A stretch of 64,000 bases of DNA from a gamma proteobacterium symbiont of Ctena orbiculata (GTDB lineage: Bacteria > Pseudomonadota > Gammaproteobacteria > Chromatiales > Chromatiaceae), in NCBI GenBank assembly GCA_003058525.1, contig QBVD01000030.1, positions 1 through 64,000 of the forward strand, in the 5' to 3' direction. Made by a program: the position numbers and the translations under genes. Positions 1 to 64,000 of the stretch are shown one piece after another; the first letter of the stretch is position 1; each line of letters begins with the position of its first letter. The notes beneath the pieces are model-generated. The model saw only the letters and a list, made by a program, of their open reading frames with translations, had not been told where the DNA came from and searched no databases.

Positions 1-373
1 GCCATTGCCAGGGTCACAAACTGCGACCATCTTGAAGCTGTTCGGAAGGAACGGCCTGTATGGTGCTGTTTTGCAAGGGACTCGAATTCATGTCTCGGTA
101 TCAGTTTCAGAAGTTGTGAAAACACAGTATTATGGTGACTCAAGGCCTGATTTCCTATTTGTTTTTCAATGGTTTGTCGTGAACTCATTGTAACAAAACA
201 AGCAGGTTTTCAGGCCTTCTTATTTACTCTTTAGCGGGACAGCAGTGTAAATTGATATATATTGCTAGAAGTTTGTCTGTCCAGCCCAGTCTGTTATTCT
301 CTTGGCGAACTGCACAATTCTCACTTGCTATGAATATGCTCCCCCGCTAACAGTTATCCTGAAAGAGAGGCAC
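1..373. other. gene-free left edge
   Basis: No convincing gene is visible here. The only structure seen is a pair of 9-bp inverted repeats, AAGGCCTGA at 142-150 and TCAGGCCTT at 210-218, about 60 bases apart and followed by an AT-rich stretch. It may be a terminator for an upstream gene outside the window, but there is no clean T-run. The ABC operon promoter must lie in this region; I could not pick one with confidence. Confidence 0.4.
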
Positions 374-1369
374 ATGTTTAGAATCATAACTTATTTGCTT
401 TTCCTCATTGTTTGCTTCCCTGTAATGGCTGTGGAGCAGTTGCGGGTCGGCGTGCTTCAGTTTGGCACAGTGAATTGGGAAATGGATGTAATAATCCGCC
501 ATCAACTTGATAATAAAAACGGCTTTGCTATCAAGATCGTCCCATTGAGTTCCAAGAATGCGAACAGCGTTGCCTTGCAGGGAGGTGCAGTCGATGTGAT
601 TGTCAGTGATTGGATATGGGTCAACAGACAGAGAGCGGCAGGAAAAGACTATACCTTCTTCCCATACTCACTCACAGTCGGCGGATTGTATGTTCGCCCC
701 GATTCCGGTATTCGGCAGATATCGGATTTAAAGGACCGTAAACTGGGTGTTGCCGGAGGTCCGGTCGATAAAAGCTGGCTGTTGTTGCAAGCCTATAGTC
801 GTAACCGGGGATTGGATATATCCACTTCTGTCGAACCCGCTTTTGCCGCCCCACCGCTACTTAATCAACTGATGCTCAAGGGTGATCTGTCCGCCGTATT
901 GAATTTCTGGCATTACGGTGCACGCCTTGAGGCTGCAGGTATGTTACCGCTGGTCGATGTCAGATCGATGCTTGATGGTTTGGATATCGTGGAACCCGTT
1001 CCCATGCTGGGTTGGGTTTTCTCGTCCCAATGGGCGGAGAAACATCAGCATTTGATTGAGGGGTTGTTAAATGCCTCTTATGCCGCGAAACGGATATTGG
1101 GCGAAAGTGATGAGGAGTGGGAGATTGTCGCGCCATTGACCAAGGCAAAGGATACAACCACACTCAATAATCTGAAAGAAGGTTACAGAAAAGGCATACC
1201 CCATGGTTTGAAGAAAAATGGAATGAACGTTGCATCCCGAGTATTTGAAATGTTGGCCAGGGAAGGGGGGAAAAAACTGGTCGGTGAGGCGATGCAGATA
1301 CAGGACGGAACCTTCTGGCAGGTTCTGGACAGCGAGGAGTTGATCAAAAACAATGTTGCAAGGCAGTAA
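374..1369 (+). CDS. ABC transporter substrate-binding protein (NMT1/TauA/SsuA-like)
   Basis: Predicted periplasmic solute-binding protein of 331 residues that would deliver a small organic substrate to the permease and ATPase encoded next. I chose the ATG at 374 because AGAGAGG lies just upstream and the protein then starts with a clean signal peptide (MFRIITYLLFLIVCFPVMA); an upstream in-frame start at 302 would bury that signal. The remainder fits the NMT1/THI5 fold used for nitrate, taurine, sulfonate and thiamine-precursor uptake. The gene overlaps the permease gene by 17 bases, so the three genes form an operon. The substrate cannot be read from sequence; the adjacent alcohol-oxidation locus does not settle it. 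Confidence 0.8.
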   Translation: MFRIITYLLFLIVCFPVMAVEQLRVGVLQFGTVNWEMDVIIRHQLDNKNGFAIKIVPLSSKNANSVALQGGAVDVIVSDWIWVNRQRAAGKDYTFFPYSLTVGGLYVRPDSGIRQISDLKDRKLGVAGGPVDKSWLLLQAYSRNRGLDISTSVEPAFAAPPLLNQLMLKGDLSAVLNFWHYGARLEAAGMLPLVDVRSMLDGLDIVEPVPMLGWVFSSQWAEKHQHLIEGLLNASYAAKRILGESDEEWEIVAPLTKAKDTTTLNNLKEGYRKGIPHGLKKNGMNVASRVFEMLAREGGKKLVGEAMQIQDGTFWQVLDSEELIKNNVARQ

Positions 1370-2099
1370 CTGGGGAAGGTGGCTTTTTCTCTCTGTTTTC
1401 CTGCTTATCTGGCAGATCGCTGCGCATTTGCTTGAGAGTGATCAGCTGCCAGGTCCATGGGAGGTCATGCAGTCACTCTGGTATCACCTGACCGAAGGTG
1501 ATCTGCTGATCAGTATTATTGTCACACTGCGACGCGTTGTGCTGGCCTTTACCCTGGCCATGTTGGCGGGGATCGTGGTGGGATTTCTGATGGGGCGTTA
1601 TCCTCTGGTCGATACGATTCTGGATGGTGTCTTGATCATGGGATTAAACATACCGGCCCTGGTCATCATCATTCTCTGCTATGTCTGGTTCGGGCTGGTC
1701 GAAGCTGCGGCGGTAGCTGCGGTTGCAATCAATAAAATGCCTTTGGTGGCGGTGACCGTGCGCGAAGGCGTACGGGCGATTGACCACCAACTGCTTCAGG
1801 TAGGCGAGGTGTTTCGAGTGCCTCTTCTACGATCACTGTTTCGTATCTACATGCCGCAACTCTATCCCTACCTTATAACAGCCGCCCGTTCCGGCCTTTC
1901 CTTGATATGGAAGATCGTACTGGTGGTCGAGCTGCTTGGACGCAGTGATGGCGTTGGTTTTCAGCTAAGTACATTTTTTCAGTTTTTCGACATCACAAGC
2001 ATCCTTGCCTATACACTGGCATTTGTCTTGGTGATCTATAGTATCGAGTCGCTGCTGATGCGTCCCTTGGAGAACTATTTAAGTCGGTGGCGATCGTGA
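1353..2099 (+). CDS. ABC transporter permease (TauC/SsuC-like)
   Basis: Inner-membrane permease of 248 residues, the usual length for TauC/SsuC/NrtB proteins. It shows several hydrophobic segments, starting near residue 9, and a cytoplasmic EAA-type loop around residues 130-165 (GVRAIDHQLLQVGEVFRV) that docks onto the ATPase. GAGGAG about a dozen bases upstream supports the ATG. It overlaps the binding-protein gene at its start and the ATPase gene by 13 bases at its end, consistent with coupled translation. Family assignment is firm; the substrate is unknown. Confidence 0.85.
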   Translation: MLQGSNWGRWLFLSVFLLIWQIAAHLLESDQLPGPWEVMQSLWYHLTEGDLLISIIVTLRRVVLAFTLAMLAGIVVGFLMGRYPLVDTILDGVLIMGLNIPALVIIILCYVWFGLVEAAAVAAVAINKMPLVAVTVREGVRAIDHQLLQVGEVFRVPLLRSLFRIYMPQLYPYLITAARSGLSLIWKIVLVVELLGRSDGVGFQLSTFFQFFDITSILAYTLAFVLVIYSIESLLMRPLENYLSRWRS

Positions 2100-2842
2100 A
2101 CGGTTGCCGGGTGAGAATAAACCACAAATCATTTGGCGAGATGTCGGTGATTAAGAATCTCGAGTTCGAGATTGTAACCGACGCTTTTATCAGCCTGGTG
2201 GGTCCTTCAGGCGCTGGAAAGAGCACCCTGTTGAATATACTCAGCGGTCTGGATGGTAACTTTGATGGCAGCCTGGAGTGGGTGGATGGCGGTCCCGGGT
2301 GTGTCAGTTACGTTTTTCAGGATCCCCGTTTGATGCCCTGGCTGACGGTAAGAGAAAACGTCGAACTGGTCATGCACGATGCCAAAAAGGATAGTTCATG
2401 GGTTGATCACCTGTTGCATTTGGTCGAGCTCAACGAAAGGGCAGATGCATTTCCAGGCCAACTCTCAGGCGGCATGCAGAGGCGCGTGGCACTTGCGAGA
2501 GCGATGGCCATAAAACCGGATATATTGCTGTTGGATGAACCCTTTTCGTCACTGGATGCACCCACCGCGGCATCGCTACGGGAGATGGTGCTCGATCTCT
2601 GGCGTGATCACTCCAGTGCGGTGATACTCGTGACGCACAATCTCAATGAGGCGCTGGAACTGGCTGACCGAGTACTTTTCCTGTCAAAGGGACCGGCCAG
2701 TATTATCCATCAGGAAGCGTTGCAACCGTCACGTATCGATCCCACTGTTGAGCGCGACTCGGATAATCTGGCTAAAGCCCTGCTGAAACGTCAACCAGGG
2801 ATTCTGTCCGGTGTTGCTGTAGATCAAGTCGAACAAGCGTAA
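2087..2842 (+). CDS. ABC transporter ATP-binding protein (TauB/SsuB-like)
   Basis: ATPase of 251 residues that powers the preceding permease. Walker A is GPSGAGKST near residue 42, the Q-loop follows at VFQDPRLMPW, the ABC signature is LSGGMQRR, and Walker B is ILLLDEPF; the H-loop His is in ILVTHNL. All expected catalytic motifs are intact. The start is a GTG at 2087 inside the permease gene; a second GTG at 2096 is also possible. The operon ends here and faces the convergent regulator gene. Confidence 0.88.
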   Translation: MAIVNGCRVRINHKSFGEMSVIKNLEFEIVTDAFISLVGPSGAGKSTLLNILSGLDGNFDGSLEWVDGGPGCVSYVFQDPRLMPWLTVRENVELVMHDAKKDSSWVDHLLHLVELNERADAFPGQLSGGMQRRVALARAMAIKPDILLLDEPFSSLDAPTAASLREMVLDLWRDHSSAVILVTHNLNEALELADRVLFLSKGPASIIHQEALQPSRIDPTVERDSDNLAKALLKRQPGILSGVAVDQVEQA

Positions 2843-3033
2843 GCTGAAAATGATCGCTATACACCGCAAATAAGCGCAAATATTTCTTGATGTTCGGTGT
2901 GGCTTGTATATTGAAGAAGATCGAACTGCCTATTTTGGCGCCAGATCAATAAAGAGTGCAGCGCCGACAATTAATTGCTGCTGCACGAGTGCCGGTTCGA
3001 AGACGCGGCATGCAGGCTTAACCTGATCATATC

Positions 3034-5052
3034 CTAATTGTCTTGCTTAATGTTGTGCTTTTGTATCTTCCGATAGAGCGTGTTTCTGCTCATGTCAAGT
3101 GCTTCTGCAGTGCGTGTTATATTCCAGTTGTAGGTTTTCAACGCATTCAGAATAACCGTATGCTCAGCAGACCTGAGGGGATTGTCCGAGACCGCATCTA
3201 CAGGGGGCAGGTCTTCGTTTTTCGGCGTGGAAGCGATGCTGTCCTGGGAATAGGCATGGGCATGATTCTGGTTGCGCCCAACCAGGGTTGGCAGATTGAT
3301 ATGGGAAACATCGATGACATCTCCATCACATAAGGCAACAGCTGTTCTTATAACATTGCGCAGTTGACGCAGATTGCCTGGCCAGGGGTATTTCAATAGA
3401 TGCGAAATGGCTTCCGGTGTGATTTGCAGCTTTTTACCGGTGTCGTTTTCCGCTTCAAGGACTTTGAGAATGATATTGCGCAGATCCTGGCGCTCTCTGA
3501 GGGGCGGTAAGTAGAGTGTAATACCGTTGAGCCGATAGTAGAGATCCTCGCGAAAAGCGCCCTCATTGATCAGTTGTATAAGATCGCGATGAGTCGCAGC
3601 CACGATATTGAGATCAACCTTGATGAGTTGTTCCGCACCAAGAGGGACCACTTCCTCAGTCTCGAGCACCCGCAGCAGTCTTGATTGCATGTTGAGCGGC
3701 ATATCGCCAATTTCATCCAGGAAAAGAGTTCCACCGCTTGACTCTATCAGTTTTCCGCGGCGTCCTTCCTTGCGTGCACCGGTAAAAGCACCATGCTTGT
3801 AACCGAATAGTTCACTTTCGATGAGCGATTCCGGGATCGAGGCGCAGTTTAAGGCAACGAAGGGTTTATCCTTGCGTTTGCTTGCCTTATGCATTGCTTG
3901 AGAGAAGAGATCCTTACCGGTTCCGGTTTCTCCCTGCAATAGAATAGGGATGCGCTTATCAACAACCCGTAGAGCGCGTTTGGCCGCTTCAAGCATCTGA
4001 GGGTCTTCACCGGCAAGCTTGTTCAGGTTGCAGAGTTCACCGCGACACTCATCCGGGCTCTGGGTAGCGGGCTTAATCGTAAGACCGCGTAGTGGTGCAG
4101 GTTCCTTGTACTTGTAAATAAAGCCGAAAAAGCGCGCACCGCTCTCCTGATGGCGGAACGGTAGTACAGTACCCTCATTAGACTTGGAAGCGAAGAGCAG
4201 ACTGTCGAGATCATTACCCACAAGGTCGGAGAGGCTCATGCCAACCAGCATGTTTCGGTCCTGAATACCCAACAGCTGCAGTGCAACGATGTTGGCTGCA
4301 AGTATGCGGTTATCCTCGCTGAGGGCCAGCATCGCTTCATTGGGCAGTGCAACACATTCGACACGACTGTGGAAGCGCAATACCCGCTGGTTGCGGAATT
4401 CGCGGAGAAAATAACGGCCCTCGATCAATCGTGCATAACTGACCACCAATGCACGCGTATGAATCTGAGAAGCACGGGAGTCTTCAGTTCCGCAACAGGA
4501 GGCGTCCAGCACTGTGAGTAGATTGCCGTGAGGATCGAGTATCGGTGAAGCCGAGCATGAGAGGTCGATATTCTGTCTGAGAAAATGTTCATCCCTATGT
4601 ACAGTGACAGGCCGCATTTCCGATATACAAGTACCTATTCCATTGGTGCCGACATGTTCTTCTCCCCAATCCGCGCCTTGCCACAGGCCGGCCTTTCTGA
4701 ACTCGTCAGTCAGGTTGTCCTCGACTTGATGGTGGAGTATGAGACCCTTGTTATCGGTCAGGATAACCGCATACCCGCTACCGGACAGGGCCGACGCCAG
4801 GTTGGCCAGTTCGGGTTCGGATAATCTGATGAAGGCTTCGAAACGGGATCTGAGTTCATGCAGTGATTGCGGTTCGAGAACATTGGGACTGCGCGGCTTG
4901 AACGGGTCAAGGTGATCATCGCTCAGACAACGCTGCCAGGATCTGATAATCTCACGTTCAATACCGAGAAACTCAACTCCATCATTCAATGAAGCCACAG
5001 AAGAGATTCGTTCGGCATGTTGCCGAAACTTCTGATTATGGGTCATTGCCAC
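3034..5052 (-). CDS. sigma-54-dependent activator, AcoR-like (GAF-PAS-AAA-HTH)
   Basis: Transcriptional activator of 672 residues with AcoR-type layout: an N-terminal GAF-like sensor region (roughly residues 80-220), a PAS-like region (about 235-330), a central AAA+ domain with Walker A GETGTGKD near residue 370 and the sigma-54 contact motif GAFTGA, and a C-terminal Fis-type helix-turn-helix (NITRTAEALDMSRNTLYRK). It has no receiver domain, so it probably senses a small molecule directly. AcoR relatives control acetoin and alcohol catabolism. It is divergent from the oxidoreductase gene, and the shared gap holds TGT-N11-ACA palindromes and a -24/-12 promoter. Control of the quinoprotein locus is inferred from that arrangement. 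Confidence 0.88.
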   Translation of the reverse strand: MAMTHNQKFRQHAERISSVASLNDGVEFLGIEREIIRSWQRCLSDDHLDPFKPRSPNVLEPQSLHELRSRFEAFIRLSEPELANLASALSGSGYAVILTDNKGLILHHQVEDNLTDEFRKAGLWQGADWGEEHVGTNGIGTCISEMRPVTVHRDEHFLRQNIDLSCSASPILDPHGNLLTVLDASCCGTEDSRASQIHTRALVVSYARLIEGRYFLREFRNQRVLRFHSRVECVALPNEAMLALSEDNRILAANIVALQLLGIQDRNMLVGMSLSDLVGNDLDSLLFASKSNEGTVLPFRHQESGARFFGFIYKYKEPAPLRGLTIKPATQSPDECRGELCNLNKLAGEDPQMLEAAKRALRVVDKRIPILLQGETGTGKDLFSQAMHKASKRKDKPFVALNCASIPESLIESELFGYKHGAFTGARKEGRRGKLIESSGGTLFLDEIGDMPLNMQSRLLRVLETEEVVPLGAEQLIKVDLNIVAATHRDLIQLINEGAFREDLYYRLNGITLYLPPLRERQDLRNIILKVLEAENDTGKKLQITPEAISHLLKYPWPGNLRQLRNVIRTAVALCDGDVIDVSHINLPTLVGRNQNHAHAYSQDSIASTPKNEDLPPVDAVSDNPLRSAEHTVILNALKTYNWNITRTAEALDMSRNTLYRKIQKHNIKQDN

Positions 5053-5142
5053 TCCATCCGGTCAAAGTTGCAGTGAGTCTGCTTTAATTATTATTTACAA
5101 CAACAAACTGTAGTCTCTATTCAACCATTTTTATATGCGAAC

Positions 5143-5159
5143 TGTTCAGAAACGATACA
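5143..5159. promoter_or_regulatory. candidate activator-binding site 1 (TGT-N11-ACA)
   Basis: The 17-bp dyad TGTTC-N7-ATACA sits inside a wider inverted repeat, ACTGT at 5141-5145 and ACAGT at 5157-5161. Spacing matches the site at 5216-5232 and the one before the alcohol dehydrogenase gene. Dyads of this kind are typical enhancer sites of AcoR-class activators. Binding is inferred. Confidence 0.45.
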
Positions 5160-5212
5160 GTGGACTGTTTAAAAATGTGCCAGGCAGTCAGGCCTGTTTT
5201 ACCGCTCCCATA

Positions 5213-5255
5213 AGCTGTAAGCGTGATTTACAAGTAAAAAGATCGGCTTACAGCT
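5213..5255. promoter_or_regulatory. candidate activator-binding region 2 (TGTAA-N7-TTACA plus 10-bp inverted repeat)
   Basis: TGTAA-N7-TTACA occupies 5216-5232, a perfect 5+5 dyad. The left half also pairs with a distal copy: AGCTGTAAGC at 5213-5222 is perfectly repeated in inverse at 5246-5255. The nested arrangement gives three half-sites in about 40 bp, as expected for cooperative enhancer binding upstream of a sigma-54 promoter. The downstream -24/-12 element lies about 210 bp away. Confidence 0.55.
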
Positions 5256-5463
5256 CAAATCCGCCAGCTTGTTGAATCGATAAAATACCCCGGATTTCAA
5301 GTAGATAATATTCGTCTACACATTTGCTTGTCGCCTGCGGGCTGCGATTTGACCGCCTAAGACATCCAGGCCTTTTGAAACCATTCAGACGCTGTGCAAC
5401 TGCAACAGCATGGGTATCAGCCGATATCGTTATTAAATAACATCAATTTCTGTACCAACATGA

Positions 5464-5480
5464 TGGCGCGTTTTTTGCGA
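5464..5480 (+). promoter_or_regulatory. sigma-54 promoter (-24/-12) for the FAD oxidoreductase gene
   Basis: TGGCGCG-N4-TTGCG differs from the TGGCACG-N4-TTGCW consensus at two positions and keeps the invariant GG (5465-5466) and GC (5477-5478) exactly ten bases apart. Transcription would start near 5490, giving a leader of about 275 bases before the ATG at 5765. No other sigma-54 match with correct spacing was found in the gap. Confidence 0.65.
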
Positions 5481-5764
5481 GCGCTTAATTCAGATATGCA
5501 TTTCTCGATCGAGACACTGCAGAGGGTTCGGAAACAGACCTGGTTTGAATGGACGAGATGGCTGGATTCCGGGTTGTTGACGCAGGTTCAGGTGGATGAT
5601 TGTATGTGGGGAGTTCCTCGAATTTTGAACATTTCAGACACAACAGGAATACCTGGAACAGAGGCTTCATGCCCGGTCCGGGAAGGGTTCGGAGCAGTTG
5701 TTGAACAACCAGGATCTGCGCGGATCCCCCAATGTTCAACATACAGGGAGTGGAGAGAGACACT

Positions 5765-7045
5765 ATGCAGCATGTGATTATCGGTGCAGGCCCGGCAGGT
5801 GTGGTTGCAGCCGAATCAATCAGAAAGTTCGATAAATCCAGTACTGTCACATTAGTCAGTAATGAATCTGAAAGACCCTATTCACGCCTTGCGATACCGC
5901 GGTTTCTGCAAGGTACTATTGCTGAAAAGGATACTTATCTCAGATGCGGGCAGGACTATTTCGCCTCCCAGTCCATTGACGTTCGCAGGGGATGTGTTGT
6001 CAAGGTGGATAGCCGTAACGATTCGGTGAATCTGGCGGATGGCACGCGCTTGGAATATGACCGTTTGTTGATTGCCACCGGCTGTCGGCCTGAAAAGCCG
6101 GCGATTCCCGGTAAAGAGCTTCCTGGTGTTGTGAACTGTTGGACTCTCGAGGATGCAAGAAAGATTGTGTGTAATCTAGGCATCAACAGTCGATTGATTG
6201 TGGTTGGCGGAGGTTTTATCGGCTTCGTTATTATCGATGCGCTAGCACGTACCGGCGCGCACATCGATGTGATTGAAAAGGGAAACCGTATCCTCCCTCA
6301 TTTAATGAACGATGAATCAAGTCGTTTAATCCAATCGTGGTGTGATAAGAAAGGCATCGAGGTGAAAACATGTGTTGATATCGAGGCGATTGAAAGAAGA
6401 AGCGTAACCAGTGGTAATGCGGGATCGGGTTCGCATCTCAGTGTTTTATTGGACAATGGTGATAGTCTCAATGCAGACATGGTGATTTTTACAACAGGTA
6501 CTAAGATCAATACAAAATTTCTCGAAGGATCGGAGATTGCATTTGATCATGGTGTATTAGTGGATGAGCGTCTCAATACCAATATGCCGAATGTCTTTGC
6601 TGCTGGCGATGCCTGTCAAGGTCTTGGTTTTTCCACCGGCGGTCGAAGAGTGCAGGCTGTGCAACTAACCGCCAGTGAACATGGGCGCATAGCGGCTGCA
6701 AATATGTGTGGATTTAAAGCCAGATATTCAGGAAGCATCACCATGAATGTGCTTGATACGCTGGGGTTGGTATCCAGTTCCTTCGGTGCCTGGAACGGTG
6801 TTGAAGGCGGGGAGAGTGTCACCTATTCCCTGTCCGGCAACTACACATATCTTAACCTTCAGTTTAGTGAGGATAAACTTGTCGGCGGATCTTGCATCGG
6901 GAATGCCGAGTGCCTGCAGCAATTACCCAGGTTGATTCATGCGCATACTCCACTTAAAGAATGGAAAAAAAGGCTCATGGATGATCCATGCCGGCTTGGC
7001 GAGGCGTATCATGCACTTTCTCAAGTGAACATCAGTAACAACTAG
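5765..7045 (+). CDS. NAD(P)/FAD-dependent oxidoreductase
   Basis: Flavoprotein of 426 residues with the pyridine-nucleotide-disulfide-reductase-like fold: an N-terminal FAD-binding GAGPAG at about residues 7-12, a second dinucleotide site VVGGGFIG in the middle, and the FAD-contacting motif VFAAGDAC. It lacks the CxxxxC redox disulfide of lipoamide and glutathione reductases, so it resembles rubredoxin/ferredoxin reductases and NirB-type N-terminal domains. The ATG at 5765 has a purine-rich GGAGAGAGA just before it. It stands between the activator and the alcohol dehydrogenase gene, with its own sigma-54 promoter. Its electron partner is not evident; the only rubredoxin in the window is the hydrogenase accessory HupI. 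Confidence 0.82.
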   Translation: MQHVIIGAGPAGVVAAESIRKFDKSSTVTLVSNESERPYSRLAIPRFLQGTIAEKDTYLRCGQDYFASQSIDVRRGCVVKVDSRNDSVNLADGTRLEYDRLLIATGCRPEKPAIPGKELPGVVNCWTLEDARKIVCNLGINSRLIVVGGGFIGFVIIDALARTGAHIDVIEKGNRILPHLMNDESSRLIQSWCDKKGIEVKTCVDIEAIERRSVTSGNAGSGSHLSVLLDNGDSLNADMVIFTTGTKINTKFLEGSEIAFDHGVLVDERLNTNMPNVFAAGDACQGLGFSTGGRRVQAVQLTASEHGRIAAANMCGFKARYSGSITMNVLDTLGLVSSSFGAWNGVEGGESVTYSLSGNYTYLNLQFSEDKLVGGSCIGNAECLQQLPRLIHAHTPLKEWKKRLMDDPCRLGEAYHALSQVNISNN

Positions 7046-7119
7046 GTGCTGTTCTGAACCTAATCTATTCTTAATTGATCGCCTACCGAATACAACAAAT
7101 GTGTTGAGTCTTGAACCAC

Positions 7120-7136
7120 TGTCTCAAAACATGACA
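7120..7136. promoter_or_regulatory. candidate activator-binding site 3, upstream of the alcohol dehydrogenase
   Basis: TGTCT-N7-TGACA is a 17-bp TGT-N11-ACA dyad with the same length as the two sites in the activator gap. It lies about 115 bp before the -24/-12 promoter at 7249, a normal enhancer distance. A second small dyad, CAAC-N6-GTTG, lies just upstream near 7093-7106. Confidence 0.5.
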
Positions 7137-7248
7137 ACTCAGGGTGGGTGATCATAATCGATGATTATTTCTTTTGACTACCGAAGTATCTTAAGTTTTT
7201 TTAATAAAAATAAACGTTTATCAATAACCAATCGTTAAACGCAATGTT

Positions 7249-7264
7249 TGGCCTGATTCTTGCT
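7249..7264 (+). promoter_or_regulatory. sigma-54 promoter (-24/-12) for the PQQ alcohol dehydrogenase
   Basis: TGGCCTG-N4-TTGCT keeps GG (7250-7251) and GC (7262-7263) with ten bases between and matches the consensus -12 block TTGCW fully. Predicted start is near 7275, leaving a leader of about 70 bases to the ATG at 7346. Confidence 0.7.
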
Positions 7265-7345
7265 GAAAACCTGTAACGAGGAATGGGATGTATCCAACGA
7301 ACTGTTACGGGAACAGAACAATCCATTGAACTTGGAGGAGAAGAA

Positions 7346-9115
7346 ATGATGATTTCCCTGCATCGAAAAAGGGTTTTGCTCAAAGTGGTTGCAATATCCA
7401 GCATCAGTGCCGCTGTTACCTTTACCGGTACGGTTAATGCACGCACGACACAGGCTGAAATAGATGGTGATGCAGCCAGTACACAAGATGTTCTGAGCTG
7501 GGGTATGGGCCAGCAAGGCCAGCGTTACAGCCCGCTTAAGAAGATCAATACAGGCAATGTTAAGAAACTGGTACCCGCATGGAGTTTCTCATTTGGTGGA
7601 GAGAAGCAGCGTGGACAGGAGGCACAGCCGGTTATCAAGGATGGTAAGATGTTTGTCACGGCATCATATTCCCGACTTTATGCAATTGACACAAAGGCAG
7701 GTCAGGAGCTTTGGCAATATGATCACCGCCTGCCTGATGGCATCCTGCCATGTTGTGACGTGGTCAACCGAGGTGCGGCGCTGTATGACGATCTGGTGAT
7801 TTTTGGAACCTTGGATGCACGGATTATCGCTCTCCATCAGGATACCGGAAAGGTCGTCTGGCGTGCCAAGATCGATGACTATAAGGCGGGCTACTCTTTC
7901 ACGGCAGCGCCTCTGATTGTCAAGGACATGGTTATCACAGGTGTCTCCGGTGGTGAATTTGGTGTCATCGGGCGTGTTGAGGCGCGTGATGCAAAGACCG
8001 GTAAACTGCGTTGGATCCGTCCGTCGGTCGAAGGGCATATGGGTCATATCTGGAAAGGTGACAAAAAGATGGAGAATGGTGTCACCGGTAAGACCAATGC
8101 CAGTTGGCCCGGCGATATGTGGAAAACCGGTGGCGCCGCAACCTGGCAGGGCGGTACCTATGATCATGAAACCGATCTGATCTTTTACGGTACAGGTAAT
8201 CCCGCACCGTGGAATGCGCATCTGAGGCCTGGCGACAACCTCTATTCGACATCGACTCTGGCCATCGATCCCGATACCGGGAAGATCGCATGGCATTATC
8301 AATACACGCCTAATGACGGTTGGGATTATGATGGTGTCAACGAACTCGTTTCGTTCAATAGCGGCGGCGAGAAGCTGGCAGGTCACGCTGACAGGAACGG
8401 CTTTTTCTATGTCCTGGACCGTACCAACGGTAAATTGAAAAACGCTTTTCCTTTTGTCAACAGGATCGATTGGGCGAAAGGCGTTGACCTGAAGACCGGC
8501 CGTCCACTCGAAACCGGTGTGCGTCCTGGTGATCCCACCAAGAGCAAAGATGGTAAAAAGGGTGATGTTGTATTCGTCGCGCCCTCTTTCCTCGGCGCGA
8601 AAAACTGGATGCCTATGGCTTACAGTCCGGATACCGAACTCTTCTATGTACCGGCCAATGAGTGGGGCATGGATATCTGGAATGAGCCCATTACCTATAA
8701 AAAGGGCGCGGCCTACCTGGGTGCCGGATTTACCATCAAGCCCCTCAATGATGACTACATCGGTGCATTGCGTGCGGTCAATCCAAAGACTGGAAAAATC
8801 GTATGGGAATACAAAAACAACGCACCTCTATGGGGTGGCGTGATGACGACAGCCGGCGGATTGGTGTTTACCGGCACGCCGGAAGGTTACCTGAAGGCGT
8901 TCGATGCCAAGACCGGAGATGAGTTGTGGAATTTTCAGACCGGTTCCGGTGTGGTCGGTTGTCCGGTTACCTGGGAGCAGGATGGTGAGCAATACATCGC
9001 TGTACCCTCAGGCTGGGGTGGCGCAGTCCCACTGTGGGGTGGTGATGTTGCCAAGAAGGTCAAATACCTGAACCAGGGTGGATCACTCTGGGTCTTCAAG
9101 TTGTCTGATGTCTGA
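7346..9115 (+). CDS. exaF: lanthanide-type PQQ alcohol dehydrogenase (ExaF/PedH-like; XoxF relative)
   Basis: Periplasmic quinoprotein that oxidises primary alcohols and passes electrons to cytochrome c. The 589-residue protein starts at the ATG at 7346, preceded by GGAGGAGAAGAA, and carries a signal peptide ending near VNA. The adjacent Cys pair C136-C137 (PCCD) forms the strained disulfide over PQQ. The catalytic Asp is D327 in WDYD, and the residue two positions later is D329, the extra aspartate diagnostic of lanthanide-using enzymes (calcium enzymes have Ala or Ser). Overall wording, such as KNW-PMAYS and FYVPAN, is closer to ExaA/PedE ethanol dehydrogenases than to MxaF, which together with D329 points to ExaF/PedH. 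Methanol as substrate cannot be excluded. Downstream genes encode its cytochrome and relay proteins. Confidence 0.88.
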
Positions 9116-9125
9116 TTAGCGTGAT

Positions 9126-9155
9126 GGATCGGATATTGAGTTTGATATCCGATCC
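9126..9155 (+). other. intercistronic hairpin between dehydrogenase and cytochrome genes
   Basis: A perfect 11-bp stem (GGATCGGATAT pairing with ATATCCGATCC) with an 8-base loop starts ten bases after the dehydrogenase stop codon. There is no T-run, so a strong intrinsic terminator is unlikely; an mRNA 3'-end stabiliser that allows higher dehydrogenase than cytochrome expression fits better. This is inference from structure only. Confidence 0.5.
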
Positions 9156-9296
9156 TGATCCGCGCTCAGCAGTGCTGACCAAACATCTTACAACCCAACA
9201 CTGACAGATACATAGCGAAAGAGAAATCTGCCGGATGGTTATCAGGCATGACGATCATTCTCAGGCTTTCTGTTTGATTACCTGGAGTATCTCCAC

Positions 9297-9725
9297 ATGC
9301 AAATCTCAACATCAATTAAAGTCGGGCTCGGTCTGATATTATCGGCTATCATTGCGGGTAAGGCTTTAGCGCACGGCGATGTGGTGCCTCAGGCCGTTGA
9401 TACCAAACACCTGCCTCCGTTGGGTGAGGATTGGCTCGAGGTTAATCCATACAGAGACAATGCGGATGCCGTAAAGACTGGGGCTTCCGCCTACAATCAA
9501 AACTGCGCGCGATGTCATGGCCTGGGTGCCGTCTCCGGTGGCATCGCCCCTGATCTGCGTTTGCTGCCACCCGAAGATGAGGGAGATGAGTGGTTTATGT
9601 ATCGTGCCCGCAACGGTGCTGTACGTAACGGAATTACCTACATGCCGAAGTTTGAGGGCATCCTTTCACAGGAGGCGCTCTGGTCGATCAGGGCCTGGCT
9701 GGTGACCCTGCCTGTTGAAGAGTAG
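9297..9725 (+). CDS. pedF: cytochrome c-550, PedF family
   Basis: Secreted monohaem cytochrome c of 142 residues, the likely electron acceptor of the quinoprotein dehydrogenase. A signal peptide ends near KALA, and the mature protein opens with HGDVVPQAVDT, a block I recognise from the PedF cytochrome c-550 family. The haem motif is CARCH at residue 70, and the distal Met is probably the one in TYMPKF. GGAG lies 10-13 bases before the ATG. It is separated from the dehydrogenase gene by 181 bases containing a hairpin and is followed closely by the XoxJ-like gene. Confidence 0.88.
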   Translation: MQISTSIKVGLGLILSAIIAGKALAHGDVVPQAVDTKHLPPLGEDWLEVNPYRDNADAVKTGASAYNQNCARCHGLGAVSGGIAPDLRLLPPEDEGDEWFMYRARNGAVRNGITYMPKFEGILSQEALWSIRAWLVTLPVEE

Positions 9726-9754
9726 TCATCGAGACATAACAGTGAGAGAGTGAT

Positions 9755-10666
9755 ATGTATAGGATCAAAGACATTTTAATCTTTGCGGCTGCAGTTGCCT
9801 CTCTTATGCTGGCGAGTCCGGCAACAGCCGAGGATGAACCCACTGCATTGGATCGCATCAGAGAGCGTGGCGTCCTGGAGGTTGCGGTATACAACGACTT
9901 TCCACCTTTTTCCTATCGTGACGAACGGGGCAGGATTGTCGGAATAGATGCGGATATCGCCCATGCACTTGCCAAGTCATTGGGTGTGGCGGCGGCAATC
10001 AGAGCGGTGGGTGCCGACGAATCGATGGAAGACGACCTGCGTAATAACGTTTGGAAGGGGCATTACCTGGGTGGAGGCGTAGCCGATGTAATGCTGCATG
10101 TTCCCTATGATGCCGCGTTTGCCGAAGAGAATGATCGTGTCATCTTCGTTGCGCCCTATTACCGGGAACAGGTCGTGGTGACGGTTGAGAAGGGAGTCGG
10201 GGCCAATCTCGATCCATTGGACTATTTCAGTCGCGAAAAGGTGGGCGTTGAGCTGGATACCCTGACGGATTTCTATCTCTTGTCTGCCTACAATGGCAAA
10301 ATCCGCAATCAGGTTGTCCACTTTTCGAATATCGGTAAAGCGGTTAACGCCCTGAAAAAAGGTGAGGTTGCCGGTGTTGCCGGTCCACGCAGTGAGATTG
10401 AGTTCGCACTGGGGGATCAGCTGGCCAATTATGCTGTGGGACCGATACGGATGCCTGGCTTGAGTACTTCCGGATGGGATCTGGGTGCAGCGGTGAAACA
10501 GGGTAACGGTGCCTTGGCTGAAGCAGTGGAACAGGCAATATCCCAGCTACGCCAGAGTAGTTCATTAAGTAAGATATTTACGCAGTATCGCTCCACCTAT
10601 CAATTACCAAGCCGAACCAGGCTGGTAAGGGTTGAATCTGATGGGCGCATCAGTCAGCGTGATTAA
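9755..10666 (+). CDS. XoxJ/MoxJ-like quinoprotein-associated periplasmic binding protein
   Basis: Periplasmic protein of 303 residues with a signal peptide (cleavage near PATA) and the family-3 solute-binding fold: the N-terminal block GVLEVAVYNDFPPFSYRD is characteristic. Members next to methanol and ethanol dehydrogenase genes (MoxJ/XoxJ) do not transport solutes but are thought to assist dehydrogenase maturation or activation. Here it sits directly after the cytochrome gene, the same position as XoxJ after xoxG. No permease or ATPase accompanies it, which argues against an amino-acid transporter role. Confidence 0.8.
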   Translation: MYRIKDILIFAAAVASLMLASPATAEDEPTALDRIRERGVLEVAVYNDFPPFSYRDERGRIVGIDADIAHALAKSLGVAAAIRAVGADESMEDDLRNNVWKGHYLGGGVADVMLHVPYDAAFAEENDRVIFVAPYYREQVVVTVEKGVGANLDPLDYFSREKVGVELDTLTDFYLLSAYNGKIRNQVVHFSNIGKAVNALKKGEVAGVAGPRSEIEFALGDQLANYAVGPIRMPGLSTSGWDLGAAVKQGNGALAEAVEQAISQLRQSSSLSKIFTQYRSTYQLPSRTRLVRVESDGRISQRD

Positions 10667-11234
10667 CAGACGGGGTTGGTGCAACTGGTTCGTTATCATT
10701 CTACTGTCTGGGATCGCAGAAGCAGGGACGGTGGAGGCCGTCGATGAGCGCTATCGTATACGTGCCGAAAATCAGCAGCAGGAGTTGATATCGCTTGGAA
10801 CGTTAATATTGGTGAATAGCGCAAATGGTCAAGGCTATCGCATCGAATGGGATGAGGCGCAGTTTGAAAATCACTTCCTCTCCATGCGTCCATTCAAATG
10901 TCTCCCGCACCCGGTCCAGTTAATCTGCCATCTGCCATATCCCTATGAAATCAAGCGCAAGATAGACCATGATGATCTGACCGACCTGGAATATGACATG
11001 CTGTTTCTGCATAAGACCCCCCAGGAATACGGCATCAATGCCTGGAACGGTCTCTATTTTAAATTTCAGCGCGACCGGAATGGATTCTCCGGGGAGCTGA
11101 GAGAGACCGATTTGAATGTGCTCCAGGCTCCCCCGGATGAGGGTGATCTCCGTCCCATCGATCCGGATGCCTTGTACGAACCGTCCGATAAGCATTGGTT
11201 GCGTCGTATCATTATCGAACCGGTCGGATCCTAA
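10641..11234 (+). CDS. secreted protein of unknown function in the alcohol-oxidation locus
   Basis: I do not recognise this 197-residue protein. It has a hydrophobic signal-like segment (WFVIILLSGIAEA) at about residues 18-30, then a soluble region with two Cys in FKCLPHPVQLICH that could form a disulfide in the periplasm, and an acidic C-terminal half. The ATG at 10641 was chosen over a start three codons earlier because it gives a better signal peptide; either overlaps the XoxJ-like gene by about 26-35 bases. Tight packing between quinoprotein genes argues that it is real and works in the same pathway. Confidence 0.65.
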   Translation: MGASVSVINRRGWCNWFVIILLSGIAEAGTVEAVDERYRIRAENQQQELISLGTLILVNSANGQGYRIEWDEAQFENHFLSMRPFKCLPHPVQLICHLPYPYEIKRKIDHDDLTDLEYDMLFLHKTPQEYGINAWNGLYFKFQRDRNGFSGELRETDLNVLQAPPDEGDLRPIDPDALYEPSDKHWLRRIIIEPVGS

Positions 11235-11245
11235 GGAGCCAAAGT

Positions 11246-12034
11246 GTGAAGTCGATAGACCGACAGTTATTTCTTTCCTGCATCCTCCTATGCTGCCTTG
11301 TAAATCCAAGCTACGCACAACAGGACCAAACCGATCCATTGAACTCGCCGATGTGGGAGGATATGCACCGATCCCTGTTGGGCGGCGCCTCGGTGGTGTT
11401 TGATGACAGGGTTCAGGTATTGGCACCCGTCGATGCGGAAGATTCGATGAATGTACCGGTCCTGGTGGACGCAACGGCACTGGGTGAGGTTTCGAAGATC
11501 GTGGTGTTCGCGGAACTCAATCCCATCCATAAAGTGCTTGAATTGGAACCGCTTCATGCCAAGCCCATTATCGGCTTTCGCATCAAGGTGCAGCAGGCCA
11601 CGCCGGTTCGGGCAGCGGCACTTGCAGGTGACGGCCGATGGCATGTGGGTGGACGGATTGTCGATGCGGCTGGCGGTGGTTGCACTCTGCCCAGTATCGG
11701 CAGTGAAAACAGTGATTGGGCCAGCCGCATGGGAGAGGTTGCCGGCAGACTCTGGTCAAATCAAGATTCCACCCGCCTGCGAATGCGCGTCATGCATCCC
11801 ATGGACACCGGTTTAGTGCCGGGTATACCGGCATTCTACATCGACCATCTGGAGTTTCACGATGCGAACGGGGAGATACTCTCCCGCCTGTTCCTGCATG
11901 AACCGGTCTCTGAAAATCCCGTTCTCACACTCGATCTGCCGAGGCGTGATTCCGTAACCGTTGTGGGGGCGGATAATAATGGTAATCCAGTCAAAGCGCG
12001 GTTTATGACTGGCATGAATGAGGCGGAAATGTAA
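11246..12034 (+). CDS. quinoprotein-associated SoxYZ-like carrier protein
   Basis: Periplasmic protein of 262 residues combining SoxY-like and SoxZ-like parts in one chain. The start is a GTG at 11246 with AGGAG eight bases upstream, followed by a signal peptide ending near PSYA. The SoxY-type swinging-arm cysteine is probably in GGGCTLP near residue 150, although here it is internal rather than C-terminal; the SoxZ-like immunoglobulin fold would be the last 90 residues. This fusion family is repeatedly found beside PQQ dehydrogenases, together with the metallohydrolase and CxxxCW proteins encoded next. The bound intermediate is unknown. Confidence 0.78.
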   Translation: MKSIDRQLFLSCILLCCLVNPSYAQQDQTDPLNSPMWEDMHRSLLGGASVVFDDRVQVLAPVDAEDSMNVPVLVDATALGEVSKIVVFAELNPIHKVLELEPLHAKPIIGFRIKVQQATPVRAAALAGDGRWHVGGRIVDAAGGGCTLPSIGSENSDWASRMGEVAGRLWSNQDSTRLRMRVMHPMDTGLVPGIPAFYIDHLEFHDANGEILSRLFLHEPVSENPVLTLDLPRRDSVTVVGADNNGNPVKARFMTGMNEAEM

Positions 12035-12978
12035 TGTCGTCACGGCGAATTGTGATATTCCTATTCTGCCTGTGTTTCCTCACACCGGTATGGGGCGCCA
12101 AGGACTATGGCTTGAAACCACTTAAGATCGCACCCGATACCTACGTGCTGCTGGGTGAAAATGAACATTTCAATTTCAGCAACGGGGGTAATATCGTCAA
12201 TGTCGGTTTTATCGTGACGGACGATGGCGTGATCGTGATCGATAGCGGGCCATCCCGCTTCTATGGTGAACAGTTGCGCGCAGCCATTGGCAGGATTACC
12301 GACCGACCGATTCTGAAGCTCTTCAATACTCACCTGCACCCGGATCACATCCTCGGTAATCAGGCCTTCGAGGATATCCCCATAGCCGCCCTGGCGGGTA
12401 CCGTTGAAGGTATCCGTGAACAGGGTGAACTGTTCAACGACAGTATGTACCGTCTGGCGGGTGCCTGGATGGCGGGTACCCGGGTAGTGGTGCCGACCGA
12501 AACCGTTAAACCGGGTTTTGTAGAGATCGGAGGTCACCGTCTTGAATTGATAGAGCTTGATGGTCACTCCCATGCCGACCTGGTGATTCTCGATCATGCG
12601 ACCGGGGTGTTGTTTGCTGCGGATGTTGTGTTTCATGGGCGTACACCCACCACCCCCCATGCCGATGTAGGACAATGGTTACAGGCACTTGATACGATAG
12701 CCGAGCTTGATTTCAAGCTGCTGGTACCTGGGCACGGCAGTGTGGTCACGGATAGCGTGGCAATCGCTCAGACGCGAAATTACCTGCAATGGTTGACAAC
12801 CCGTCTGAACAAGGCTGCGGAACAGGGGATGAGCATGGCCGAAGTACTGCAACCTGATGCACCCCCATCGATCATGGAACTGGCTGTCTTTCTCGAGGAG
12901 TATCAGCGCTCAGTCGTCCATCTGTTTCCGGAGATTGAGGCGAAGGTGCTGGACCGGGGCAGGGTGGTGCAAGAGTGA
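12034..12978 (+). CDS. quinoprotein-associated metallo-beta-lactamase-fold hydrolase (SoxH-like)
   Basis: Secreted 314-residue protein with a signal peptide (cleavage near VWG). The zinc-binding motif THLHPDH, the later GHSH and the GHG of the third metal site are all present, so a binuclear metal centre is likely. It belongs to the SoxH-like metallohydrolases encoded beside PQQ dehydrogenases and SoxYZ-like carriers, where a role in releasing a product from the carrier has been suggested. Its ATG overlaps the preceding stop by one base (TAATG), indicating translational coupling. Confidence 0.82.
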   Translation: MSSRRIVIFLFCLCFLTPVWGAKDYGLKPLKIAPDTYVLLGENEHFNFSNGGNIVNVGFIVTDDGVIVIDSGPSRFYGEQLRAAIGRITDRPILKLFNTHLHPDHILGNQAFEDIPIAALAGTVEGIREQGELFNDSMYRLAGAWMAGTRVVVPTETVKPGFVEIGGHRLELIELDGHSHADLVILDHATGVLFAADVVFHGRTPTTPHADVGQWLQALDTIAELDFKLLVPGHGSVVTDSVAIAQTRNYLQWLTTRLNKAAEQGMSMAEVLQPDAPPSIMELAVFLEEYQRSVVHLFPEIEAKVLDRGRVVQE

Positions 12979-12984
12979 CCCGGC

Positions 12985-13563
12985 ATGAGAATGCGCACCT
13001 TTGCCGAGACAATCCTATGCGCCATTCTTTCGCTACAGCCTACCGTCACGCTTGCGACCGATAGTCCGCTCTTTTCACCGGAGGGTTACCGCATTGCCCG
13101 TTATCGCGCACCTCTGCCCGAGATGCCACCCGCTGGAAAACGCCTCGATACCAGGTTGCTTGTCGAACTGATACGTCGGCAGAATCCGTTGTTATTGGAT
13201 GTCCAGGCAATCACCCTGCGTCCGGAGACGGAGGAGTTCGGTATCGCCTGGCTGCCGAGCAGACAGAGATGGCATATTCCGGGAAGCACCTGGTTGCCGA
13301 ATGTGGGATATGGCTATCTCGATTCACGCATGCATGCCTATATGCAAACCAACCTTGAACGCCTCACCCTGGGTGACAGGGATAGAGCGCTGGTCTTCTA
13401 TTGTGTGGTCGATTGTTGGATGTCCTGGAACGCCGTAAAGCGGGCAGATGCGCTGGGCTATAGAAATCTCTATTGGTATCCGGAAGGCAGTGACGGATGG
13501 TATGAGGCGGGGTTGGAGCTCGTCCCCGGCGTTCCGGTCCCTTTCAAATTGAGTGAAAAATGA
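12985..13563 (+). CDS. PQQ-associated CxxxCW rhodanese-like protein
   Basis: Secreted 192-residue protein, last of the relay genes. After the signal peptide (near TLA) it contains the diagnostic motif CVVDCW near residue 137, followed by a rhodanese-like tail (ALGYRNLYWYPEG). The family is defined by co-occurrence with PQQ-dependent catabolism and carries the paired cysteines of a sulfur- or thiol-handling site. It starts seven bases after the metallohydrolase stop. Function in detail is not established. Confidence 0.78.
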   Translation: MRMRTFAETILCAILSLQPTVTLATDSPLFSPEGYRIARYRAPLPEMPPAGKRLDTRLLVELIRRQNPLLLDVQAITLRPETEEFGIAWLPSRQRWHIPGSTWLPNVGYGYLDSRMHAYMQTNLERLTLGDRDRALVFYCVVDCWMSWNAVKRADALGYRNLYWYPEGSDGWYEAGLELVPGVPVPFKLSEK

Positions 13564-13615
13564 CGGGTATTTCCGATCACAAACTGTCGCACTATCGCGT
13601 TCACGATCCAGAGCC

Positions 13616-13745
13616 AGTTAACGCTCATCCAATTGGCCCTTTTGTCTCTGAAAAAACGCCAATCAAGGCGCAAGTAGAGGGATTCGATTGTGCCAAATGA
13701 ACGACGAGCAATGACTTGTGGCGATTTTTCAGGCTCAACCGGTAG
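13616..13745. repeat. degenerate left part of the GGGCCTGTTAACA MITE
   Basis: GTTAACGCTCATCCAATTGG, then ACGCCAATCAAGGCGCAAG, then TGCCAAATGAACGACGAGCAA follow the left half of the full element at 22844 block by block with scattered changes. The outer GGGCC end and the entire right half are missing. It fills the gap between the CxxxCW gene and tetR and runs into the last codons of tetR. Confidence 0.7.
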
Positions 13746-14367
13746 GTCTTATTGCCACTACCTCGCTCACCGAAGTCGGCATCATGCCATGCCACATACA
13801 GTCGATCAGTTCTTCGTACAGATTGGGCAGAGGCTCGTTAAGCACGCCGTCCAGACGCAGGTGGATCAAGCGGATGGCGCCGCCGAAGATGTTGGAGGCG
13901 ACGACCCAGGGGTCACCTTGCCGGATCTCGCCCGACTCTATCCCCTTCTGCACGATGTTACGCATTGTCTTGAAAGGGGTGGAGCTGCAGATCGGGGGCT
14001 CATCGGGCAGAAACTCATGGTGTTTGGCATGCAGTACGTAGGAGATGATATTGCGCTTTGTTTCAGTGTATTCAAAGAGCAGGTAGATGATGCGGTTGCA
14101 GCTCTCCCGAAAACTCAGATCCTCGGTGATGACATCCTCCACCAACTCCTCCATCTCCCTGATCAGATGGTAGAAGAGCGCCTTGGCAACACCCTCTTTA
14201 CCGCCGAAATGGTTGTAGATAGAGCCGATGCTGACGTTGGCCTGTTTCTGGATGTCGTGTATCGAGACGTTGTGAAAGCCCTTTTCGACAAAGAGATCGA
14301 GGGCTGTGCTCAGAATACGGGAGTCCACAGGGGCGTTGGCCGGGGTGATTTTTTTAAGATGCGGCAT
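13735..14367 (-). CDS. TetR-family repressor of the methanethiol oxidase locus
   Basis: DNA-binding regulator of 210 residues. The N-terminal helix-turn-helix is typical of TetR proteins (ILSTALDLFVEKGFHNVSIHDI then ANVSIGSIYNHFGGKEG); the C-terminal two-thirds is a ligand-binding helical domain. The start at 14367 has AGGAACC upstream; an earlier in-frame ATG at 14412 would add 15 unlikely residues. It is divergent from mtoX and a perfect palindrome lies between -35 and -10 in the shared gap. Its stop codon lies inside a degraded MITE, so the extreme C-terminus may have been altered. Ligand unknown; a volatile sulfur compound is a reasonable guess. Confidence 0.85.
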   Translation of the reverse strand: MPHLKKITPANAPVDSRILSTALDLFVEKGFHNVSIHDIQKQANVSIGSIYNHFGGKEGVAKALFYHLIREMEELVEDVITEDLSFRESCNRIIYLLFEYTETKRNIISYVLHAKHHEFLPDEPPICSSTPFKTMRNIVQKGIESGEIRQGDPWVVASNIFGGAIRLIHLRLDGVLNEPLPNLYEELIDCMWHGMMPTSVSEVVAIRPTG

Positions 14368-14422
14368 GCGGGTTCCTATAGGCTTAGTTTTGTCGGCAAT
14401 TATAACCAGCATAGTAAAAAAT

Positions 14423-14451
14423 TTGACAAGAATGAATATTCATTCTATTTT
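14423..14451 (+). promoter_or_regulatory. mtoX promoter with TetR-type operator in the spacer
   Basis: TTGACA (14423-14428) and TATTTT (14446-14451) are 17 bases apart. The spacer is almost entirely the perfect 16-bp palindrome GAATGAATATTCATTC (14430-14445), an ideal position for a repressor to block RNA polymerase. A close copy of the whole arrangement occurs at 18703-18731. Confidence 0.72.
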
Positions 14452-14666
14452 TCCTTTTAGCCGCGTACCTCACTGCCTGCTGTTCCGCAGCGGGACTGAG
14501 AGAGTGAAGACGGTTTTCATGCCGAAGGATCATCGGCAAATAAGCGTAACGAGTAGTATTTCCAGACTGTGCAGAGCAGCGTGCAGTCAAAATAGGCCAA
14601 CTGCAGGAGGAGGGCTGAGGTAACGCACGATAGCAGTAAAAATTAATACCAACGGAGGTTGAAACT

Positions 14667-16055
14667 ATGAGGCTATTCAAGAAAAAGCCCGCCAAGTCCA
14701 TTGCCTTGGCATCCGCCCTGGCTCTCGGGACCACCCTTTTCGGTGCGGTTCTGCCCCTGCAGGCCGATGAAACCTGCCAGTCACCCTACATGGCCAAGAT
14801 TGTCGGCCAGGAAGACTTCGTCTATGTCTGGACCCTCGGCATCGAGGGATTGGGAGACGGTCAGGACAAGCTGGTGACCATTGACGTCAATCCGAAATCA
14901 TCCAACTACGGCAAGGTGGTCCACAGCCTGTCGGTAGGCGGTCGCAACGAGGCCCATCACTCCGGCTTCACCGATGACCGGCACTATCTCTGGGCAGGCG
15001 GTCTCGATACCAACAAACTCTTCATCTTCGACGTCCACAGCGATCCGGCCAAGCCCAAGCTGCACAAGGTCGTTACCGATTTTGTGGAGAAAAGCGGCGG
15101 CGTGGTCGGGCCCCACACTACCTATGCCTTGCCGGGACGCATCATGATAACCGGTCTCTCCAACAACAAGGATCACGGCGGCCGCACCGCCCTGGTTGAA
15201 TACACCAACGAGGGAGAGTATGTGGCAAACCACTGGATGCCCACGGATCAGAACCTGCGCGGCGCGGAGAAGACCGGCAAGTACGCCGACGGCTACAACT
15301 ATGACGTGCGTGTATTGCCGCGACGTAACATCATGCTCACCTCCTCGTTCACAGGTTGGTCCAACTACATGATGGACTTCGGCAAGATGCTGCAGGACAA
15401 GGAGGCGATGAAACGCTTCGGTAACACCGTGGTGTTGTGGGACCTGCACAGCAAGAAGCCGAAAAAAGTCTTCGACGTACCCGGTGCGCCACTGGAGATC
15501 CGTTGTGCCTGGCAGCCGAACCATAACTGGTGCATCACCTCCACGGCACTCACCTCCAAGCTGCACCTGATCTATGAGGATGAGAACGGCGAGTGGCAGG
15601 CCAAGGCAGTGGCCGATATCGGCGATCCCTCCAAGGTGCCGTTGCCGGTGGATATCTCCATCAGTTCCGACGATAGCCGGCTCTGGGTCAACACCTTTAT
15701 GGACGGCAAGACCCGGCTCTTCGACATGACAGATCCGCACAATCCCAAGCAGGTCTACGAAAAGAAGATCGGCCGCCAGGTCAATATGGCCTCCTCCAGC
15801 TGGGACAGTACCCGTATCTATTACACCTCTTCGCTGCTGGCCAATTGGGATAAGAAGGGCGAGGATAACGAACAGTTCTTCAAGAGCTATGTCTGGGACG
15901 GCAAAAAGCTGGTGGAGAAATTCGCTATCGACTTCAATAAAGAGAAACTCGGCCGCGCCCACCAGATGCGTTTCGGTGCTTACTCCCTCTATGGTGCAGT
16001 CAGGCCTGAGGAAAAGGAGGTCTCCGTAGCCAGCCTGGAGTCCATCGTCAAGTGA
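14667..16055 (+). CDS. mtoX: methanethiol oxidase (SBP56 selenium-binding protein family)
   Basis: Enzyme of 462 residues of the SBP56 family, whose bacterial members oxidise methanethiol to formaldehyde, hydrogen sulfide and hydrogen peroxide and depend on copper. The start has CGGAGG nine bases upstream and the protein carries a signal peptide ending near LQA, so it is periplasmic. The N-terminal block CQSPYMAK and later family blocks (GRNEAHHSGF, VVGPHTTYALP, GRAHQMRFG) are present, including several conserved His. It is followed by SCO1 and MauG functions, the partner genes known from mtoX operons of methylotrophs. This context strengthens the methanethiol assignment over a generic selenium-binding label. 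Confidence 0.9.
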   Translation: MRLFKKKPAKSIALASALALGTTLFGAVLPLQADETCQSPYMAKIVGQEDFVYVWTLGIEGLGDGQDKLVTIDVNPKSSNYGKVVHSLSVGGRNEAHHSGFTDDRHYLWAGGLDTNKLFIFDVHSDPAKPKLHKVVTDFVEKSGGVVGPHTTYALPGRIMITGLSNNKDHGGRTALVEYTNEGEYVANHWMPTDQNLRGAEKTGKYADGYNYDVRVLPRRNIMLTSSFTGWSNYMMDFGKMLQDKEAMKRFGNTVVLWDLHSKKPKKVFDVPGAPLEIRCAWQPNHNWCITSTALTSKLHLIYEDENGEWQAKAVADIGDPSKVPLPVDISISSDDSRLWVNTFMDGKTRLFDMTDPHNPKQVYEKKIGRQVNMASSSWDSTRIYYTSSLLANWDKKGEDNEQFFKSYVWDGKKLVEKFAIDFNKEKLGRAHQMRFGAYSLYGAVRPEEKEVSVASLESIVK

Positions 16056-16147
16056 TACAGGCAGTTCCGGATGTCTGACAGGCATCCGGAGGGAGGCAAC
16101 CCTGTCGGATGGATCTCTGTCAGGGTTGCCGCTGTCTGGGAGCACCT

Positions 16148-18097
16148 ATGCATAATCTATTTATACGATCTGTCTGGCTTGCCGCCATCCTGATTTCAAC
16201 AGCGTCAGCCGATCCGTTATCCGATTCAGCGCCGGGCTATGGTGAGTTGGGCTACACACTGCCGGCGATAGGCGGTTATTCCCTGCCACCGCTAGGTGAG
16301 GCAGGGAATGGGTTGGTGCTCAACAGCGAAGGGAAACAGCAGCGTCTGCACGACCTCTTCAATGACCGCTATGTCCTGTTGGCGTTTATCTACAGTACTT
16401 GCAGTGACGTTAACGGATGCCCGCTCTCTTCCCATGTCTTCTATAAGATCAAATCGGCGATGAAAAGGGATGCGATGTTGGCCGACAGGCTGAAGCTGAT
16501 CAGTCTGAGTTTCGATCCCGAAGTCGACACGCCGGAGGTGATGAAACTCTATGCCAATAATTTTCGTTATGCCGGAAGTTCAGGGGAGTGGCAGTTCATT
16601 ACCACCGCTTCGCATCGGGCGCTACAACCCATATTGCAATCCTATAATCAGGTGATTCAGCGGGAGGTCGACAGCAGCGGAAAGGCAAGTGTGGGCTACA
16701 GCCATGTGCTGCGGGTCTTCCTCATCGATCCGCAAAAGCGTATACGCAATATCTACAGTGTCGATTTTCTCCATCACGATCTGATCATCAACGATGTGAA
16801 GACGCTGCTGATGCAGGAAGAGAATCAAGGTCGGTTGTTAAAGGCTGCTCTGAGCCTCCCCGAGCCTTCAAAATTATCCAAACCGGGGGATGATAAACAG
16901 GGTTACGAGCAGGAGAGCTATGTTACTCGATCCCTCGATCTGGAGTTGAGGAAAGGCCAGGCTGCGAATCTGATGACCTATATCGAACAGCCGCCACTGG
17001 GGCTGCCCCCGGTACCGGTACCGGAGAACAATTCCATAACCCGGGAAAAGATCGAACTCGGCAGAAAGCTTTTCTATGACCGCAGGCTCTCGCTCAACGA
17101 CACTTTCTCATGTGCCATGTGCCATGTCCCTGAGCAGGGATTCACCAGCAACGAGCTGGCCATGGCGGTAGGCATAGAGGGGCGCAGCGTGCGGCGCAAC
17201 TCGCCCACCATCTACAACTCGGCCTATGCCGCCCTGCTGTTTCACGACGGGCGCGAGCAGACCCTGGAACAGCAGGTCTGGGGTCCGTTGCTGGCCAGGA
17301 ACGAGATGGCCAATCCATCGATCGGCTATGTTCTGGAGAAGATCCGCAAGATCGATGACTATGAGGGTAGCTTCGAGGCTGCTTTCGATGGCAGGGGAGT
17401 GAGTATGGAGACGCTCGGCATGGCCATCGCCAGCTATGAACGCGCCCTCGTTTCCGCAGGCTCACCCTTCGATCATTGGTACTATGGGGGTGATAAACAG
17501 GCACTCTCAGCTTCAGGGCAGCGGGGTTTTGAGCTCTTTGTCGGCAAGGCAGGATGTGTGGCCTGCCACCACATAGGCGACAAGCATGCCCTCTTCAGTG
17601 ACGATGGCCTGCACAATACCGGTATAGGGTACAGGGAATCGATGGGAATAGTGCCCGAGACGCAGCCGGTGACGGTGGCGCCGGGTGTGACCCTGCAGAT
17701 CGATCGATCGGTCATCGAACAGGTGGGCGAACCGGCACCCACTGACGTGGGTCTGTATGAGGTGACGCAAAATCCCAACGACCGCTGGAAGTACAAGACA
17801 CCCAGTTTGCGCAATGTAGCGCTCACAGCACCATACATGCATAACGGTTCCTTCAGTACCCTGCGTGAAGTCGTTGAGTTTTATGACAGGGGGGGCGTCG
17901 CAAACGAGCTGCTCGATCCCTTGATCAGGCCGTTGGGATTAAATGAATCTGAGAAACAGGATCTGGTCGCCTTCATGCGATCCCTCACCGGCGGCAATGT
18001 GGACACCCTGGTGGCCGATGCCTTTGCCGCGCCTGTTGGTGATGTGGGAAAGGGTGATCCGAGTTGGGTGCACGGTACAGATGTGGAGGTGCGCTGA
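16148..18097 (+). CDS. SCO1-MauG fusion: copper-chaperone domain joined to dihaem peroxidase
   Basis: Secreted 649-residue protein joining two functions usually encoded by separate genes in mtoX operons. After the signal peptide, residues about 50-235 are a SCO1/SenC thioredoxin-fold domain, but the cysteines are C85-x5-C91 (CSDVNGC) instead of the usual CxxxC; the copper-ligand His is in YSHVLR. Residues about 290-625 are a MauG/cytochrome c peroxidase-like domain with haem motifs CAMCH (C322) and CVACH (C470). GGGAG lies before the ATG at 16148. Likely role: copper delivery to, and post-translational maturation or electron exchange with, methanethiol oxidase. The reading frame is continuous through the junction, so this is not a frameshift artefact. 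Confidence 0.85.
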   Translation: MHNLFIRSVWLAAILISTASADPLSDSAPGYGELGYTLPAIGGYSLPPLGEAGNGLVLNSEGKQQRLHDLFNDRYVLLAFIYSTCSDVNGCPLSSHVFYKIKSAMKRDAMLADRLKLISLSFDPEVDTPEVMKLYANNFRYAGSSGEWQFITTASHRALQPILQSYNQVIQREVDSSGKASVGYSHVLRVFLIDPQKRIRNIYSVDFLHHDLIINDVKTLLMQEENQGRLLKAALSLPEPSKLSKPGDDKQGYEQESYVTRSLDLELRKGQAANLMTYIEQPPLGLPPVPVPENNSITREKIELGRKLFYDRRLSLNDTFSCAMCHVPEQGFTSNELAMAVGIEGRSVRRNSPTIYNSAYAALLFHDGREQTLEQQVWGPLLARNEMANPSIGYVLEKIRKIDDYEGSFEAAFDGRGVSMETLGMAIASYERALVSAGSPFDHWYYGGDKQALSASGQRGFELFVGKAGCVACHHIGDKHALFSDDGLHNTGIGYRESMGIVPETQPVTVAPGVTLQIDRSVIEQVGEPAPTDVGLYEVTQNPNDRWKYKTPSLRNVALTAPYMHNGSFSTLREVVEFYDRGGVANELLDPLIRPLGLNESEKQDLVAFMRSLTGGNVDTLVADAFAAPVGDVGKGDPSWVHGTDVEVR

Positions 18098-18664
18098 ATG
18101 GTGATACCCGCTAAACACTTGCTGTTTCTACTGATCTTCAGCGCACTCTCGGTCACCGTGACCTGGGCCAACACCGAGGAGCTGGGTGGCGAATTCAGTC
18201 TGACCGATCACAACAACAATCCCTTTGAATTGCGCCAGCTTCAGGGCAAGCTGGTGCTGCTCTTCTTCGGCTACACCTACTGCCCCGATATCTGCCCCAC
18301 CGAGCTGGCGAATGTGGCTGCGGTACTCAATGAGCTGGATGATCAGGGGGATCGGGTGCAGGGGCTGTTTGTATCCCTGGATCCCGGGCGCGACTCCCCT
18401 GAAGTGATGCGGGACTATGTCCACTATTTCAACAAAGGGCTGGTCGGGCTGACCGGAAGCGAGGATGAAGTGGCGCAGGTGGCCCGGCAATACCGTGTCA
18501 ATTACAAAAGACACGAAAGAGAGGATGGCGGCTATAGCATCGACCATTCGGCCAACCTCTACCTGATTGACGGCCAGGGAAAGCTCACTGCGGTAGTGCC
18601 CTACGGTATGCCACCAAAGCATATTCTCGATCTGGTACGAGGGTTATTGGCTGAAAGTGGCTGA
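18098..18664 (+). CDS. SCO1/SenC copper chaperone
   Basis: Secreted or membrane-anchored thioredoxin-fold protein of 188 residues. The canonical copper-binding CPDICP and the distal His in IDHSANLYLID are present. Its ATG immediately follows the stop codon of the SCO1-MauG fusion, so the two are co-translated. With the SCO domain of the fusion this makes two SCO modules in one operon, one canonical and one with altered cysteine spacing, probably serving copper loading of methanethiol oxidase. A role in cytochrome oxidase assembly is possible but no oxidase genes are nearby. Confidence 0.88.
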   Translation: MVIPAKHLLFLLIFSALSVTVTWANTEELGGEFSLTDHNNNPFELRQLQGKLVLLFFGYTYCPDICPTELANVAAVLNELDDQGDRVQGLFVSLDPGRDSPEVMRDYVHYFNKGLVGLTGSEDEVAQVARQYRVNYKRHEREDGGYSIDHSANLYLIDGQGKLTAVVPYGMPPKHILDLVRGLLAESG

Positions 18665-18665
18665 T

Positions 18666-19352
18666 ATGATTTCCCAGGCCAGAAAAACGTCGGGTGAAAT
18701 GGTTGACAGAAATGAACGTTCATTCTATTCTTTATCCCGGTTCGACCATACGGGTTGGCCGGTCGATGGCTGTGGGCAAGCTGCACAGGTTTCGAGTCCC
18801 TTCAGCTACCTCGGGCACAGTCTGACCGGTTTAACCTGGTCGATCCTGTCGTTTGCGCTATTCATGTCAGTTGTATTGAAGGCATCGGCCACTGAGGGTC
18901 TGCTTGCTGCAGTCAGGCCGCTACCCGCGCCTGCTTTCCGCCTGCAGGATCTGGAAGGGAGAAACCATCAACTTCATGATTACAGGGGCAGGGTGTTGAT
19001 AGTCAATTTCTGGGCCAGCTGGTGTGTGCCCTGCCGTCGCGAGCTGCCGTCGATGAACCGGGCCTGGACAGTGTTGAAGCCCAAAGGGATCGTCATGCTG
19101 GCGATCAACCTGGGGGATGATGCGGAGGCGGTCAAGGAATTCCTGAATGACTTCCCCATCGATTTTCCCGTGTTGCTGGATCACCGGGGACGGATCAGTC
19201 AGCGCTGGCAGGTTCGGGGATTGCCAACGACCTTGGTGCTGAATCGTCGAGGTGAAATCGTCTACCGGGCAGTCGGCGAGCGGGAGTGGGACGATGCAGC
19301 ACTGCTGCATCAGCTACAGACCCTGCAGCCTGAATCAACAAAGCTTGACTGA
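18666..19352 (+). CDS. TlpA/ResA-like periplasmic thioredoxin
   Basis: Membrane-anchored thioredoxin-fold reductase; the start is uncertain. The open frame begins at a GTG at 18657 and has ATGs at 18666, 18699 and 18864. The catalytic domain begins around FRLQDLEG and has the active site WASWCVPC and a cis-Pro loop GLPTTLVL. A hydrophobic stretch (LTWSILSFALFMSVVLKASA) precedes it and would be the signal anchor. A strong -35/-10 with a TetR-type operator lies at 18703-18731, inside the frame if an early start is used, which suggests initiation further downstream. Role probably in keeping cysteines of SCO or cytochromes reduced. Confidence 0.72.
   Translation: MISQARKTSGEMVDRNERSFYSLSRFDHTGWPVDGCGQAAQVSSPFSYLGHSLTGLTWSILSFALFMSVVLKASATEGLLAAVRPLPAPAFRLQDLEGRNHQLHDYRGRVLIVNFWASWCVPCRRELPSMNRAWTVLKPKGIVMLAINLGDDAEAVKEFLNDFPIDFPVLLDHRGRISQRWQVRGLPTTLVLNRRGEIVYRAVGEREWDDAALLHQLQTLQPESTKLD
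18703..18731 (+). promoter_or_regulatory. second TetR-type operator and promoter, before the thioredoxin gene
   Basis: TTGACA (18703-18708) and TATTCT (18726-18731) are 17 bases apart and enclose the perfect palindrome AATGAACGTTCATT (18711-18724). Layout, half-site (AATGAA) and downstream TTCTATT match the mtoX promoter, so the same TetR protein probably controls both. Confidence 0.68.
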
Positions 19353-19419
19353 TTTTTTTTGGATTCCAATCTTTGGCTGAACAGTGTCAGAGTTCATTTC
19401 GATCAAATCACAGGTGCAT

Positions 19420-19938
19420 ATGATGATAAATAAGTCGATACAAAAAAGAGGGTGGCGGGGTTTGCTGGTGGGTCTCCTGCTGTTCAGCATGGACTCGGCC
19501 AATGCAGCGGAAAAGATCAACGATGCAATGGCACTGAATGGGGTGAAGGAGACCCGCAGTGTCTTTCTTATCGATTTCACCAATCCCCAGAAGACAGCAT
19601 TCTATCTCGACATCATCCGTGGAACCCATGAGGGTCTGGTGAGACAGGGCGTGAAACCCAACATGGTACTGGTCTTCATCGGTGAGACGGTGCGTTATCT
19701 TTCAACCGAACCTGACGACGTCCTGGCCATGGAATATGGCAAGCAGCTTGATTCAATTGCAGATACCGCCAAGGCACTGAAGGCAAAAGGGGTGCGAATG
19801 GAGGTCTGTGCCATCGCCAACCGTGTCTTCGAGGTGGATAACGCTACTGTTCTGCCGGAAATGGATGTGGTAGGGGATGGCTTCATCTCGCTCATCGGCT
19901 GGCAGACACAGGGACATAAGCTGGTGCCCATCTTTTAG
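19420..19938 (+). CDS. exported DsrE/DsrF-like protein
   Basis: Small protein of 172 residues with a signal peptide (RGLLVGLLLFSMDSANA) followed by a DsrE-like domain; the cysteine in MEVCAIAN sits where DsrE-type proteins carry their persulfide Cys. Cytoplasmic DsrE proteins move sulfane sulfur in sulfur oxidisers; this exported version after methanethiol oxidase genes may handle the sulfide that the oxidase releases, which is inference. AGGTG lies just before the ATG at 19420; the frame also extends to a GTG at 19384 that would disturb the signal peptide. Confidence 0.72.
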   Translation: MMINKSIQKRGWRGLLVGLLLFSMDSANAAEKINDAMALNGVKETRSVFLIDFTNPQKTAFYLDIIRGTHEGLVRQGVKPNMVLVFIGETVRYLSTEPDDVLAMEYGKQLDSIADTAKALKAKGVRMEVCAIANRVFEVDNATVLPEMDVVGDGFISLIGWQTQGHKLVPIF

Positions 19939-19966
19939 CCGAAAACTTCCGCTGACAAGGGCCAAT

Positions 19967-19988
19967 GCTGCAAACGCTTTTTTGCAGC
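19967..19988. terminator. bidirectional hairpin between convergent operons
   Basis: GCTGCAAA pairs with TTTGCAGC around a 6-base loop, 28 bases after the DsrE-like stop and just before the end of the convergent lipoprotein gene. The A and T tracts are within the stem, so termination in both directions is plausible but weak. Confidence 0.45.
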
Positions 19989-19998
19989 AGCCGTTGAT

Positions 19999-20700
19999 TC
20001 AGCGTCGCAGAGATTTCAATTCGTAAACCACCTCGCCACCGGCAAACACATCATTCGACAAAGGCTCTTCCCGTAGCAACTTCACCAGGCCAACACCGGG
20101 TGCGTACCATTCTGTGGTGTTGATCAGTATCTCCTGGTATCCGCTGCGGGCGTCTGCGTAGAGGGTGAGATTTGCCTCGCCTTGAACCCGGATACAGTTG
20201 TCGAAACGGCCGGCAGGTACCTCCACCGTTTCATCATCGGCCATGATCTGGAAGGTCATTTTAAGATTCATCCCACGGGTCAGACCCTCTTCATAGGGAT
20301 AGACGCGACGCAGTACGAACGGGTATGTTGGATTGCTCCATTGAGTACCGTTCCTGAGCGGATATTTGAGTACCCAGTGTGGTGAGTTATCGATAGCAGG
20401 TTTACTTTCGATCAGGGTGCGCTTTGCAGTGCGGTAGATGCCGCCGCTGTTCTCGGCGATATAATAGCGGGTGCCGTCACTGGTTATGCGTACTGCATGG
20501 AGTAGACTGTTGATCGACTCCCGCTCTCCCATGCGGATGGAAAAATCGGTGTGTCGGACCGAGTTCCCGACGCTGGTGGTAACCAGATAATTCCATTGCA
20601 GTCCCTCCTGCAAGGGAAAATAGCTCGAGCTGTCCAGCGATTGATTCGAGCAGGATTGAAGAGCCAGGACGAACAGGCCAAGAATGGGGATGTATCTCAT
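19999..20700 (-). CDS. predicted lipoprotein, last gene of the ExbB/ExbD-like operon
   Basis: Protein of 233 residues with a lipobox (LALQSC) at about residues 12-17, so it is likely anchored in the outer or inner membrane. The mature part begins with FPLQEGLQWNY and ends with WYAPGVGLVK and VPAGRFDNC-like blocks that recur in uncharacterised beta-rich lipoproteins. Function is unknown. Its start overlaps the preceding stop by four bases (ATGA), so it is translated with the membrane complex upstream. Confidence 0.68.
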   Translation of the reverse strand: MRYIPILGLFVLALQSCSNQSLDSSSYFPLQEGLQWNYLVTTSVGNSVRHTDFSIRMGERESINSLLHAVRITSDGTRYYIAENSGGIYRTAKRTLIESKPAIDNSPHWVLKYPLRNGTQWSNPTYPFVLRRVYPYEEGLTRGMNLKMTFQIMADDETVEVPAGRFDNCIRVQGEANLTLYADARSGYQEILINTTEWYAPGVGLVKLLREEPLSNDVFAGGEVVYELKSLRR

Positions 20701-21212
20701 TTTTCCGGTAGCGCCGGATCGGGAAGGGAGTAGATTTCAATCTTATCCCGCTGTTCACCTATACGGGTGAAGTCGAGTGGTTGTCCCGGTTTCCTGGTGA
20801 CTGCGGCTCTTCTGCCAAGCTGCATAATGCCGTTGCGCATATTGCGTAGCGCTTCTTCCAGGTCGGTGTGAAGTGCCTTACTGTACTCCAGCTTGTAGGC
20901 ACGCGGATCATGCGCCGGCTCACCACTGCTGAGGTCGGTGGCCCAGATGGTGATGGTTCCGGGCGATCCTGTCGTTTTATCGGGTTCATCAACCACCGAT
21001 GCATGCAGCAGAAACCGTTCCGGAACCTCAATCCATGCAGGCCAGCCCTGCACTGATTGCCATGCCTGATAACTGACGAAATAGAGTGCCGTTGCAAATA
21101 CAACGATAAACAGTCTTATCAGGGAGTGGAAACTGCTTGCAATCAGCGCCGCGGCCACAAGCGCGGCCAATGCAACGTAAGCGAGCAGTATCAATAGTAC
21201 CGATTCACTCAT
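20697..21212 (-). CDS. membrane protein of unknown function (third gene of ExbB/ExbD-like operon)
   Basis: Protein of 171 residues with two N-terminal hydrophobic segments (about residues 5-27 and 33-48) and a C-terminal soluble region of about 120 residues that would face the periplasm if the N-terminus is outside. I do not recognise the family. It overlaps both neighbours by four bases, a strong sign of a stoichiometric complex with the ion-channel-like subunits encoded before it. Confidence 0.62.
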   Translation of the reverse strand: MSESVLLILLAYVALAALVAAALIASSFHSLIRLFIVVFATALYFVSYQAWQSVQGWPAWIEVPERFLLHASVVDEPDKTTGSPGTITIWATDLSSGEPAHDPRAYKLEYSKALHTDLEEALRNMRNGIMQLGRRAAVTRKPGQPLDFTRIGEQRDKIEIYSLPDPALPEK

Positions 21213-21817
21213 ATCTTACCTACCTGGACAATCGATTTTTCAAGGGTGTTGATATTACTGACTTGACCGTCGGTGCCGATAGTGAAGCGTATCGCTGTCT
21301 TCTCTTCGCCAACCCGTTCAAGTATCAGGGTTGCGTAGTGCAAAACTTTAAGCGCGGGATTGACCTCAGCAAGATAGACGGTTACCGGAACAGGTTGCAG
21401 GGATTTGCTGTTGTAGTAGTGAATATTGATGACATACTCCCCAGGTGGACGGCCGCGTATGGTCACTATCTCCTGGTTAAGGGGATTGATTATCGTTTTG
21501 CCGTCAATCAGCAGCGTATCATTGGCCATCCCTCGGTCATCTCTATCCAGGTGCATAAGACTGGCCTGGGGATTCTTGAACCAGACCAGATCACCGTTTG
21601 GCCCCTCAACCCAGGTGTCGATATCGTCCGGACTGTTATCGGTCCAGGTTACCGAGATCAGAAAGTCGGCCTTGGGATTGATGGTACCGGTCTTGGCCGG
21701 CGGATTTAAAAACATCAAGGCGACAAGAAAAAGAAAGGTGAATGCAAGCAGTGCGTTGAACAGCAGATCGGTGAATGGATCCGCATCGAACTGACGGCTG
21801 TTGCGAAACATCGCCAC
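21209..21817 (-). CDS. ExbD-like membrane protein with periplasmic domain
   Basis: Protein of 202 residues with one transmembrane helix near the N-terminus (LLFNALLAFTFLFLVALMFL), preceded by DPFTDLLFN. An acidic residue at the membrane entrance followed by a single helix and a periplasmic domain is the ExbD/TolR/MotB plan. The periplasmic part contains DDIDTWVEGPNGDLVW, an acidic-loop motif unlike typical ExbD and similar in style to metal-binding beta-sandwich repeats. It starts four bases after the MotA/TolQ/ExbB-like gene. Partner and purpose are unknown. Confidence 0.65.
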   Translation of the reverse strand: MAMFRNSRQFDADPFTDLLFNALLAFTFLFLVALMFLNPPAKTGTINPKADFLISVTWTDNSPDDIDTWVEGPNGDLVWFKNPQASLMHLDRDDRGMANDTLLIDGKTIINPLNQEIVTIRGRPPGEYVINIHYYNSKSLQPVPVTVYLAEVNPALKVLHYATLILERVGEEKTAIRFTIGTDGQVSNINTLEKSIVQVGKI

Positions 21818-21821
21818 TGAA

Positions 21822-22565
21822 TCACTGCTCCTTGTCAGCCACTTTGAGCAAGCGTGTTTCGCTGAACTCTACGGCCTCTGCCACCAGGCGATCAGCGGCT
21901 CGATCCAGCATCAGGTACTGCATCCCGAGCAACATGCTGCAGCTGAGTCCCATCAGTGTGGTGTTCAGAGCCACCCCCATACCGGTCGTCATCCGTTGCA
22001 GAAGGCCCTGTATGTCGGACAGGTCAAATGATTTCAATTCAGCCACTGGCGCCAGCATCATGACAAATCCGATCACAGTACCGAGCAGGCCGAGTTTTAC
22101 GAGCAGTCCGCAGATGAACCAGCCAACTTCGTGCTGACCTCTCATACGCTCTGCCATCACCTGCGCCAGCAGGTGGCTATCCTGGTTTGGTCGATGATGC
22201 GCTTGCAACGAACCGCGCATTGCGGCTATCCCGGCAATAAACTGACCTGAGAGGGAATCTTTTACGGGTAGCTGGTTTTCTATCCACCAACGATTGCTGC
22301 CTGGGCCGGGTGGATTTGCGGTCGTGAACCGAATGATCCGGTCGAGTGCACTGTTTTCATGCGATAAGAACAGTGCCCTTGCAGCACAATGAGTGGTAGC
22401 CAGTATAAAGAGCAGCAGGATGATCAGTGTGATGTGGCTGGGATCTGACAGCAAAGCGGATTGCAGCAGACCTTGATCCCAGAACAACCAACTGATGAAC
22501 GACAAGATGCCGAACAACAGTAGCCATTGTAAAACTAAGGTATAGGGTGTTTTGGCATTTCGCAC
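21822..22565 (-). CDS. MotA/TolQ/ExbB-family proton channel protein
   Basis: Membrane protein of 247 residues. Two N-terminal helices are followed by a cytoplasmic region and a C-terminal pair of helices; the block LVKLGLLGTVIGFVMML and the later GMGVALNTTLMGL are the channel-forming motifs of the TolQ/ExbB family. It is the first gene of a four-gene operon with overlapping ends. No tonB, tolA/tolB, pal or flagellar gene is nearby, so it is neither a standard Tol-Pal nor a standard TonB system. Confidence 0.82.
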   Translation of the reverse strand: MRNAKTPYTLVLQWLLLFGILSFISWLFWDQGLLQSALLSDPSHITLIILLLFILATTHCAARALFLSHENSALDRIIRFTTANPPGPGSNRWWIENQLPVKDSLSGQFIAGIAAMRGSLQAHHRPNQDSHLLAQVMAERMRGQHEVGWFICGLLVKLGLLGTVIGFVMMLAPVAELKSFDLSDIQGLLQRMTTGMGVALNTTLMGLSCSMLLGMQYLMLDRAADRLVAEAVEFSETRLLKVADKEQ

Positions 22566-22843
22566 TTCAAGGTACTCACTGGTGAATCGAATCCTGCTTC
22601 ATGTTGTATAGATGAAAAGCATGCTCCGTGCCATTTCCCTGTAATGCAGCCATATCACTCACCGTCAATTGTCACATGTATGTGGCTGATAAAGGTGTTC
22701 ATATATTGAGCATTGTCGACATTTTTTGAACAATCGTGGTTGTAAGGCCTCGGTAGATATGGAAGTGTTGCCGATGTTGGCTTTTCAGCCGATGCCTTGT
22801 ATGTCGATGACTATCGAGAGCAGGCACAAATGTTGCTATTACT

Positions 22844-23112
22844 TAGGGCCTGTTAACACTAATCCAATTGGCCCTGTTGTGCCTGAAAAAGCGCCAATCA
22901 AGGCGCGAGGAGAGAGGTTTGGTGATTCCAAATGAACGACAAGCAACGCCGAGTGGCGCTTTTTCAGGCGCAACCCGAAGGGCTGGGGCTATTTTTCCGC
23001 CCAGCGGCGTTATCATTCGCTCATGTAGCATAGCTACACCTCGCTCATTCTGCCTTGCTGGACAAAAAAATAGTCCCAGCAGGGCCGATTGGATTAGTGT
23101 TAACAGGCCCTA
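22844..23112. repeat. full-length MITE, copy A (GGGCCTGTTAACA family)
   Basis: Non-coding element of about 265 bp bounded by TA dinucleotides. The terminal inverted repeats begin GGGCCTGTTAACACTAATCC and are essentially perfect for about 25 bp. The interior holds further dyads, for example GAAAAAGCGCCA against TGGCGCTTTTTC. Short open frames inside are on either strand and recur only because the DNA is repeated; no transposase is encoded. A TA target duplication and long inverted ends are typical of MITEs mobilised by IS630/Tc1-type transposases, an inference here. Confidence 0.8.
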
Positions 23113-23167
23113 ACTCATTCAAATTCATTAAATATCGGTGTCATACCAACCAGGGGAGATTCGAACA

Positions 23168-23917
23168 ATGGCAAGGTTGAAGTTCTCTTTAGCCACACTA
23201 TTTGCGCTCATAGTGATTTTTCCGGTTTCTGCCGCGCATGCAAAGGATCAGCAAATGTTGGCTCTGGCCAATGCTTCCGGTTGTTTTATCTGTCACAAGA
23301 TAGCGCCTGACGCAGGTAGCGATGAACTGCCGCTCGCACCGAGTTATCAGGAGATCGCGTTACGCTACAGAGGTGATAAAGATGCATTCAGCCGTTTGCT
23401 GGATCGAGTGCTGCATGGCACGGTCTATCAGGATCAGGTATGGGAGGGTGAAATCGGGATGCGGTTCATGCCGCCGAATGTGAATGTCACGCGAGAAGAT
23501 GCATCCTCGCTTGTTCACTGGATACTTATGCTGGATATTGATCCACAAGTGGCGGAGAGGCTTATGCATCACGACAGAATGCTTACACTCTCCACCGTAA
23601 GCGGTTGTACGATCTGTCATCGAATAGATCCGGTCAAAGTGTCGCGTGTTATTCCTCTCGCGCCATCATTCAGGGAGGTGGCCGCGCACTATCAGGATCG
23701 ACCGGGCAATAAGGACAGATTGCTGGAATCAATACTGCAGGGTACCCAGGGTAACCAAAAAATATGGCAAAACGTCAATATGCTCTACATGCCACCGAAT
23801 GTGGCCTTGAAAAGAGAGGATGGTGTCAGGCTGATAGAGTGGATACTCTCTCTCGATACCAAAGGGGTACCTAGGCACATGGAGCCACCTGCGGGCATGG
23901 GTTCGTCAAGCCAGTGA
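23168..23917 (+). CDS. tandem-duplicated dihaem cytochrome c
   Basis: Secreted protein of 249 residues. The ATG at 23168 follows AGGGGAG and gives a signal peptide ending near AHA; a longer frame from 23138 lacks this quality. Two homologous halves each contain a haem site, CFICH (C39) and CTICH (C147), followed by LAPSY/LAPSF, a Met in MPPNV and a final WIL-LD helix. The two halves clearly arose by duplication. It may be another electron carrier for the quinoprotein or methanethiol systems, but it stands alone with no operon partner, starting 55 bases after the MITE. Confidence 0.82.
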   Translation: MARLKFSLATLFALIVIFPVSAAHAKDQQMLALANASGCFICHKIAPDAGSDELPLAPSYQEIALRYRGDKDAFSRLLDRVLHGTVYQDQVWEGEIGMRFMPPNVNVTREDASSLVHWILMLDIDPQVAERLMHHDRMLTLSTVSGCTICHRIDPVKVSRVIPLAPSFREVAAHYQDRPGNKDRLLESILQGTQGNQKIWQNVNMLYMPPNVALKREDGVRLIEWILSLDTKGVPRHMEPPAGMGSSSQ

Positions 23918-24261
23918 CCTGTTACCACAGACGCGCCATCCGAACGACTACTGTTGGATATGCACTCAACGGCAGAAAAATCGATATTGATTCCCTGAGT
24001 GTACGGATTTCACGCGTTTCTGTTCAGAAACTGCACATCTTTAGGTGGGTGTTGCTTTGACGGTTTTTTTTAATCGGCGATAACCGCAGATATATATATC
24101 TGTAATTTAGGCATTTATAGGTAAATCACTGTAGAAAATATGGTTGGATGTTGCGGGTGTTATATTGGTATGTATCTTGATAGTCGATCATTGTTGCCTC
24201 TGGTGGTATTCAGGGTGACACTTTCATAAACCTCAAAAAACAGATAGGAGTGAGAACAACG
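23918..24261. other. intergenic region upstream of pqqA
   Basis: No gene seen. It holds a perfect 16-bp palindrome, CAGATATATATATCTG, at 24087-24102, which could be an operator, and an AT-rich stretch before pqqA. A GG-N9-GC string near 24142 resembles a sigma-54 promoter but has one base too few. Confidence 0.4.
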
Positions 24262-24339
24262 ATGCATAAATGGTCAAAACCGATGTATCAAAACATGCGA
24301 TTTGGATTCGAAATCAATCTGTATGTGAAAGTACGATAA
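24262..24339 (+). CDS. pqqA: PQQ precursor peptide PqqA
   Basis: A 25-codon gene too short for most gene finders. The peptide starts MHKWSKPMYQ and ends FGFEINLYVKVR; the Glu and Tyr in ExxxY are the two residues that PqqE cross-links to build pyrroloquinoline quinone, and the tryptophan near the N-terminus is also typical. AGGAGTG lies 13 bases upstream, and a strong intrinsic terminator follows 27 bases after the stop. No pqqB, C, D or E is in the window, so this is a detached copy that probably supplies cofactor for the alcohol dehydrogenase 15 kb away. Confidence 0.9.
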   Translation: MHKWSKPMYQNMRFGFEINLYVKVR

Positions 24340-24365
24340 CTTCGGTCTTGCGTAGAAGATGATGG

Positions 24366-24395
24366 GGCGGGGGAGCGTTGCTCTCCCGCCTTTTT
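24366..24395 (+). terminator. intrinsic terminator of pqqA
   Basis: GGCGGGGGAG pairs with CTCTCCCGCC (one G-U pair) around a 5-base loop and is followed by TTTTT. It closes a monocistronic pqqA transcript. Confidence 0.88.
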
Positions 24396-24518
24396 AATTT
24401 CCGCTTGATCCCGGATCGGATTCAAAAGCCGCCGATATGCCAATTGTATACTTTGGTTTCAGGCTGATGTTCCGGGTCATAACGAGCGATCGTCCCGTCG
24501 TTGAAGCATCTGGTAAAA

Positions 24519-24926
24519 TCAGTAGACGCCTTGTGCATTGAGAAAGGTGCCGAGTTCTTTATCGCTTTTGAAAATGTGGATAAGCACCCAATCGGATGAG
24601 ACATCGTAATCAGAGCGAAAGGTCGGGCTTTTTCCGTCTGTGACACCCGCAACCAGATTGTTCAGATGCTGCAGTAATACATGGTGCTCGTGTAGATGCT
24701 GCTCATACTCCGGATAGTTATGCTTTTTCATCAACTCATCTTCGGTGGAGAAGTGAGTTTGCGTATGTTCATACAGCTCAACCAGCAGTTTTTGCAAACT
24801 CTCTTTATCAGCACACTTTTCCACAGCGGTGTGGAGGCTATTAACGATATTGAGCATTTCCTGATGTTGGTCGTCTATTATTCTGACGTTGACACTGAAT
24901 TCTTCGCTCCAAGTAACGATCGGCAT
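24519..24926 (-). CDS. bacteriohemerythrin
   Basis: Cytoplasmic non-haem di-iron oxygen-binding protein of 135 residues, the normal length for single-domain bacteriohemerythrins. Iron ligands are visible as the H in DDQHQEM, the H in LHTAVE, the H and E in THFSTEDE, and the later His pair in QHLHEHH with the Asp near the C-terminus. It opens with the family signature VTWSEEFSV. It is a single gene, convergent with pqqA and divergent from the hydrogenase cluster. A role in oxygen storage or delivery is likely; linkage to hydrogenase protection is only suggested by position. Confidence 0.9.
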   Translation of the reverse strand: MPIVTWSEEFSVNVRIIDDQHQEMLNIVNSLHTAVEKCADKESLQKLLVELYEHTQTHFSTEDELMKKHNYPEYEQHLHEHHVLLQHLNNLVAGVTDGKSPTFRSDYDVSSDWVLIHIFKSDKELGTFLNAQGVY

Positions 24927-25401
24927 ATTGTTCTCTCTATTGCATGATTTTTTGTGCTAGGGCCTGTTCACCGATGCTATTTCCACAAACTTGTTTAAAT
25001 GCATCAACAACTCTGCCAAATTATGGGACATTCTGAAAGAAATCACCTTAATTTCCCGCGAAATTCTGTAGTGGTCCGGGTTTATCGATCCGGTACAGTC
25101 GAATTCCAAACACCGAACGGGTGTATGTGATGTGTAAAGCTGCTTACCTATAGCGGGGCGGATTGGCAGATTACCCTCAATTATTATGTGTAAATATACA
25201 CTGACTTCAGTTTGCTGCACCTGAAGATTGGATAGTTATATTTCAAAAATCATCTAAACTGATAAGCAATTATCCATTGCTATAGACCATATTACCTCCA
25301 CATCCGGTAAATTCTCAACGAAAACAATAGGTAATCCATGCGGAAGAGTTTGGCGCGTGGTTTGCAGATAGTGGTTTCACTGATCCCTGTTGGAGTCTGA
25401 C
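24927..25401. other. gap between hemerythrin and hydrogenase genes
   Basis: No gene is seen. The left edge holds one lone MITE end (TAGGGCCTGTTCACCG at 24958-24973) without a matching right end. The dyad GCAA-N7-TTGC at about 25266-25280 may be an activator site. The right edge holds the sigma-54 promoter of the hup operon. Confidence 0.5.
25351..25366 (+). promoter_or_regulatory. sigma-54 promoter (-24/-12) of the hup/hyp operon
   Basis: TGGCGCG-N4-TTGCA matches the consensus except for one base, with GG (25352-25353) and GC (25364-25365) ten apart. The start would be near 25377, 25 bases before the hupD ATG. The NtrC-type activator HoxA encoded in the same cluster is the obvious regulator. 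I did not find a clear TTG-N5-CAA HupR-type site upstream. Confidence 0.75.
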
Positions 25402-26121
25402 ATGTCCAATCCTCCCAATGTGCTGATCCTCGGTATAGGAAATCTGCTGTGGGCCGATGAGGGCTTCGGTGTTCGTGCATTGGAATCACTTCAGCGTCAT
25501 TACCGATTTTCTGACAATGTTCGTCTCCTGGACGGGGGCACCCAAGGTATCTATCTGGTTCAACATATCCGCGAGGCTGAGATACTGGTGGTCTTCGATG
25601 CGGTGGACTACGGTCTGCCTGGCGGCAGCCTCAAGCGAGTGGAGGATGATGAGGTACCCAAATTTATGGGCGCCAAGAAGGTGAGCCTGCATCAGACCGG
25701 CTTTCAAGAGGTGCTCGCCATGGCGGAGATGCTCGGCGATTATCCCCGGCATCTTCTCCTGATGGGTGTACAGCCTGTTGAACTGGAGGACTATGGCGGC
25801 AGTTTACGGGAACCTGTACGTGCACAGATAGAACCGGCGATCGCAATGGTTCTGGACTATCTTCAGGGATTTGGCATCGAGGCTCAACGACGAGAAAAGC
25901 CATTATCACCGGACACAGGTTTACAGGGTGCGATTTCCGACATCCGGCGCTATGAGAGTGAACGACCCTCCGCGCAGCATGCCTGCCGGGTTGGTGATGC
26001 AAGGGTTCTGACATCACCGCGATTTGACCTGGCCTTTCGTCCTGTTCAGCTTGAACAACACGCCATTCATGTGGATGTGGATACGCATCTCGATAAATAC
26101 CGTAGCAAGGGGAATCTGTGA
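25402..26121 (+). CDS. hupD: hydrogenase maturation endopeptidase HupD/HoxM
   Basis: Nickel-dependent protease that removes the C-terminal peptide of the uptake-hydrogenase large subunit after metal insertion. Metal ligands are the Glu in ADEGFG, the Asp in FDAVDYG and the His in SLHQTGF; GIGN at the start is the family signature. At 239 residues it is about 40-70 longer than usual because of an unconserved polar tail. The ATG at 25402 follows GGAG; an earlier TTG at 25390 is less likely. It heads the cluster, the place normally following hupSLC, which are missing here. Confidence 0.88.
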   Translation: MSNPPNVLILGIGNLLWADEGFGVRALESLQRHYRFSDNVRLLDGGTQGIYLVQHIREAEILVVFDAVDYGLPGGSLKRVEDDEVPKFMGAKKVSLHQTGFQEVLAMAEMLGDYPRHLLLMGVQPVELEDYGGSLREPVRAQIEPAIAMVLDYLQGFGIEAQRREKPLSPDTGLQGAISDIRRYESERPSAQHACRVGDARVLTSPRFDLAFRPVQLEQHAIHVDVDTHLDKYRSKGNL

Positions 26122-26423
26122 TGTGTATCGGCATACCGATGCGGGTCCTCTCCACGTTCCCGGGTCAGGCGGTATGCGAGGGGTTGGGTGAGCGGCGCAG
26201 GGTGGATACCCTGCTGGTAGGTGAGCAACAGGTTGGTACCTGGTTATTGGTATTTCTCGATACCGCCCGCGAGGTGTTGAGTCCGGCCAGGGCAAGGGAG
26301 ATAAAACAGGCATTACAGGCCCTTGAGCTGGCAATCCAGGGTGAAACGGAGATTGATTATCTGTTTGATGATCTGGTGAATCGTGAACCGCAACTGCCGG
26401 AACATCTTCGGCTGGATAAATAG
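26121..26423 (+). CDS. hupF: hydrogenase chaperone HupF/HoxL (HypC family)
   Basis: HypC-type chaperone of 100 residues that delivers the Fe(CN)2CO unit to the hydrogenase precursor. The start must expose Cys2, so the ATG at 26121 (MCIGIPMRV) is used rather than the GTG one codon earlier. The stop of hupD and this ATG share a base (TGATG). It has the longer C-terminal helix of HupF proteins compared with the 74-residue HypC encoded later. Confidence 0.87.
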   Translation: MCIGIPMRVLSTFPGQAVCEGLGERRRVDTLLVGEQQVGTWLLVFLDTAREVLSPARAREIKQALQALELAIQGETEIDYLFDDLVNREPQLPEHLRLDK

Positions 26424-26435
26424 CAGGAGAGAAAT

Positions 26436-26861
26436 ATGCCTTCACCGCTGATCAACGACCTCATCGAGCAAAAAGGTATCGCTACGGTCAATGAGCGTTC
26501 GCTTGGGGATTTTGTCAAAGCGCATAAACAGTGTCTGCTCTTCTTCACCGAGAATCCGGTGCAGTTTCCCGAAAGCAATGATGTGGCAGTGGTGTTGCCG
26601 TTGCTGATGGAGACATTCGGTGGCCGTTTTCAGGTGGCCATCGTCGAACGTGACAGTGAACATCAATTGCATGCGCGCTTTCCCTTCGATGGCTGGCCTG
26701 CGTTGGTAATGTTGCGTGAGGGTGCTTATGTCGGTGCGATTTCCCGCATGCAGGACTGGGATGTCTACCTCACTGAGATCGAACGCCTGCTGAATACCCA
26801 ACCCTCTGCCACACCGGGTTTCAAAGTTCCTGTCGTTAGTGCCGTTGGGCATTGCCATTAA
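26436..26861 (+). CDS. hupG: thioredoxin-like hydrogenase accessory protein HupG/HoxO (HyaE family)
   Basis: Protein of 141 residues with a thioredoxin fold but no CxxC: the block FDGWPALVMLREGAYVGAI is the family signature. HoxO/HyaE proteins bind the twin-arginine signal of the hydrogenase small subunit and hold it until assembly is complete. AGGAGAG precedes the ATG. Position between hupF and hupH is as in Ralstonia and Rhizobium clusters. Confidence 0.83.
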   Translation: MPSPLINDLIEQKGIATVNERSLGDFVKAHKQCLLFFTENPVQFPESNDVAVVLPLLMETFGGRFQVAIVERDSEHQLHARFPFDGWPALVMLREGAYVGAISRMQDWDVYLTEIERLLNTQPSATPGFKVPVVSAVGHCH

Positions 26862-26878
26862 CTGGAGTGACATTCAAC

Positions 26879-27748
26879 ATGAATGAAATCGACATACCTA
26901 TAAGTGTCACCGGTCCGGGTTCGCAGCCGGCGGAAGATGATGGGGCTTCACTCGACATCCTGCAACTCCCCGATGAGATGTCTAGCTTCTCCATGCCTGA
27001 GATGCCGGAACCCGATCAGGTGCAGGATCTCGATAGCGGCATGTCGGCATTGACCGAGCTGGATGCGGTATTGCAACACCAGGCAAAAGTGAGGGATATC
27101 AAGCCTGAGGTTGTCGATATCACACACCTGGACAGGGAGAACAGCAGCCTGGTCGATCAGGTTCTCGGTGAGGGTGAGGTAAGCATGGTCTACCGGAGTG
27201 CTGATACCAGCGCCAGAATACAGGAATCGGTCATGGCGGGAATCTGGCGCATCAGATATTTCAATCAGCAGGAAGAAACCACTGTAGACACGATTGAAGT
27301 GGCACGGGTACCCAGGTTGTGTCGACGTCATGTCTTCAGTCAGGCAGCGCATCGGGCCGATAGCCAACTCAAGTCGATACCCGAGGGGGTCTTGAATGCG
27401 CCCCCGCTGCTTGCTGAGATCAATGACAAGGTCTCTGAGTATCGACCCGGTAAGGAGAGTCATGTCATAAATCTTACGTTGTTGCCGCAGACAGAACAGG
27501 ATCTGGCATTCCTGATTGATCGTTTGGGCGAGGGACCGCTCACCATACTCTCTCGTGGTTACGGCAACTGCCGCATCACCAGCACAGCAGTACAAAACGT
27601 CTGGTGGGTGCAATATTTCAACTCTCAGGATAAAAACATTCTCAATACCCTGGAGATTGGTGATGTGCCGGCAGTCGCTGCCGCCGCCAACGAAGACATT
27701 CAGGAGAGTGCCCGGCGTCTGAACGAGATTATGGAGGCCTACCGGTGA
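26879..27748 (+). CDS. hupH: hydrogenase small-subunit chaperone HupH/HoxQ (HyaF family)
   Basis: Protein of 289 residues that assists maturation of the hydrogenase small subunit with HupG. Recognisable blocks are GEGEVSMVYR and the repeated GEGPLTILSRGYGNCRI, plus VQYFNSQDKNILNTLE at the C-terminal end. The ATG at 26879 follows GGAGTG; the frame extends nine codons upstream into hupG without support. The stop overlaps hupI by four bases. Confidence 0.85.
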   Translation: MNEIDIPISVTGPGSQPAEDDGASLDILQLPDEMSSFSMPEMPEPDQVQDLDSGMSALTELDAVLQHQAKVRDIKPEVVDITHLDRENSSLVDQVLGEGEVSMVYRSADTSARIQESVMAGIWRIRYFNQQEETTVDTIEVARVPRLCRRHVFSQAAHRADSQLKSIPEGVLNAPPLLAEINDKVSEYRPGKESHVINLTLLPQTEQDLAFLIDRLGEGPLTILSRGYGNCRITSTAVQNVWWVQYFNSQDKNILNTLEIGDVPAVAAAANEDIQESARRLNEIMEAYR

Positions 27749-27972
27749 GCGATGCCTTCTTTGCCGGTTCCTACGGTGGAAATGCCCAAAAGCTCCATGA
27801 TGACAGCCGGTTGGAGTGCAAGATCTGTTGGTATATCTACGATCCCGCCGAGGGCGATACCTATTGGCAAATACCACCCGGGACACCCTTCTCTCAGTTG
27901 CCGTCACACTGGAGCTGTCCGAATTGCGACGGCAAAAAGCGTGACTTCATGGTAGTGAGGGATGTATCGTGA
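27745..27972 (+). CDS. hupI: rubredoxin HupI/HoxR
   Basis: Rubredoxin of 75 residues with iron-binding pairs CKICWY near residue 25 and CPNCDG near residue 58. HupI/HoxR is the hydrogenase-linked rubredoxin, thought to protect or assemble the small subunit under oxygen. It overlaps hupH at its start and hupJ at its end by four bases. Its presence fits an oxygen-exposed hydrogenase. Confidence 0.9.
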   Translation: MSDAFFAGSYGGNAQKLHDDSRLECKICWYIYDPAEGDTYWQIPPGTPFSQLPSHWSCPNCDGKKRDFMVVRDVS

Positions 27973-28565
27973 TCTGTCCAGACTATCTCATTCAAGGCCT
28001 CGAGAAACAGTTTCGGCGGATTCAGCAGGAACGAATGGAAGGACTGCCGTTGCTCAATCCGGCCCTGCGCGTGGAGGCAGTGGGATTTCGTGAATGGAAC
28101 GGCCTCTGTCTCGGTGTCTTGGTCACCCCTTGGTTCATGAACCTGATGTTGTTGCCGCCGGAAGGGGATAGCTGGAAAGCCACGAAGGTTGGCGATAAAC
28201 AGCTCTACCAAATGCCCTCCGGTCCCTACGAGTTCATTCTTTGCGAAGAGGAGGGGATCGGCCGCTACCAGATGTGTTCTCTCTTTTCGCCCGTCTTCGA
28301 GTTTGCCGACCACGCCACGGCGGTGGCCACGGCAGAGGCTGTAATGGATGCCCTTATGCGGGTTGAACATCGTGATTCGGTTTCAACACGTGAAAGTGAA
28401 ATCGAACGAATCTGGAAGGGTGAGCCCGATGAGCAGGCGGTCGACGGGCAAGACGGTTCAGTACAAGAGGAAAGACCGACGATCAGCCAGCGCCTGGATC
28501 AACCGCTGAGTCGTCGTGAATTGTTGCGCGGCGGGGCGAAACAGAACCTGGATGCAGATGCATGA
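27969..28565 (+). CDS. hupJ: hydrogenase assembly chaperone HupJ/HoxT (HybE family)
   Basis: Protein of 198 residues of the HybE/HupJ family; LGVLVTPWFMNLMLLP is the family's central signature. It helps fold or proofread the hydrogenase subunits before export. The last 50 residues are polar and variable. Four-base overlaps with both neighbours support tight co-translation. Confidence 0.85.
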   Translation: MICPDYLIQGLEKQFRRIQQERMEGLPLLNPALRVEAVGFREWNGLCLGVLVTPWFMNLMLLPPEGDSWKATKVGDKQLYQMPSGPYEFILCEEEGIGRYQMCSLFSPVFEFADHATAVATAEAVMDALMRVEHRDSVSTRESEIERIWKGEPDEQAVDGQDGSVQEERPTISQRLDQPLSRRELLRGGAKQNLDADA

Positions 28566-29743
28566 ACGTTGAGGGTGAAATCCACATTAAGCTATATCGC
28601 CGGCAGGCGCGAATAGAAAAAATCGCCATTTGCTCGACTCGTCCATTGCAGTTAACCCATCTGTTCGAAGGAAAATCGGTGAAGGAGCTGCTGAGCATGC
28701 TTCCCATGCTCTACAGTGTCTGTGCCACCGCCCAGGCATCGGCCGCGGCTCAGGCATGCCGCCAGGCGATGGGTATGCATGGGAATGCCCGGATCGAGTT
28801 GGCGGAGAGTATGCTAGTCACGGTGGAGACCGCCCGGGAACATTTGTGGCGTATCCTCATCGACTGGTCCAATTTTGTCGATACAGCGGTCGACCGTGCC
28901 TTGGTCGCATCCCTCTCAAATCTGCTGCCGATGGCAAAACATGCGTGCTTCAATGACAGTGACCTGTTCACTCTGCAGCCACGTCTGGTGGTGGATCAGG
29001 AAAGGTTCTCCACAGTCATTGAACAGATCGCGAAAACAGCTGCCGATTCGATCTTTGCACTAGCGCCTGCCGACTGGTATGCATATGCTGATATCGGGGA
29101 TTTCGATGTTTGGCTCGAACAGACAGCGACACCCGCATCAAAACTGTTGCGGCGGATAAGGGACGAACAATCGGCACAACTGGCGGATGGTGGCTCCTAC
29201 CCTTTACCCACTATCGATCCGCAGGCGATATGTCAGCGTCTGTCCGAGGAAGATGCCGACCAATTTATCGCTACCCCCGAGTGGAAAGGCGCTGTCTTCG
29301 AGACGACACCAATGACCCGAATGGCCTCCCATCCACTGTTGCGACAACTGACGAAGCTGTATGGCTTTGGCCTGATGACACGCCTGGTGGCCAGGTTATT
29401 GGAGTTGGCTTCCATACCGGCAAGGCTGAACGGACAGATGCAGGCATTGATCGAAGATCGAATTAATGGCGGCACCCCGATGGCCGGATCGGGAGTGGAT
29501 GAGGGTTTGGGCCAGGTGGAAGCGGCACGCGGGCGTTTGATACACCGTGCCGTACTGGATAAGGGTATGATTTCCGGTTATCAGATAGTGGCGCCCACGG
29601 AGTGGAATTTTCATCCCCGAGGGGTGGTCGCCAGGGGATTGCTGAGTCTCCCTGCACAAGAGATCGATGCATTGAAACGGCATGCCGACCTTTTCATCAA
29701 CGCAGTCGATCCCTGTGTTGGTTATCGGCTTGAGATCGTCTGA
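28562..29743 (+). CDS. hupK: hydrogenase maturation scaffold HupK/HoxV
   Basis: Protein of 393 residues related to the hydrogenase large subunit; it is thought to act as a scaffold on which the Fe(CN)2CO cofactor is built. The C-terminal DPCVGY resembles the large-subunit DPCxxC motif but has only one Cys, and ICSTRPLQ is the N-terminal block. A large-subunit-like GYQIVAPTEWNFHPRG segment is present near residue 340. The stop overlaps the hypA ATG (TGATG). Confidence 0.85.
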   Translation: MNVEGEIHIKLYRRQARIEKIAICSTRPLQLTHLFEGKSVKELLSMLPMLYSVCATAQASAAAQACRQAMGMHGNARIELAESMLVTVETAREHLWRILIDWSNFVDTAVDRALVASLSNLLPMAKHACFNDSDLFTLQPRLVVDQERFSTVIEQIAKTAADSIFALAPADWYAYADIGDFDVWLEQTATPASKLLRRIRDEQSAQLADGGSYPLPTIDPQAICQRLSEEDADQFIATPEWKGAVFETTPMTRMASHPLLRQLTKLYGFGLMTRLVARLLELASIPARLNGQMQALIEDRINGGTPMAGSGVDEGLGQVEAARGRLIHRAVLDKGMISGYQIVAPTEWNFHPRGVVARGLLSLPAQEIDALKRHADLFINAVDPCVGYRLEIV

Positions 29744-30084
29744 TGCACGAGATGTCCCTGTGTGAGGGTGTGCTGCAGGTGCTGGAGGAGCAAGCCGTGA
29801 CGCAAGGATACAGCATGGTCAAGCGGTTATGGCTGGAGATCGGTGCGCTATCGGGTGTGGAGCCCGAGGCGATGCGTTTCGGTTTCGAAGCGGTGATGAA
29901 AGGCACTCTCGCCGACAGTGCCCGACTGGAGATAATCCATCTGCCTGGCGAGGCCTGGTGTATGCAGTGCAGTAAGCCGGTTCAGGTAACGGCCCGCTAT
30001 GAGGCCTGTCCGGAGTGCGGCAGTTATCAGTTGCAGGTGACCGGTGGTGACGAGATGCGGATCAAGGAGCTGGAGGTCGAGTAA
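29743..30084 (+). CDS. hypA: nickel-insertion protein HypA
   Basis: HypA of 113 residues, the normal length. It starts MHEMSLCEG, providing the nickel ligand His2, and has a zinc site made of CMQC and CPEC. With HypB it inserts nickel into the hydrogenase large subunit. It begins on the last base of hupK and is followed by a tandem-repeat tract before hypB. Confidence 0.93.
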   Translation: MHEMSLCEGVLQVLEEQAVTQGYSMVKRLWLEIGALSGVEPEAMRFGFEAVMKGTLADSARLEIIHLPGEAWCMQCSKPVQVTARYEACPECGSYQLQVTGGDEMRIKELEVE

Positions 30085-30097
30085 CTCATAGAGTTAC

Positions 30098-30200
30098 TAG
30101 TTTTTAGTTTTTAGTTTTTAGTTTTTAGTTTTTAGTTGGAAGGTATCAGGGTTTGGTGCGTGCACATAACTAAAAACCAAGAACTCAAAACTCAAAACTC
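30098..30200. repeat. heptamer tandem repeat and inverse copies between hypA and hypB
   Basis: Five TAGTTTT units run without a break at 30098-30132, plus a partial unit. Degenerate inverse units (TAAAAAC, CAAGAAC, TCAAAAC, TCAAAAC) occur around 30170-30200. Together they could form a long AU-rich hairpin in the hypA-hypB message. No gene-like features. Confidence 0.7.
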
Positions 30201-30219
30201 ATTATTCGAGGTGTTTGTT

Positions 30220-31068
30220 ATGTGTACGGTTTGCGGTTGTGGTGAAGGTGAGACAAAGATCGAGGCTCAGGATCATCAACACGATCATGATCACCACCAC
30301 CATCATCATGACGAGAATGGAAGGCAGGGGCATACCCATGACTACGGTCAGGGACCGGCCCATGCCCATGCGCCGGGACTCTCCCAGTCGAGAATGGTGC
30401 AGATCGAGCAGGACATACTCAGTAAGAACAACCAGTATGCCGCTGCCAACCGGAACTACTTTCAGCAGCACGGCATATTGAGTCTCAATCTGGTCTCAAG
30501 TCCGGGATCGGGCAAGACGACCCTATTGGCACGTACCATCGGCGATCTGCAGGCGGAGTACGCCATCAGTGTCATCGAGGGTGATCAACAGACGGCGAAT
30601 GATGCGGAGCGGATACGCGCTACCGGGGCGAAGGCAATACAGATCAATACCGGTAAAGGGTGCCACCTGGATGGTCACATGGTAGGCCATGCCCTGGAGA
30701 CGCTGAAACCGGATCGGGGGAGTCTGCTGTTTATCGAGAATGTGGGTAACCTGGTCTGTCCGGCCGCTTTCGATCTGGGAGAGGCGCATAAGGTGGCGAT
30801 TCTCTCCGTGACCGAGGGTGAGGACAAGCCGATCAAATATCCCGACATGTTTCATGCCGCCGATCTGATGTTGCTGAACAAGATTGATCTGCTGCCCTAT
30901 CTCGATTTCGATGTGCAGCGCTGTATCGAGTATGCCAAACGCATCAATCCCAAGATTAAGGTATTGCAGCTTTCCGCCACCACCGGTGAGGGGATGCAGA
31001 ACTGGTATCAGTGGATTGCCGCCAGTCGGCAGATGGCGCAGGTCGGGAATCCGGCGGTGCCGGCTTAG
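30220..31068 (+). CDS. hypB: nickel-binding GTPase HypB
   Basis: GTPase of 282 residues that drives nickel insertion. The N-terminal CxxCGCG is [10 protein letters not shown], followed by a histidine-rich stretch (residues about 24-55) that stores nickel; the P-loop is [11 protein letters not shown], with NKIDLLPY as the base-recognition motif. The ATG at 30220 follows GAGGTG; the frame extends 28 codons upstream through the repeat tract and should be ignored. The expected next gene, hypF, is replaced by a repeat-filled gap. Confidence 0.93.
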
Positions 31069-31159
31069 GTATTTAGCCGCATATGGACATGGATCAACGT
31101 CGAGGTATGCAAGTGTTCTTGAGGTGTCAGTAAATCGCGCATAGATTCAAAAAAAATGC

Positions 31160-31303
31160 GTAGGGTGCGGTTTACCGCACCAATCTCAATAGGTAGATGG
31201 AATGGCAGGTCAACTATTGTGGAGAGTCGCTTCCATTTGCGGCATGTACCAAGCAATGGCTGAAACCCGAGAAAAAAGAATGGTGCGGCAAGCCGCACCC
31301 TAC
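31160..31303. repeat. inverted REP-like pair between hypB and hypC
   Basis: GTAGGGTGCGG-TTTA-CCGCACC at 31160-31181 and its inverse GGTGCGGCAAGCCGCACC(CTAC) at 31282-31303 face each other across about 100 bases. Each is a small hairpin, and the two together form a larger one. The same core occurs inside the elements at 32761 and 34131. The whole gap 31069-31374 has no gene. Confidence 0.7.
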
Positions 31304-31374
31304 ACAGAAAGAAAATAGATCGCGTGTTGTGGATACCACTGCGTGATATTGAACCGACTGAGGAGTGACCGAAC

Positions 31375-31595
31375 ATGTGCTTGGCTATACCCGCAAAAGT
31401 GGTCGCCATCGACGAGCTGGGCGAGAACGCCACCGTGGTGTTGGGTGAGGTGAAAAAAGAGGTCTCTCTGGCGCTGGTCGAAGATGTCTCAGTGGATGAC
31501 TTTGTACTGATCCATGTGGGTTATGCACTCAACAAGGTGAGCGAAGAGGAGGCCGAGAAGACCCTCCGGCTATTTGCTCAAGCGGGAGTGACGCC

Positions 31596-31599
<4 letters not shown>
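31375..31599 (+). CDS. hypC: hydrogenase chaperone HypC
   Basis: Chaperone of 74 residues beginning MCLAIPAKV, with the essential Cys2. It carries the iron-cyanide-carbonyl unit with HypD. GAGGAG lies 11-16 bases upstream. The stop overlaps the hypD ATG by four bases. It is the second HypC-family member in the cluster after HupF. Confidence 0.93.
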
Positions 31600-32735
<1,136 letters not shown>

Positions 32736-32760
32736 TGTTGAATATGCCAATAGGCGTTAT

Positions 32761-33017
32761 CAGTCCGCGAATGAACGCTAATAAACGCAAATACTTAAAA
32801 AGAGATGTAGGGTGCGGCTTGCCGCACCGCCCGGGGTTTCTCGTTCCTACCCAGGAGCATGGGAACCAGGAAAATGAACGCAAATCAACGCAAATGTTTA
32901 AAAAGAGATGTAGGGTGCGGCTTGCCGCACCGATCGGGATTTCTCGTTCCCACGCAGGAGCATGGGAACCGGGGAAAATGAAAACATTAGCGTTTATTAG
33001 CGTTCATTTGCGGACTG
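32761..33017. repeat. arm-and-core palindromic element between hypD and hypE (double core)
   Basis: Outer arms CAGTCCGCGAATGAACGC and its near-perfect inverse at the right end are about 30 bp each. The interior carries two tandem copies of a core with TAGGGTGCGGCTTGCCGCAC followed by TCTCGTTCC...GGGAACC. The related copies at 34131 and 37544 have one core or a different core, so this copy shows internal duplication. The element ends 31 bases before the hypE ATG. Confidence 0.8.
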
Positions 33018-33048
33018 CATTTATACCGACTTACTACGGAGTGGAACG

Positions 33049-34098
33049 ATGAATGCTGTGGTAAAACGCTTTCCCCTTCGCCTCGACACGCGCGGTGCCA
33101 GGATCGATATGACTCATGGCAGCGGTGGTCGGGCCATGGCACAGCTGATCGAAGAGCTGTTTCTCAAACACTTCGATAACGAGCTGCTGAGGCAAGGCAA
33201 CGACCAGGCAGCCTTCGATGTCTCTGCAGGACGCATGGTCATGAGCGTGGATGGCCATGTCATCTCACCGCTCTTTTTCCCCGGTGGCGATATCGGTTCA
33301 TTGGCGATACACGGTACGCTGAATGATGTTGCCATGTCCGGTGCGCGGCCGCTATATCTGTCGGCAGGATTTATCCTGGAAGAGGGTTTTCCCCTGGCCG
33401 ACCTGGATCGGATCGTCGCCAGTATGGGAAGCGCAGCCGGCGAGGCCGGCGTGCCGGTGGTCACCGGCGATACCAAGGTGGTGGAGAAGGGCAAGGGTGA
33501 CGGCGTCTTTATCACCACCACCGGCATCGGCGTGGTACCGGTGGGTATCAATATATCGGGAGATCGCGCCCAACCCGGCGACAAGATCATCGTCAGCGGC
33601 AGCATCGGTGATCATGGGGTGGCGATCATGTCGAGCCGTGAGAATCTGGAGTTCGAGACTACGATCGAATCCGACTCCGCAGCACTCCACGGATTGGTAC
33701 AAAAAATGGTAGAGACTGTCCCGGATATCCACTGCCTGCGGGATCCGACCCGCGGCGGTCTCGCCACCACGCTCAACGAGTTGGCCATGCAGTCTGCGGT
33801 CGGCATGCATCTGGTGGAAGCGGAGATACCCATGAAAGCGGCGGTTACTTCCGCCTGCGAATTACTGGGGCTCGATCCCCTCTATGTGGCCAATGAAGGC
33901 AAACTGATCTGTATCTGTTCAGCCGAGGATGCTGACCGGTTGTTGCCGGTCATGCAGGAGGATCCCTTGGGGCGTGACAGCCGGATCATCGGTGAGGTGG
34001 TCGAGGATGAACACCACTTTGTCCAGATGGAGACCATGTTCGGCGGCAGCCGGGTGGTCGATTGGCTCTCCGGCGAGCAGTTGCCACGAATCTGCTGA
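33049..34098 (+). CDS. hypE: carbamoyl-dehydrating protein HypE
   Basis: ATP-dependent enzyme of 349 residues that converts the thiocarbamate on its own C-terminal Cys into thiocyanate, the source of cyanide ligands. It ends in PRIC, the required C-terminal motif, and begins with MTHGSGGRAM. Both flanks are palindromic elements, so it is separated from hypD and hypX by about 250-310 bases. Carbamoyl donor HypF is not encoded in the window. Confidence 0.93.
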   Translation: MNAVVKRFPLRLDTRGARIDMTHGSGGRAMAQLIEELFLKHFDNELLRQGNDQAAFDVSAGRMVMSVDGHVISPLFFPGGDIGSLAIHGTLNDVAMSGARPLYLSAGFILEEGFPLADLDRIVASMGSAAGEAGVPVVTGDTKVVEKGKGDGVFITTTGIGVVPVGINISGDRAQPGDKIIVSGSIGDHGVAIMSSRENLEFETTIESDSAALHGLVQKMVETVPDIHCLRDPTRGGLATTLNELAMQSAVGMHLVEAEIPMKAAVTSACELLGLDPLYVANEGKLICICSAEDADRLLPVMQEDPLGRDSRIIGEVVEDEHHFVQMETMFGGSRVVDWLSGEQLPRIC

Positions 34099-34130
34099 CA
34101 CCGATATGAGATGAATGGTTAAGAGTAAAA

Positions 34131-34282
34131 AGTCCGCAAATGAACGCAAATGAACGCAAATGTTTAATGCGTGATGTTGGGTGCGGCTTGCCGCACCGAT
34201 CGGGATTTCTCGTTCCCACGCAGGAGCATGGGAACCGGGGAAAATGAAAACATTAGCGTTTATTAGCGTTCATTTGCGGACT
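34131..34282. repeat. arm-and-core palindromic element between hypE and hypX
   Basis: Arms AGTCCGCAAATGAACGC and inverse, with one GGTGCGGCTTGCCGCACC core and the TTCCCACGCAGGAGCATGGG hairpin. The right half, from TTCTCGTTCC to the end, is almost identical to that of the element at 32761. Confidence 0.8.
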
Positions 34283-34349
34283 AACAAAAGAAGTTGCAAG
34301 CGGCACATTCTGTCAATTACGTTGCGGCAATGAACGGTCGGATATAATC

Positions 34350-36053
34350 ATGCGCATTCTGTTTCTCACCCACGCATTCAACAGCCTCAGTCAACGGCTC
34401 CACGTGGAGTTGCGGGCCATGGGGCACGAGGTGTCGGTTGAGTTCGACATCAACGATGCCGTGGCGTTGGAGGCAGTTGGTCTGCATCGGCCCGATCTGA
34501 TCATCGCACCCTTTCTCAAGCGGGCAATACCCGAATCGATATGGCGTAATCATGTCTGTCTTGTAGTCCACCCCGGTATCAGGGGCGACCGGGGGCCCAC
34601 ATCACTCGACTGGGCAATCCTCAAGGGTGAGAGACGTTGGGGGGTTACGGTACTCCAGGCCAATGGGGAGATGGATGCGGGCGATATCTGGGCCAGTGTG
34701 GAGTTCGAGATGCGCGAGACGGCTAAAGGGAGTCTCTATCGCAACGAAGTAACCGAGGCAGCCGTTGAGGCTGTCATATTGGCAGTGGAGCGTTTTCAGG
34801 CAGGTGACTACCAACCCCAACCCCTGGAGCAGGTTGATGCAACACAGCGGGGTGGATGGCGACCACTGGTCAGGCAGACAGACAGGGCCATCGATTGGCA
34901 ACGTGACACTACCGCGGAGGTGTTACGCAAGATACGTAGCGGTGATGGAGTCCCAGGTGTCCTGGATGAGCTCTTTAAGCGACAGTTCTATCTCTACGAT
35001 GCCTGGCCGGAGACGACCCTGAGGGGTAAACCCGGCGAACCGATCGCCCGTTGCGGGCCGGCAATCTGCCGCGGTTCAGTTGATGGCGCAGTCTGGATCG
35101 GGCATCTGCGGGAGAGGGAGGGCGAGCATCCTTTCAAGCTGCCCGCCACCCATCTGTTGGCACAGGAGGTCGCTGATCTGCCGGAGATCGAAGCCGATGC
35201 TGATTCCGGCTACCGGGAAATCTGGTATGAAGAGGTGGAGGGTGTGGGGCTGCTCCATTTTCCCTTCTATAACGGCGCCATGGGTAGCGCCCAATGTAAA
35301 GCGTTGTTGTCGGCCTTGCGCGATGCGAAATGCCGGGACACAAGGGCGATAGTGTTGATGGGCGGAGCGGATTACTGGTCCAATGGCATGCACCTGAATA
35401 TGATCGAGGCGGCCTCAAGTGCTGCCGATGAGTCTTGGCGCAATATCAATGCCATCGATGATCTCGCCCGTGAAATCATACAGACAGAAAACCATCTTAC
35501 AGTGGCCGCGTTGCAGGGTAACGCCGGGGCCGGTGGCGTGTTTCTGGCCAGGGCCGCCGATGAAGTATGGGCACGTCGCGGAGTGATACTCAATCCTCAC
35601 TACAAGGATATGGGCAATCTCTTCGGTTCAGAATATTGGACCTATCTGTTGCCCCGCTATAGCGGCGATGAGAATGCGACACAAATTGTCGAGAGTCGCC
35701 TGCCTATCGGGGCCGATGAAGCAAAGGCGTTGAACCTGATCGACAAAGTAATTGATGAACCGGATGCCGGTTTCGTTTCATCTGTTCGCCAACTGGCAAC
35801 CAGCATGATCCGCACTCCGGCATTTACTGAACGTCTACATTACAAGAATGCACGAAGGCAGGCCGATGAGGCGATCAAGCCGCTGGCCCGCTATCGTGAG
35901 GAGGAATTGGAACAGATGAAACGCAACTTCTACGGATTCGACCCGAGCTATCATGTGGCCCGCTATAACTTCGTCTATAAAGTTCCGAAGTCTCGCACAC
36001 CCCTGACCCTCGCCAATCATCGTTGGACCAAAGCGGTCAGGAGGGTGTCATGA
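34350..36053 (+). CDS. hypX: CO-ligand-forming enzyme HypX/HoxX
   Basis: Two-domain protein of 567 residues. The N-terminal half (about 1-270) is a formyl-tetrahydrofolate-hydrolase/transferase-like domain, the C-terminal half (about 290-530) an enoyl-CoA-hydratase-like domain with GNAGAGGVFLA. HypX releases carbon monoxide from formyl-tetrahydrofolate for the hydrogenase active site and is mostly found in aerobic hydrogen oxidisers. Its stop overlaps the hoxA ATG by four bases. Confidence 0.9.
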   Translation: MRILFLTHAFNSLSQRLHVELRAMGHEVSVEFDINDAVALEAVGLHRPDLIIAPFLKRAIPESIWRNHVCLVVHPGIRGDRGPTSLDWAILKGERRWGVTVLQANGEMDAGDIWASVEFEMRETAKGSLYRNEVTEAAVEAVILAVERFQAGDYQPQPLEQVDATQRGGWRPLVRQTDRAIDWQRDTTAEVLRKIRSGDGVPGVLDELFKRQFYLYDAWPETTLRGKPGEPIARCGPAICRGSVDGAVWIGHLREREGEHPFKLPATHLLAQEVADLPEIEADADSGYREIWYEEVEGVGLLHFPFYNGAMGSAQCKALLSALRDAKCRDTRAIVLMGGADYWSNGMHLNMIEAASSAADESWRNINAIDDLAREIIQTENHLTVAALQGNAGAGGVFLARAADEVWARRGVILNPHYKDMGNLFGSEYWTYLLPRYSGDENATQIVESRLPIGADEAKALNLIDKVIDEPDAGFVSSVRQLATSMIRTPAFTERLHYKNARRQADEAIKPLARYREEELEQMKRNFYGFDPSYHVARYNFVYKVPKSRTPLTLANHRWTKAVRRVS

Positions 36054-37531
36054 ACACGCTGCCCACAGTCCTGATCGTGGATGATGAGGTGCGCAGTCTG
36101 GAGACACTGCAGCGTATCCTGGAAGATGAGTTTGACGTGAAGACGGCGGAGAATGTCACTGAAGCGCGAAAAATCCTCGAGACCGACTGGGTGCAGATTA
36201 TCCTCTGCGATCAGCGGATGCCGGAGATCACCGGTGTGAAGTTTCTCAAACAGGTGCGTGAGCAGTGGCCCGAGGTGATTCGGATGATCATCTCAGGTTA
36301 TACCGACTCCGAAGATATCATCAGCGCCGTCAACGAAGCAGGCATCTACCAGTTCGTTACCAAACCCTGGCATCCTGACAGTCTGATTCTGTTGTTGAAG
36401 AATGCGGCCCAACTGTTCGAACTGCAGCGAAAGAATGAAATCCTCTCGGTTGAGCTGAAGATGTCGCCGAGCCGCTTGCAGTCCGCCATGGATCAGAAAC
36501 GCAAGCGTCTGCGGGACGACTACCGTTGTGACGATCAGATCGTGCGCAGCCCCGAGAGCGGGATGAATCATGTGTGTGAAAAGATCCGCAGGGTTTCGCC
36601 ATATGATGTCTCGGTACTGCTCACCGGTGAATCGGGCACTGGCAAGGAGCTGGCGGCAAGGGCGTTGCACTACAACAGTCAGCGTTGGGACCAGCCCTTT
36701 GTTGTGGAGAACTGCGGCGCGCTGCCGGATGAGTTGTTGGAAAGCGAACTCTTCGGCTATAAGAAGGGGGCCTTTACAGGTGCGGTGGAGGACCGGGCGG
36801 GAATCTTCGAACGGGCCAACGGCGGTACGGTATTCCTCGATGAAATCGGCGAGGTCTCGCCGGCCTTTCAGGTGAAACTGTTGCGGGTATTGCAGGAGGG
36901 TGAGATACGCCCTTTGGGCAGCAGCCAGACACGGCAGGTGGATATTCGGATCATCGCCGCCACCAACCGGGATCTTGAGCAGGAGGTGCGCGAGGGGCGT
37001 TTTCGTGAGGATCTCTATTACCGGCTTGCCACCGTCACCATACATCTGCCCGCATTGCGTGAACGCAGGATGGACATCCCGTTGATCGCCCAGTCCATCC
37101 TGGAGGTCTCGATGGGGCAGTTGGATAAGCATGTAAAGGGATTCACAGAAGAAGCCTTGGCCTGTATGCAGGCCTACCATTGGCCAGGCAATGTCCGTGA
37201 GTTGCAAAACGAGATTCGGCATATGCTGGTTATGAGCGATAGTGAACTGCTGAGTGCGGACATGCTCTCGCCTCGGGTGCTGCAGGCGGCGCCGGAAGAG
37301 GACGAAGCCGACTTGAAAGTTATGAACGGACTGGACGGCACACTTAAGGAGCGGGTCGAATCACTGGAGGCGCGCATCCTCAAGGAGTGCCTTATCCGCA
37401 ATCGTTGGAACAAGAGCCAGGCGGCGAAAGAGCTGGGCTTGTCCCGGGTCGGACTGCGCAGCAAACTGGAACGATACGGGCTTGAAAAAATCGAGCAGTT
37501 GCACGAGAGCCAGGACGTGGTGGGTAGTTGA
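36050..37531 (+). CDS. hoxA: hydrogenase response regulator HoxA/HupR
   Basis: NtrC-family activator of 493 residues: receiver domain with phosphoacceptor D54 (LCDQRMPE), AAA+ domain with Walker A GESGTGKE and the sigma-54 motif GAFTGA, and a Fis-type helix-turn-helix ([19 protein letters not shown]). It should activate the sigma-54 promoter at 25351. AGGAGGG precedes the ATG. In known systems HoxA is active when unphosphorylated and is silenced by the kinase HoxJ in the absence of hydrogen. Confidence 0.92.
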
Positions 37532-37543
37532 ATGAGTTTTTTC

Positions 37544-37645
37544 AGTCCGCAAATGAACGCAAATGTTTTCATTCTGCATTCCCACGTAGGCACGTGGGAA
37601 CGAGAAATTTGGACATTTACGTTTATTCGCGTTCATTCGCGGACT
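37544..37645. repeat. arm-and-core palindromic element between hoxA and hoxJ
   Basis: Arms AGTCCGCAAATGAACGC and the inverse with small changes; the core is a different hairpin, TTCCCACGT-AGGC-ACGTGGGAA. It ends 19 bases before the hoxJ ATG, so it contributes to the leader of that gene. Confidence 0.78.
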
Positions 37646-37664
37646 CACAATACAGGGAGTAGTC

Positions 37665-39035
37665 ATGGCTGAAACCAAAACACGCCTCAAAAACAGCCTG
37701 ATAGATAAGGTTGTCATGGATGAATCGTTGCAGTTGAATGAGACCACCGAGAGTGCATGGATCGACGTTATCCAGAAGATGGATAAGGTTTATGCCGATC
37801 TGGTTCACTACCAGGTGGAGTTGGAACAGAAGAACGCCGAATTGGAAGAGGCGCAGCAGTTTATTCGAAGCGTACTCGAATCGATGAGGGAGGTATTGAT
37901 TGTCTGCGATACCGGCGGCCGGATTTTACAAGTGAATCAGGCGCTGGAAGACCTTAGCGGGAGGCTGGAGAGGGAACTGTTGAATTTTCCGTTCAATGAA
38001 CTGTTCGGCCTCGAATCACAGCCGCTGGTTGAACAGTTCTCGGAAAAACTGGGCAATGATGACGTTGTCGATTGCGAGGTCAATCTGCTTACCCAGGGAG
38101 GTGGGTTCATGCCGTTGGCGATGAACTGCTCCTCCCGTTACGACATCAAGGGAAAACTCTTGGGTATGGTGCTGATCGGCCGGCCGGTAGGCGAGCTGCG
38201 TCGTGCCTATGAGGCTCTGAACAAGGCTCATATCGATCTGAAACAGACCCAGGAACACCTGGTGCACTCCGAAAAGATGGCCTCGCTTGGCCGCTTGGTG
38301 GCCGGGGTGGCGCATGAGCTTAATAATCCCATCAGTGTGGTGTTCGGGAATATGCACGCCCTGAAGCGCTACGGTGAGCGTATCAACAACTACATTGCGG
38401 ATGTGAATAAACATCTCGACCCGGATCTGCATAAGGAGCTGAGAGAAAAATATCGGATAGACAAGATCGAATCCGATATGGGGCCGTTGATCGAGGGGAC
38501 CATGGAGGGCGCGGAGCGCATCAGTAATATCGTGCTCGATCTGCGTCGTTACTCAGGTATCCAGAAAGAGCAACCGGAACCCTTCGAGCTGAAGCATGTG
38601 GTGATGACGGCAACCGAGTGGGTGATTAAGGCCTCAAGGGAGAAACCCGAGGTGCGTTATGAACTGCTTGACAGCTGTGTAATCAGGGGGCGCCAGGGCC
38701 AGGTGCATCAGATTCTGATCAATCTGATACAGAACGCCATCGATGTGATGGAGCGTCAGGCAGAGAAACTGATCACTATAGGTTGCGACAGAGACGACAA
38801 GGATGTCCGGATTCGTATTCACGACAGCGGACCGGGTGTCGCCGAGGGTGACATGAATAAACTCTTCGATCCCTTCTATACCACTAAGGAGGTGGGAAAG
38901 GGAACGGGTTTGGGACTCTATATCAGTTATGGACTGGCCCGGGATATGGGGGGTGACCTGTCGGCTGAAAACAGTGCCGATGGCGGTGCCATATTCACCT
39001 TAACCCTGCCGTTGAAGGTGGAAGCCGATGGCTGA
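37665..39035 (+). CDS. hoxJ: hydrogenase sensor kinase HoxJ/HupT
   Basis: Soluble histidine kinase of 456 residues: N-terminal PAS domain (about 70-180), a coiled-coil linker, the phosphorylated His217 in AHELNNPIS, and a C-terminal ATPase domain with DSGPGVAEG and GTGLGLYIS. It has no membrane segment, as expected for a kinase that binds the regulatory hydrogenase HoxBC. The stop overlaps hoxB by eight bases. Confidence 0.92.
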   Translation: MAETKTRLKNSLIDKVVMDESLQLNETTESAWIDVIQKMDKVYADLVHYQVELEQKNAELEEAQQFIRSVLESMREVLIVCDTGGRILQVNQALEDLSGRLERELLNFPFNELFGLESQPLVEQFSEKLGNDDVVDCEVNLLTQGGGFMPLAMNCSSRYDIKGKLLGMVLIGRPVGELRRAYEALNKAHIDLKQTQEHLVHSEKMASLGRLVAGVAHELNNPISVVFGNMHALKRYGERINNYIADVNKHLDPDLHKELREKYRIDKIESDMGPLIEGTMEGAERISNIVLDLRRYSGIQKEQPEPFELKHVVMTATEWVIKASREKPEVRYELLDSCVIRGRQGQVHQILINLIQNAIDVMERQAEKLITIGCDRDDKDVRIRIHDSGPGVAEGDMNKLFDPFYTTKEVGKGTGLGLYISYGLARDMGGDLSAENSADGGAIFTLTLPLKVEADG

Positions 39036-40047
39036 TGTGGATCGGCAACCCCTGAATCTGCTATGGCTGCAATCAGGCGGTTGCGGCGGTTGTTCACTAT
39101 CGATGCTCTGTGCAGAGGGGCCCGACCTGTTTACCGCATTGGAGAGTGCCGGTATTCATATCCTCTGGCATCCCTCCATCAGCGAGGCTTCGGGATCTGA
39201 GTTCATCGAACTGCTGGAAAGCATCATTCATGGCGAACAACGTCTCGACCTGCTCTGCCTTGAGGGTTCCGTGGTATGTGGACCCAACGGTAGTGGAAAG
39301 TTTCACCGACTTGCCGGTACGGGAGAGCCGATGATGAAGTGGCTGGCGCAGCTTGCCTCTGTGGCCGGTCATGTCATCGCGGTGGGAAGCTGCGCCGCCT
39401 TTGGCGGTATCACGGCCGCCGGTGGCAATCCCAGTGAATCCTGCGGGCTGCAGTATGACGAAACGGTCATCGGCGGGCTTCTGGGCAAGGAGTTCCTGGC
39501 GCAGCATGGCTTGCCGGTGATCAATATCGCCGGTTGTCCCGTGCATCCCAACTGGGTGACCGAGACCTTGTTGCAGGTCGCCTCCGGTGAATTGCAACGG
39601 GAGCATCTCGATGAATGGGGTAGACCGCGCAATTATGCCGATCATCTGGTCCACCACGGCTGTCCCCGAAACGAGTTCTATGAGTACAAGGCGAGCGCGG
39701 AAAAGCCATCCGACCTGGGCTGCATGATGGAGCACATGGGTTGCCTCGGCACTCAGGCCCATGCCGATTGCAACACCCGGCTCTGGAACGGGGAAGGCTC
39801 CTGCCTGCGTGGCGGCTATGCCTGTATCAACTGTACTGCCCCAGGCTTTGAGGAGCCGGGCCACCCCTTCACCGAAACACCGAAGATTGCCGGTATCCCG
39901 GTGGGTCTGCCCACCGATATGCCCAAGGCATGGTTCGTGGCACTGGCATCCTTGGCGAAGGCGGCGACACCCACACGCTTGAAAGAGAACGCCGTAGCGG
40001 ATCATATCCGGGTGCCACCCCGGCGACGACCAGGTAGTAAGTCATGA
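39028..40047 (+). CDS. hoxB: regulatory (H2-sensing) hydrogenase small subunit HoxB/HupU
   Basis: Iron-sulfur subunit of 339 residues. It lacks a twin-arginine signal peptide (starts ADVDRQPLNLLWLQ), which separates sensors from membrane-bound uptake hydrogenases. Cluster ligands are visible in GGCGGCSLS, SCAAFGG, GCPVHPNW, CTAPGF. With HoxC it senses hydrogen in the cytoplasm and signals through HoxJ. Overlaps hoxC by four bases. Confidence 0.92.
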   Translation: MADVDRQPLNLLWLQSGGCGGCSLSMLCAEGPDLFTALESAGIHILWHPSISEASGSEFIELLESIIHGEQRLDLLCLEGSVVCGPNGSGKFHRLAGTGEPMMKWLAQLASVAGHVIAVGSCAAFGGITAAGGNPSESCGLQYDETVIGGLLGKEFLAQHGLPVINIAGCPVHPNWVTETLLQVASGELQREHLDEWGRPRNYADHLVHHGCPRNEFYEYKASAEKPSDLGCMMEHMGCLGTQAHADCNTRLWNGEGSCLRGGYACINCTAPGFEEPGHPFTETPKIAGIPVGLPTDMPKAWFVALASLAKAATPTRLKENAVADHIRVPPRRRPGSKS

Positions 40048-41492
40048 GCCGTCGCATCGTTGGGCCCTTCAACCGGGTAGAGGGCGATCTGGAAGTCGAG
40101 TTGGAGATTGAGCAGGAGAGGGTGAGGTCGGCCCGGGTCTCCTCGTCCCTGTTTCGCGGTTTCGAGCAGATGCTTCAGGGCAAGGAGCCGGGGGATGCCC
40201 TGGTCTATACACCGAGAATCTGCGGTATCTGCTCCGTCTCCCAATCGGTCGCTGCGGCCCAGGCGCTGGCGGCCCTGCAGGGTGTGACGCCACCGCTGAA
40301 TGGTGAGCTGGCCATCAACCTGATCCTGGCCAATGAGAACGTGGCCGATCATCTGACCCACTTTTACCTCTTCTTCATGCCCGATTTCGCCCGTGAGACC
40401 TATCGCGACGAGCCCTGGTATCCCATGATCGAGTCGCGCTTCAGGGCGCAGAGCGGCAGTGCCGCAAGGGAGATGCTGCCGGCCCGGGCGCAGTTCATGC
40501 ACCTGATGGGATTGATGGCGGGTAAGTGGCCGCACAGCCTGGCCATCCAGCCGGGGGGCACCACCCGGGCCGTCGAGATGCAGGAGCGGACACGGCTGCA
40601 GGCGATCCTGTTTGGCTTTCGGCGCTTTCTCGAAACCACCCTCTATGGCGACACCCTGGAGAATATCGCAAGCCTGAATTCGATTGCCGCACTCGATAAA
40701 TGGATCGAAGCACACGATCCAGGTAGCAGCGATTTCAGGCGTTTTCTCGAAGTAGCCAGGGCGCTCGACCTCCACATGCTGGGTCGCGGTAATGACCGTT
40801 TTATGAGCTATGGTGTCTATCGGCAGCAGGGAGAGCCCAGATTCCGTCAAGGTCTCTGGGATGATGCCGAGCAGCCGTTGGAGACAGCGCTCATCACCGA
40901 AGATCTCAGCCACAGCTGGATGGTGCATCAGAAGAGCCCAAGGCACCCGTTCGACGGCATAACCTTGCCCGATGCGGATGTGGCAAATGCCTATAGCTGG
41001 TGCAAGGCGCCGAGGCTGGACGGGCGGGTGGTCGAGGTTGGCGCCTTGGCGCGACAGCAGGTGGACGGTCAGTCACTGGTCAGAGCGCTGGTCGCAGAGA
41101 GCGGCGGTAATGTGCGCAACCGGGTCATCGCACGTCTGCTGGAGATTGCCAGGGTGGTTATGCTTATGGAGACCTGGGTCACAGAGCTCAAGCCGGGCGA
41201 GGCCTTTTGCAATCACAAACCCTTCCCGCAGGTGGCCCAGGGATACGGCCTGGTGGAGGCGGCCCGGGGTAGCCTGGGACATTGGATCAAGGTTAAAAAC
41301 GGTCACATACTCAACTACCAGATTATCGCCCCGACAACCTGGAACTTCTCCCCCCGAGATCACCAGGGTCAGCCTGGCGTCCTGGAACTCGCACTGGTGG
41401 ATGCGCCGCTCAGACCGGGGGAGAAGGACCCGGTATCTGTACAGCATATCGTCAGGTCATTCGACCCCTGTATGGTCTGTACGGTGCACTAG
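40044..41492 (+). CDS. hoxC: regulatory (H2-sensing) hydrogenase large subunit HoxC/HupV
   Basis: Nickel-iron subunit of 482 residues. Nickel ligands are the Cys pairs in RICGICSVS near residue 54 and DPCMVCTVH at the extreme C-terminus. The chain ends at that His with no cleavable extension, the hallmark of sensor hydrogenases that need no HupD-type protease. It is the only hydrogenase large subunit in the window. Confidence 0.93.
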   Translation: MSRRIVGPFNRVEGDLEVELEIEQERVRSARVSSSLFRGFEQMLQGKEPGDALVYTPRICGICSVSQSVAAAQALAALQGVTPPLNGELAINLILANENVADHLTHFYLFFMPDFARETYRDEPWYPMIESRFRAQSGSAAREMLPARAQFMHLMGLMAGKWPHSLAIQPGGTTRAVEMQERTRLQAILFGFRRFLETTLYGDTLENIASLNSIAALDKWIEAHDPGSSDFRRFLEVARALDLHMLGRGNDRFMSYGVYRQQGEPRFRQGLWDDAEQPLETALITEDLSHSWMVHQKSPRHPFDGITLPDADVANAYSWCKAPRLDGRVVEVGALARQQVDGQSLVRALVAESGGNVRNRVIARLLEIARVVMLMETWVTELKPGEAFCNHKPFPQVAQGYGLVEAARGSLGHWIKVKNGHILNYQIIAPTTWNFSPRDHQGQPGVLELALVDAPLRPGEKDPVSVQHIVRSFDPCMVCTVH

Positions 41493-41675
41493 TTAAGGAA
41501 AAACGTAACCCTTCTCCTTCCACCACTCGACCATCTTGTCATTGACGGCGTTCCAGTCCACCCGGTCGGAGGGGCTGTTGGTGCGTCCCATCTCGATAGC
41601 GGTCTTATCCAAAAACTTCACGTACTCCTGTTTCAACGTTTCGGGTGCATGGGTGAAATGTTGGACCTCGCTCAT
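41493..41675 (-). CDS. small hypothetical protein, convergent with hoxC
   Basis: A 60-residue acidic protein starting MSEVQHFTHAP and ending WWKEKGYVFP. The ATG at 41675 has GGAG upstream. I do not recognise the family. It ends one base after the hoxC stop on the other strand, so the two genes are packed tail to tail. Clean coding look and a ribosome site support it. Confidence 0.55.
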   Translation of the reverse strand: MSEVQHFTHAPETLKQEYVKFLDKTAIEMGRTNSPSDRVDWNAVNDKMVEWWKEKGYVFP

Positions 41676-41953
41676 GTTCTTTCTCCGATTGATCTGATGC
41701 GTAGTTAATCGAGTCAAGAGACCTGATTGTTCTTAACGCTGATTTTTCAACCAAGCACTCTACTGAATCAACATAGGAATCATAAGGTATTGCACTGCGC
41801 CATTGCAGACATTGGTATATTTTATTTATTACCGCTTTAGGTATTTGCCGTTTGCCCCATTGATCGTTCAGAAACCGCCGAGCGGCTGTTGAAAGGGATT
41901 GTCTTTGCGGATTGCTGATACAATCCAAACCTGGCAGCTACACAAGACACTCC

Positions 41954-42574
41954 ATGATGAAGAGTAGATATTCGATGCAATACCAATATGAACTGATCGA
42001 GTCTGACCCGGTCTATCGGGGATTTCTCAAGGTCAACCGCTATCGTCTGCAGCACGATCTCTATCTGGGGGGTAAGAGTGAAGAGCTGATACGTGAACGG
42101 CTCGAACAGCTGCGTGCGGTATCGGTCCTGCTCTATGATCCGAATCTGGATCGGGTGGTGCTTGTTGAACAGTTCAGAATCGGCGCGGTGGGTAAGGAGA
42201 AGATACCCTGGATACTGGAAACGGTGGGTGGTTTTACACCAACTGGGGAGAGCGATGAGTCGGTGGCCAGACGAGAAGCGCAGGAGGAAGCTAATTGCGA
42301 GATTGGCCGTATCGAGCATATCTGTGAATTCATGGTCAGCCCGGGCATATCCGTGGACCGTATATCTCTCTATTGCGGTGAGGTCGATGCATCCAATGCA
42401 GCGGGCGTGCATGGTCTCGACCATGAGGGAGAGGATATCCGCGTGGTAGTGATGGATGCAGAAAAGGCTGCTGCGGAACTGTATACCGGACGCGCCAATT
42501 CGACCAGTATTATCATTGCCTTGCAGTGGCTGGCATTGAACCGTGAGAGGATCAGGAAGATGTGGCTGACTTAG
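41954..42574 (+). CDS. nudF: ADP-ribose pyrophosphatase (Nudix), NudF-like
   Basis: Nudix hydrolase of about 206 residues; the box GX5EX7REXXEEXG is present as GFTPTGE...REAQEEANCE. Layout and the preceding LVEQFRIGA block are those of ADP-ribose pyrophosphatases. Start could be the ATG at 41954, 41957 or 41975; none has a strong ribosome site. The TAG stop codon is formed by the left TA and first G of MITE copy B, so the insertion defines the end of the protein. Confidence 0.85.
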   Translation: MMKSRYSMQYQYELIESDPVYRGFLKVNRYRLQHDLYLGGKSEELIRERLEQLRAVSVLLYDPNLDRVVLVEQFRIGAVGKEKIPWILETVGGFTPTGESDESVARREAQEEANCEIGRIEHICEFMVSPGISVDRISLYCGEVDASNAAGVHGLDHEGEDIRVVVMDAEKAAAELYTGRANSTSIIIALQWLALNRERIRKMWLT

Positions 42575-42840
42575 GGCCTGTTAACACTAATCCAATCGGC
42601 TCTGTTGTGTCTGAAAATGCGCCAATCAAGGCGCGAGGAGTGAGGTTTGGTGATTCCAAATGAGCGACGAGCAACGCCGAGTGGCGCATTTTCAGGCACA
42701 ACCCGAAGGGCTGGGGCTGTTTTTCCACCCAGCGGCGTTATCATTCGCTCATTTAGCACGTCTAAACCTCGCTCATTCTGCCTTGCTGGGTAAAAAAACA
42801 GCTCCAGCAGAGTCGATTGGATTAGTGTTAACAGGCCCTA
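42572..42840. repeat. full-length MITE, copy B
   Basis: About 265 bp, the same inverted ends as copy A and very high similarity throughout. The left end overlaps the nudF stop codon. Immediately to its right, sharing the TA dinucleotide, lies a miniature relative. Confidence 0.8.
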
Positions 42841-42881
42841 GGGCCTGTTATCGTTAATCGGATTATTGTCGACAGGCCCTA
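42839..42881. repeat. miniature (39-bp) derivative of the MITE, abutting copy B
   Basis: GGGCCTGTTATCGTTAATCG...ATTGTCGACAGGCCC between TA dinucleotides: both element ends with almost no interior. Tandem placement with a shared TA suggests two independent insertions at one site. Confidence 0.65.
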
Positions 42882-42983
42882 GCCTGCATCTAGACGAATG
42901 ATGCCTTGTATGCTCACAGGTATGTGAATTTGCTGATCCTTCTGAAGGAATAATAGGGTAACGCTGAATTAATCAGAGTTTTC

Positions 42984-44396
42984 CTAGAATTGAAAATAGA
43001 TAAACACCTGGGGTGTAAGTGGCGGGAATACAATCAGCATAAAGATGAAGTAGCTATATATCATCGCCTGCACCAGCCAGTGGGTGCGCAACACATACAG
43101 CATATCGCCGGAGCGTTCGATAACCAATTCCAATATCACAATCGGCAGTGCGAAAAAGCCCAGCATCCCGAGCGAATAGAGAGAGAATTCGGTCATCGAA
43201 AAGTTGTGGAACAATTGAGCGAACATGGATACCGCCTGAGTCAGGTTTTCAGCGCGGAACAACAGCCATGTAATACATACCAGGTGGAAGAATATGATTG
43301 CACCGATAACCTTGCCGACAAGGCCGGGAATCAGGATTTTTTTGGTTACACCTTCCAATGCGTGATAAACAACCAGGATGAAGCCATGCGCCAGCCCCCA
43401 CACGGCGAAAGTCCAGTTGGCTCCATGCCATAAACCACCGAGAAACATTGTCAGTACAAGATTCCTGAATGTGTTGAAGTGACCGTGACGATTACCGCCC
43501 AAGGTTATATAGAGATAGTCTCTGAGCCAGGAGGAGAGGGTGATATGCCAGCGCCGCCAGAATTCGCTTGGCGTTGTGGAGAAATAGGGCATGCGGAAGT
43601 TCCATGACAGATTGATTCCCAACCATTTGGCTATGCCTTGGGCAATAGACGAATAACCGGAGAAATCACCATAGATCTGGAACGCGAATGCATATACGCC
43701 AATCAGAATTTCGGTGCCGTTCAGGTCGCTGACGGGGGTGGAAAAAACCTGGTTGACAATCGGGGCCATATTGTCGGCAATCACGACTTTCTTGAACATG
43801 CCGATCAGGATGTGATAGAGACCTTCGGAAAAATTTCCTTTTGTAAAACTCCGTGGGTTTACGATCTGCGGTAACAGATCCTTGGAGCGTTCGATCGGTC
43901 CGGCAACCAATTGGGGAAAGAACGATACGTAAACAGCGAAATCCAGCAGATTGTTCGTCGGTTTGGTTTTACCCCGATAGACATCGATGGTATAGGCCAA
44001 TGTCTGAAAGGTATAGAAAGATATGCCGACTGGAAGAATGATATTCAGAGTCGGCATGGATGCCTGGAATCCCAATGATTCGAGTAATACAGCAAATTCT
44101 TTCGAAAAGAATCCGAAGTACTTGAAGAAACCCAGTAGTCCCAGATTGCTGCATAGCGAAAGTAGAAGCCAGCGTTGCCGTATGGGTTGTCTCGTCTCCT
44201 TTTCCAGTTTCTGGGCAACGATAAAATCAACGATTGTTGAGAAGGCGATCAGGCTTAGAAATCGCCAATCCCAGTAGCCGTAAAATACATAACTGGCGAC
44301 GAGTAACAAAAAATTCTGCCCGCGATGCCCAAGGCGCCAATAGATCAATATGACAGTAGCGAAAAAAGCCCAAAAAATATAACTATTGAATAACAT
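42984..44396 (-). CDS. MBOAT-family membrane O-acyltransferase (AlgI-like)
   Basis: Polytopic membrane protein of 470 residues with around ten hydrophobic segments. The MBOAT signature block with catalytic His is visible in LGGLWHGANWTF, and the AlgI-type SEFWRRWHITLS upstream. AlgI-like proteins pass acyl groups across the membrane to modify exopolysaccharides. It follows an SGNH-like gene by 18 bases, the usual partner that completes the transfer in the periplasm. The polysaccharide acted on is unknown. Confidence 0.88.
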   Translation of the reverse strand: MLFNSYIFWAFFATVILIYWRLGHRGQNFLLLVASYVFYGYWDWRFLSLIAFSTIVDFIVAQKLEKETRQPIRQRWLLLSLCSNLGLLGFFKYFGFFSKEFAVLLESLGFQASMPTLNIILPVGISFYTFQTLAYTIDVYRGKTKPTNNLLDFAVYVSFFPQLVAGPIERSKDLLPQIVNPRSFTKGNFSEGLYHILIGMFKKVVIADNMAPIVNQVFSTPVSDLNGTEILIGVYAFAFQIYGDFSGYSSIAQGIAKWLGINLSWNFRMPYFSTTPSEFWRRWHITLSSWLRDYLYITLGGNRHGHFNTFRNLVLTMFLGGLWHGANWTFAVWGLAHGFILVVYHALEGVTKKILIPGLVGKVIGAIIFFHLVCITWLLFRAENLTQAVSMFAQLFHNFSMTEFSLYSLGMLGFFALPIVILELVIERSGDMLYVLRTHWLVQAMIYSYFIFMLIVFPPLTPQVFIYFQF

Positions 44397-44414
44397 GCGT
44401 TGAAGCCTTATTAA

Positions 44415-45344
44415 TCACTGCGGCAAAGTTGAGTGTACCTTTGCGAAATCGACAACGAGTTTTTGTGTCAATAAGGCACTGCCATTTTCATTCAAATGCA
44501 TTTCATCCAGAAACAGATTGTCTGTAATAAAATCCAGGCTTCGATAATCCAGTAAGGAAATGCCCTCGCTTTTGACAAGATTGAGTAATTCCGGGTCAAG
44601 TTCATAGGTGTTTTCGCGGATCGGCATGGCCATCAATACAACATGCTTATTGTAGGATTCCATTTTTTCGATGACCTGGCTTAGCTCGCGGTATGTCAAA
44701 TCAGGACCACTTGCCGAATTGCCTGCATTTCGCATCCTTCGGTTGATCTCCTGCGTGGCACTCATGTAGTGAGGAATCAGGATGCCCAGCATTTTATTAC
44801 GTATAGCTTCACGATGCGTAAACAGACGGAAAGTCGAGGCAGTTAGAAACTCTCCGATTTCTGCACTGTCCATTGTCGTTTGTTTAGTGATATGTATCAG
44901 ATCTTTATATGAGCAGAAATAACCGCCAAGGCGAGTGGGTAGCAATCTTGATTGATCTGCAAGCTGGTTCCAGGCAAACCCAATAAACACTGTATTCGGC
45001 TTGTTCTTGAGATCATAGATACGATTGCGCAGGATGCACGACCAGGACCAAATCGTCGTTGCATCCGGTACCATCTTCTCGACGGTTGGGTAGGCAAGAC
45101 CCTGGGCTTCCAGGCCGGATTTTAATAGAGAGGCATCAATTCCATTATTGGTTAAGGAGTTTCCAAGAACGAGCAGGCCAGGCTCGTTTGTTTGATCAAA
45201 TCTTTCTGAGAGTTCAGGTATCTCGATAACATGGGAGATATTACCGGACAGGGAGCCTTCAACTGAACGCAACAGGGCTTCGGCACTGAAGAGTACTACT
45301 GCAAGTGTTATCAGGACTTTTGCTACAGTCGGCAGATTTTTCAT
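44415..45344 (-). CDS. SGNH/GDSL-like periplasmic acylation protein
   Basis: Protein of 309 residues with an N-terminal signal anchor (VLITLAVVLFSAEALL) and the GNSLT catalytic-serine block at about residue 60, with a C-terminal DEMHLN that would supply the Asp/His pair. It resembles AlgX/AlgJ partners of MBOAT acyltransferases. The start at 45344 is chosen because it gives the signal anchor; the frame extends 27 codons further upstream. Confidence 0.7.
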   Translation of the reverse strand: MKNLPTVAKVLITLAVVLFSAEALLRSVEGSLSGNISHVIEIPELSERFDQTNEPGLLVLGNSLTNNGIDASLLKSGLEAQGLAYPTVEKMVPDATTIWSWSCILRNRIYDLKNKPNTVFIGFAWNQLADQSRLLPTRLGGYFCSYKDLIHITKQTTMDSAEIGEFLTASTFRLFTHREAIRNKMLGILIPHYMSATQEINRRMRNAGNSASGPDLTYRELSQVIEKMESYNKHVVLMAMPIRENTYELDPELLNLVKSEGISLLDYRSLDFITDNLFLDEMHLNENGSALLTQKLVVDFAKVHSTLPQ

Positions 45345-45565
45345 TATTATACCAATGCAAGCGTTATGAGAATGCAAGTCCTTTTGAAATGGTTGTAAGC
45401 AGCATGAAAAAGTATCATGCCACAATATTCATTCGGGGCAAATTTTCTTGAAATGCTCTGACTATTTCAGAGTTCCTCCAGATCATTCCTGGATTGATCA
45501 GAATCCCATTTATAGTCGTTATTCTAACCTGTTGCCATACTCTACAGTGTTAAAAAATACCATCC

Positions 45566-46519
45566 TCAGAGGTGAAGTCTGGCCAATTCACGGTCCGGTA
45601 TACCGAATTCCCAGGCTTCATCAAAGATGGTTTGCATTCTATTGACTCTATGGCGGTCGTTGTAGCAAGCGGTGCCAAGTAGATTTTCGGCCTGTTTTCT
45701 ATGCAGGTAGCCCAGTTCATCGACCAGTATGAAATTTTCCGCATACTCCAGATATTCTTCTCCGGGTATACGGATTTCGATGGTTGTGGACAGGCGCTGC
45801 GCCAATTCGACCAACCGATGGCCCTGTTGCACCACCAGAGTGTTGTCTTGCAGTAAGATGCGGATGCGGCTGAAACGGGAACGCATTGCCAGCTGTTTGG
45901 TGGCGTCGATAAAGGGAGGGGTATCGAAAATCTGTGGATCGAGTGTCTGACTGAAGATTGCCAGGTGGCGTTTGGCCTGTCTCACCATGCTTGTGGCATG
46001 TATCTGGTGATCTTCGATGGTATGTAGATGATAGAGCTCAGTGGTCATACCAAGCTGAGCCAGAAAGAGTTCCTCGGCTAAGTCCTTGTTGAGAGATAAG
46101 ACCATCATCTGATGTTCGATTCCGGCCTCCATAAAAGGCTCGCCGCTGGCTGTGAAACCTGCTTTGGCGTAGAAGGGTTCAGCGCTGCTCTGGGCATGTA
46201 GGGAGAGGGTCTGCAAGCCGATTGAGTCAGCATGTTGAATCAGGTTTAACAGCAGCGCCGTACCAATACCCTGATTGCGCCACTCGGGGACTACCGCCAT
46301 GCGCCCTATCTGTCCGTTACCCAGCAAGCGTGCGGTTGCGATGGGTCTTTGGTGCTGGTCCAGTGCAAGCAGGTGATGGGCCATGAGGTCATCATCATCC
46401 CACTCCATGGCAAGCGGGACGCCCTGTTCCTCAACGAAGACAGGCTCTCTGACCTGACGCAGCAACTCCCGTTCTTCAGGCCATTTCGCCTTTCTGATCG
46501 TGTAGTCACTCTGTGTCAT
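45566..46519 (-). CDS. GNAT acetyltransferase with C-terminal accessory domain
   Basis: Protein of 317 residues. Residues 1-150 are a GNAT N-acetyltransferase with the acetyl-CoA loop VVPEWRNQGIGTALL; the C-terminal 160 residues form a second, uncharacterised domain (TTELYHLHTIEDHQIH onward) found after GNAT domains in gammaproteobacteria. The start at 46519 overlaps the roxA end by 14 bases, indicating coupling; a much earlier in-frame ATG would sit deep inside roxA. Substrate unknown. Confidence 0.8.
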   Translation of the reverse strand: MTQSDYTIRKAKWPEERELLRQVREPVFVEEQGVPLAMEWDDDDLMAHHLLALDQHQRPIATARLLGNGQIGRMAVVPEWRNQGIGTALLLNLIQHADSIGLQTLSLHAQSSAEPFYAKAGFTASGEPFMEAGIEHQMMVLSLNKDLAEELFLAQLGMTTELYHLHTIEDHQIHATSMVRQAKRHLAIFSQTLDPQIFDTPPFIDATKQLAMRSRFSRIRILLQDNTLVVQQGHRLVELAQRLSTTIEIRIPGEEYLEYAENFILVDELGYLHRKQAENLLGTACYNDRHRVNRMQTIFDEAWEFGIPDRELARLHL

Positions 46520-47684
46520 CTTTAAATTGTATATGTCCGTCGTTGTAGAGCCGGCACAGCAGGGAGAGATAGACCGGCTGTTCGAGCCACTCCTGCAGAT
46601 AGCCGAAATGGAGCACTCGATAGTGGGTAACAACCGGTAGGAAATCACCGGAGTCGCTGGGCAGCGTATAGTGTTGTCCGTTCACGAACAAGGTGTCATA
46701 ACCGTCATGTTCATTGCGGCTGAAGGCCATGCGGGCATAACTGTGACGATGGATAACGGCCTGTTCCCGAAAACGGTTGTGAAACTCTTTATCAGTCAGC
46801 TGCTCAGAGCGCGGGTAGATCTGCAGATGCTCCTTTGCTTCAGTCAAGAAACGGCCAAACCAACGATCGTTTTCCTGCCCATGCCTGATGCACTCTTCAA
46901 GCATGGCCTTGAACTCATTCAACGAGGGGGGGAGTATCTCTCCCGGTGCGGACTGGGGTTTCAGAGGGGGATCCCGGTAGCGCTGTCGAGGCATGCGAGA
47001 TTCAAGCGCAGTCTCGAACCAGGCGGTCGCCATCTCATGCAGCGTGGGTGCGCGGAAACCGACTGAACAGGTTATGCACTCACCTTCGGCTATCCCCCAG
47101 TGGGCGACATTGGGGGGGAGGTAGAGCATGTCCCCCGGCTCGAGCAGCCACTCCTGTTCCGCTTTGAACTCAGGAAGGATGCGCAGATCGAGGTCGGGTA
47201 TGAACTCGTCCTCTGATACGGGGCGTGAGTGGATTTTCCAGCGGCGTTTGCCTTTAGCCTGGAAGAGAAATACATCATAGTCATCGATATGGGGTCCGAC
47301 AGAGCCTTGGTCAACGGCGTAGCTCACCATCACGTCATCGAGCCGCCAGTCCGGAATAAAACGAAAATAGTCCAGCAGCTTGGCTATCTCGGGCAGATGC
47401 TTGTCTACATCCTGTACCAGAAGCGTCCAGTGACTGTCGGGCAGATCTGAGAAGTCATCCTCATCGAAAGGTCCATAGCGCGCCTCCCAGGGTGTGGCAC
47501 CATGTTTCTCAAGCACCAGGCGAGATTCAATCGCTTCTTCACAGGCCATATCGGCCAGTTCATCCGCTTCGAGGCCGCATTGAAATTCGGCCAGCGGATT
47601 GCGAAACAGCAGGGGTTTCCGTTGCCAGTATTCAGCAAGAAACTTTTCCGCATTCAAGCCATTGGGAAAATGCAGGTTTTGCAT
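46506..47684 (-). CDS. roxA: ribosomal protein L16 arginine hydroxylase RoxA (JmjC/cupin)
   Basis: Iron/2-oxoglutarate-dependent oxygenase of 392 residues. The metal-binding HxD is in SVGPHIDDYDVFL, and the distal His is in the MLYLPPNVAHWG strand. The N-terminal QRKPLLFRN block is typical of the YcfD/RoxA group, which hydroxylates an arginine of ribosomal protein L16. It lies on the same strand as purB, close to where E. coli roxA also sits. Confidence 0.87.
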   Translation of the reverse strand: MQNLHFPNGLNAEKFLAEYWQRKPLLFRNPLAEFQCGLEADELADMACEEAIESRLVLEKHGATPWEARYGPFDEDDFSDLPDSHWTLLVQDVDKHLPEIAKLLDYFRFIPDWRLDDVMVSYAVDQGSVGPHIDDYDVFLFQAKGKRRWKIHSRPVSEDEFIPDLDLRILPEFKAEQEWLLEPGDMLYLPPNVAHWGIAEGECITCSVGFRAPTLHEMATAWFETALESRMPRQRYRDPPLKPQSAPGEILPPSLNEFKAMLEECIRHGQENDRWFGRFLTEAKEHLQIYPRSEQLTDKEFHNRFREQAVIHRHSYARMAFSRNEHDGYDTLFVNGQHYTLPSDSGDFLPVVTHYRVLHFGYLQEWLEQPVYLSLLCRLYNDGHIQFKDDTE

Positions 47685-47734
47685 CGAATCACGCTCTGTC
47701 CGTTCAATACACTATTTTATAAGGCTTATTTTAT

Positions 47735-47950
47735 GCCGCAAATGGACGCAAATCACCGCGAATGTTCGCAAATATTTAAGTTCTATGATTGCGCATTAAA
47801 TATATATAGATTAGGCAATGAATCTACATATTGTGATTTGGCCAGAAAGGTTTCACATGTCCGGGTTATTTATGATCCCTGTTATTTAGTAGTGACTTTG
47901 CTGATCAAGTCATTTGTGTAAATTAGCGGTGATTTGCGTCCATTTGCGGC
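47735..47950. repeat. long-loop inverted repeat between roxA and purB
   Basis: Perfect 25-bp arms, GCCGCAAATGGACGCAAATC... at 47735-47759 and the inverse at 47926-47950, enclose an AT-rich loop. The arm motif (CGCAAATGNACGCAAAT) is shared with the hyp/hox elements, so this is a distant member. It fills the gap 47685-47991, which has no gene. Confidence 0.72.
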
Positions 47951-47991
47951 TGATCGATTTTCATAATCCAAATGAAGCGCCCACCGGAGAT

Positions 47992-49395
<1,404 letters not shown>

Positions 49396-49445
49396 TTATA
49401 CCCGATCGCGGGTGACAGTTGCACAGAAAAGCGCGTCCGCTGTGT

Positions 49446-49467
49446 TAGGGCCTGTTAACAGGCCCTA
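49446..49467. repeat. solo MITE-end palindrome upstream of purB
   Basis: A perfect 22-bp palindrome made of TAGGGCCTGTT and its reverse complement: exactly the two MITE termini joined, with the flanking TA on each side. Confidence 0.7.
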
Positions 49468-49575
49468 GAGTGAATGCCATTGGCAGACCAGGCCGATATC
49501 CGGGCTTCACGACCGGTCTGCGTTCCCGTAAAGAGATTGGCAGTGTTCTCCCGCCATTGGATTATCAATCTGTTA

Positions 49576-50019
49576 CTATTCGTTTTTCATATTATCCATG
49601 ACTTCAGTCCCTGTCTCTTTCGTAGCGTCTACCATCTCACCTGTTTTGGTCTTTGCCGCATCATAGACCTCAGCACTCTTTTCACCCACAGCAGAAACGA
49701 TCTCTTCTGTCTCTTCCTTTATCGTGCTACCCGCTTCGCTGGCGGCCTGTTTCGTATTTTCATAGATCTCTTTGCTGGTATCGACAACGGCATCGGCAGC
49801 ATCACTCCCCATCTGTTTTGCTCCCTCGTAAGCCTCCTTGCTTGTGGTGGCGATGGTATCCGCCGCCTTACTGCCGGCCTCAGAGACTTTGTCAACCATG
49901 CTGGTTGAAGAACCTTGGGTCTCCTGAGATGTGGTGGCGCTTTGCTGGTTGTCGGATTGGCTGCAGGCTGCCAGGGTGAACAGTCCACTCAGGGCAATGA
50001 CAAGCTTGGTATTGCTCAT
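49576..50019 (-). CDS. small LEA-like lipoprotein
   Basis: Lipoprotein of 147 residues with lipobox LAAC. The mature part is polar, rich in Ala, Lys, Glu, Ser and Thr, with repeated 11-residue-like units (KAADTIATTSKE, DAADAVVDTSKE, QAASEAGSTIKE, EKSAEVYDAAK) that would form amphipathic helices like LEA or apolipoprotein-like proteins. Function is unknown; envelope stress protection is a guess. It interrupts the conserved hflD-purB neighbourhood. Confidence 0.72.
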   Translation of the reverse strand: MSNTKLVIALSGLFTLAACSQSDNQQSATTSQETQGSSTSMVDKVSEAGSKAADTIATTSKEAYEGAKQMGSDAADAVVDTSKEIYENTKQAASEAGSTIKEETEEIVSAVGEKSAEVYDAAKTKTGEMVDATKETGTEVMDNMKNE

Positions 50020-50206
50020 ATTCGTATCCTCTCAATGTGTTGTAAGTTATATATTCCACTGCGGCTCTGCAGCGGTTACTCTTTATACATTGAAATGCTG
50101 TCTGTTTTCTGTCACTTAGTATGCCGAGTTAACGTTTTTTCACATTGGTTTGGTGAAAGGAATCGATCAGGTGTGACTCATTCAATCAATCTGATTGAAT
50201 ATTTGA

Positions 50207-50839
50207 TTAAATGTCTTGATGCAGATCGTCTAGAAGAGCTCTACATGCTTGGATGTAACGCTTGCGCACAAACAGCAATTGTCTTCTTCTGCCCCCTGTC
50301 TGCCGCCAAAGGGTAGCCGCTCTGATGCCTGACAACAGCAGGGCACGGATTTTATTTACATTGTCGTTGTTCTGCAGGTAAACGGGCTCACCGCTTACCA
50401 TGATTCTAGGTGAGAGCTGGCTGATATTGTCTGCATAGATCTCCGCCAGGGCACCGAGGATATTGCTGTGTGTGGCGGGAAAGTGGGCCAGTCTTTGGGC
50501 AATTGTAGTGATACCCTGCTTTATCCTTTCCAGTCGGTCCAGATGACGACTGAGTTTTCTTTCCAGTTGTACCAGGCCAAGCAGATAGCGTGTCAGCTCA
50601 TCGTCACGCGCCTCTTCACCGCTCAATTGCCGATAGGCCAGTCGAAGGCCGGGTGCGATTCCATCCAGGCCTCCATACACATCCTGCACACTCTCGGCAT
50701 CGATCTGAAACAGGCTATGGATATTCGCCGCAATGCTGTCTGCATCGACCAATCCGCGACGCGCAACCTGTTGTACCAGATTGGCTGCCTGATATATGCC
50801 CGATAGGGCTATTGCGCGATCGCTGTCTCTATATTGCAT
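50207..50839 (-). CDS. hflD: HflD-family membrane-associated protein
   Basis: Protein of 210 residues of the HflD family, known in E. coli as a lysogenisation regulator that binds phage CII; its native role is unclear. QAANLVQQVARRGL at the N-terminus and the RALLLSGIRAATLWRQTGG block near the C-terminus are recognisable. Position between mnmA and purB is conserved. The gap to mnmA holds a 22-bp MITE-end palindrome. Confidence 0.88.
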   Translation of the reverse strand: MQYRDSDRAIALSGIYQAANLVQQVARRGLVDADSIAANIHSLFQIDAESVQDVYGGLDGIAPGLRLAYRQLSGEEARDDELTRYLLGLVQLERKLSRHLDRLERIKQGITTIAQRLAHFPATHSNILGALAEIYADNISQLSPRIMVSGEPVYLQNNDNVNKIRALLLSGIRAATLWRQTGGRRRQLLFVRKRYIQACRALLDDLHQDI

Positions 50840-50874
50840 CTCTTTTCACACTACTGGGGCTGAATTGCTGAGCC

Positions 50875-50896
50875 TAGGGCCTGTTAACAGGCCCTA
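50875..50896. repeat. solo MITE-end palindrome between mnmA and hflD
   Basis: Same 22-bp palindrome as at 49446, TAGGGCCTGTT plus its reverse complement. It lies just beyond the mnmA stop and within the normally tight mnmA-hflD junction, so it probably marks an insertion there. Confidence 0.7.
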
Positions 50897-50898
50897 GT

Positions 50899-52005
50899 TT
50901 ATTGATTCCTGATACTCTCGCTATCTACAATGATACCCCCACCAAGACATCTATTGTTGTGATAGAACACAATGGACTGCCCGGGGGTTGCCGCCCGTTG
51001 AGCCGAATCGAATACTACCTGATAGCGTCGATCGTCCCGGGGAAGGATGCGACAGGACTGGAGGGGCTGACGGTGACGAATTCTTGCCAGGCACTGCAAG
51101 GGACCGGATGGTGGACGACCCGCCACCCAGTGCATCTGATTGGCGGTCAGTTCCTGACACATCAACATGGGGTGATCATGACCCTGTACTGCAATCAGGA
51201 CGTTTCGACGAAGATCCTTTGCTGCCACGAACCAGGGCGCCTCGATTGAGTCGCGTCGGCCGCCTATGCCCAATCCCTGCCGCTGGCCGAGAGTGTAGTA
51301 GATCAAACCGTGGTGCCGGCCCAGTAGATTACCCTGGGGATCCTCGATGTCGCCTGGCTGAGCCGGGAGAAAGCGTTGCAGAAAGTCTCGAAACTTACGC
51401 TCCCCAATAAAGCAGATCCCTGTACTGTCCTTCTTTTTGTGGTTTGGAAATCCCGCCTTATGTGCAATCTCCCTGACCTGGTGCTTATTCAGCTGTGCCA
51501 AGGGAAACAGGCTGTGACTCAAGGCTCTCTGTCCCAACATATAGAGAAAATAGGTTTGATCCTTATCCTCATCCTTGGCTCTTTGCAGATGATAGCCCTC
51601 GTCATCCTTTTCCACTGCGGCGTAGTGCCCGGTGGCGATTATGGATGCCTGCAACTGATCGATTGCATGGTCGAGAAAGGCCTTGAACTTGATTTCACGG
51701 TTACATAACACATCGGGATTGGGCGTTCTGCCTGCACCATACTCTTCGAGGAAATAGGCAAATACGCGGTCCCAGTACTCGGTAGAAAAGTTGACTGTAT
51801 AGAGTGGAATCTTTAAACATTCAGCTACCGCCTGGGCATCTGCCAGGTCTTCGGCTGCGGAACAGTAATCTTGGCTGTCATCTTCCTCCCAGTTCTTCAT
51901 GAACAAGCCTTCGACCTGATAGCCCTGCTGTTGCAACAGTAAGGCTGCGACGGATGAGTCCACACCACCTGACAAACCGACGATGACTCTGCCTTTATCT
52001 GCCAT
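50899..52005 (-). CDS. mnmA: tRNA 2-thiouridylase
   Basis: Enzyme of 368 residues that thiolates U34 of tRNAs for Lys, Glu and Gln. PP-loop is [16 protein letters not shown] contains the first catalytic Cys and STGICFIGE the second. The start at 52005 is used; an earlier ATG 15 codons upstream overlaps rluE. Synteny with hflD and purB supports the call. Confidence 0.94.
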
Positions 52006-52576
52006 GATGGGGCCTCTTTCTTCCTTGATCCGGTTCTTCACGGGCACCATCGACGATGAGCCATTCTCCAGGTTGGATATTCTTCAGACGCCAGCGGTCC
52101 ACGGCTACACGGATCAGGCGCAGAGTAGGGTATCCGACAGCTGCCGTCATACGGCGAATCTGACGATTACGCCCCTCCCGAAGCTGAATCTCGAGCCAGG
52201 ATGTGGGGATTGACGCCCGATAGCGAACGGGCGGATTTCTGGGCCAAAGTTTCGGTTCCTCGAGCTGCCTGACTTTTGCCGGCAGTGTCAGTCCGTCCTT
52301 TAGCTGAACACCTTGTCGAAGTCGTGCCAGGGCGTTGGCATCCGGTATACCCTCCACCTGGACCCAGTATCGTTTCCAACGCTTGCGACCGGGTTCCGTA
52401 AGACGGTGCTGCAGTTTACCGTCATCGGTGAGCAGCAGCAGGCCCTCACTGTCCCGGTCAAGCCGTCCAGCGGCATAGATCCCTTTCATGGTGATGTAGT
52501 CGGCGAGGGTCTCACGCCCCTCGCTATCTGAAAATTGAGTGAGAACGCCATAAGGCTTGTTGAAAAGAATCAGCAT
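51995..52576 (-). CDS. rluE: 23S rRNA pseudouridine synthase RluE
   Basis: Enzyme of 193 residues. The catalytic Asp is in [14 protein letters not shown], and [11 protein letters not shown] is the other family motif. RluE modifies U2457 in E. coli 23S rRNA. Its end overlaps the mnmA start by about 11 bases. In E. coli it lies two genes from mnmA in the same order. Confidence 0.9.
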
Positions 52577-52796
52577 TCAAGGATGACCGCGTTGGATTCC
52601 AATTCGTTCTGATAAAAGGCGCTATGATAGTATCCCGGCGGTTAAACTGGAACCTGACGATTTTCGCTGTTTGGAAACATGGCAGGCATATCGGCACGCT
52701 ACCCCGTAATAGACAGGATACACATGTTGAATCCAAGGGCCGGGTCAAACCTCCCTTGTTTACCGCTTTGCAGAGGTATCAGTGTATTGGAAATAG

Positions 52797-52829
52797 AAAA
52801 GCCGGATCGGGATCACCGAACCGGCTTTT
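52797..52829. terminator. terminator of cspD
   Basis: AAAAGCCGG pairs with CCGGCTTTT around a 15-base loop, with A and T tracts at both ends. It lies 25 bases after the cspD stop on the minus strand and could also stop rightward reading. Confidence 0.75.
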
Positions 52830-52854
52830 GCGTTTACTGATTCAGGGACCAGCT

Positions 52855-53070
52855 TTATTCGCTTGCTGCAACCCGTTGGATATTGGTTGCATGAAGTCCT
52901 TTAGGTCCTTGACTGATCTCAAACTGGACCTTTTGACCCTCCTTCAGGGTTTTGTATCCATCCATCTCAATGGATGAAAAATGGACGAAAACGTCCTGGT
53001 CTCCATCTTCCGGGGTTACAAAACCGTAGCCCTTGGCGTTGTTAAACCACTTTACGACTCCAGTCGCCAT
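52855..53070 (-). CDS. cspD: cold-shock-like protein CspD
   Basis: Single-stranded nucleic-acid-binding protein of 71 residues. RNP1 is KGYGFVTP and RNP2 is VFVHFSSI; the block [12 protein letters not shown] matches CspD more closely than CspA. It is divergent from clpS-clpA, the arrangement of cspD in E. coli. The CspD family inhibits replication in stationary phase. Confidence 0.9.
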
Positions 53071-53737
53071 AGCTATTACTCCTCACTATCGATGACCCGG
53101 GAGGGTGGAGTGGTAGTAACGAAATGGTTGAGATTTGGAGGATTGGAGAGATCAAAAACCGACATGAAGATCGGTTCTGTACGGGATATTCGAGAATCTC
53201 CACGCATTGCCTCACTTTAGTCCATACACTCAACGTTTACCGCTACCTTTTATTCTGCAGAGAGGCTCAAAACTGCTCTGTCCACCTGCCCAAGTACCAG
53301 CCATTAGAAAAAAACAGTGGGCGTCAACATAACAGCCCGAATTCCAGTGTTCCTGTTCCTTCTAAAATGGGAACCATTATCAACACTGTAGGAGAAAGTA
53401 TAGTGCTCTATCGTTGTCGGTCAACAAATATGTAAATTTTCACAAACTTTCCACGCTTGTATTGGTAATTACCCTAATAATGGGTGTCTATTAATACGAA
53501 GAATCCCTAGTCAGCTTATACCCATTACGAGATAGTCAGAGATTTTCTGCCTGATGAAAATGTGAGTGTGTCGTTTGTTGGAACTAGCGACTTTTGACGG
53601 TTTGGTATTCAAATCAGGTCCTCAATTTAGGTAAAATGGAAACTTGTAATCTGCTTTCACTATCCTTCTGAGCTAAACAAATATCCCGAATATAATTCCG
53701 CTTTTCAGGCCGTTTAGGCCTGCTAGAATCAGCCATT
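53071..53737. other. cspD-clpS divergent gap
   Basis: 667 bases with no convincing gene. It should hold the promoter and leader of cspD on the minus strand and the clpS promoter. Just before clpS is a small hairpin CAGGCC-GTTTA-GGCCTG (about 53706-53722) followed by TAGAAT, a possible -10. Several short open frames here have no ribosome site. Confidence 0.4.
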
Positions 53738-54058
53738 ATGAGTAATCGAGAACAAACATCACACGAAGACGGTCTAGCATTAAAGGAGGCAGTGCCAAAA
53801 CTCAAAAAACCTCCTTTGTATAAGGTTATTATTCTGAATGATGACTATACACCGATGGAATTTGTAGTTTTGGTTTTGGAAACCTTTTTTGACATGGACA
53901 GGGAAAAGGCGACCCGAGTGATGCTACATGTTCATACCCGTGGTGTGGGTGTGTGTGGCGTGTTTACTAAAGACGTGGCTGAGACAAAGGTGTCACAAGT
54001 CAATGATTACTCTCGCAGCAACCAGCACCCGCTGATGTGCACCATGGAGGAGACATAA
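53738..54058 (+). CDS. clpS: Clp protease adaptor ClpS
   Basis: Adaptor of 106 residues that brings N-degron proteins to ClpAP. The conserved block [16 protein letters not shown] and the degron-pocket His in HVHTRGVG are present. It is followed 24 bases later by clpA. Confidence 0.94.
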
Positions 54059-54082
54059 GCGGCGCTATATGGAGTTCCTGAG

Positions 54083-56356
54083 ATGTTGAATAAAGAGTTG
54101 GAATTTACCCTGAACCAAGCATTCAAGAATGCCAAAGAACGACATCATGAGTTCATGACGGTGGATCATCTCTTGCTTGCCTTGTTGGACAATCCCACCG
54201 CCGTCGCGGTACTGCGTGCCTGTGGGGCGGATATCGAGAGCATGCGTAAGAATATCAGCAGCTTTGTTGAAGAGACAACACCACTAATTCCGGATGGTGA
54301 TGAGAGGGAGATTCAACCCACCTTAGGATTTCAACGGGTGCTGCAAAGGGCAGTTTTTCATGTCCAATCCTCGGGGAAAAATGAGGTTACCGGTGCCAAT
54401 GTGTTGGTGGCGATATTCAATGAACAGGACTCACAGGCGGTCTTTTTTCTGAATGAGCAAAATGTAAGTCGGCTGGATGTGGTCAACTATATCTCTCACG
54501 GCATCTCCAAGGTTGACGGCACGATTCAGGATGAGGCGCCAGCCGAACTGTCCAGTGAATCCAAAGGGGATGGTCAGACAAGTCCGTTGGAGAGCTATGC
54601 CACGAATCTCAATCAACTGGCGGAACAGGGTAAGATCGATCCCCTGATCGGTCGTTTGCAAGAGGTTGAACGTACCGTTCAGATACTCTGCCGGCGGCGC
54701 AAAAACAACCCGCTGCTGGTGGGAGAGGCCGGTGTAGGCAAAACTGCTATCGCAGAGGGATTGGCCAAGAAAATCGTTGACAAAGAGGTACCTAACGTAC
54801 TTGCCAATGCAACAATCTATGCCCTTGATCTTGGGACGCTGGTTGCGGGTACGAAATACCGTGGTGACTTCGAGAAACGCCTGAAGGCGGTTCTTGCCGA
54901 GCTGAAACGGGAAAAGGATGTGGTTTTGTTCATCGACGAGATACATACCATTATCGGAGCAGGGGCTGCATCCGGTGGGGTTATGGATGCCTCGAACCTG
55001 ATCAAGCCTGTGCTCGCATCAGGGGAGCTGCGCTGTATCGGTTCCACAACCTACCAGGAGTTCAGGGGGATTTTTGAAAAAGACCGCGCCCTGGCACGGC
55101 GCTTCCAGAAGATCGATGTGGAAGAGCCCACCGTGGCAGAGACGGTGGAGATCCTGAAGGGCCTGAAGTCCCGATTCGAGGAGCATCACCATATCGAGTA
55201 CACACAGGATGCCTTGAACAGCGCCGCAGAACTCTCTGACAAATACATCAACGACCGCCATCTGCCGGATAAGGCCATCGATGTCATCGATGAGGCGGGT
55301 GCGAATGTACAACTGCAACCGCTGGAACAGCGTAAGAAGGTCATCGACGTGGATGAGGTCGAGGCTATTGTGGCGAAGATTGCGCGGATCCCGCCAAAGA
55401 AGGTCTCCACTTCCGATACCGAGGCCCTGCGCAACCTTACACGTGACCTGAAGCTGGTCGTATTTGGCCAGGATCCGGCCATCGATGCCTTGACAGCGGC
55501 CATACGCATGAATCGATCCGGACTGGTCAATGAAGGCAGGCCGGTCGGCTCCTTTCTATTCACCGGTCCCACCGGTGTCGGCAAGACTGAGATCAGTCGT
55601 CAGCTGGCGAGGATCTTGTGTATGGAGCTGATCCGCTTCGATATGTCCGAGTATATGGAACGCCACACAGTATCCAGGTTGATCGGTGCACCGCCAGGGT
55701 ATGTCGGTTTTGACCAGGGGGGATTGCTGACTGAGGAGATTGCAAAGCATCCTCATTGTGTGTTGTTGCTCGATGAGATCGAGAAGGCGCACCCGGATGT
55801 CTTCAATTTACTGCTGCAGGTGATGGATCACGGCACCCTGACCGACAACAATGGCCGCAAGGCGGACTTCCGCAATGTTGTGATCATCATGACCACCAAT
55901 GCCGGTGCCCAGGAGATGAGCCGCTCGTCCATCGGTTTCACCAAGCAGGATCATAGCAGCGACGGTATGGAAGTGATCAAGAAAATGTTCACCCCCGAGT
56001 TCAGAAATCGTCTTGATGCAATCATTCAGTTCGCCGGCCTCTCACCAGAGCATATCGCTAAGGTGGTCGATAAATTCATTTTCGAATTGGAAGGGCAGCT
56101 ACAGGAGAAACATGTCAACCTGGTGGTCGAACCGGAAGCCAGGGTATGGCTGGCAGAACATGGCTATGATCCGAAGATGGGCGCCCGGCCGATGGCAAGG
56201 TTGATTCAGGATGAGATCAAAAAGCCCCTGGCGGAAGAACTGCTGTTTGGTAAGCTGGCCGGTGGAGGGGTGGTTAAGGTCGATGTCGCGAATGACAAGC
56301 TGCAGTTTGATATAGTCGGGGAGCAGGTACCCGATGCCACCCTGGACGATAACTGA
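54083..56356 (+). CDS. clpA: ATP-dependent Clp protease ATPase ClpA
   Basis: Unfoldase of 757 residues: N-domain (about 1-140), first AAA+ domain with [13 protein letters not shown], second with GPTGVGKTE, plus the [14 protein letters not shown] pore-loop block. Works with ClpP and ClpS. Full length, intact motifs, normal clpS-clpA-infA setting. Confidence 0.95.
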
Positions 56357-56362
56357 TTGTTC

Positions 56363-56581
56363 TCAACGGGCGCGATAGGTGATACGTCCTTTGGTCAGAT
56401 CGTAAGGGGTCAACTGTACAGTGACCTTGTCCCCGGTGAGGATACGGATGTAGTGCTTGCGCATCTTGCCTGAGATATGGGCTGTCACTACGTGACCGTT
56501 CTCCAGTTCCACGCGGAACATGGTGTTCGGCAACGTCTCGATTACAGTGCCTTCCATCTCAATAAAGTCTTCTTTCGCCAT
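56363..56581 (-). CDS. infA: translation initiation factor IF-1
   Basis: IF-1 of 72 residues starting [11 protein letters not shown], the standard start; the frame has an extra four codons upstream that should be ignored. Ends [10 protein letters not shown]. It binds the ribosomal A site during initiation. Convergent with clpA, 6 bases apart. Confidence 0.95.
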
Positions 56582-56615
56582 ACTAATGCTCAATCATTTT
56601 AAAAAAACCGGGCGG

Positions 56616-56627
56616 ATTATAGCACAG
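56616..56627 (-). promoter_or_regulatory. infA promoter (extended -10)
   Basis: Reading the minus strand, TGCTATAAT is a perfect -10 with the extended TGn, about 35 bases before the infA ATG. No good -35 is seen, normal for extended -10 promoters. Confidence 0.6.
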
Positions 56628-56820
56628 CGCCCAAGATAAAAATCCGCCATTATCAGTATATTTGCGCATATAGCAAGTAGTTCCGCTTTTCCGCCCTGAT
56701 GCAGGGTGTTCGATGGCGATATCCGGATCCGGGATCTGGCTGGCATCGCTTCATCACCCGACAACGGATCGTTGCCCTGTCTTTTTGCGGCACAATCTGG
56801 TGTGTCCATGTGAGGCAGCT

Positions 56821-56993
56821 GGGGCCGGTCGACACAAATACAGTCGGTACTGTTGTGTTTTTTCCGTCAGGCAAGGAAGAGTGATTCACTATGGTTATTC
56901 TAAATGAGCGAATGAGAGCGCCGCCGGGCAAAAAAACAACCTCACTTCTGCTGCCGCCACGGAGTTGATTGGTTTTGTGCTGACAGGCCGTAA
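56821..56993. repeat. degenerate MITE copy in the infA-dioxygenase gap
   Basis: Left part GGGGCCGGTCGACACAAATA then TGTTGTGTTTTTTCCGTCAGG, TGATTCACTATGGTTATTCT and AAATGAGCG follow copy A in order; the right end TTGATTGGTTTTGTGCTGACAGG is a worn inverted repeat. The middle is shortened. The rest of the gap 56582-57211 shows nothing else. Confidence 0.62.
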
Positions 56994-57211
56994 ATAAGTT
57001 ATTGAAAGACATGAATTTAAATGGGCTTCGCTAGGGTTTGGCAGTGCTGGTGGCCTACAGATTCGCTGAATATCTTCTGCAAACAGCTCAGTGGATCTTG
57101 ATCGGTGATGAATTCTTTCCCGGCTGAGAAATCGAAATCATAAGGTATTAGAGGATTTCTCAGGGTCATTCTGATTCAGTGTGACTCATTGCATCTCGGG
57201 AGATAGACAAC

Positions 57212-57871
57212 ATGAAGCTGAATGACAACTGCAATCGGCGCGAACTGCTACTGGACACTATTTCGCTTGCCTCACTATCGGTCCTGCCGGGTGCGGCTAT
57301 CGCTGCTGCGCTAATACCCACACCCTATCAGACCGCCGGGCCTTTCTACCCTACCCGTATCCCGTTGGACAGCGATAACAACCTGGTCGATGTCGAGGGT
57401 AGGAGCCGTCCCGCCAGGGGGCATGTCACGCACATTTTCGGCCGCCTGCTTGATTCCAGCGGTCAACCGTTAACTGATGCCCAAGTCGAAATCTGGCAGT
57501 GTGATGCTTTTGGTTATTACCACCATGCACGTGATCGGGGAGGACTTGCTGATCCGGATTTTCAGGGATTCGGCCGTACTGTCGTTGACGGTAACGGTGG
57601 CTATCGGTTCCGTACCATCCGTCCCGTCTCCTATCCGGGGCGGACGCCGCATATCCACTTTCGTGTGATCGGTGACGGTATAGAGGGTTTCACCACGCAG
57701 ATGTATGTGGCGAATGAGCCGGGAAACGACACTGACTTCATTCTCAACAGAGTGCGGAATCCACAGTCCCGCGCCTCCCTAATCGTACCGCTCGAACCGG
57801 CACCGGAAATCGAGTCGGGTGCCCTGGCCGGCCGCTTTGATATCGTGTTAGGGCTTCATCCCTCCATGTAG
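57212..57871 (+). CDS. exported intradiol ring-cleavage dioxygenase-like protein
   Basis: Protein of 219 residues of the protocatechuate 3,4-dioxygenase family. Ferric-iron ligands are the Tyr in WQCDAFGYYHH, a second Tyr in YPGRTPHIHF and the two His there. NRRELLL near the N-terminus with a following hydrophobic stretch ending near AIA looks like a twin-arginine signal, so it is probably exported folded. It is a lone gene with no aromatic-degradation neighbours, so the substrate is unclear. Confidence 0.85.
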   Translation: MKLNDNCNRRELLLDTISLASLSVLPGAAIAAALIPTPYQTAGPFYPTRIPLDSDNNLVDVEGRSRPARGHVTHIFGRLLDSSGQPLTDAQVEIWQCDAFGYYHHARDRGGLADPDFQGFGRTVVDGNGGYRFRTIRPVSYPGRTPHIHFRVIGDGIEGFTTQMYVANEPGNDTDFILNRVRNPQSRASLIVPLEPAPEIESGALAGRFDIVLGLHPSM

Positions 57872-57983
57872 CATGATAAACAGCGTTTTTGGTACAGATT
57901 TTTAGCCGCAAATGAACGCGAATAATTGCAAATATTCGCAAATAGGAAATCATAACTCATTGGATATCAATATCTATACTGTC

Positions 57984-59603
57984 TCAAATCTTGGGTTTGG
58001 CGCGTTGTATGATGGTTCTGAAGGGGATATGTTCGGGTAGCGTGCCGTACATATAACTATGGTTATGGGCTAATCGGCTGAGTACAAATGACTCTGCGAT
58101 GGTTGGATCCGAAAACTGAATCAGCGTAGCAGCCTGCCAGAGCAGTGCCATGCTTTCGACAAATCGGCGCAGTGCGTATTCATTCTGGCTTTTCATCAAC
58201 AGCTGTTGTTTGAATTCACCCAGTGCTTCGTCATAGAGATCAAGATGATTTTTCGCTTTCTCGAGTTCGATAAGAAAAATATCGAGTGTATCCGGGTTCT
58301 TCTCCAAGGCACGGACGACATCCAGGCATTGGATGTTTCCCGAACCCTCCCATATGGCATTAATGGGTGACTCCCTATAGAGACGAGCGAGAACATTGTC
58401 TTCCACTACGGCCACACCGCCTACCGATTCCATGGCTTCATAGGTGTGCTGAGCAGCACGCTTGCATATCCAATACTTGCCGATTGCAGTCCCGATGCGA
58501 AACAGCAGGCGTTTATCATCACTATCTTTGTCCAGCGCGTGGGCCAGCCGCATGCCGATGGCCAGTGCGGCCTCCGCTTCAATTGCCAGATCGGCCAGGA
58601 CGTTTTGCATCAGGGGGTGGTCTTGGAGATTTTTTCCAAAGGCTGTGCGTGCACCAGTGTAATGCAGCGCTTGCGCGGCCGCATGCCCCATTATCGCCGA
58701 TGATCCGATCATACAATCAAAGCGTGTCATGGCGACCATTTCCAGAATGGTCCTGACACCCCGGCCCTCCTCACCGATCATCCAGGCAAAGGCGCCACCA
58801 TACTCGATTTCAGCCGATGCGTTCGATACATTACCCATCTTGTTTTTCAATCGTTGAATGTGGATGGCGTTTTTCGTACCGTCCGGGCGCCAGCGCGGCA
58901 ACAGAAAGCAGGTCAGACCGCTATCCGTATTGGCGAGCGTGAGAAAGGCGTCTGACATCGGTGCCGAGCAGAACCACTTGTGACCCACAAGTTCATAGCT
59001 TTCACCCGGACCGGGTGCGCCAATGGGGAAGGCTCTGGTGGTGTTGGCGCGGACATCCGAACCTCCCTGTTTCTCCGTCATCGCCATGCCGATGGTCAAG
59101 CCCTGTTTTTCATAATAGGGCAGGTTTCTCGGATCATAGAGAGCTGCTGTGATCTTCGGTATCCACCCTTGTGCGATATCGGGTTGATGTCTGATGGTGG
59201 GTATGGAAGAGAAGGTCATGGTCAGTGGGCATCCGCTGCCCGGGTCCGCTTGTGTGTGTAGATATTCGATCCCGGCCCTGACCACATGCGCACCGGTTTT
59301 TTGCACAACCCATGGCAGGTTATGGTGTCCCGCATCGATTGCCGCTGCCATCAGGCGGTGATAGGCGGGATGGTATTTTATAAAATCGAGCCGATGACCG
59401 AAGCGATCATGGCTATGAAACTCGGGTTTACAGGCATTGGCGTCAAACCCCGCTTCTTGCAGCTCGTTTTCGACAAGTTGACCGTACGCCTGCAGTCTCT
59501 GCTCTCCCCATTCACCACCAAATGATTTTATATAGTGCTGCAATATGGCGTCTGATCGGTAAGCGTTATATTTTTCCAGGGATAATGGTTCCCAATCACC
59601 CAT
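57984..59603 (-). CDS. AidB-like acyl-CoA dehydrogenase
   Basis: Flavoprotein of 539 residues. GMAMTEKQGGSDVRANTT is the AidB-type FAD-binding block, and EGSGNIQCLDVVRAL the C-terminal one containing the position of the catalytic Glu. The ATG at 59603 leaves 46 bases after the tautomerase-like gene; a longer frame overlaps that gene and is unlikely. AidB relatives are alkylation-stress or isovaleryl-CoA-like enzymes; the substrate is uncertain. Confidence 0.85.
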   Translation of the reverse strand: MGDWEPLSLEKYNAYRSDAILQHYIKSFGGEWGEQRLQAYGQLVENELQEAGFDANACKPEFHSHDRFGHRLDFIKYHPAYHRLMAAAIDAGHHNLPWVVQKTGAHVVRAGIEYLHTQADPGSGCPLTMTFSSIPTIRHQPDIAQGWIPKITAALYDPRNLPYYEKQGLTIGMAMTEKQGGSDVRANTTRAFPIGAPGPGESYELVGHKWFCSAPMSDAFLTLANTDSGLTCFLLPRWRPDGTKNAIHIQRLKNKMGNVSNASAEIEYGGAFAWMIGEEGRGVRTILEMVAMTRFDCMIGSSAIMGHAAAQALHYTGARTAFGKNLQDHPLMQNVLADLAIEAEAALAIGMRLAHALDKDSDDKRLLFRIGTAIGKYWICKRAAQHTYEAMESVGGVAVVEDNVLARLYRESPINAIWEGSGNIQCLDVVRALEKNPDTLDIFLIELEKAKNHLDLYDEALGEFKQQLLMKSQNEYALRRFVESMALLWQAATLIQFSDPTIAESFVLSRLAHNHSYMYGTLPEHIPFRTIIQRAKPKI

Positions 59604-59649
59604 GATGCTCTGCCATGGGAAGACGGCATGAATCCAGAGAACAATATGT

Positions 59650-60048
59650 CTATTCCGCCAGGGGATTTTCTCCCTGTCTCCAATTGGCCAGGTATTTTTC
59701 GAGAAGATGGAAATCCTCTCCTTTATGCTCGGTAAAGGTGACGTAAATATGCTGTTTCGGAATATCAAGGGTTTTATGCAATATCTCCATAAAGCCTAAC
59801 GCCAGGGTTCTTCGTTGCTCAATATTGCGACCGTCTCTGATATCTGCATTGATAACGGCAACGCCTTTTTCCGGTTCTTTAACGCGTCCAATTGAGAGAT
59901 TGTGAGTGCCGAGCTCACGAATCGAAACTGCAATATGATCTGTGCCTGTATCCATAACCTCGGCAAAAAGCGAGCACACCTGGGAAGCGATTGCCTGCTT
60001 CTCTATGTCTGTAATCTCTTTGTTTATTTCAAATTGTAAATGCGGCAT
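59650..60048 (-). CDS. tautomerase-superfamily protein
   Basis: Protein of 132 residues beginning MPHLQFEINKE; Met removal would expose Pro1, the catalytic residue of tautomerases. It resembles 5-carboxymethyl-2-hydroxymuconate isomerase/MIF-type proteins in length and in the AVSIREL and IYVTFTEH strands. It probably forms an operon with the acyl-CoA dehydrogenase gene. Function not assigned. Confidence 0.65.
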   Translation of the reverse strand: MPHLQFEINKEITDIEKQAIASQVCSLFAEVMDTGTDHIAVSIRELGTHNLSIGRVKEPEKGVAVINADIRDGRNIEQRRTLALGFMEILHKTLDIPKQHIYVTFTEHKGEDFHLLEKYLANWRQGENPLAE

Positions 60049-60333
60049 TAACTCACCTCATCTCAGTAGTCTTAAATGCTAAACATCCGGTTTTGGTGAA
60101 TATTTGAATATAGGAAGAGAAGGGGAAAGTGGCAATGTGGCAACAAGACCTAGGAGGGTTTGGTTGCCTACCCTCCTTCATTAGAGGGTATAGTCAATGC
60201 GACAGGGTAAGGCCCAAGTTGTACCGTGTTGCAGAGTTATTAATTAAGATTTGCGTTTATTCGCGGATAAAACATTCTCGAGCATTTGCGGCTTGCTTAC
60301 ACAATACCCCCCATAAGGAGGATGGGGGAGTTG

Positions 60334-63198
60334 CTACAGGTTTCTGATTTTTTCCAGCTGCACGCGCAGGGTTTCGAGGGCGCCTTTGGCCTCCGCCAGT
60401 TTTTCGCGCTCCTTCTCTACCACGGCTTGCGGTGCTTTATCGACAAAGCTGGCATTGGCCAGTTTCCTTTCGATGCGGTCCACATCGGATTGCAGACGTC
60501 CGGTCTCCTTTTCCAGACGCTTGATTTCGGCTTCCTTGTCGATCAAGCCCGCCAGAGGAATCAATACCTTCATCTCACCCACCAAAGCGGTGGCCGATTC
60601 AGGTCCTTGTTCGTCATCAGCCAACACTTCGATAGATTCGGTTTTGGCAAGGAAGTCGAGATAATGTCGATGCTGCTCTGCCAGGGCCCTGTCATGCTCA
60701 CTGGCATCGGCCAGGAGTACCGGTACCGGTTTTCCCGGCGAGATGTTCTGTTCACCCTTGATCTTTCGAATGCCCAGGATGAACTGCATCACCCAGGCCA
60801 TTTCAATCTCCGCTTCATCATCGATCAAGGATTTACGTTGAGTGGGAAAGGGTTGTTGCATGATCGTGGCCCCCTCCTGTTCTTCTCCGATGACACCGGC
60901 GATGGGGGCAATACGCTGCCAGATCTCTTCAGTGATGAATGGCATGATCGGATGAGTCAGGCGCAACAGATTCTCCAGTACCCTGACCAGGGTGCGTCGT
61001 GTTCCGCGCTTCGCTTCGGCAGATGCATTCTCGTCATTGAGTACCGGTTTACTCAGTTCCAGGTACCAATCGCAATACTCGTTCCAGGTGAACTCGTAGA
61101 TTGCCTGGGCGGCATGGTCGAAGCGGTAACCCTCGATGGCTTCCGTTACTGTCTGCTTGGTTTTTTGCAGGCGCGACATGATCCAGCGGTCGGCGACCGA
61201 TCGTTCCAGTTTGGCAGACGGCTCGGAGTGACCGGTTGTTACCCCCTGCACACCGCAATCCTGCCCTTCCACATTCATCATCACATAGCGGGTGGCGTTC
61301 CACAGTTTGTTGCAGAAGTTGCGGTAACCCTCGATACGGCCCAGGTCGAACTTGATATCACGACCTGTGGCGGCCAGAGCGGCAAAGGTGAAACGCAGGG
61401 CGTCTGTGCCGAAGCTGGGTATGCCGTCGGGAAACTCCTTGCGGGTCTGCTTTTCAATCTTTTTAGCCAGTTGTGGCTGCATCATGCCGCTGGTGCGCTT
61501 CTCCACCAGCTTTTCCAGTTCGATGCCGTCGATAAGGTCGATGGGATCGAGTACATTGCCTTTGGATTTTGACATCTTGTCCCCGTGACCATCGCGGATC
61601 AGACCATGGATATAGACCTCATGGAAGGGGACATCTCCCATGAATTTGATGCCCATCATGATCATGCGTGCGACCCAGAAGAAGATGATGTCAAAGGCCG
61701 TGACCAGGACGCTGGTGGGGTAGAAATCTTTGAGACGATCGGTCTGTTGCGGCCAACCCAGCGTGGAGAAGGGCCAGAGTGCGGAGCTGAACCAGGTGTC
61801 TAGGACATCCTCGTCCTGTTGTAGGGGGTAGTCGTCATCAAGATTGTGACGAGCGCGGACCTCCGCCTCAGAACGACCGACATAGACGTTGCCCTGATCG
61901 TCATACCAGGCAGGAATGCGGTGTCCCCACCAGATCTGGCGGCTGATACACCAGTCCTGGATGTTGCGCATCCATTCGTAATAGGTGTTTTTCCAGTTAT
62001 CGGGGACGAAGCGGATCTTGCCGCTCTCCACCGCTTCGATGGCGGGCTTGGCCAGGGGGGCGATCTTGACGTACCACTGATCCGTCAGGAAGGGTTCGAT
62101 GACTGCCCCGGAGCGGTCTCCTCTGGGCACCACCAGTTTGTGATCATCGATCTTCTCCAGTAACCCCTGTTCCTCAAGATCGGCAACGATCTGCTTCCGT
62201 GCATCATAGCGATCCATGCCGATATATTTTTCCGGGATCAGGCTGCCTTCAGTCTCGCCATTTTCACGTATTGAGGCATCCACGGTGAAGATATTGATCA
62301 GACCGCCGTGGATCTGTTCACTGATGGTGATCTCATCCCGGTGGCGCTGCCAGACCGCGTAGTCATTGAAGTCGTGGGCGGGGGTGATTTTGACGCAGCC
62401 AGTACCGAACTCCGGATCCACATGTTCTTCGTCGGCGATGATTGGGATACGGCGTCCGGTAAGGGGCAGTTCGAGCAGTTCACCGATCAGGTGTTTATAG
62501 CGTTCGTCACTGGGGTTTACCGCCACTGCACAGTCGCCGAGCATGGTCTCGGGACGGGTTGTAGCGACGACTAGATGGCCCTGGCCGTTTGTCAGGGGAT
62601 AGCGCATATGCCACATGTGGCCATACTCTTCTTCCGACAGGACCTCCAGGTCGGAGACTGCGGTGTGTAACTTGGGGTCCCAGTTGACCAGACGCTTTCC
62701 GCGATAGATCAAGCCCTCCTCATAGAGCCGGATAAAGACCTCCCTGACTGCATCGGAGAGTCCCTCGTCCATGGTAAAGCGTTCGTGCTGCCAATCCAGT
62801 GATGAGCCGAGCCTGCGCAGTTGGCGGGAAATATTGCCGCCAGACTCTCCCTTCCACCCCCAGATCCGTTCGATGAATTGTTCCCTTCCCAGATCGTGGC
62901 GTTTTTTGTTCTCCGCCTCCAGCTGGCGTTCGACCACCATCTGGGTGGCGATTCCGGCATGATCGGAACCCGCCTGCCACAGGGTTTTGTCGCCCTTCAT
63001 ACGGTGGTAGCGGATCAGCGTATCCATGATTGTGTTGTTGAAACCATGTCCCATGTGCAGGCTGCCGGTGACATTGGGTGGTGGAATCATGATGCAGTAG
63101 CTGTCACTGCCGGTCTGGCCTGGGGCGAAATAGCCGCGTTCTTCCCAGGTCTGGTACCAGCGTTGCTCAATGGCGTGGGGGTCGTAGGTTTTTTCCAT
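60334..63198 (-). CDS. valS: valyl-tRNA synthetase
   Basis: Enzyme of 954 residues. The HIGH motif is in [22 protein letters not shown] is DKMSKSKGN, with the editing domain between. The C-terminal coiled coil ([17 protein letters not shown]...) that contacts tRNA is present. The preceding gap (60049-60333) contains a CGCAAATG-type repeat fragment and no gene. Confidence 0.96.
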
Positions 63199-63363
63199 GG
63201 ATCTCGTTAATGGTTCGGCAACAAAAAGGGAGTATTATACTGCTTGGTACGAATGTGGGTAGTTATCCAGTGTATTAATCATGCGGCAGGCAAGGTAGTC
63301 GGTATTTTCAGAATGAATTCGGTACGGGTCAGTTCAGATAATAAATAGAGGATATCTAAGAAA

Positions 63364-64000
63364 ATGAGTCAAAAACGACATGTCTATGCATTTCACGAGG
63401 GAGATGGCAAGAATAAGAAACTGTTGGGGGGGAAAGGGGCAAACCTTTGTGAAATGACACAGTTTGGGTTGAATGTGCCACCCGGATTTGTGATCAGTAC
63501 GGAGGCGTGTCTCGATTACCTGGCCAATGAGTCCAAGACCCTGCCCGATAATCTGATGAAAGATGTGCGCAGCCACATGGAGCAGGTGGAAGCAGCCACC
63601 GGCAAAGGGTTCGGCGATGCGGAGAATCCCCTGTTGGTTTCTGTACGTTCCGGTTCGGCAATGTCCATGCCCGGCATGATGGATACCATTCTCAATCTGG
63701 GGCTCAACAGTAATACCCTCGAGGGTGTAATCGAACAGACCGGGGATCAACGTTTCGGCTATGATGCCTATCGCCGATTCATCCAGCTGTTCGGTAAGGT
63801 TGCACTCGGTGTTCCGGATGAGGCCTTTGACGAGGAGTTTGAGGCGGTCAAACAGAATGCCCATGTCACCGAGGACGTAGGACTCTCTGCGGATGACCTG
63901 AAGGAGATCTGTGATCGTTTTCTCACGGTCTTCGAAAAGCATACCGGCCGGCCGTTTCCGGAAGACCCCTATGATCAGCTGGAGATCGCTATCAAGGCAG
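63364..64000 (+). CDS. ppdK: pyruvate, phosphate dikinase (5' part, cut by window end)
   Basis: The first 212 residues are visible; the gene runs off the right edge. The start MSQKRHVYAFHEGDG, followed by LLGGKGANLCEM and the nucleotide-binding SVRSGSAMSMPGMMDTILNLG, is unmistakable. The enzyme interconverts pyruvate and phosphoenolpyruvate with ATP and phosphate. GAGGAT lies about 12 bases before the ATG. Confidence 0.93.
   Translation, partial: MSQKRHVYAFHEGDGKNKKLLGGKGANLCEMTQFGLNVPPGFVISTEACLDYLANESKTLPDNLMKDVRSHMEQVEAATGKGFGDAENPLLVSVRSGSAMSMPGMMDTILNLGLNSNTLEGVIEQTGDQRFGYDAYRRFIQLFGKVALGVPDEAFDEEFEAVKQNAHVTEDVGLSADDLKEICDRFLTVFEKHTGRPFPEDPYDQLEIAIKA

Follow-up and report, generated by a model that had tools for sequence, protein, structure and literature searches.

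The mtoX locus

In the window, the stretch of 64,000 nucleotides analysed here (contig QBVD01000030.1, positions 1 to 64,000), the methanethiol oxidase gene mtoX is followed on the same strand by a gene that encodes SCO1-like and MauG-like domains in one piece, and then by a separate SCO1, a TlpA/ResA-like gene and a DsrE-like gene (Table 1). The first base of the canonical SCO1, whose presence downstream a preliminary description of this DNA had reported correctly, is the base right after the stop codon of the fused gene. On the other side of mtoX lies a divergent TetR-type regulator gene, and the gap between the two holds a palindrome that recurs in the loci of three relatives and was matched once here against no match in 100 shuffles; it is a possible operator.

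Table 1. Genes, domains and residues of interest at the mtoX locus (positions in the window; residues of the fusion protein)
Feature	Position	Strand	Evidence
TetR-type regulator gene, divergent	13735..14412	-	PF00440, PF16295
Perfect 16-base palindrome between TetR gene and mtoX	14430..14445	.	Sequence search
mtoX, methanethiol oxidase (SBP56 family)	14667..16055	+	NF052453, 793.7 bits (cut-off 650)
sco1/mauG fusion gene, 649 aa	16148..18097	+	ORF, Pfam, architecture matched in relatives
SCO1/SenC domain, residues 65-198	16340..16741	+	PF02630, 51.1 bits (cut-off 22.8)
C-x5-C motif, Cys85-SDVNG-Cys91	16400..16420	+	Invariant in 17 aligned fusions
His186, likely third copper ligand	16703-16705	+	Invariant in 17 aligned fusions
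Variable joint, SCO end / MauG start, residues 236-244	16853..16879	+	Comparison with unfused proteins
MauG-like dihaem module, residues 245-649	16880..18094	+	PF03150, 166 bits
Haem motif 1, CAMCH, residues 322-326	17111..17125	+	Conserved
His366, inter-haem tryptophan column of MauG and bacterial peroxidases	17243..17245	+	Alignment
Haem motif 2, CVACH, residues 470-474	17555..17569	+	Conserved
Tyr579, MauG axial tyrosine column (Met in peroxidase 4aal)	17882..17884	+	67/67 rows
Separate canonical SCO1, CPDIC (CxxxC)	18098..18664	+	PF02630, 162.3 bits
TlpA/ResA-like thioredoxin-fold protein	18657..19352	+	PF00578; NF002854 below its cut-off
DsrE-like protein, last gene of the run	19384..19938	+	PF02635

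One continuous frame

The fused gene runs from its ATG to its stop without an internal stop or frameshift, and Pfam finds SCO1-SenC (1.7e-13) and CCP_MauG (residues 300-448, 1.2e-48) within it. Its product, like that of mtoX, appears by eye to carry a Sec-type signal peptide, which would place both proteins in the periplasm. Is the single frame a sequencing or assembly artefact that joined two genes? The halves do exist as separate genes elsewhere, in Ruegeria pomeroyi (L009) and at other mtoX places, but the closest relative, G350 / Candidatus Thiodiazotropha endolucinida, has the same one-frame fusion at 94% identity, uninterrupted SCO-MauG frames occur in independent assemblies of many other gammaproteobacteria, and such fusions have been published, and we therefore regard an artefact as extremely improbable.

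The central claim of the preliminary description, that one frame after a methanethiol oxidase gene carries the SCO1 and MauG functions, was thus borne out by the ORF, by Pfam and by NF052453. Its proposed borders (residues 1-235 and 290-649) need adjustment on one side: the SCO part does end near residue 235, whereas the MauG module already starts at about residue 245. Likewise, the joint, suspected at 16,900-17,000 as a place for a stop or frameshift, lies instead at about 16850-16880, since in unfused relatives the SCO protein ends and mature MauG begins at the residues that correspond to it.

The SCO half

Solved Sco proteins are the top Foldseek matches of the SCO half of the AlphaFold2 model, the only part for which the model is usable (mean pLDDT of the MauG half, 53.4). 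The CxxxC copper motif of SCO1/SenC is absent from this half and, as the preliminary description had observed, C-x5-C (Cys85-x5-Cys91) stands in its place. Presented there as a trait of the fused SCO domain, the motif is found in all 44 fused frames and also in 16 of 17 unfused SCO frames, mtoX-linked ones among them, and is therefore not a product of fusion; the single unfused frame without it adjoins a divergent SBP56 gene. One relative, L114, has a His/Met-rich insert within the SCO half.

Does this half handle copper at all? It might instead be a thiol-disulfide enzyme that keeps Cys37 of MtoX reduced or processes its persulfide, a role in keeping with the presence of Cys37 in 57 of 58 MtoX rows, the reported requirement for the homologous Cys28 of Ruegeria MtoX (PMC10936201), the departure of C-x5-C from CxxxC and the TlpA-like protein encoded nearby. 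We consider this improbable, because the SCO-type distal histidine is retained in 44/44 fused rows and because of the insert in L114, both of which indicate a role in copper binding.

The MauG-like half

The MauG-like module opens with a conserved PGDDKxGYE stretch and retains both CxxCH motifs, the distal residues Gln376, Pro380 and Glu386, and Tyr579, which aligns with the axial tyrosine of Methylobacterium DM1 MauG. Its best NCBIfam match is TIGR04039, the MbnH family, at 239.4 bits (below the cut-off of 362.85), and it scores 194.6 bits against TIGR03791, MauG (below the cut-off of 443.85). The nearest solved chain is 6e1c (8.7e-49), which we take to be MbnH, ahead of MauG itself (about 1e-24).

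One residue that sets this family apart is His366. The inter-haem tryptophan column is histidine in 58 of 66 rows as against 1 of 31 control rows, and the tryptophan itself is present in 27 of 30 control genes. That tryptophan is reported to be needed for the TTQ chemistry of MauG, and its replacement is a point against a maturation role. Neither C-x5-C nor histidine in place of the inter-haem tryptophan was found described in the open-access literature searched.

Association with mtoX

Across 369 gammaproteobacterial genomes, with mtoX called over the NCBI cut-off (NF052453, 650) and SCO-MauG relatives called at E <= 1e-90, there were 33 mtoX places, of which 23 have the fused form (one broken) and eight the split form, so that both halves lie beside mtoX in 31 of 33. 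This type of MauG is present in each of the 32 genomes whose mtoX passes the cut-off. Fusion-protein matches occur in 34 of the 369 genomes, and in the extra two (G121, G351) mtoX is cut by contig ends. The co-occurrence is very strong (Fisher p 4e-44, uncorrected for kinship), and no MauG relative was found near divergent SBP56 genes at the 16 loci examined. A second mtoX of the genome studied here has neither SCO nor MauG in the 20 kb read, a point against a maturation role. The preliminary description would have been countered by fusions both common and unrelated to SBP56; in this sample they are the majority form at mtoX places, beside mtoX.

A single origin of the fusion is unsupported, as rows with and without the fusion are intermixed on a quick tree built from 56 rows and two references, the latter on long branches. 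The fused label changes 11 times on this tree, which was built without CCP, L095, L107, L080 and eight further Thiodiazotropha-type loci, and its well-supported branches force at least three changes. Relatives of the fusion were not found on viral contigs; in plasmid records one place covered at least 80% of the query, in Ruegeria, and there the genes are split.

MtoX and the proposed role of the fusion

In MtoX the cysteine (in TCQSPYM), the putative copper histidines and the two tryptophans named in print for the Ruegeria enzyme are all present (C37, H97, H98, H150, W231, W394 and H432, aligned with Ruegeria C28, H88, H89, H141, W223, W386 and H424). Column counts suggested that Trp231 is an MtoX-only residue that tracks MauG. 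Inspection of the loop led us to drop this: a tryptophan stands three columns earlier in 16 of 18 divergent SBP56 rows, with MauG absent nearby, which is also a point against a maturation role.

We propose, with a probability of about 0.6, that the product of the fused gene acts in the periplasm, as a single polypeptide, in the maturation of the MtoX encoded next to it. Its SCO half would take up copper through Cys85, Cys91 and His186, all conserved, perhaps being kept reduced or supplied by the adjoining SCO1 and TlpA proteins (the latter is a possible reductant for the SCO cysteines), and would hand the metal on to the histidines of MtoX. Its MauG half, which has two putative c-type haems including a tyrosine-ligated one, would oxidise residues of MtoX with peroxide, possibly the Trp231/Trp394 pair that has been proposed in print as a TTQ cofactor. 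The fusion itself would have arisen when two adjacent genes, which elsewhere occur separately, became one and the signal peptide of MauG was lost. The idea of a protein dedicated to MtoX maturation, put forward in the preliminary description, agrees with the 32/32 co-occurrence and with a published proposal, although the novelty claimed for the fusion was mistaken.

Could the fusion rather serve the turnover of MtoX, its dihaem half removing the hydrogen peroxide that methanethiol oxidation produces or taking electrons, and its SCO half acting as a thiol-redox partner? Peroxide production is reported for the Hyphomicrobium and human enzymes, peroxidases belong to the same fold family, the cysteine spacing differs from that of the usual copper chaperones, and MtoX is reported to be active without SCO-MauG. 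We nevertheless think it fairly unlikely, in that the haem ligand is the tyrosine of MauG and not the methionine of peroxidases in 67/67 rows, Ruegeria MtoX reportedly makes no peroxide (PMC10936201), and a copper enzyme beside a Cys/Cys/His protein suggests metal delivery. Activity in a foreign host also speaks against a necessary maturation role: Ruegeria MtoX expressed by itself in E. coli reportedly consumed methanethiol (PMC10936201) and human SELENBP1 from E. coli was active with copper (PMC10362175), so neither half may be needed for MtoX activity.

The global sulfur cycle includes methanethiol oxidation, and chemosynthetic clam symbionts now join the organisms known to have the mtoX SCO-MauG system; no paper that treats Thiodiazotropha and methanethiol together was found in the open-access literature searched. 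The family-wide C-x5-C and His-for-Trp give exact positions at which to probe copper loading by an accessory protein, and the histidine lets one ask “Can MauG-type chemistry run without a tryptophan relay?” More tentatively, SCO-MauG proteins linked to mtoX, whether in one piece or two, might be their own branch of the dihaem enzymes that make cofactors, marked by these two substitutions, in which one unit loads copper and oxidises MtoX by an oxidant route unlike that of MauG, and in which fusion fixed a partnership already obligatory in the split forms.

Comparison with known systems

The fusion itself is already known and is common among related bacteria. The preliminary description held that SCO1 and MauG are separate genes in described mtoX operons, which overlooked a sco1/mauG fusion adjoining mtoX in Methylophaga thiooxydans, published in 2017 (PMC5739008, Fig. 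2 legend and text) and again in 2019, then with the next gene downstream given as SCO1-like (PMC6548844). Going by the published gene description rather than by residues, the order there is the same as here, mtoX, SCO1+MauG gene, SCO1/SenC/PrrC-type gene, and MtoX maturation has been proposed as the role there too; both fused genes are induced on DMS (PMC6548844). Beyond these, persulfide dioxygenase, SqrB and sulP genes are found there, as against TlpA-like and DsrE-like genes here. In Ruegeria pomeroyi, homologues of the two halves (SPOA0270/0271) follow mtoX in the order seen here; aligned as two pieces, they cover 85% of the query at 46% identity. These split proteins share the motif, as C-GDVNG-C, and FHDGR; the Ruegeria operon differs in having two genes, an IclR regulator and a MauG without the PGDDKxGYE stretch.

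Among dihaem enzymes, the MbnH family is the closest by NCBIfam and by solved chain and shares the axial tyrosine, whereas the protein described here scores below the family cut-off, is fused to SCO and is linked to mtoX. MauG of Methylobacterium DM1 (L140) has the same two CxxCH motifs, axial tyrosine and Gln/Pro/Glu distal residues at equal spacing, but here histidine replaces the inter-haem tryptophan, mau genes are absent and the score falls below the MauG cut-off. BthA of Burkholderia offers a further parallel, a tyrosine-ligated dihaem enzyme without the inter-haem tryptophan that has serine at this position, in contrast to histidine here, and still forms bis-Fe(IV), in an account whose relevant passages mention neither an SCO domain nor a link to mtoX (PMC6405878).

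The gene run and its precedent

In the window mtoX is followed, after a gap of 92 bases, by a continuous frame in which Pfam places both a SCO domain and a MauG-like domain, then by a separate canonical SCO1, a TlpA-like gene and a DsrE-like gene (see table), and on both the two-domain frame and the canonical SCO1 after it the preliminary description was right. Its premise that SCO1 and MauG are separate in described mtoX operons was mistaken, because the accessible text of PMC6548844 describes two clusters in Methylophaga thiooxydans, each with mtoX, a SCO1/MauG fusion and then a SCO1/SenC/PrrC protein, and both fused genes are induced on DMS. The fusion is not new, having already been published for that species in 2017 (PMC5739008).

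Upstream of mtoX lie genes for a binding protein, a SoxYZ-like carrier (TIGR04557), a SoxH-related metallohydrolase (TIGR04558) and a CXXCW protein (TIGR03865), a set that NCBIfam ties to quinoprotein dehydrogenases. Between mtoX and a divergent TetR gene, in the spacer of an mtoX-directed promoter-like pair, sits a perfect palindrome that is present at three other loci (L073, L074 and L075) and may serve as the mtoX operator bound by the TetR protein. Promoter-like sites in this region number 3 against 4.2 expected, no excess over chance.

Features of the gene run in the window
Feature	Position	Remarks
Genes upstream of mtoX, binding protein to CXXCW protein	9755-13563	
TetR gene	13735-14412	minus strand
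Promoter-like pair, site region	14423-14451	
Palindrome	14430-14445	GAATGAATATTCATTC
mtoX	14667-16055	793.7 bits with the curated model for methanethiol oxidase (cut-off 650)
sco1/mauG fusion	ATG 16148 to stop 18097	single frame, 649 aa
SCO1-SenC domain of fusion	residues 65-198	Pfam
CCP_MauG domain of fusion	residues 300-448	Pfam
CxxCH motifs of fusion	residues 322 and 470	
Separate SCO1 with CPDIC	start 18098	begins at the base right after the fusion stop codon

Association of the fusion with mtoX

Our gammaproteobacterial sample of 369 genomes held mtoX over the cut-off in 32 genomes, at 33 places, and the DNA around all of them was read, with the window used for its own place. A one-frame fusion occurs at 23 places (one of them, L107, is interrupted and reads as two frames), SCO and MauG are separate neighbours at eight (the L118 MauG gene on the opposite strand), MauG alone is nearby at one (L112; L127, on a different contig of that genome, carries a fusion), and neither is found at one, the second mtoX of the symbiont's own genome. 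This second gene (G000:C86:8030-9265; L138 7940-9319) scores 781.7 bits, and no SCO or MauG relative was found near it in 20,000 of the contig's 20,618 bases; its product may be matured in trans, or maturation may not be needed. In a phylum-wide sample of 398 genomes, mtoX exceeded the cut-off in four besides the symbiont's own, all four with the split arrangement. At five loci (L084, L103, L114, L119 and L123) the fusion is immediately followed by another MauG, which is unfused; at L103 a divergent SBP56 gene (10918-12363) shares this cluster with the true mtoX.

A fusion match at E <= 1e-90 was obtained in 34 of the 369 genomes, among them all 32 with mtoX over the cut-off; in the remaining two (G121 and G351) contig ends truncate mtoX. 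The resulting table (32/0/2/335) gives p = 4e-44, uncorrected for kinship and gene neighbourhood. The counter-case is G241, a genome whose partial mtoX, truncated at a contig end, reaches 587 bits, below the cut-off, and in which a fusion match is absent. In none of the other 18 genomes matching at E <= 1e-60 does mtoX pass the cut-off; their matches, at 38-45% identity, are other MauG-like proteins. No MauG relative was found near divergent SBP56 genes at 16 loci, several of them short or ending at contig ends. The preliminary description had allowed that such fusions might prove common and unrelated to SBP56: common they are, unrelated they are not.

The SCO half and the joint

The C-x5-C that was initially read in place of CxxxC in the fused SCO domain is present in all 44 fused rows and in 16 of 17 SCO-only frames (14 of 15 without L090 and L093, which run into contig ends and may be truncated fusions), and C-x3-C in all 35 downstream-type SCO rows; these counts leave out L095, a copy of L075, and are weighted towards Thiodiazotropha. 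The exception, L130, is a divergent SBP56 locus whose adjoining SCO gene has the ordinary C-x3-C. Cys85, Asp87, Gly90, Cys91, Pro92 and His186 are invariant in 17 aligned fusions, and solved Sco proteins are the first matches to the SCO region of the predicted structure. Of the 44 fusions, 20 are followed on their own strand, at a distance of no more than 300 bases, by a canonical SCO gene. At L114 (7764-9803) the SCO half has a His/Met-rich insert (HEGHDMSGHEGHDMSAM) that resembles a copper-binding loop, a hint of copper.

How did the two halves come to be joined? In mature form, most unfused gammaproteobacterial MauG proteins begin with a PGDxKxGYxS-like stretch just behind the signal peptide, and in most fusions such a stretch stands directly after the SCO end, which makes the joint look as if two adjacent genes had been merged and the second had lost its signal peptide. 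The stretch is absent from the four MauG proteins of the phylum-wide sample, from that of Ruegeria and from a few fusions. As fused and unfused rows interleave on a quick tree (11 changes, at least three forced by well-supported branches), either joining or splitting has happened repeatedly.

A proposed role in MtoX maturation

We favour the reading that the fusion is a maturation factor for MtoX, whose SCO half would supply copper to the enzyme and whose MauG half would oxidise it in a haem-driven step. What weighs most against this comes from the accessible text of two papers, in which MtoX produced on its own in E. coli is reported to be active (PMC10936201) and human SELENBP1 made in E. 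coli needs only copper (PMC10362175). A maturation factor could possibly be reconciled with both, we infer, if the accessory proteins serve to increase activity or are required in the periplasm alone.

Seven residues named for Ruegeria MtoX in the accessible text of PMC10936201 (Cys28, His88, His89, His141, His424, Trp223 and Trp386) correspond here to Cys37, His97, His98, His150, His432, Trp231 and Trp394, of which Cys37, His98 and His150 are conserved in 57 of 58 rows and the others in all 58. In 16 of 18 divergent SBP56 rows the loop tryptophan stands three columns earlier, and these proteins have no MauG nearby; because of this, residue conservation speaks neither for nor against the published TTQ idea.

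The MauG-like half

The closest solved chain to the MauG half is 6e1c (8.7e-49), which we take to be MbnH; then come peroxidases (about 1e-39) and MauG (about 1e-24). The half falls below the family cut-offs of both MbnH and MauG. The MauG axial tyrosine position is Tyr in all 67 aligned rows (L075 and L095 being one gene) and Met in the peroxidase 4aal. The inter-haem Trp column holds His in 58 of the 66 rows that are not gapped there, or 57 of 65 once the duplicate is dropped, and otherwise V (3), L (2), F, A or W (1 each). Counted from this column, the distal Gln, Pro and Glu fall at +10, +14 and +20 both here and in Methylobacterium DM1 MauG, which shows the alignment to be sound. Among controls (20 of 23 weaker matches, four plasmid genes and six own-genome MauG/peroxidase relatives, of which one was entered twice) the column shows W in 27 of the 31 rows, or 27 of the 30 genes; three rows have L and one has H. 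In the 6e1c alignment a Trp lies one column before it. At L119 and L123 the inter-haem column is Val in the fused copy; in the unfused one it is still His. On an Azonexus hydrophilus plasmid (L177) a tandem cytochrome c peroxidase/MauG-like gene pair (2743-8291) directly precedes genes annotated as arsenate reductase (azurin) subunits.

In searches of an open-access library we found no description of His at the inter-haem position or of C-x5-C in an mtoX-linked SCO. According to the accessible text of PMC6405878, the inter-haem Trp of MauG was shown to be necessary both for stabilising bis-Fe(IV) and for making TTQ, but BthA, with Ser at this position, still forms bis-Fe(IV), and therefore a change of the Trp alone does not exclude MauG-type chemistry. 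BthA and the window's fusion are alike in having no inter-haem Trp but differ in what replaces it, Ser in BthA and His in the fusion.
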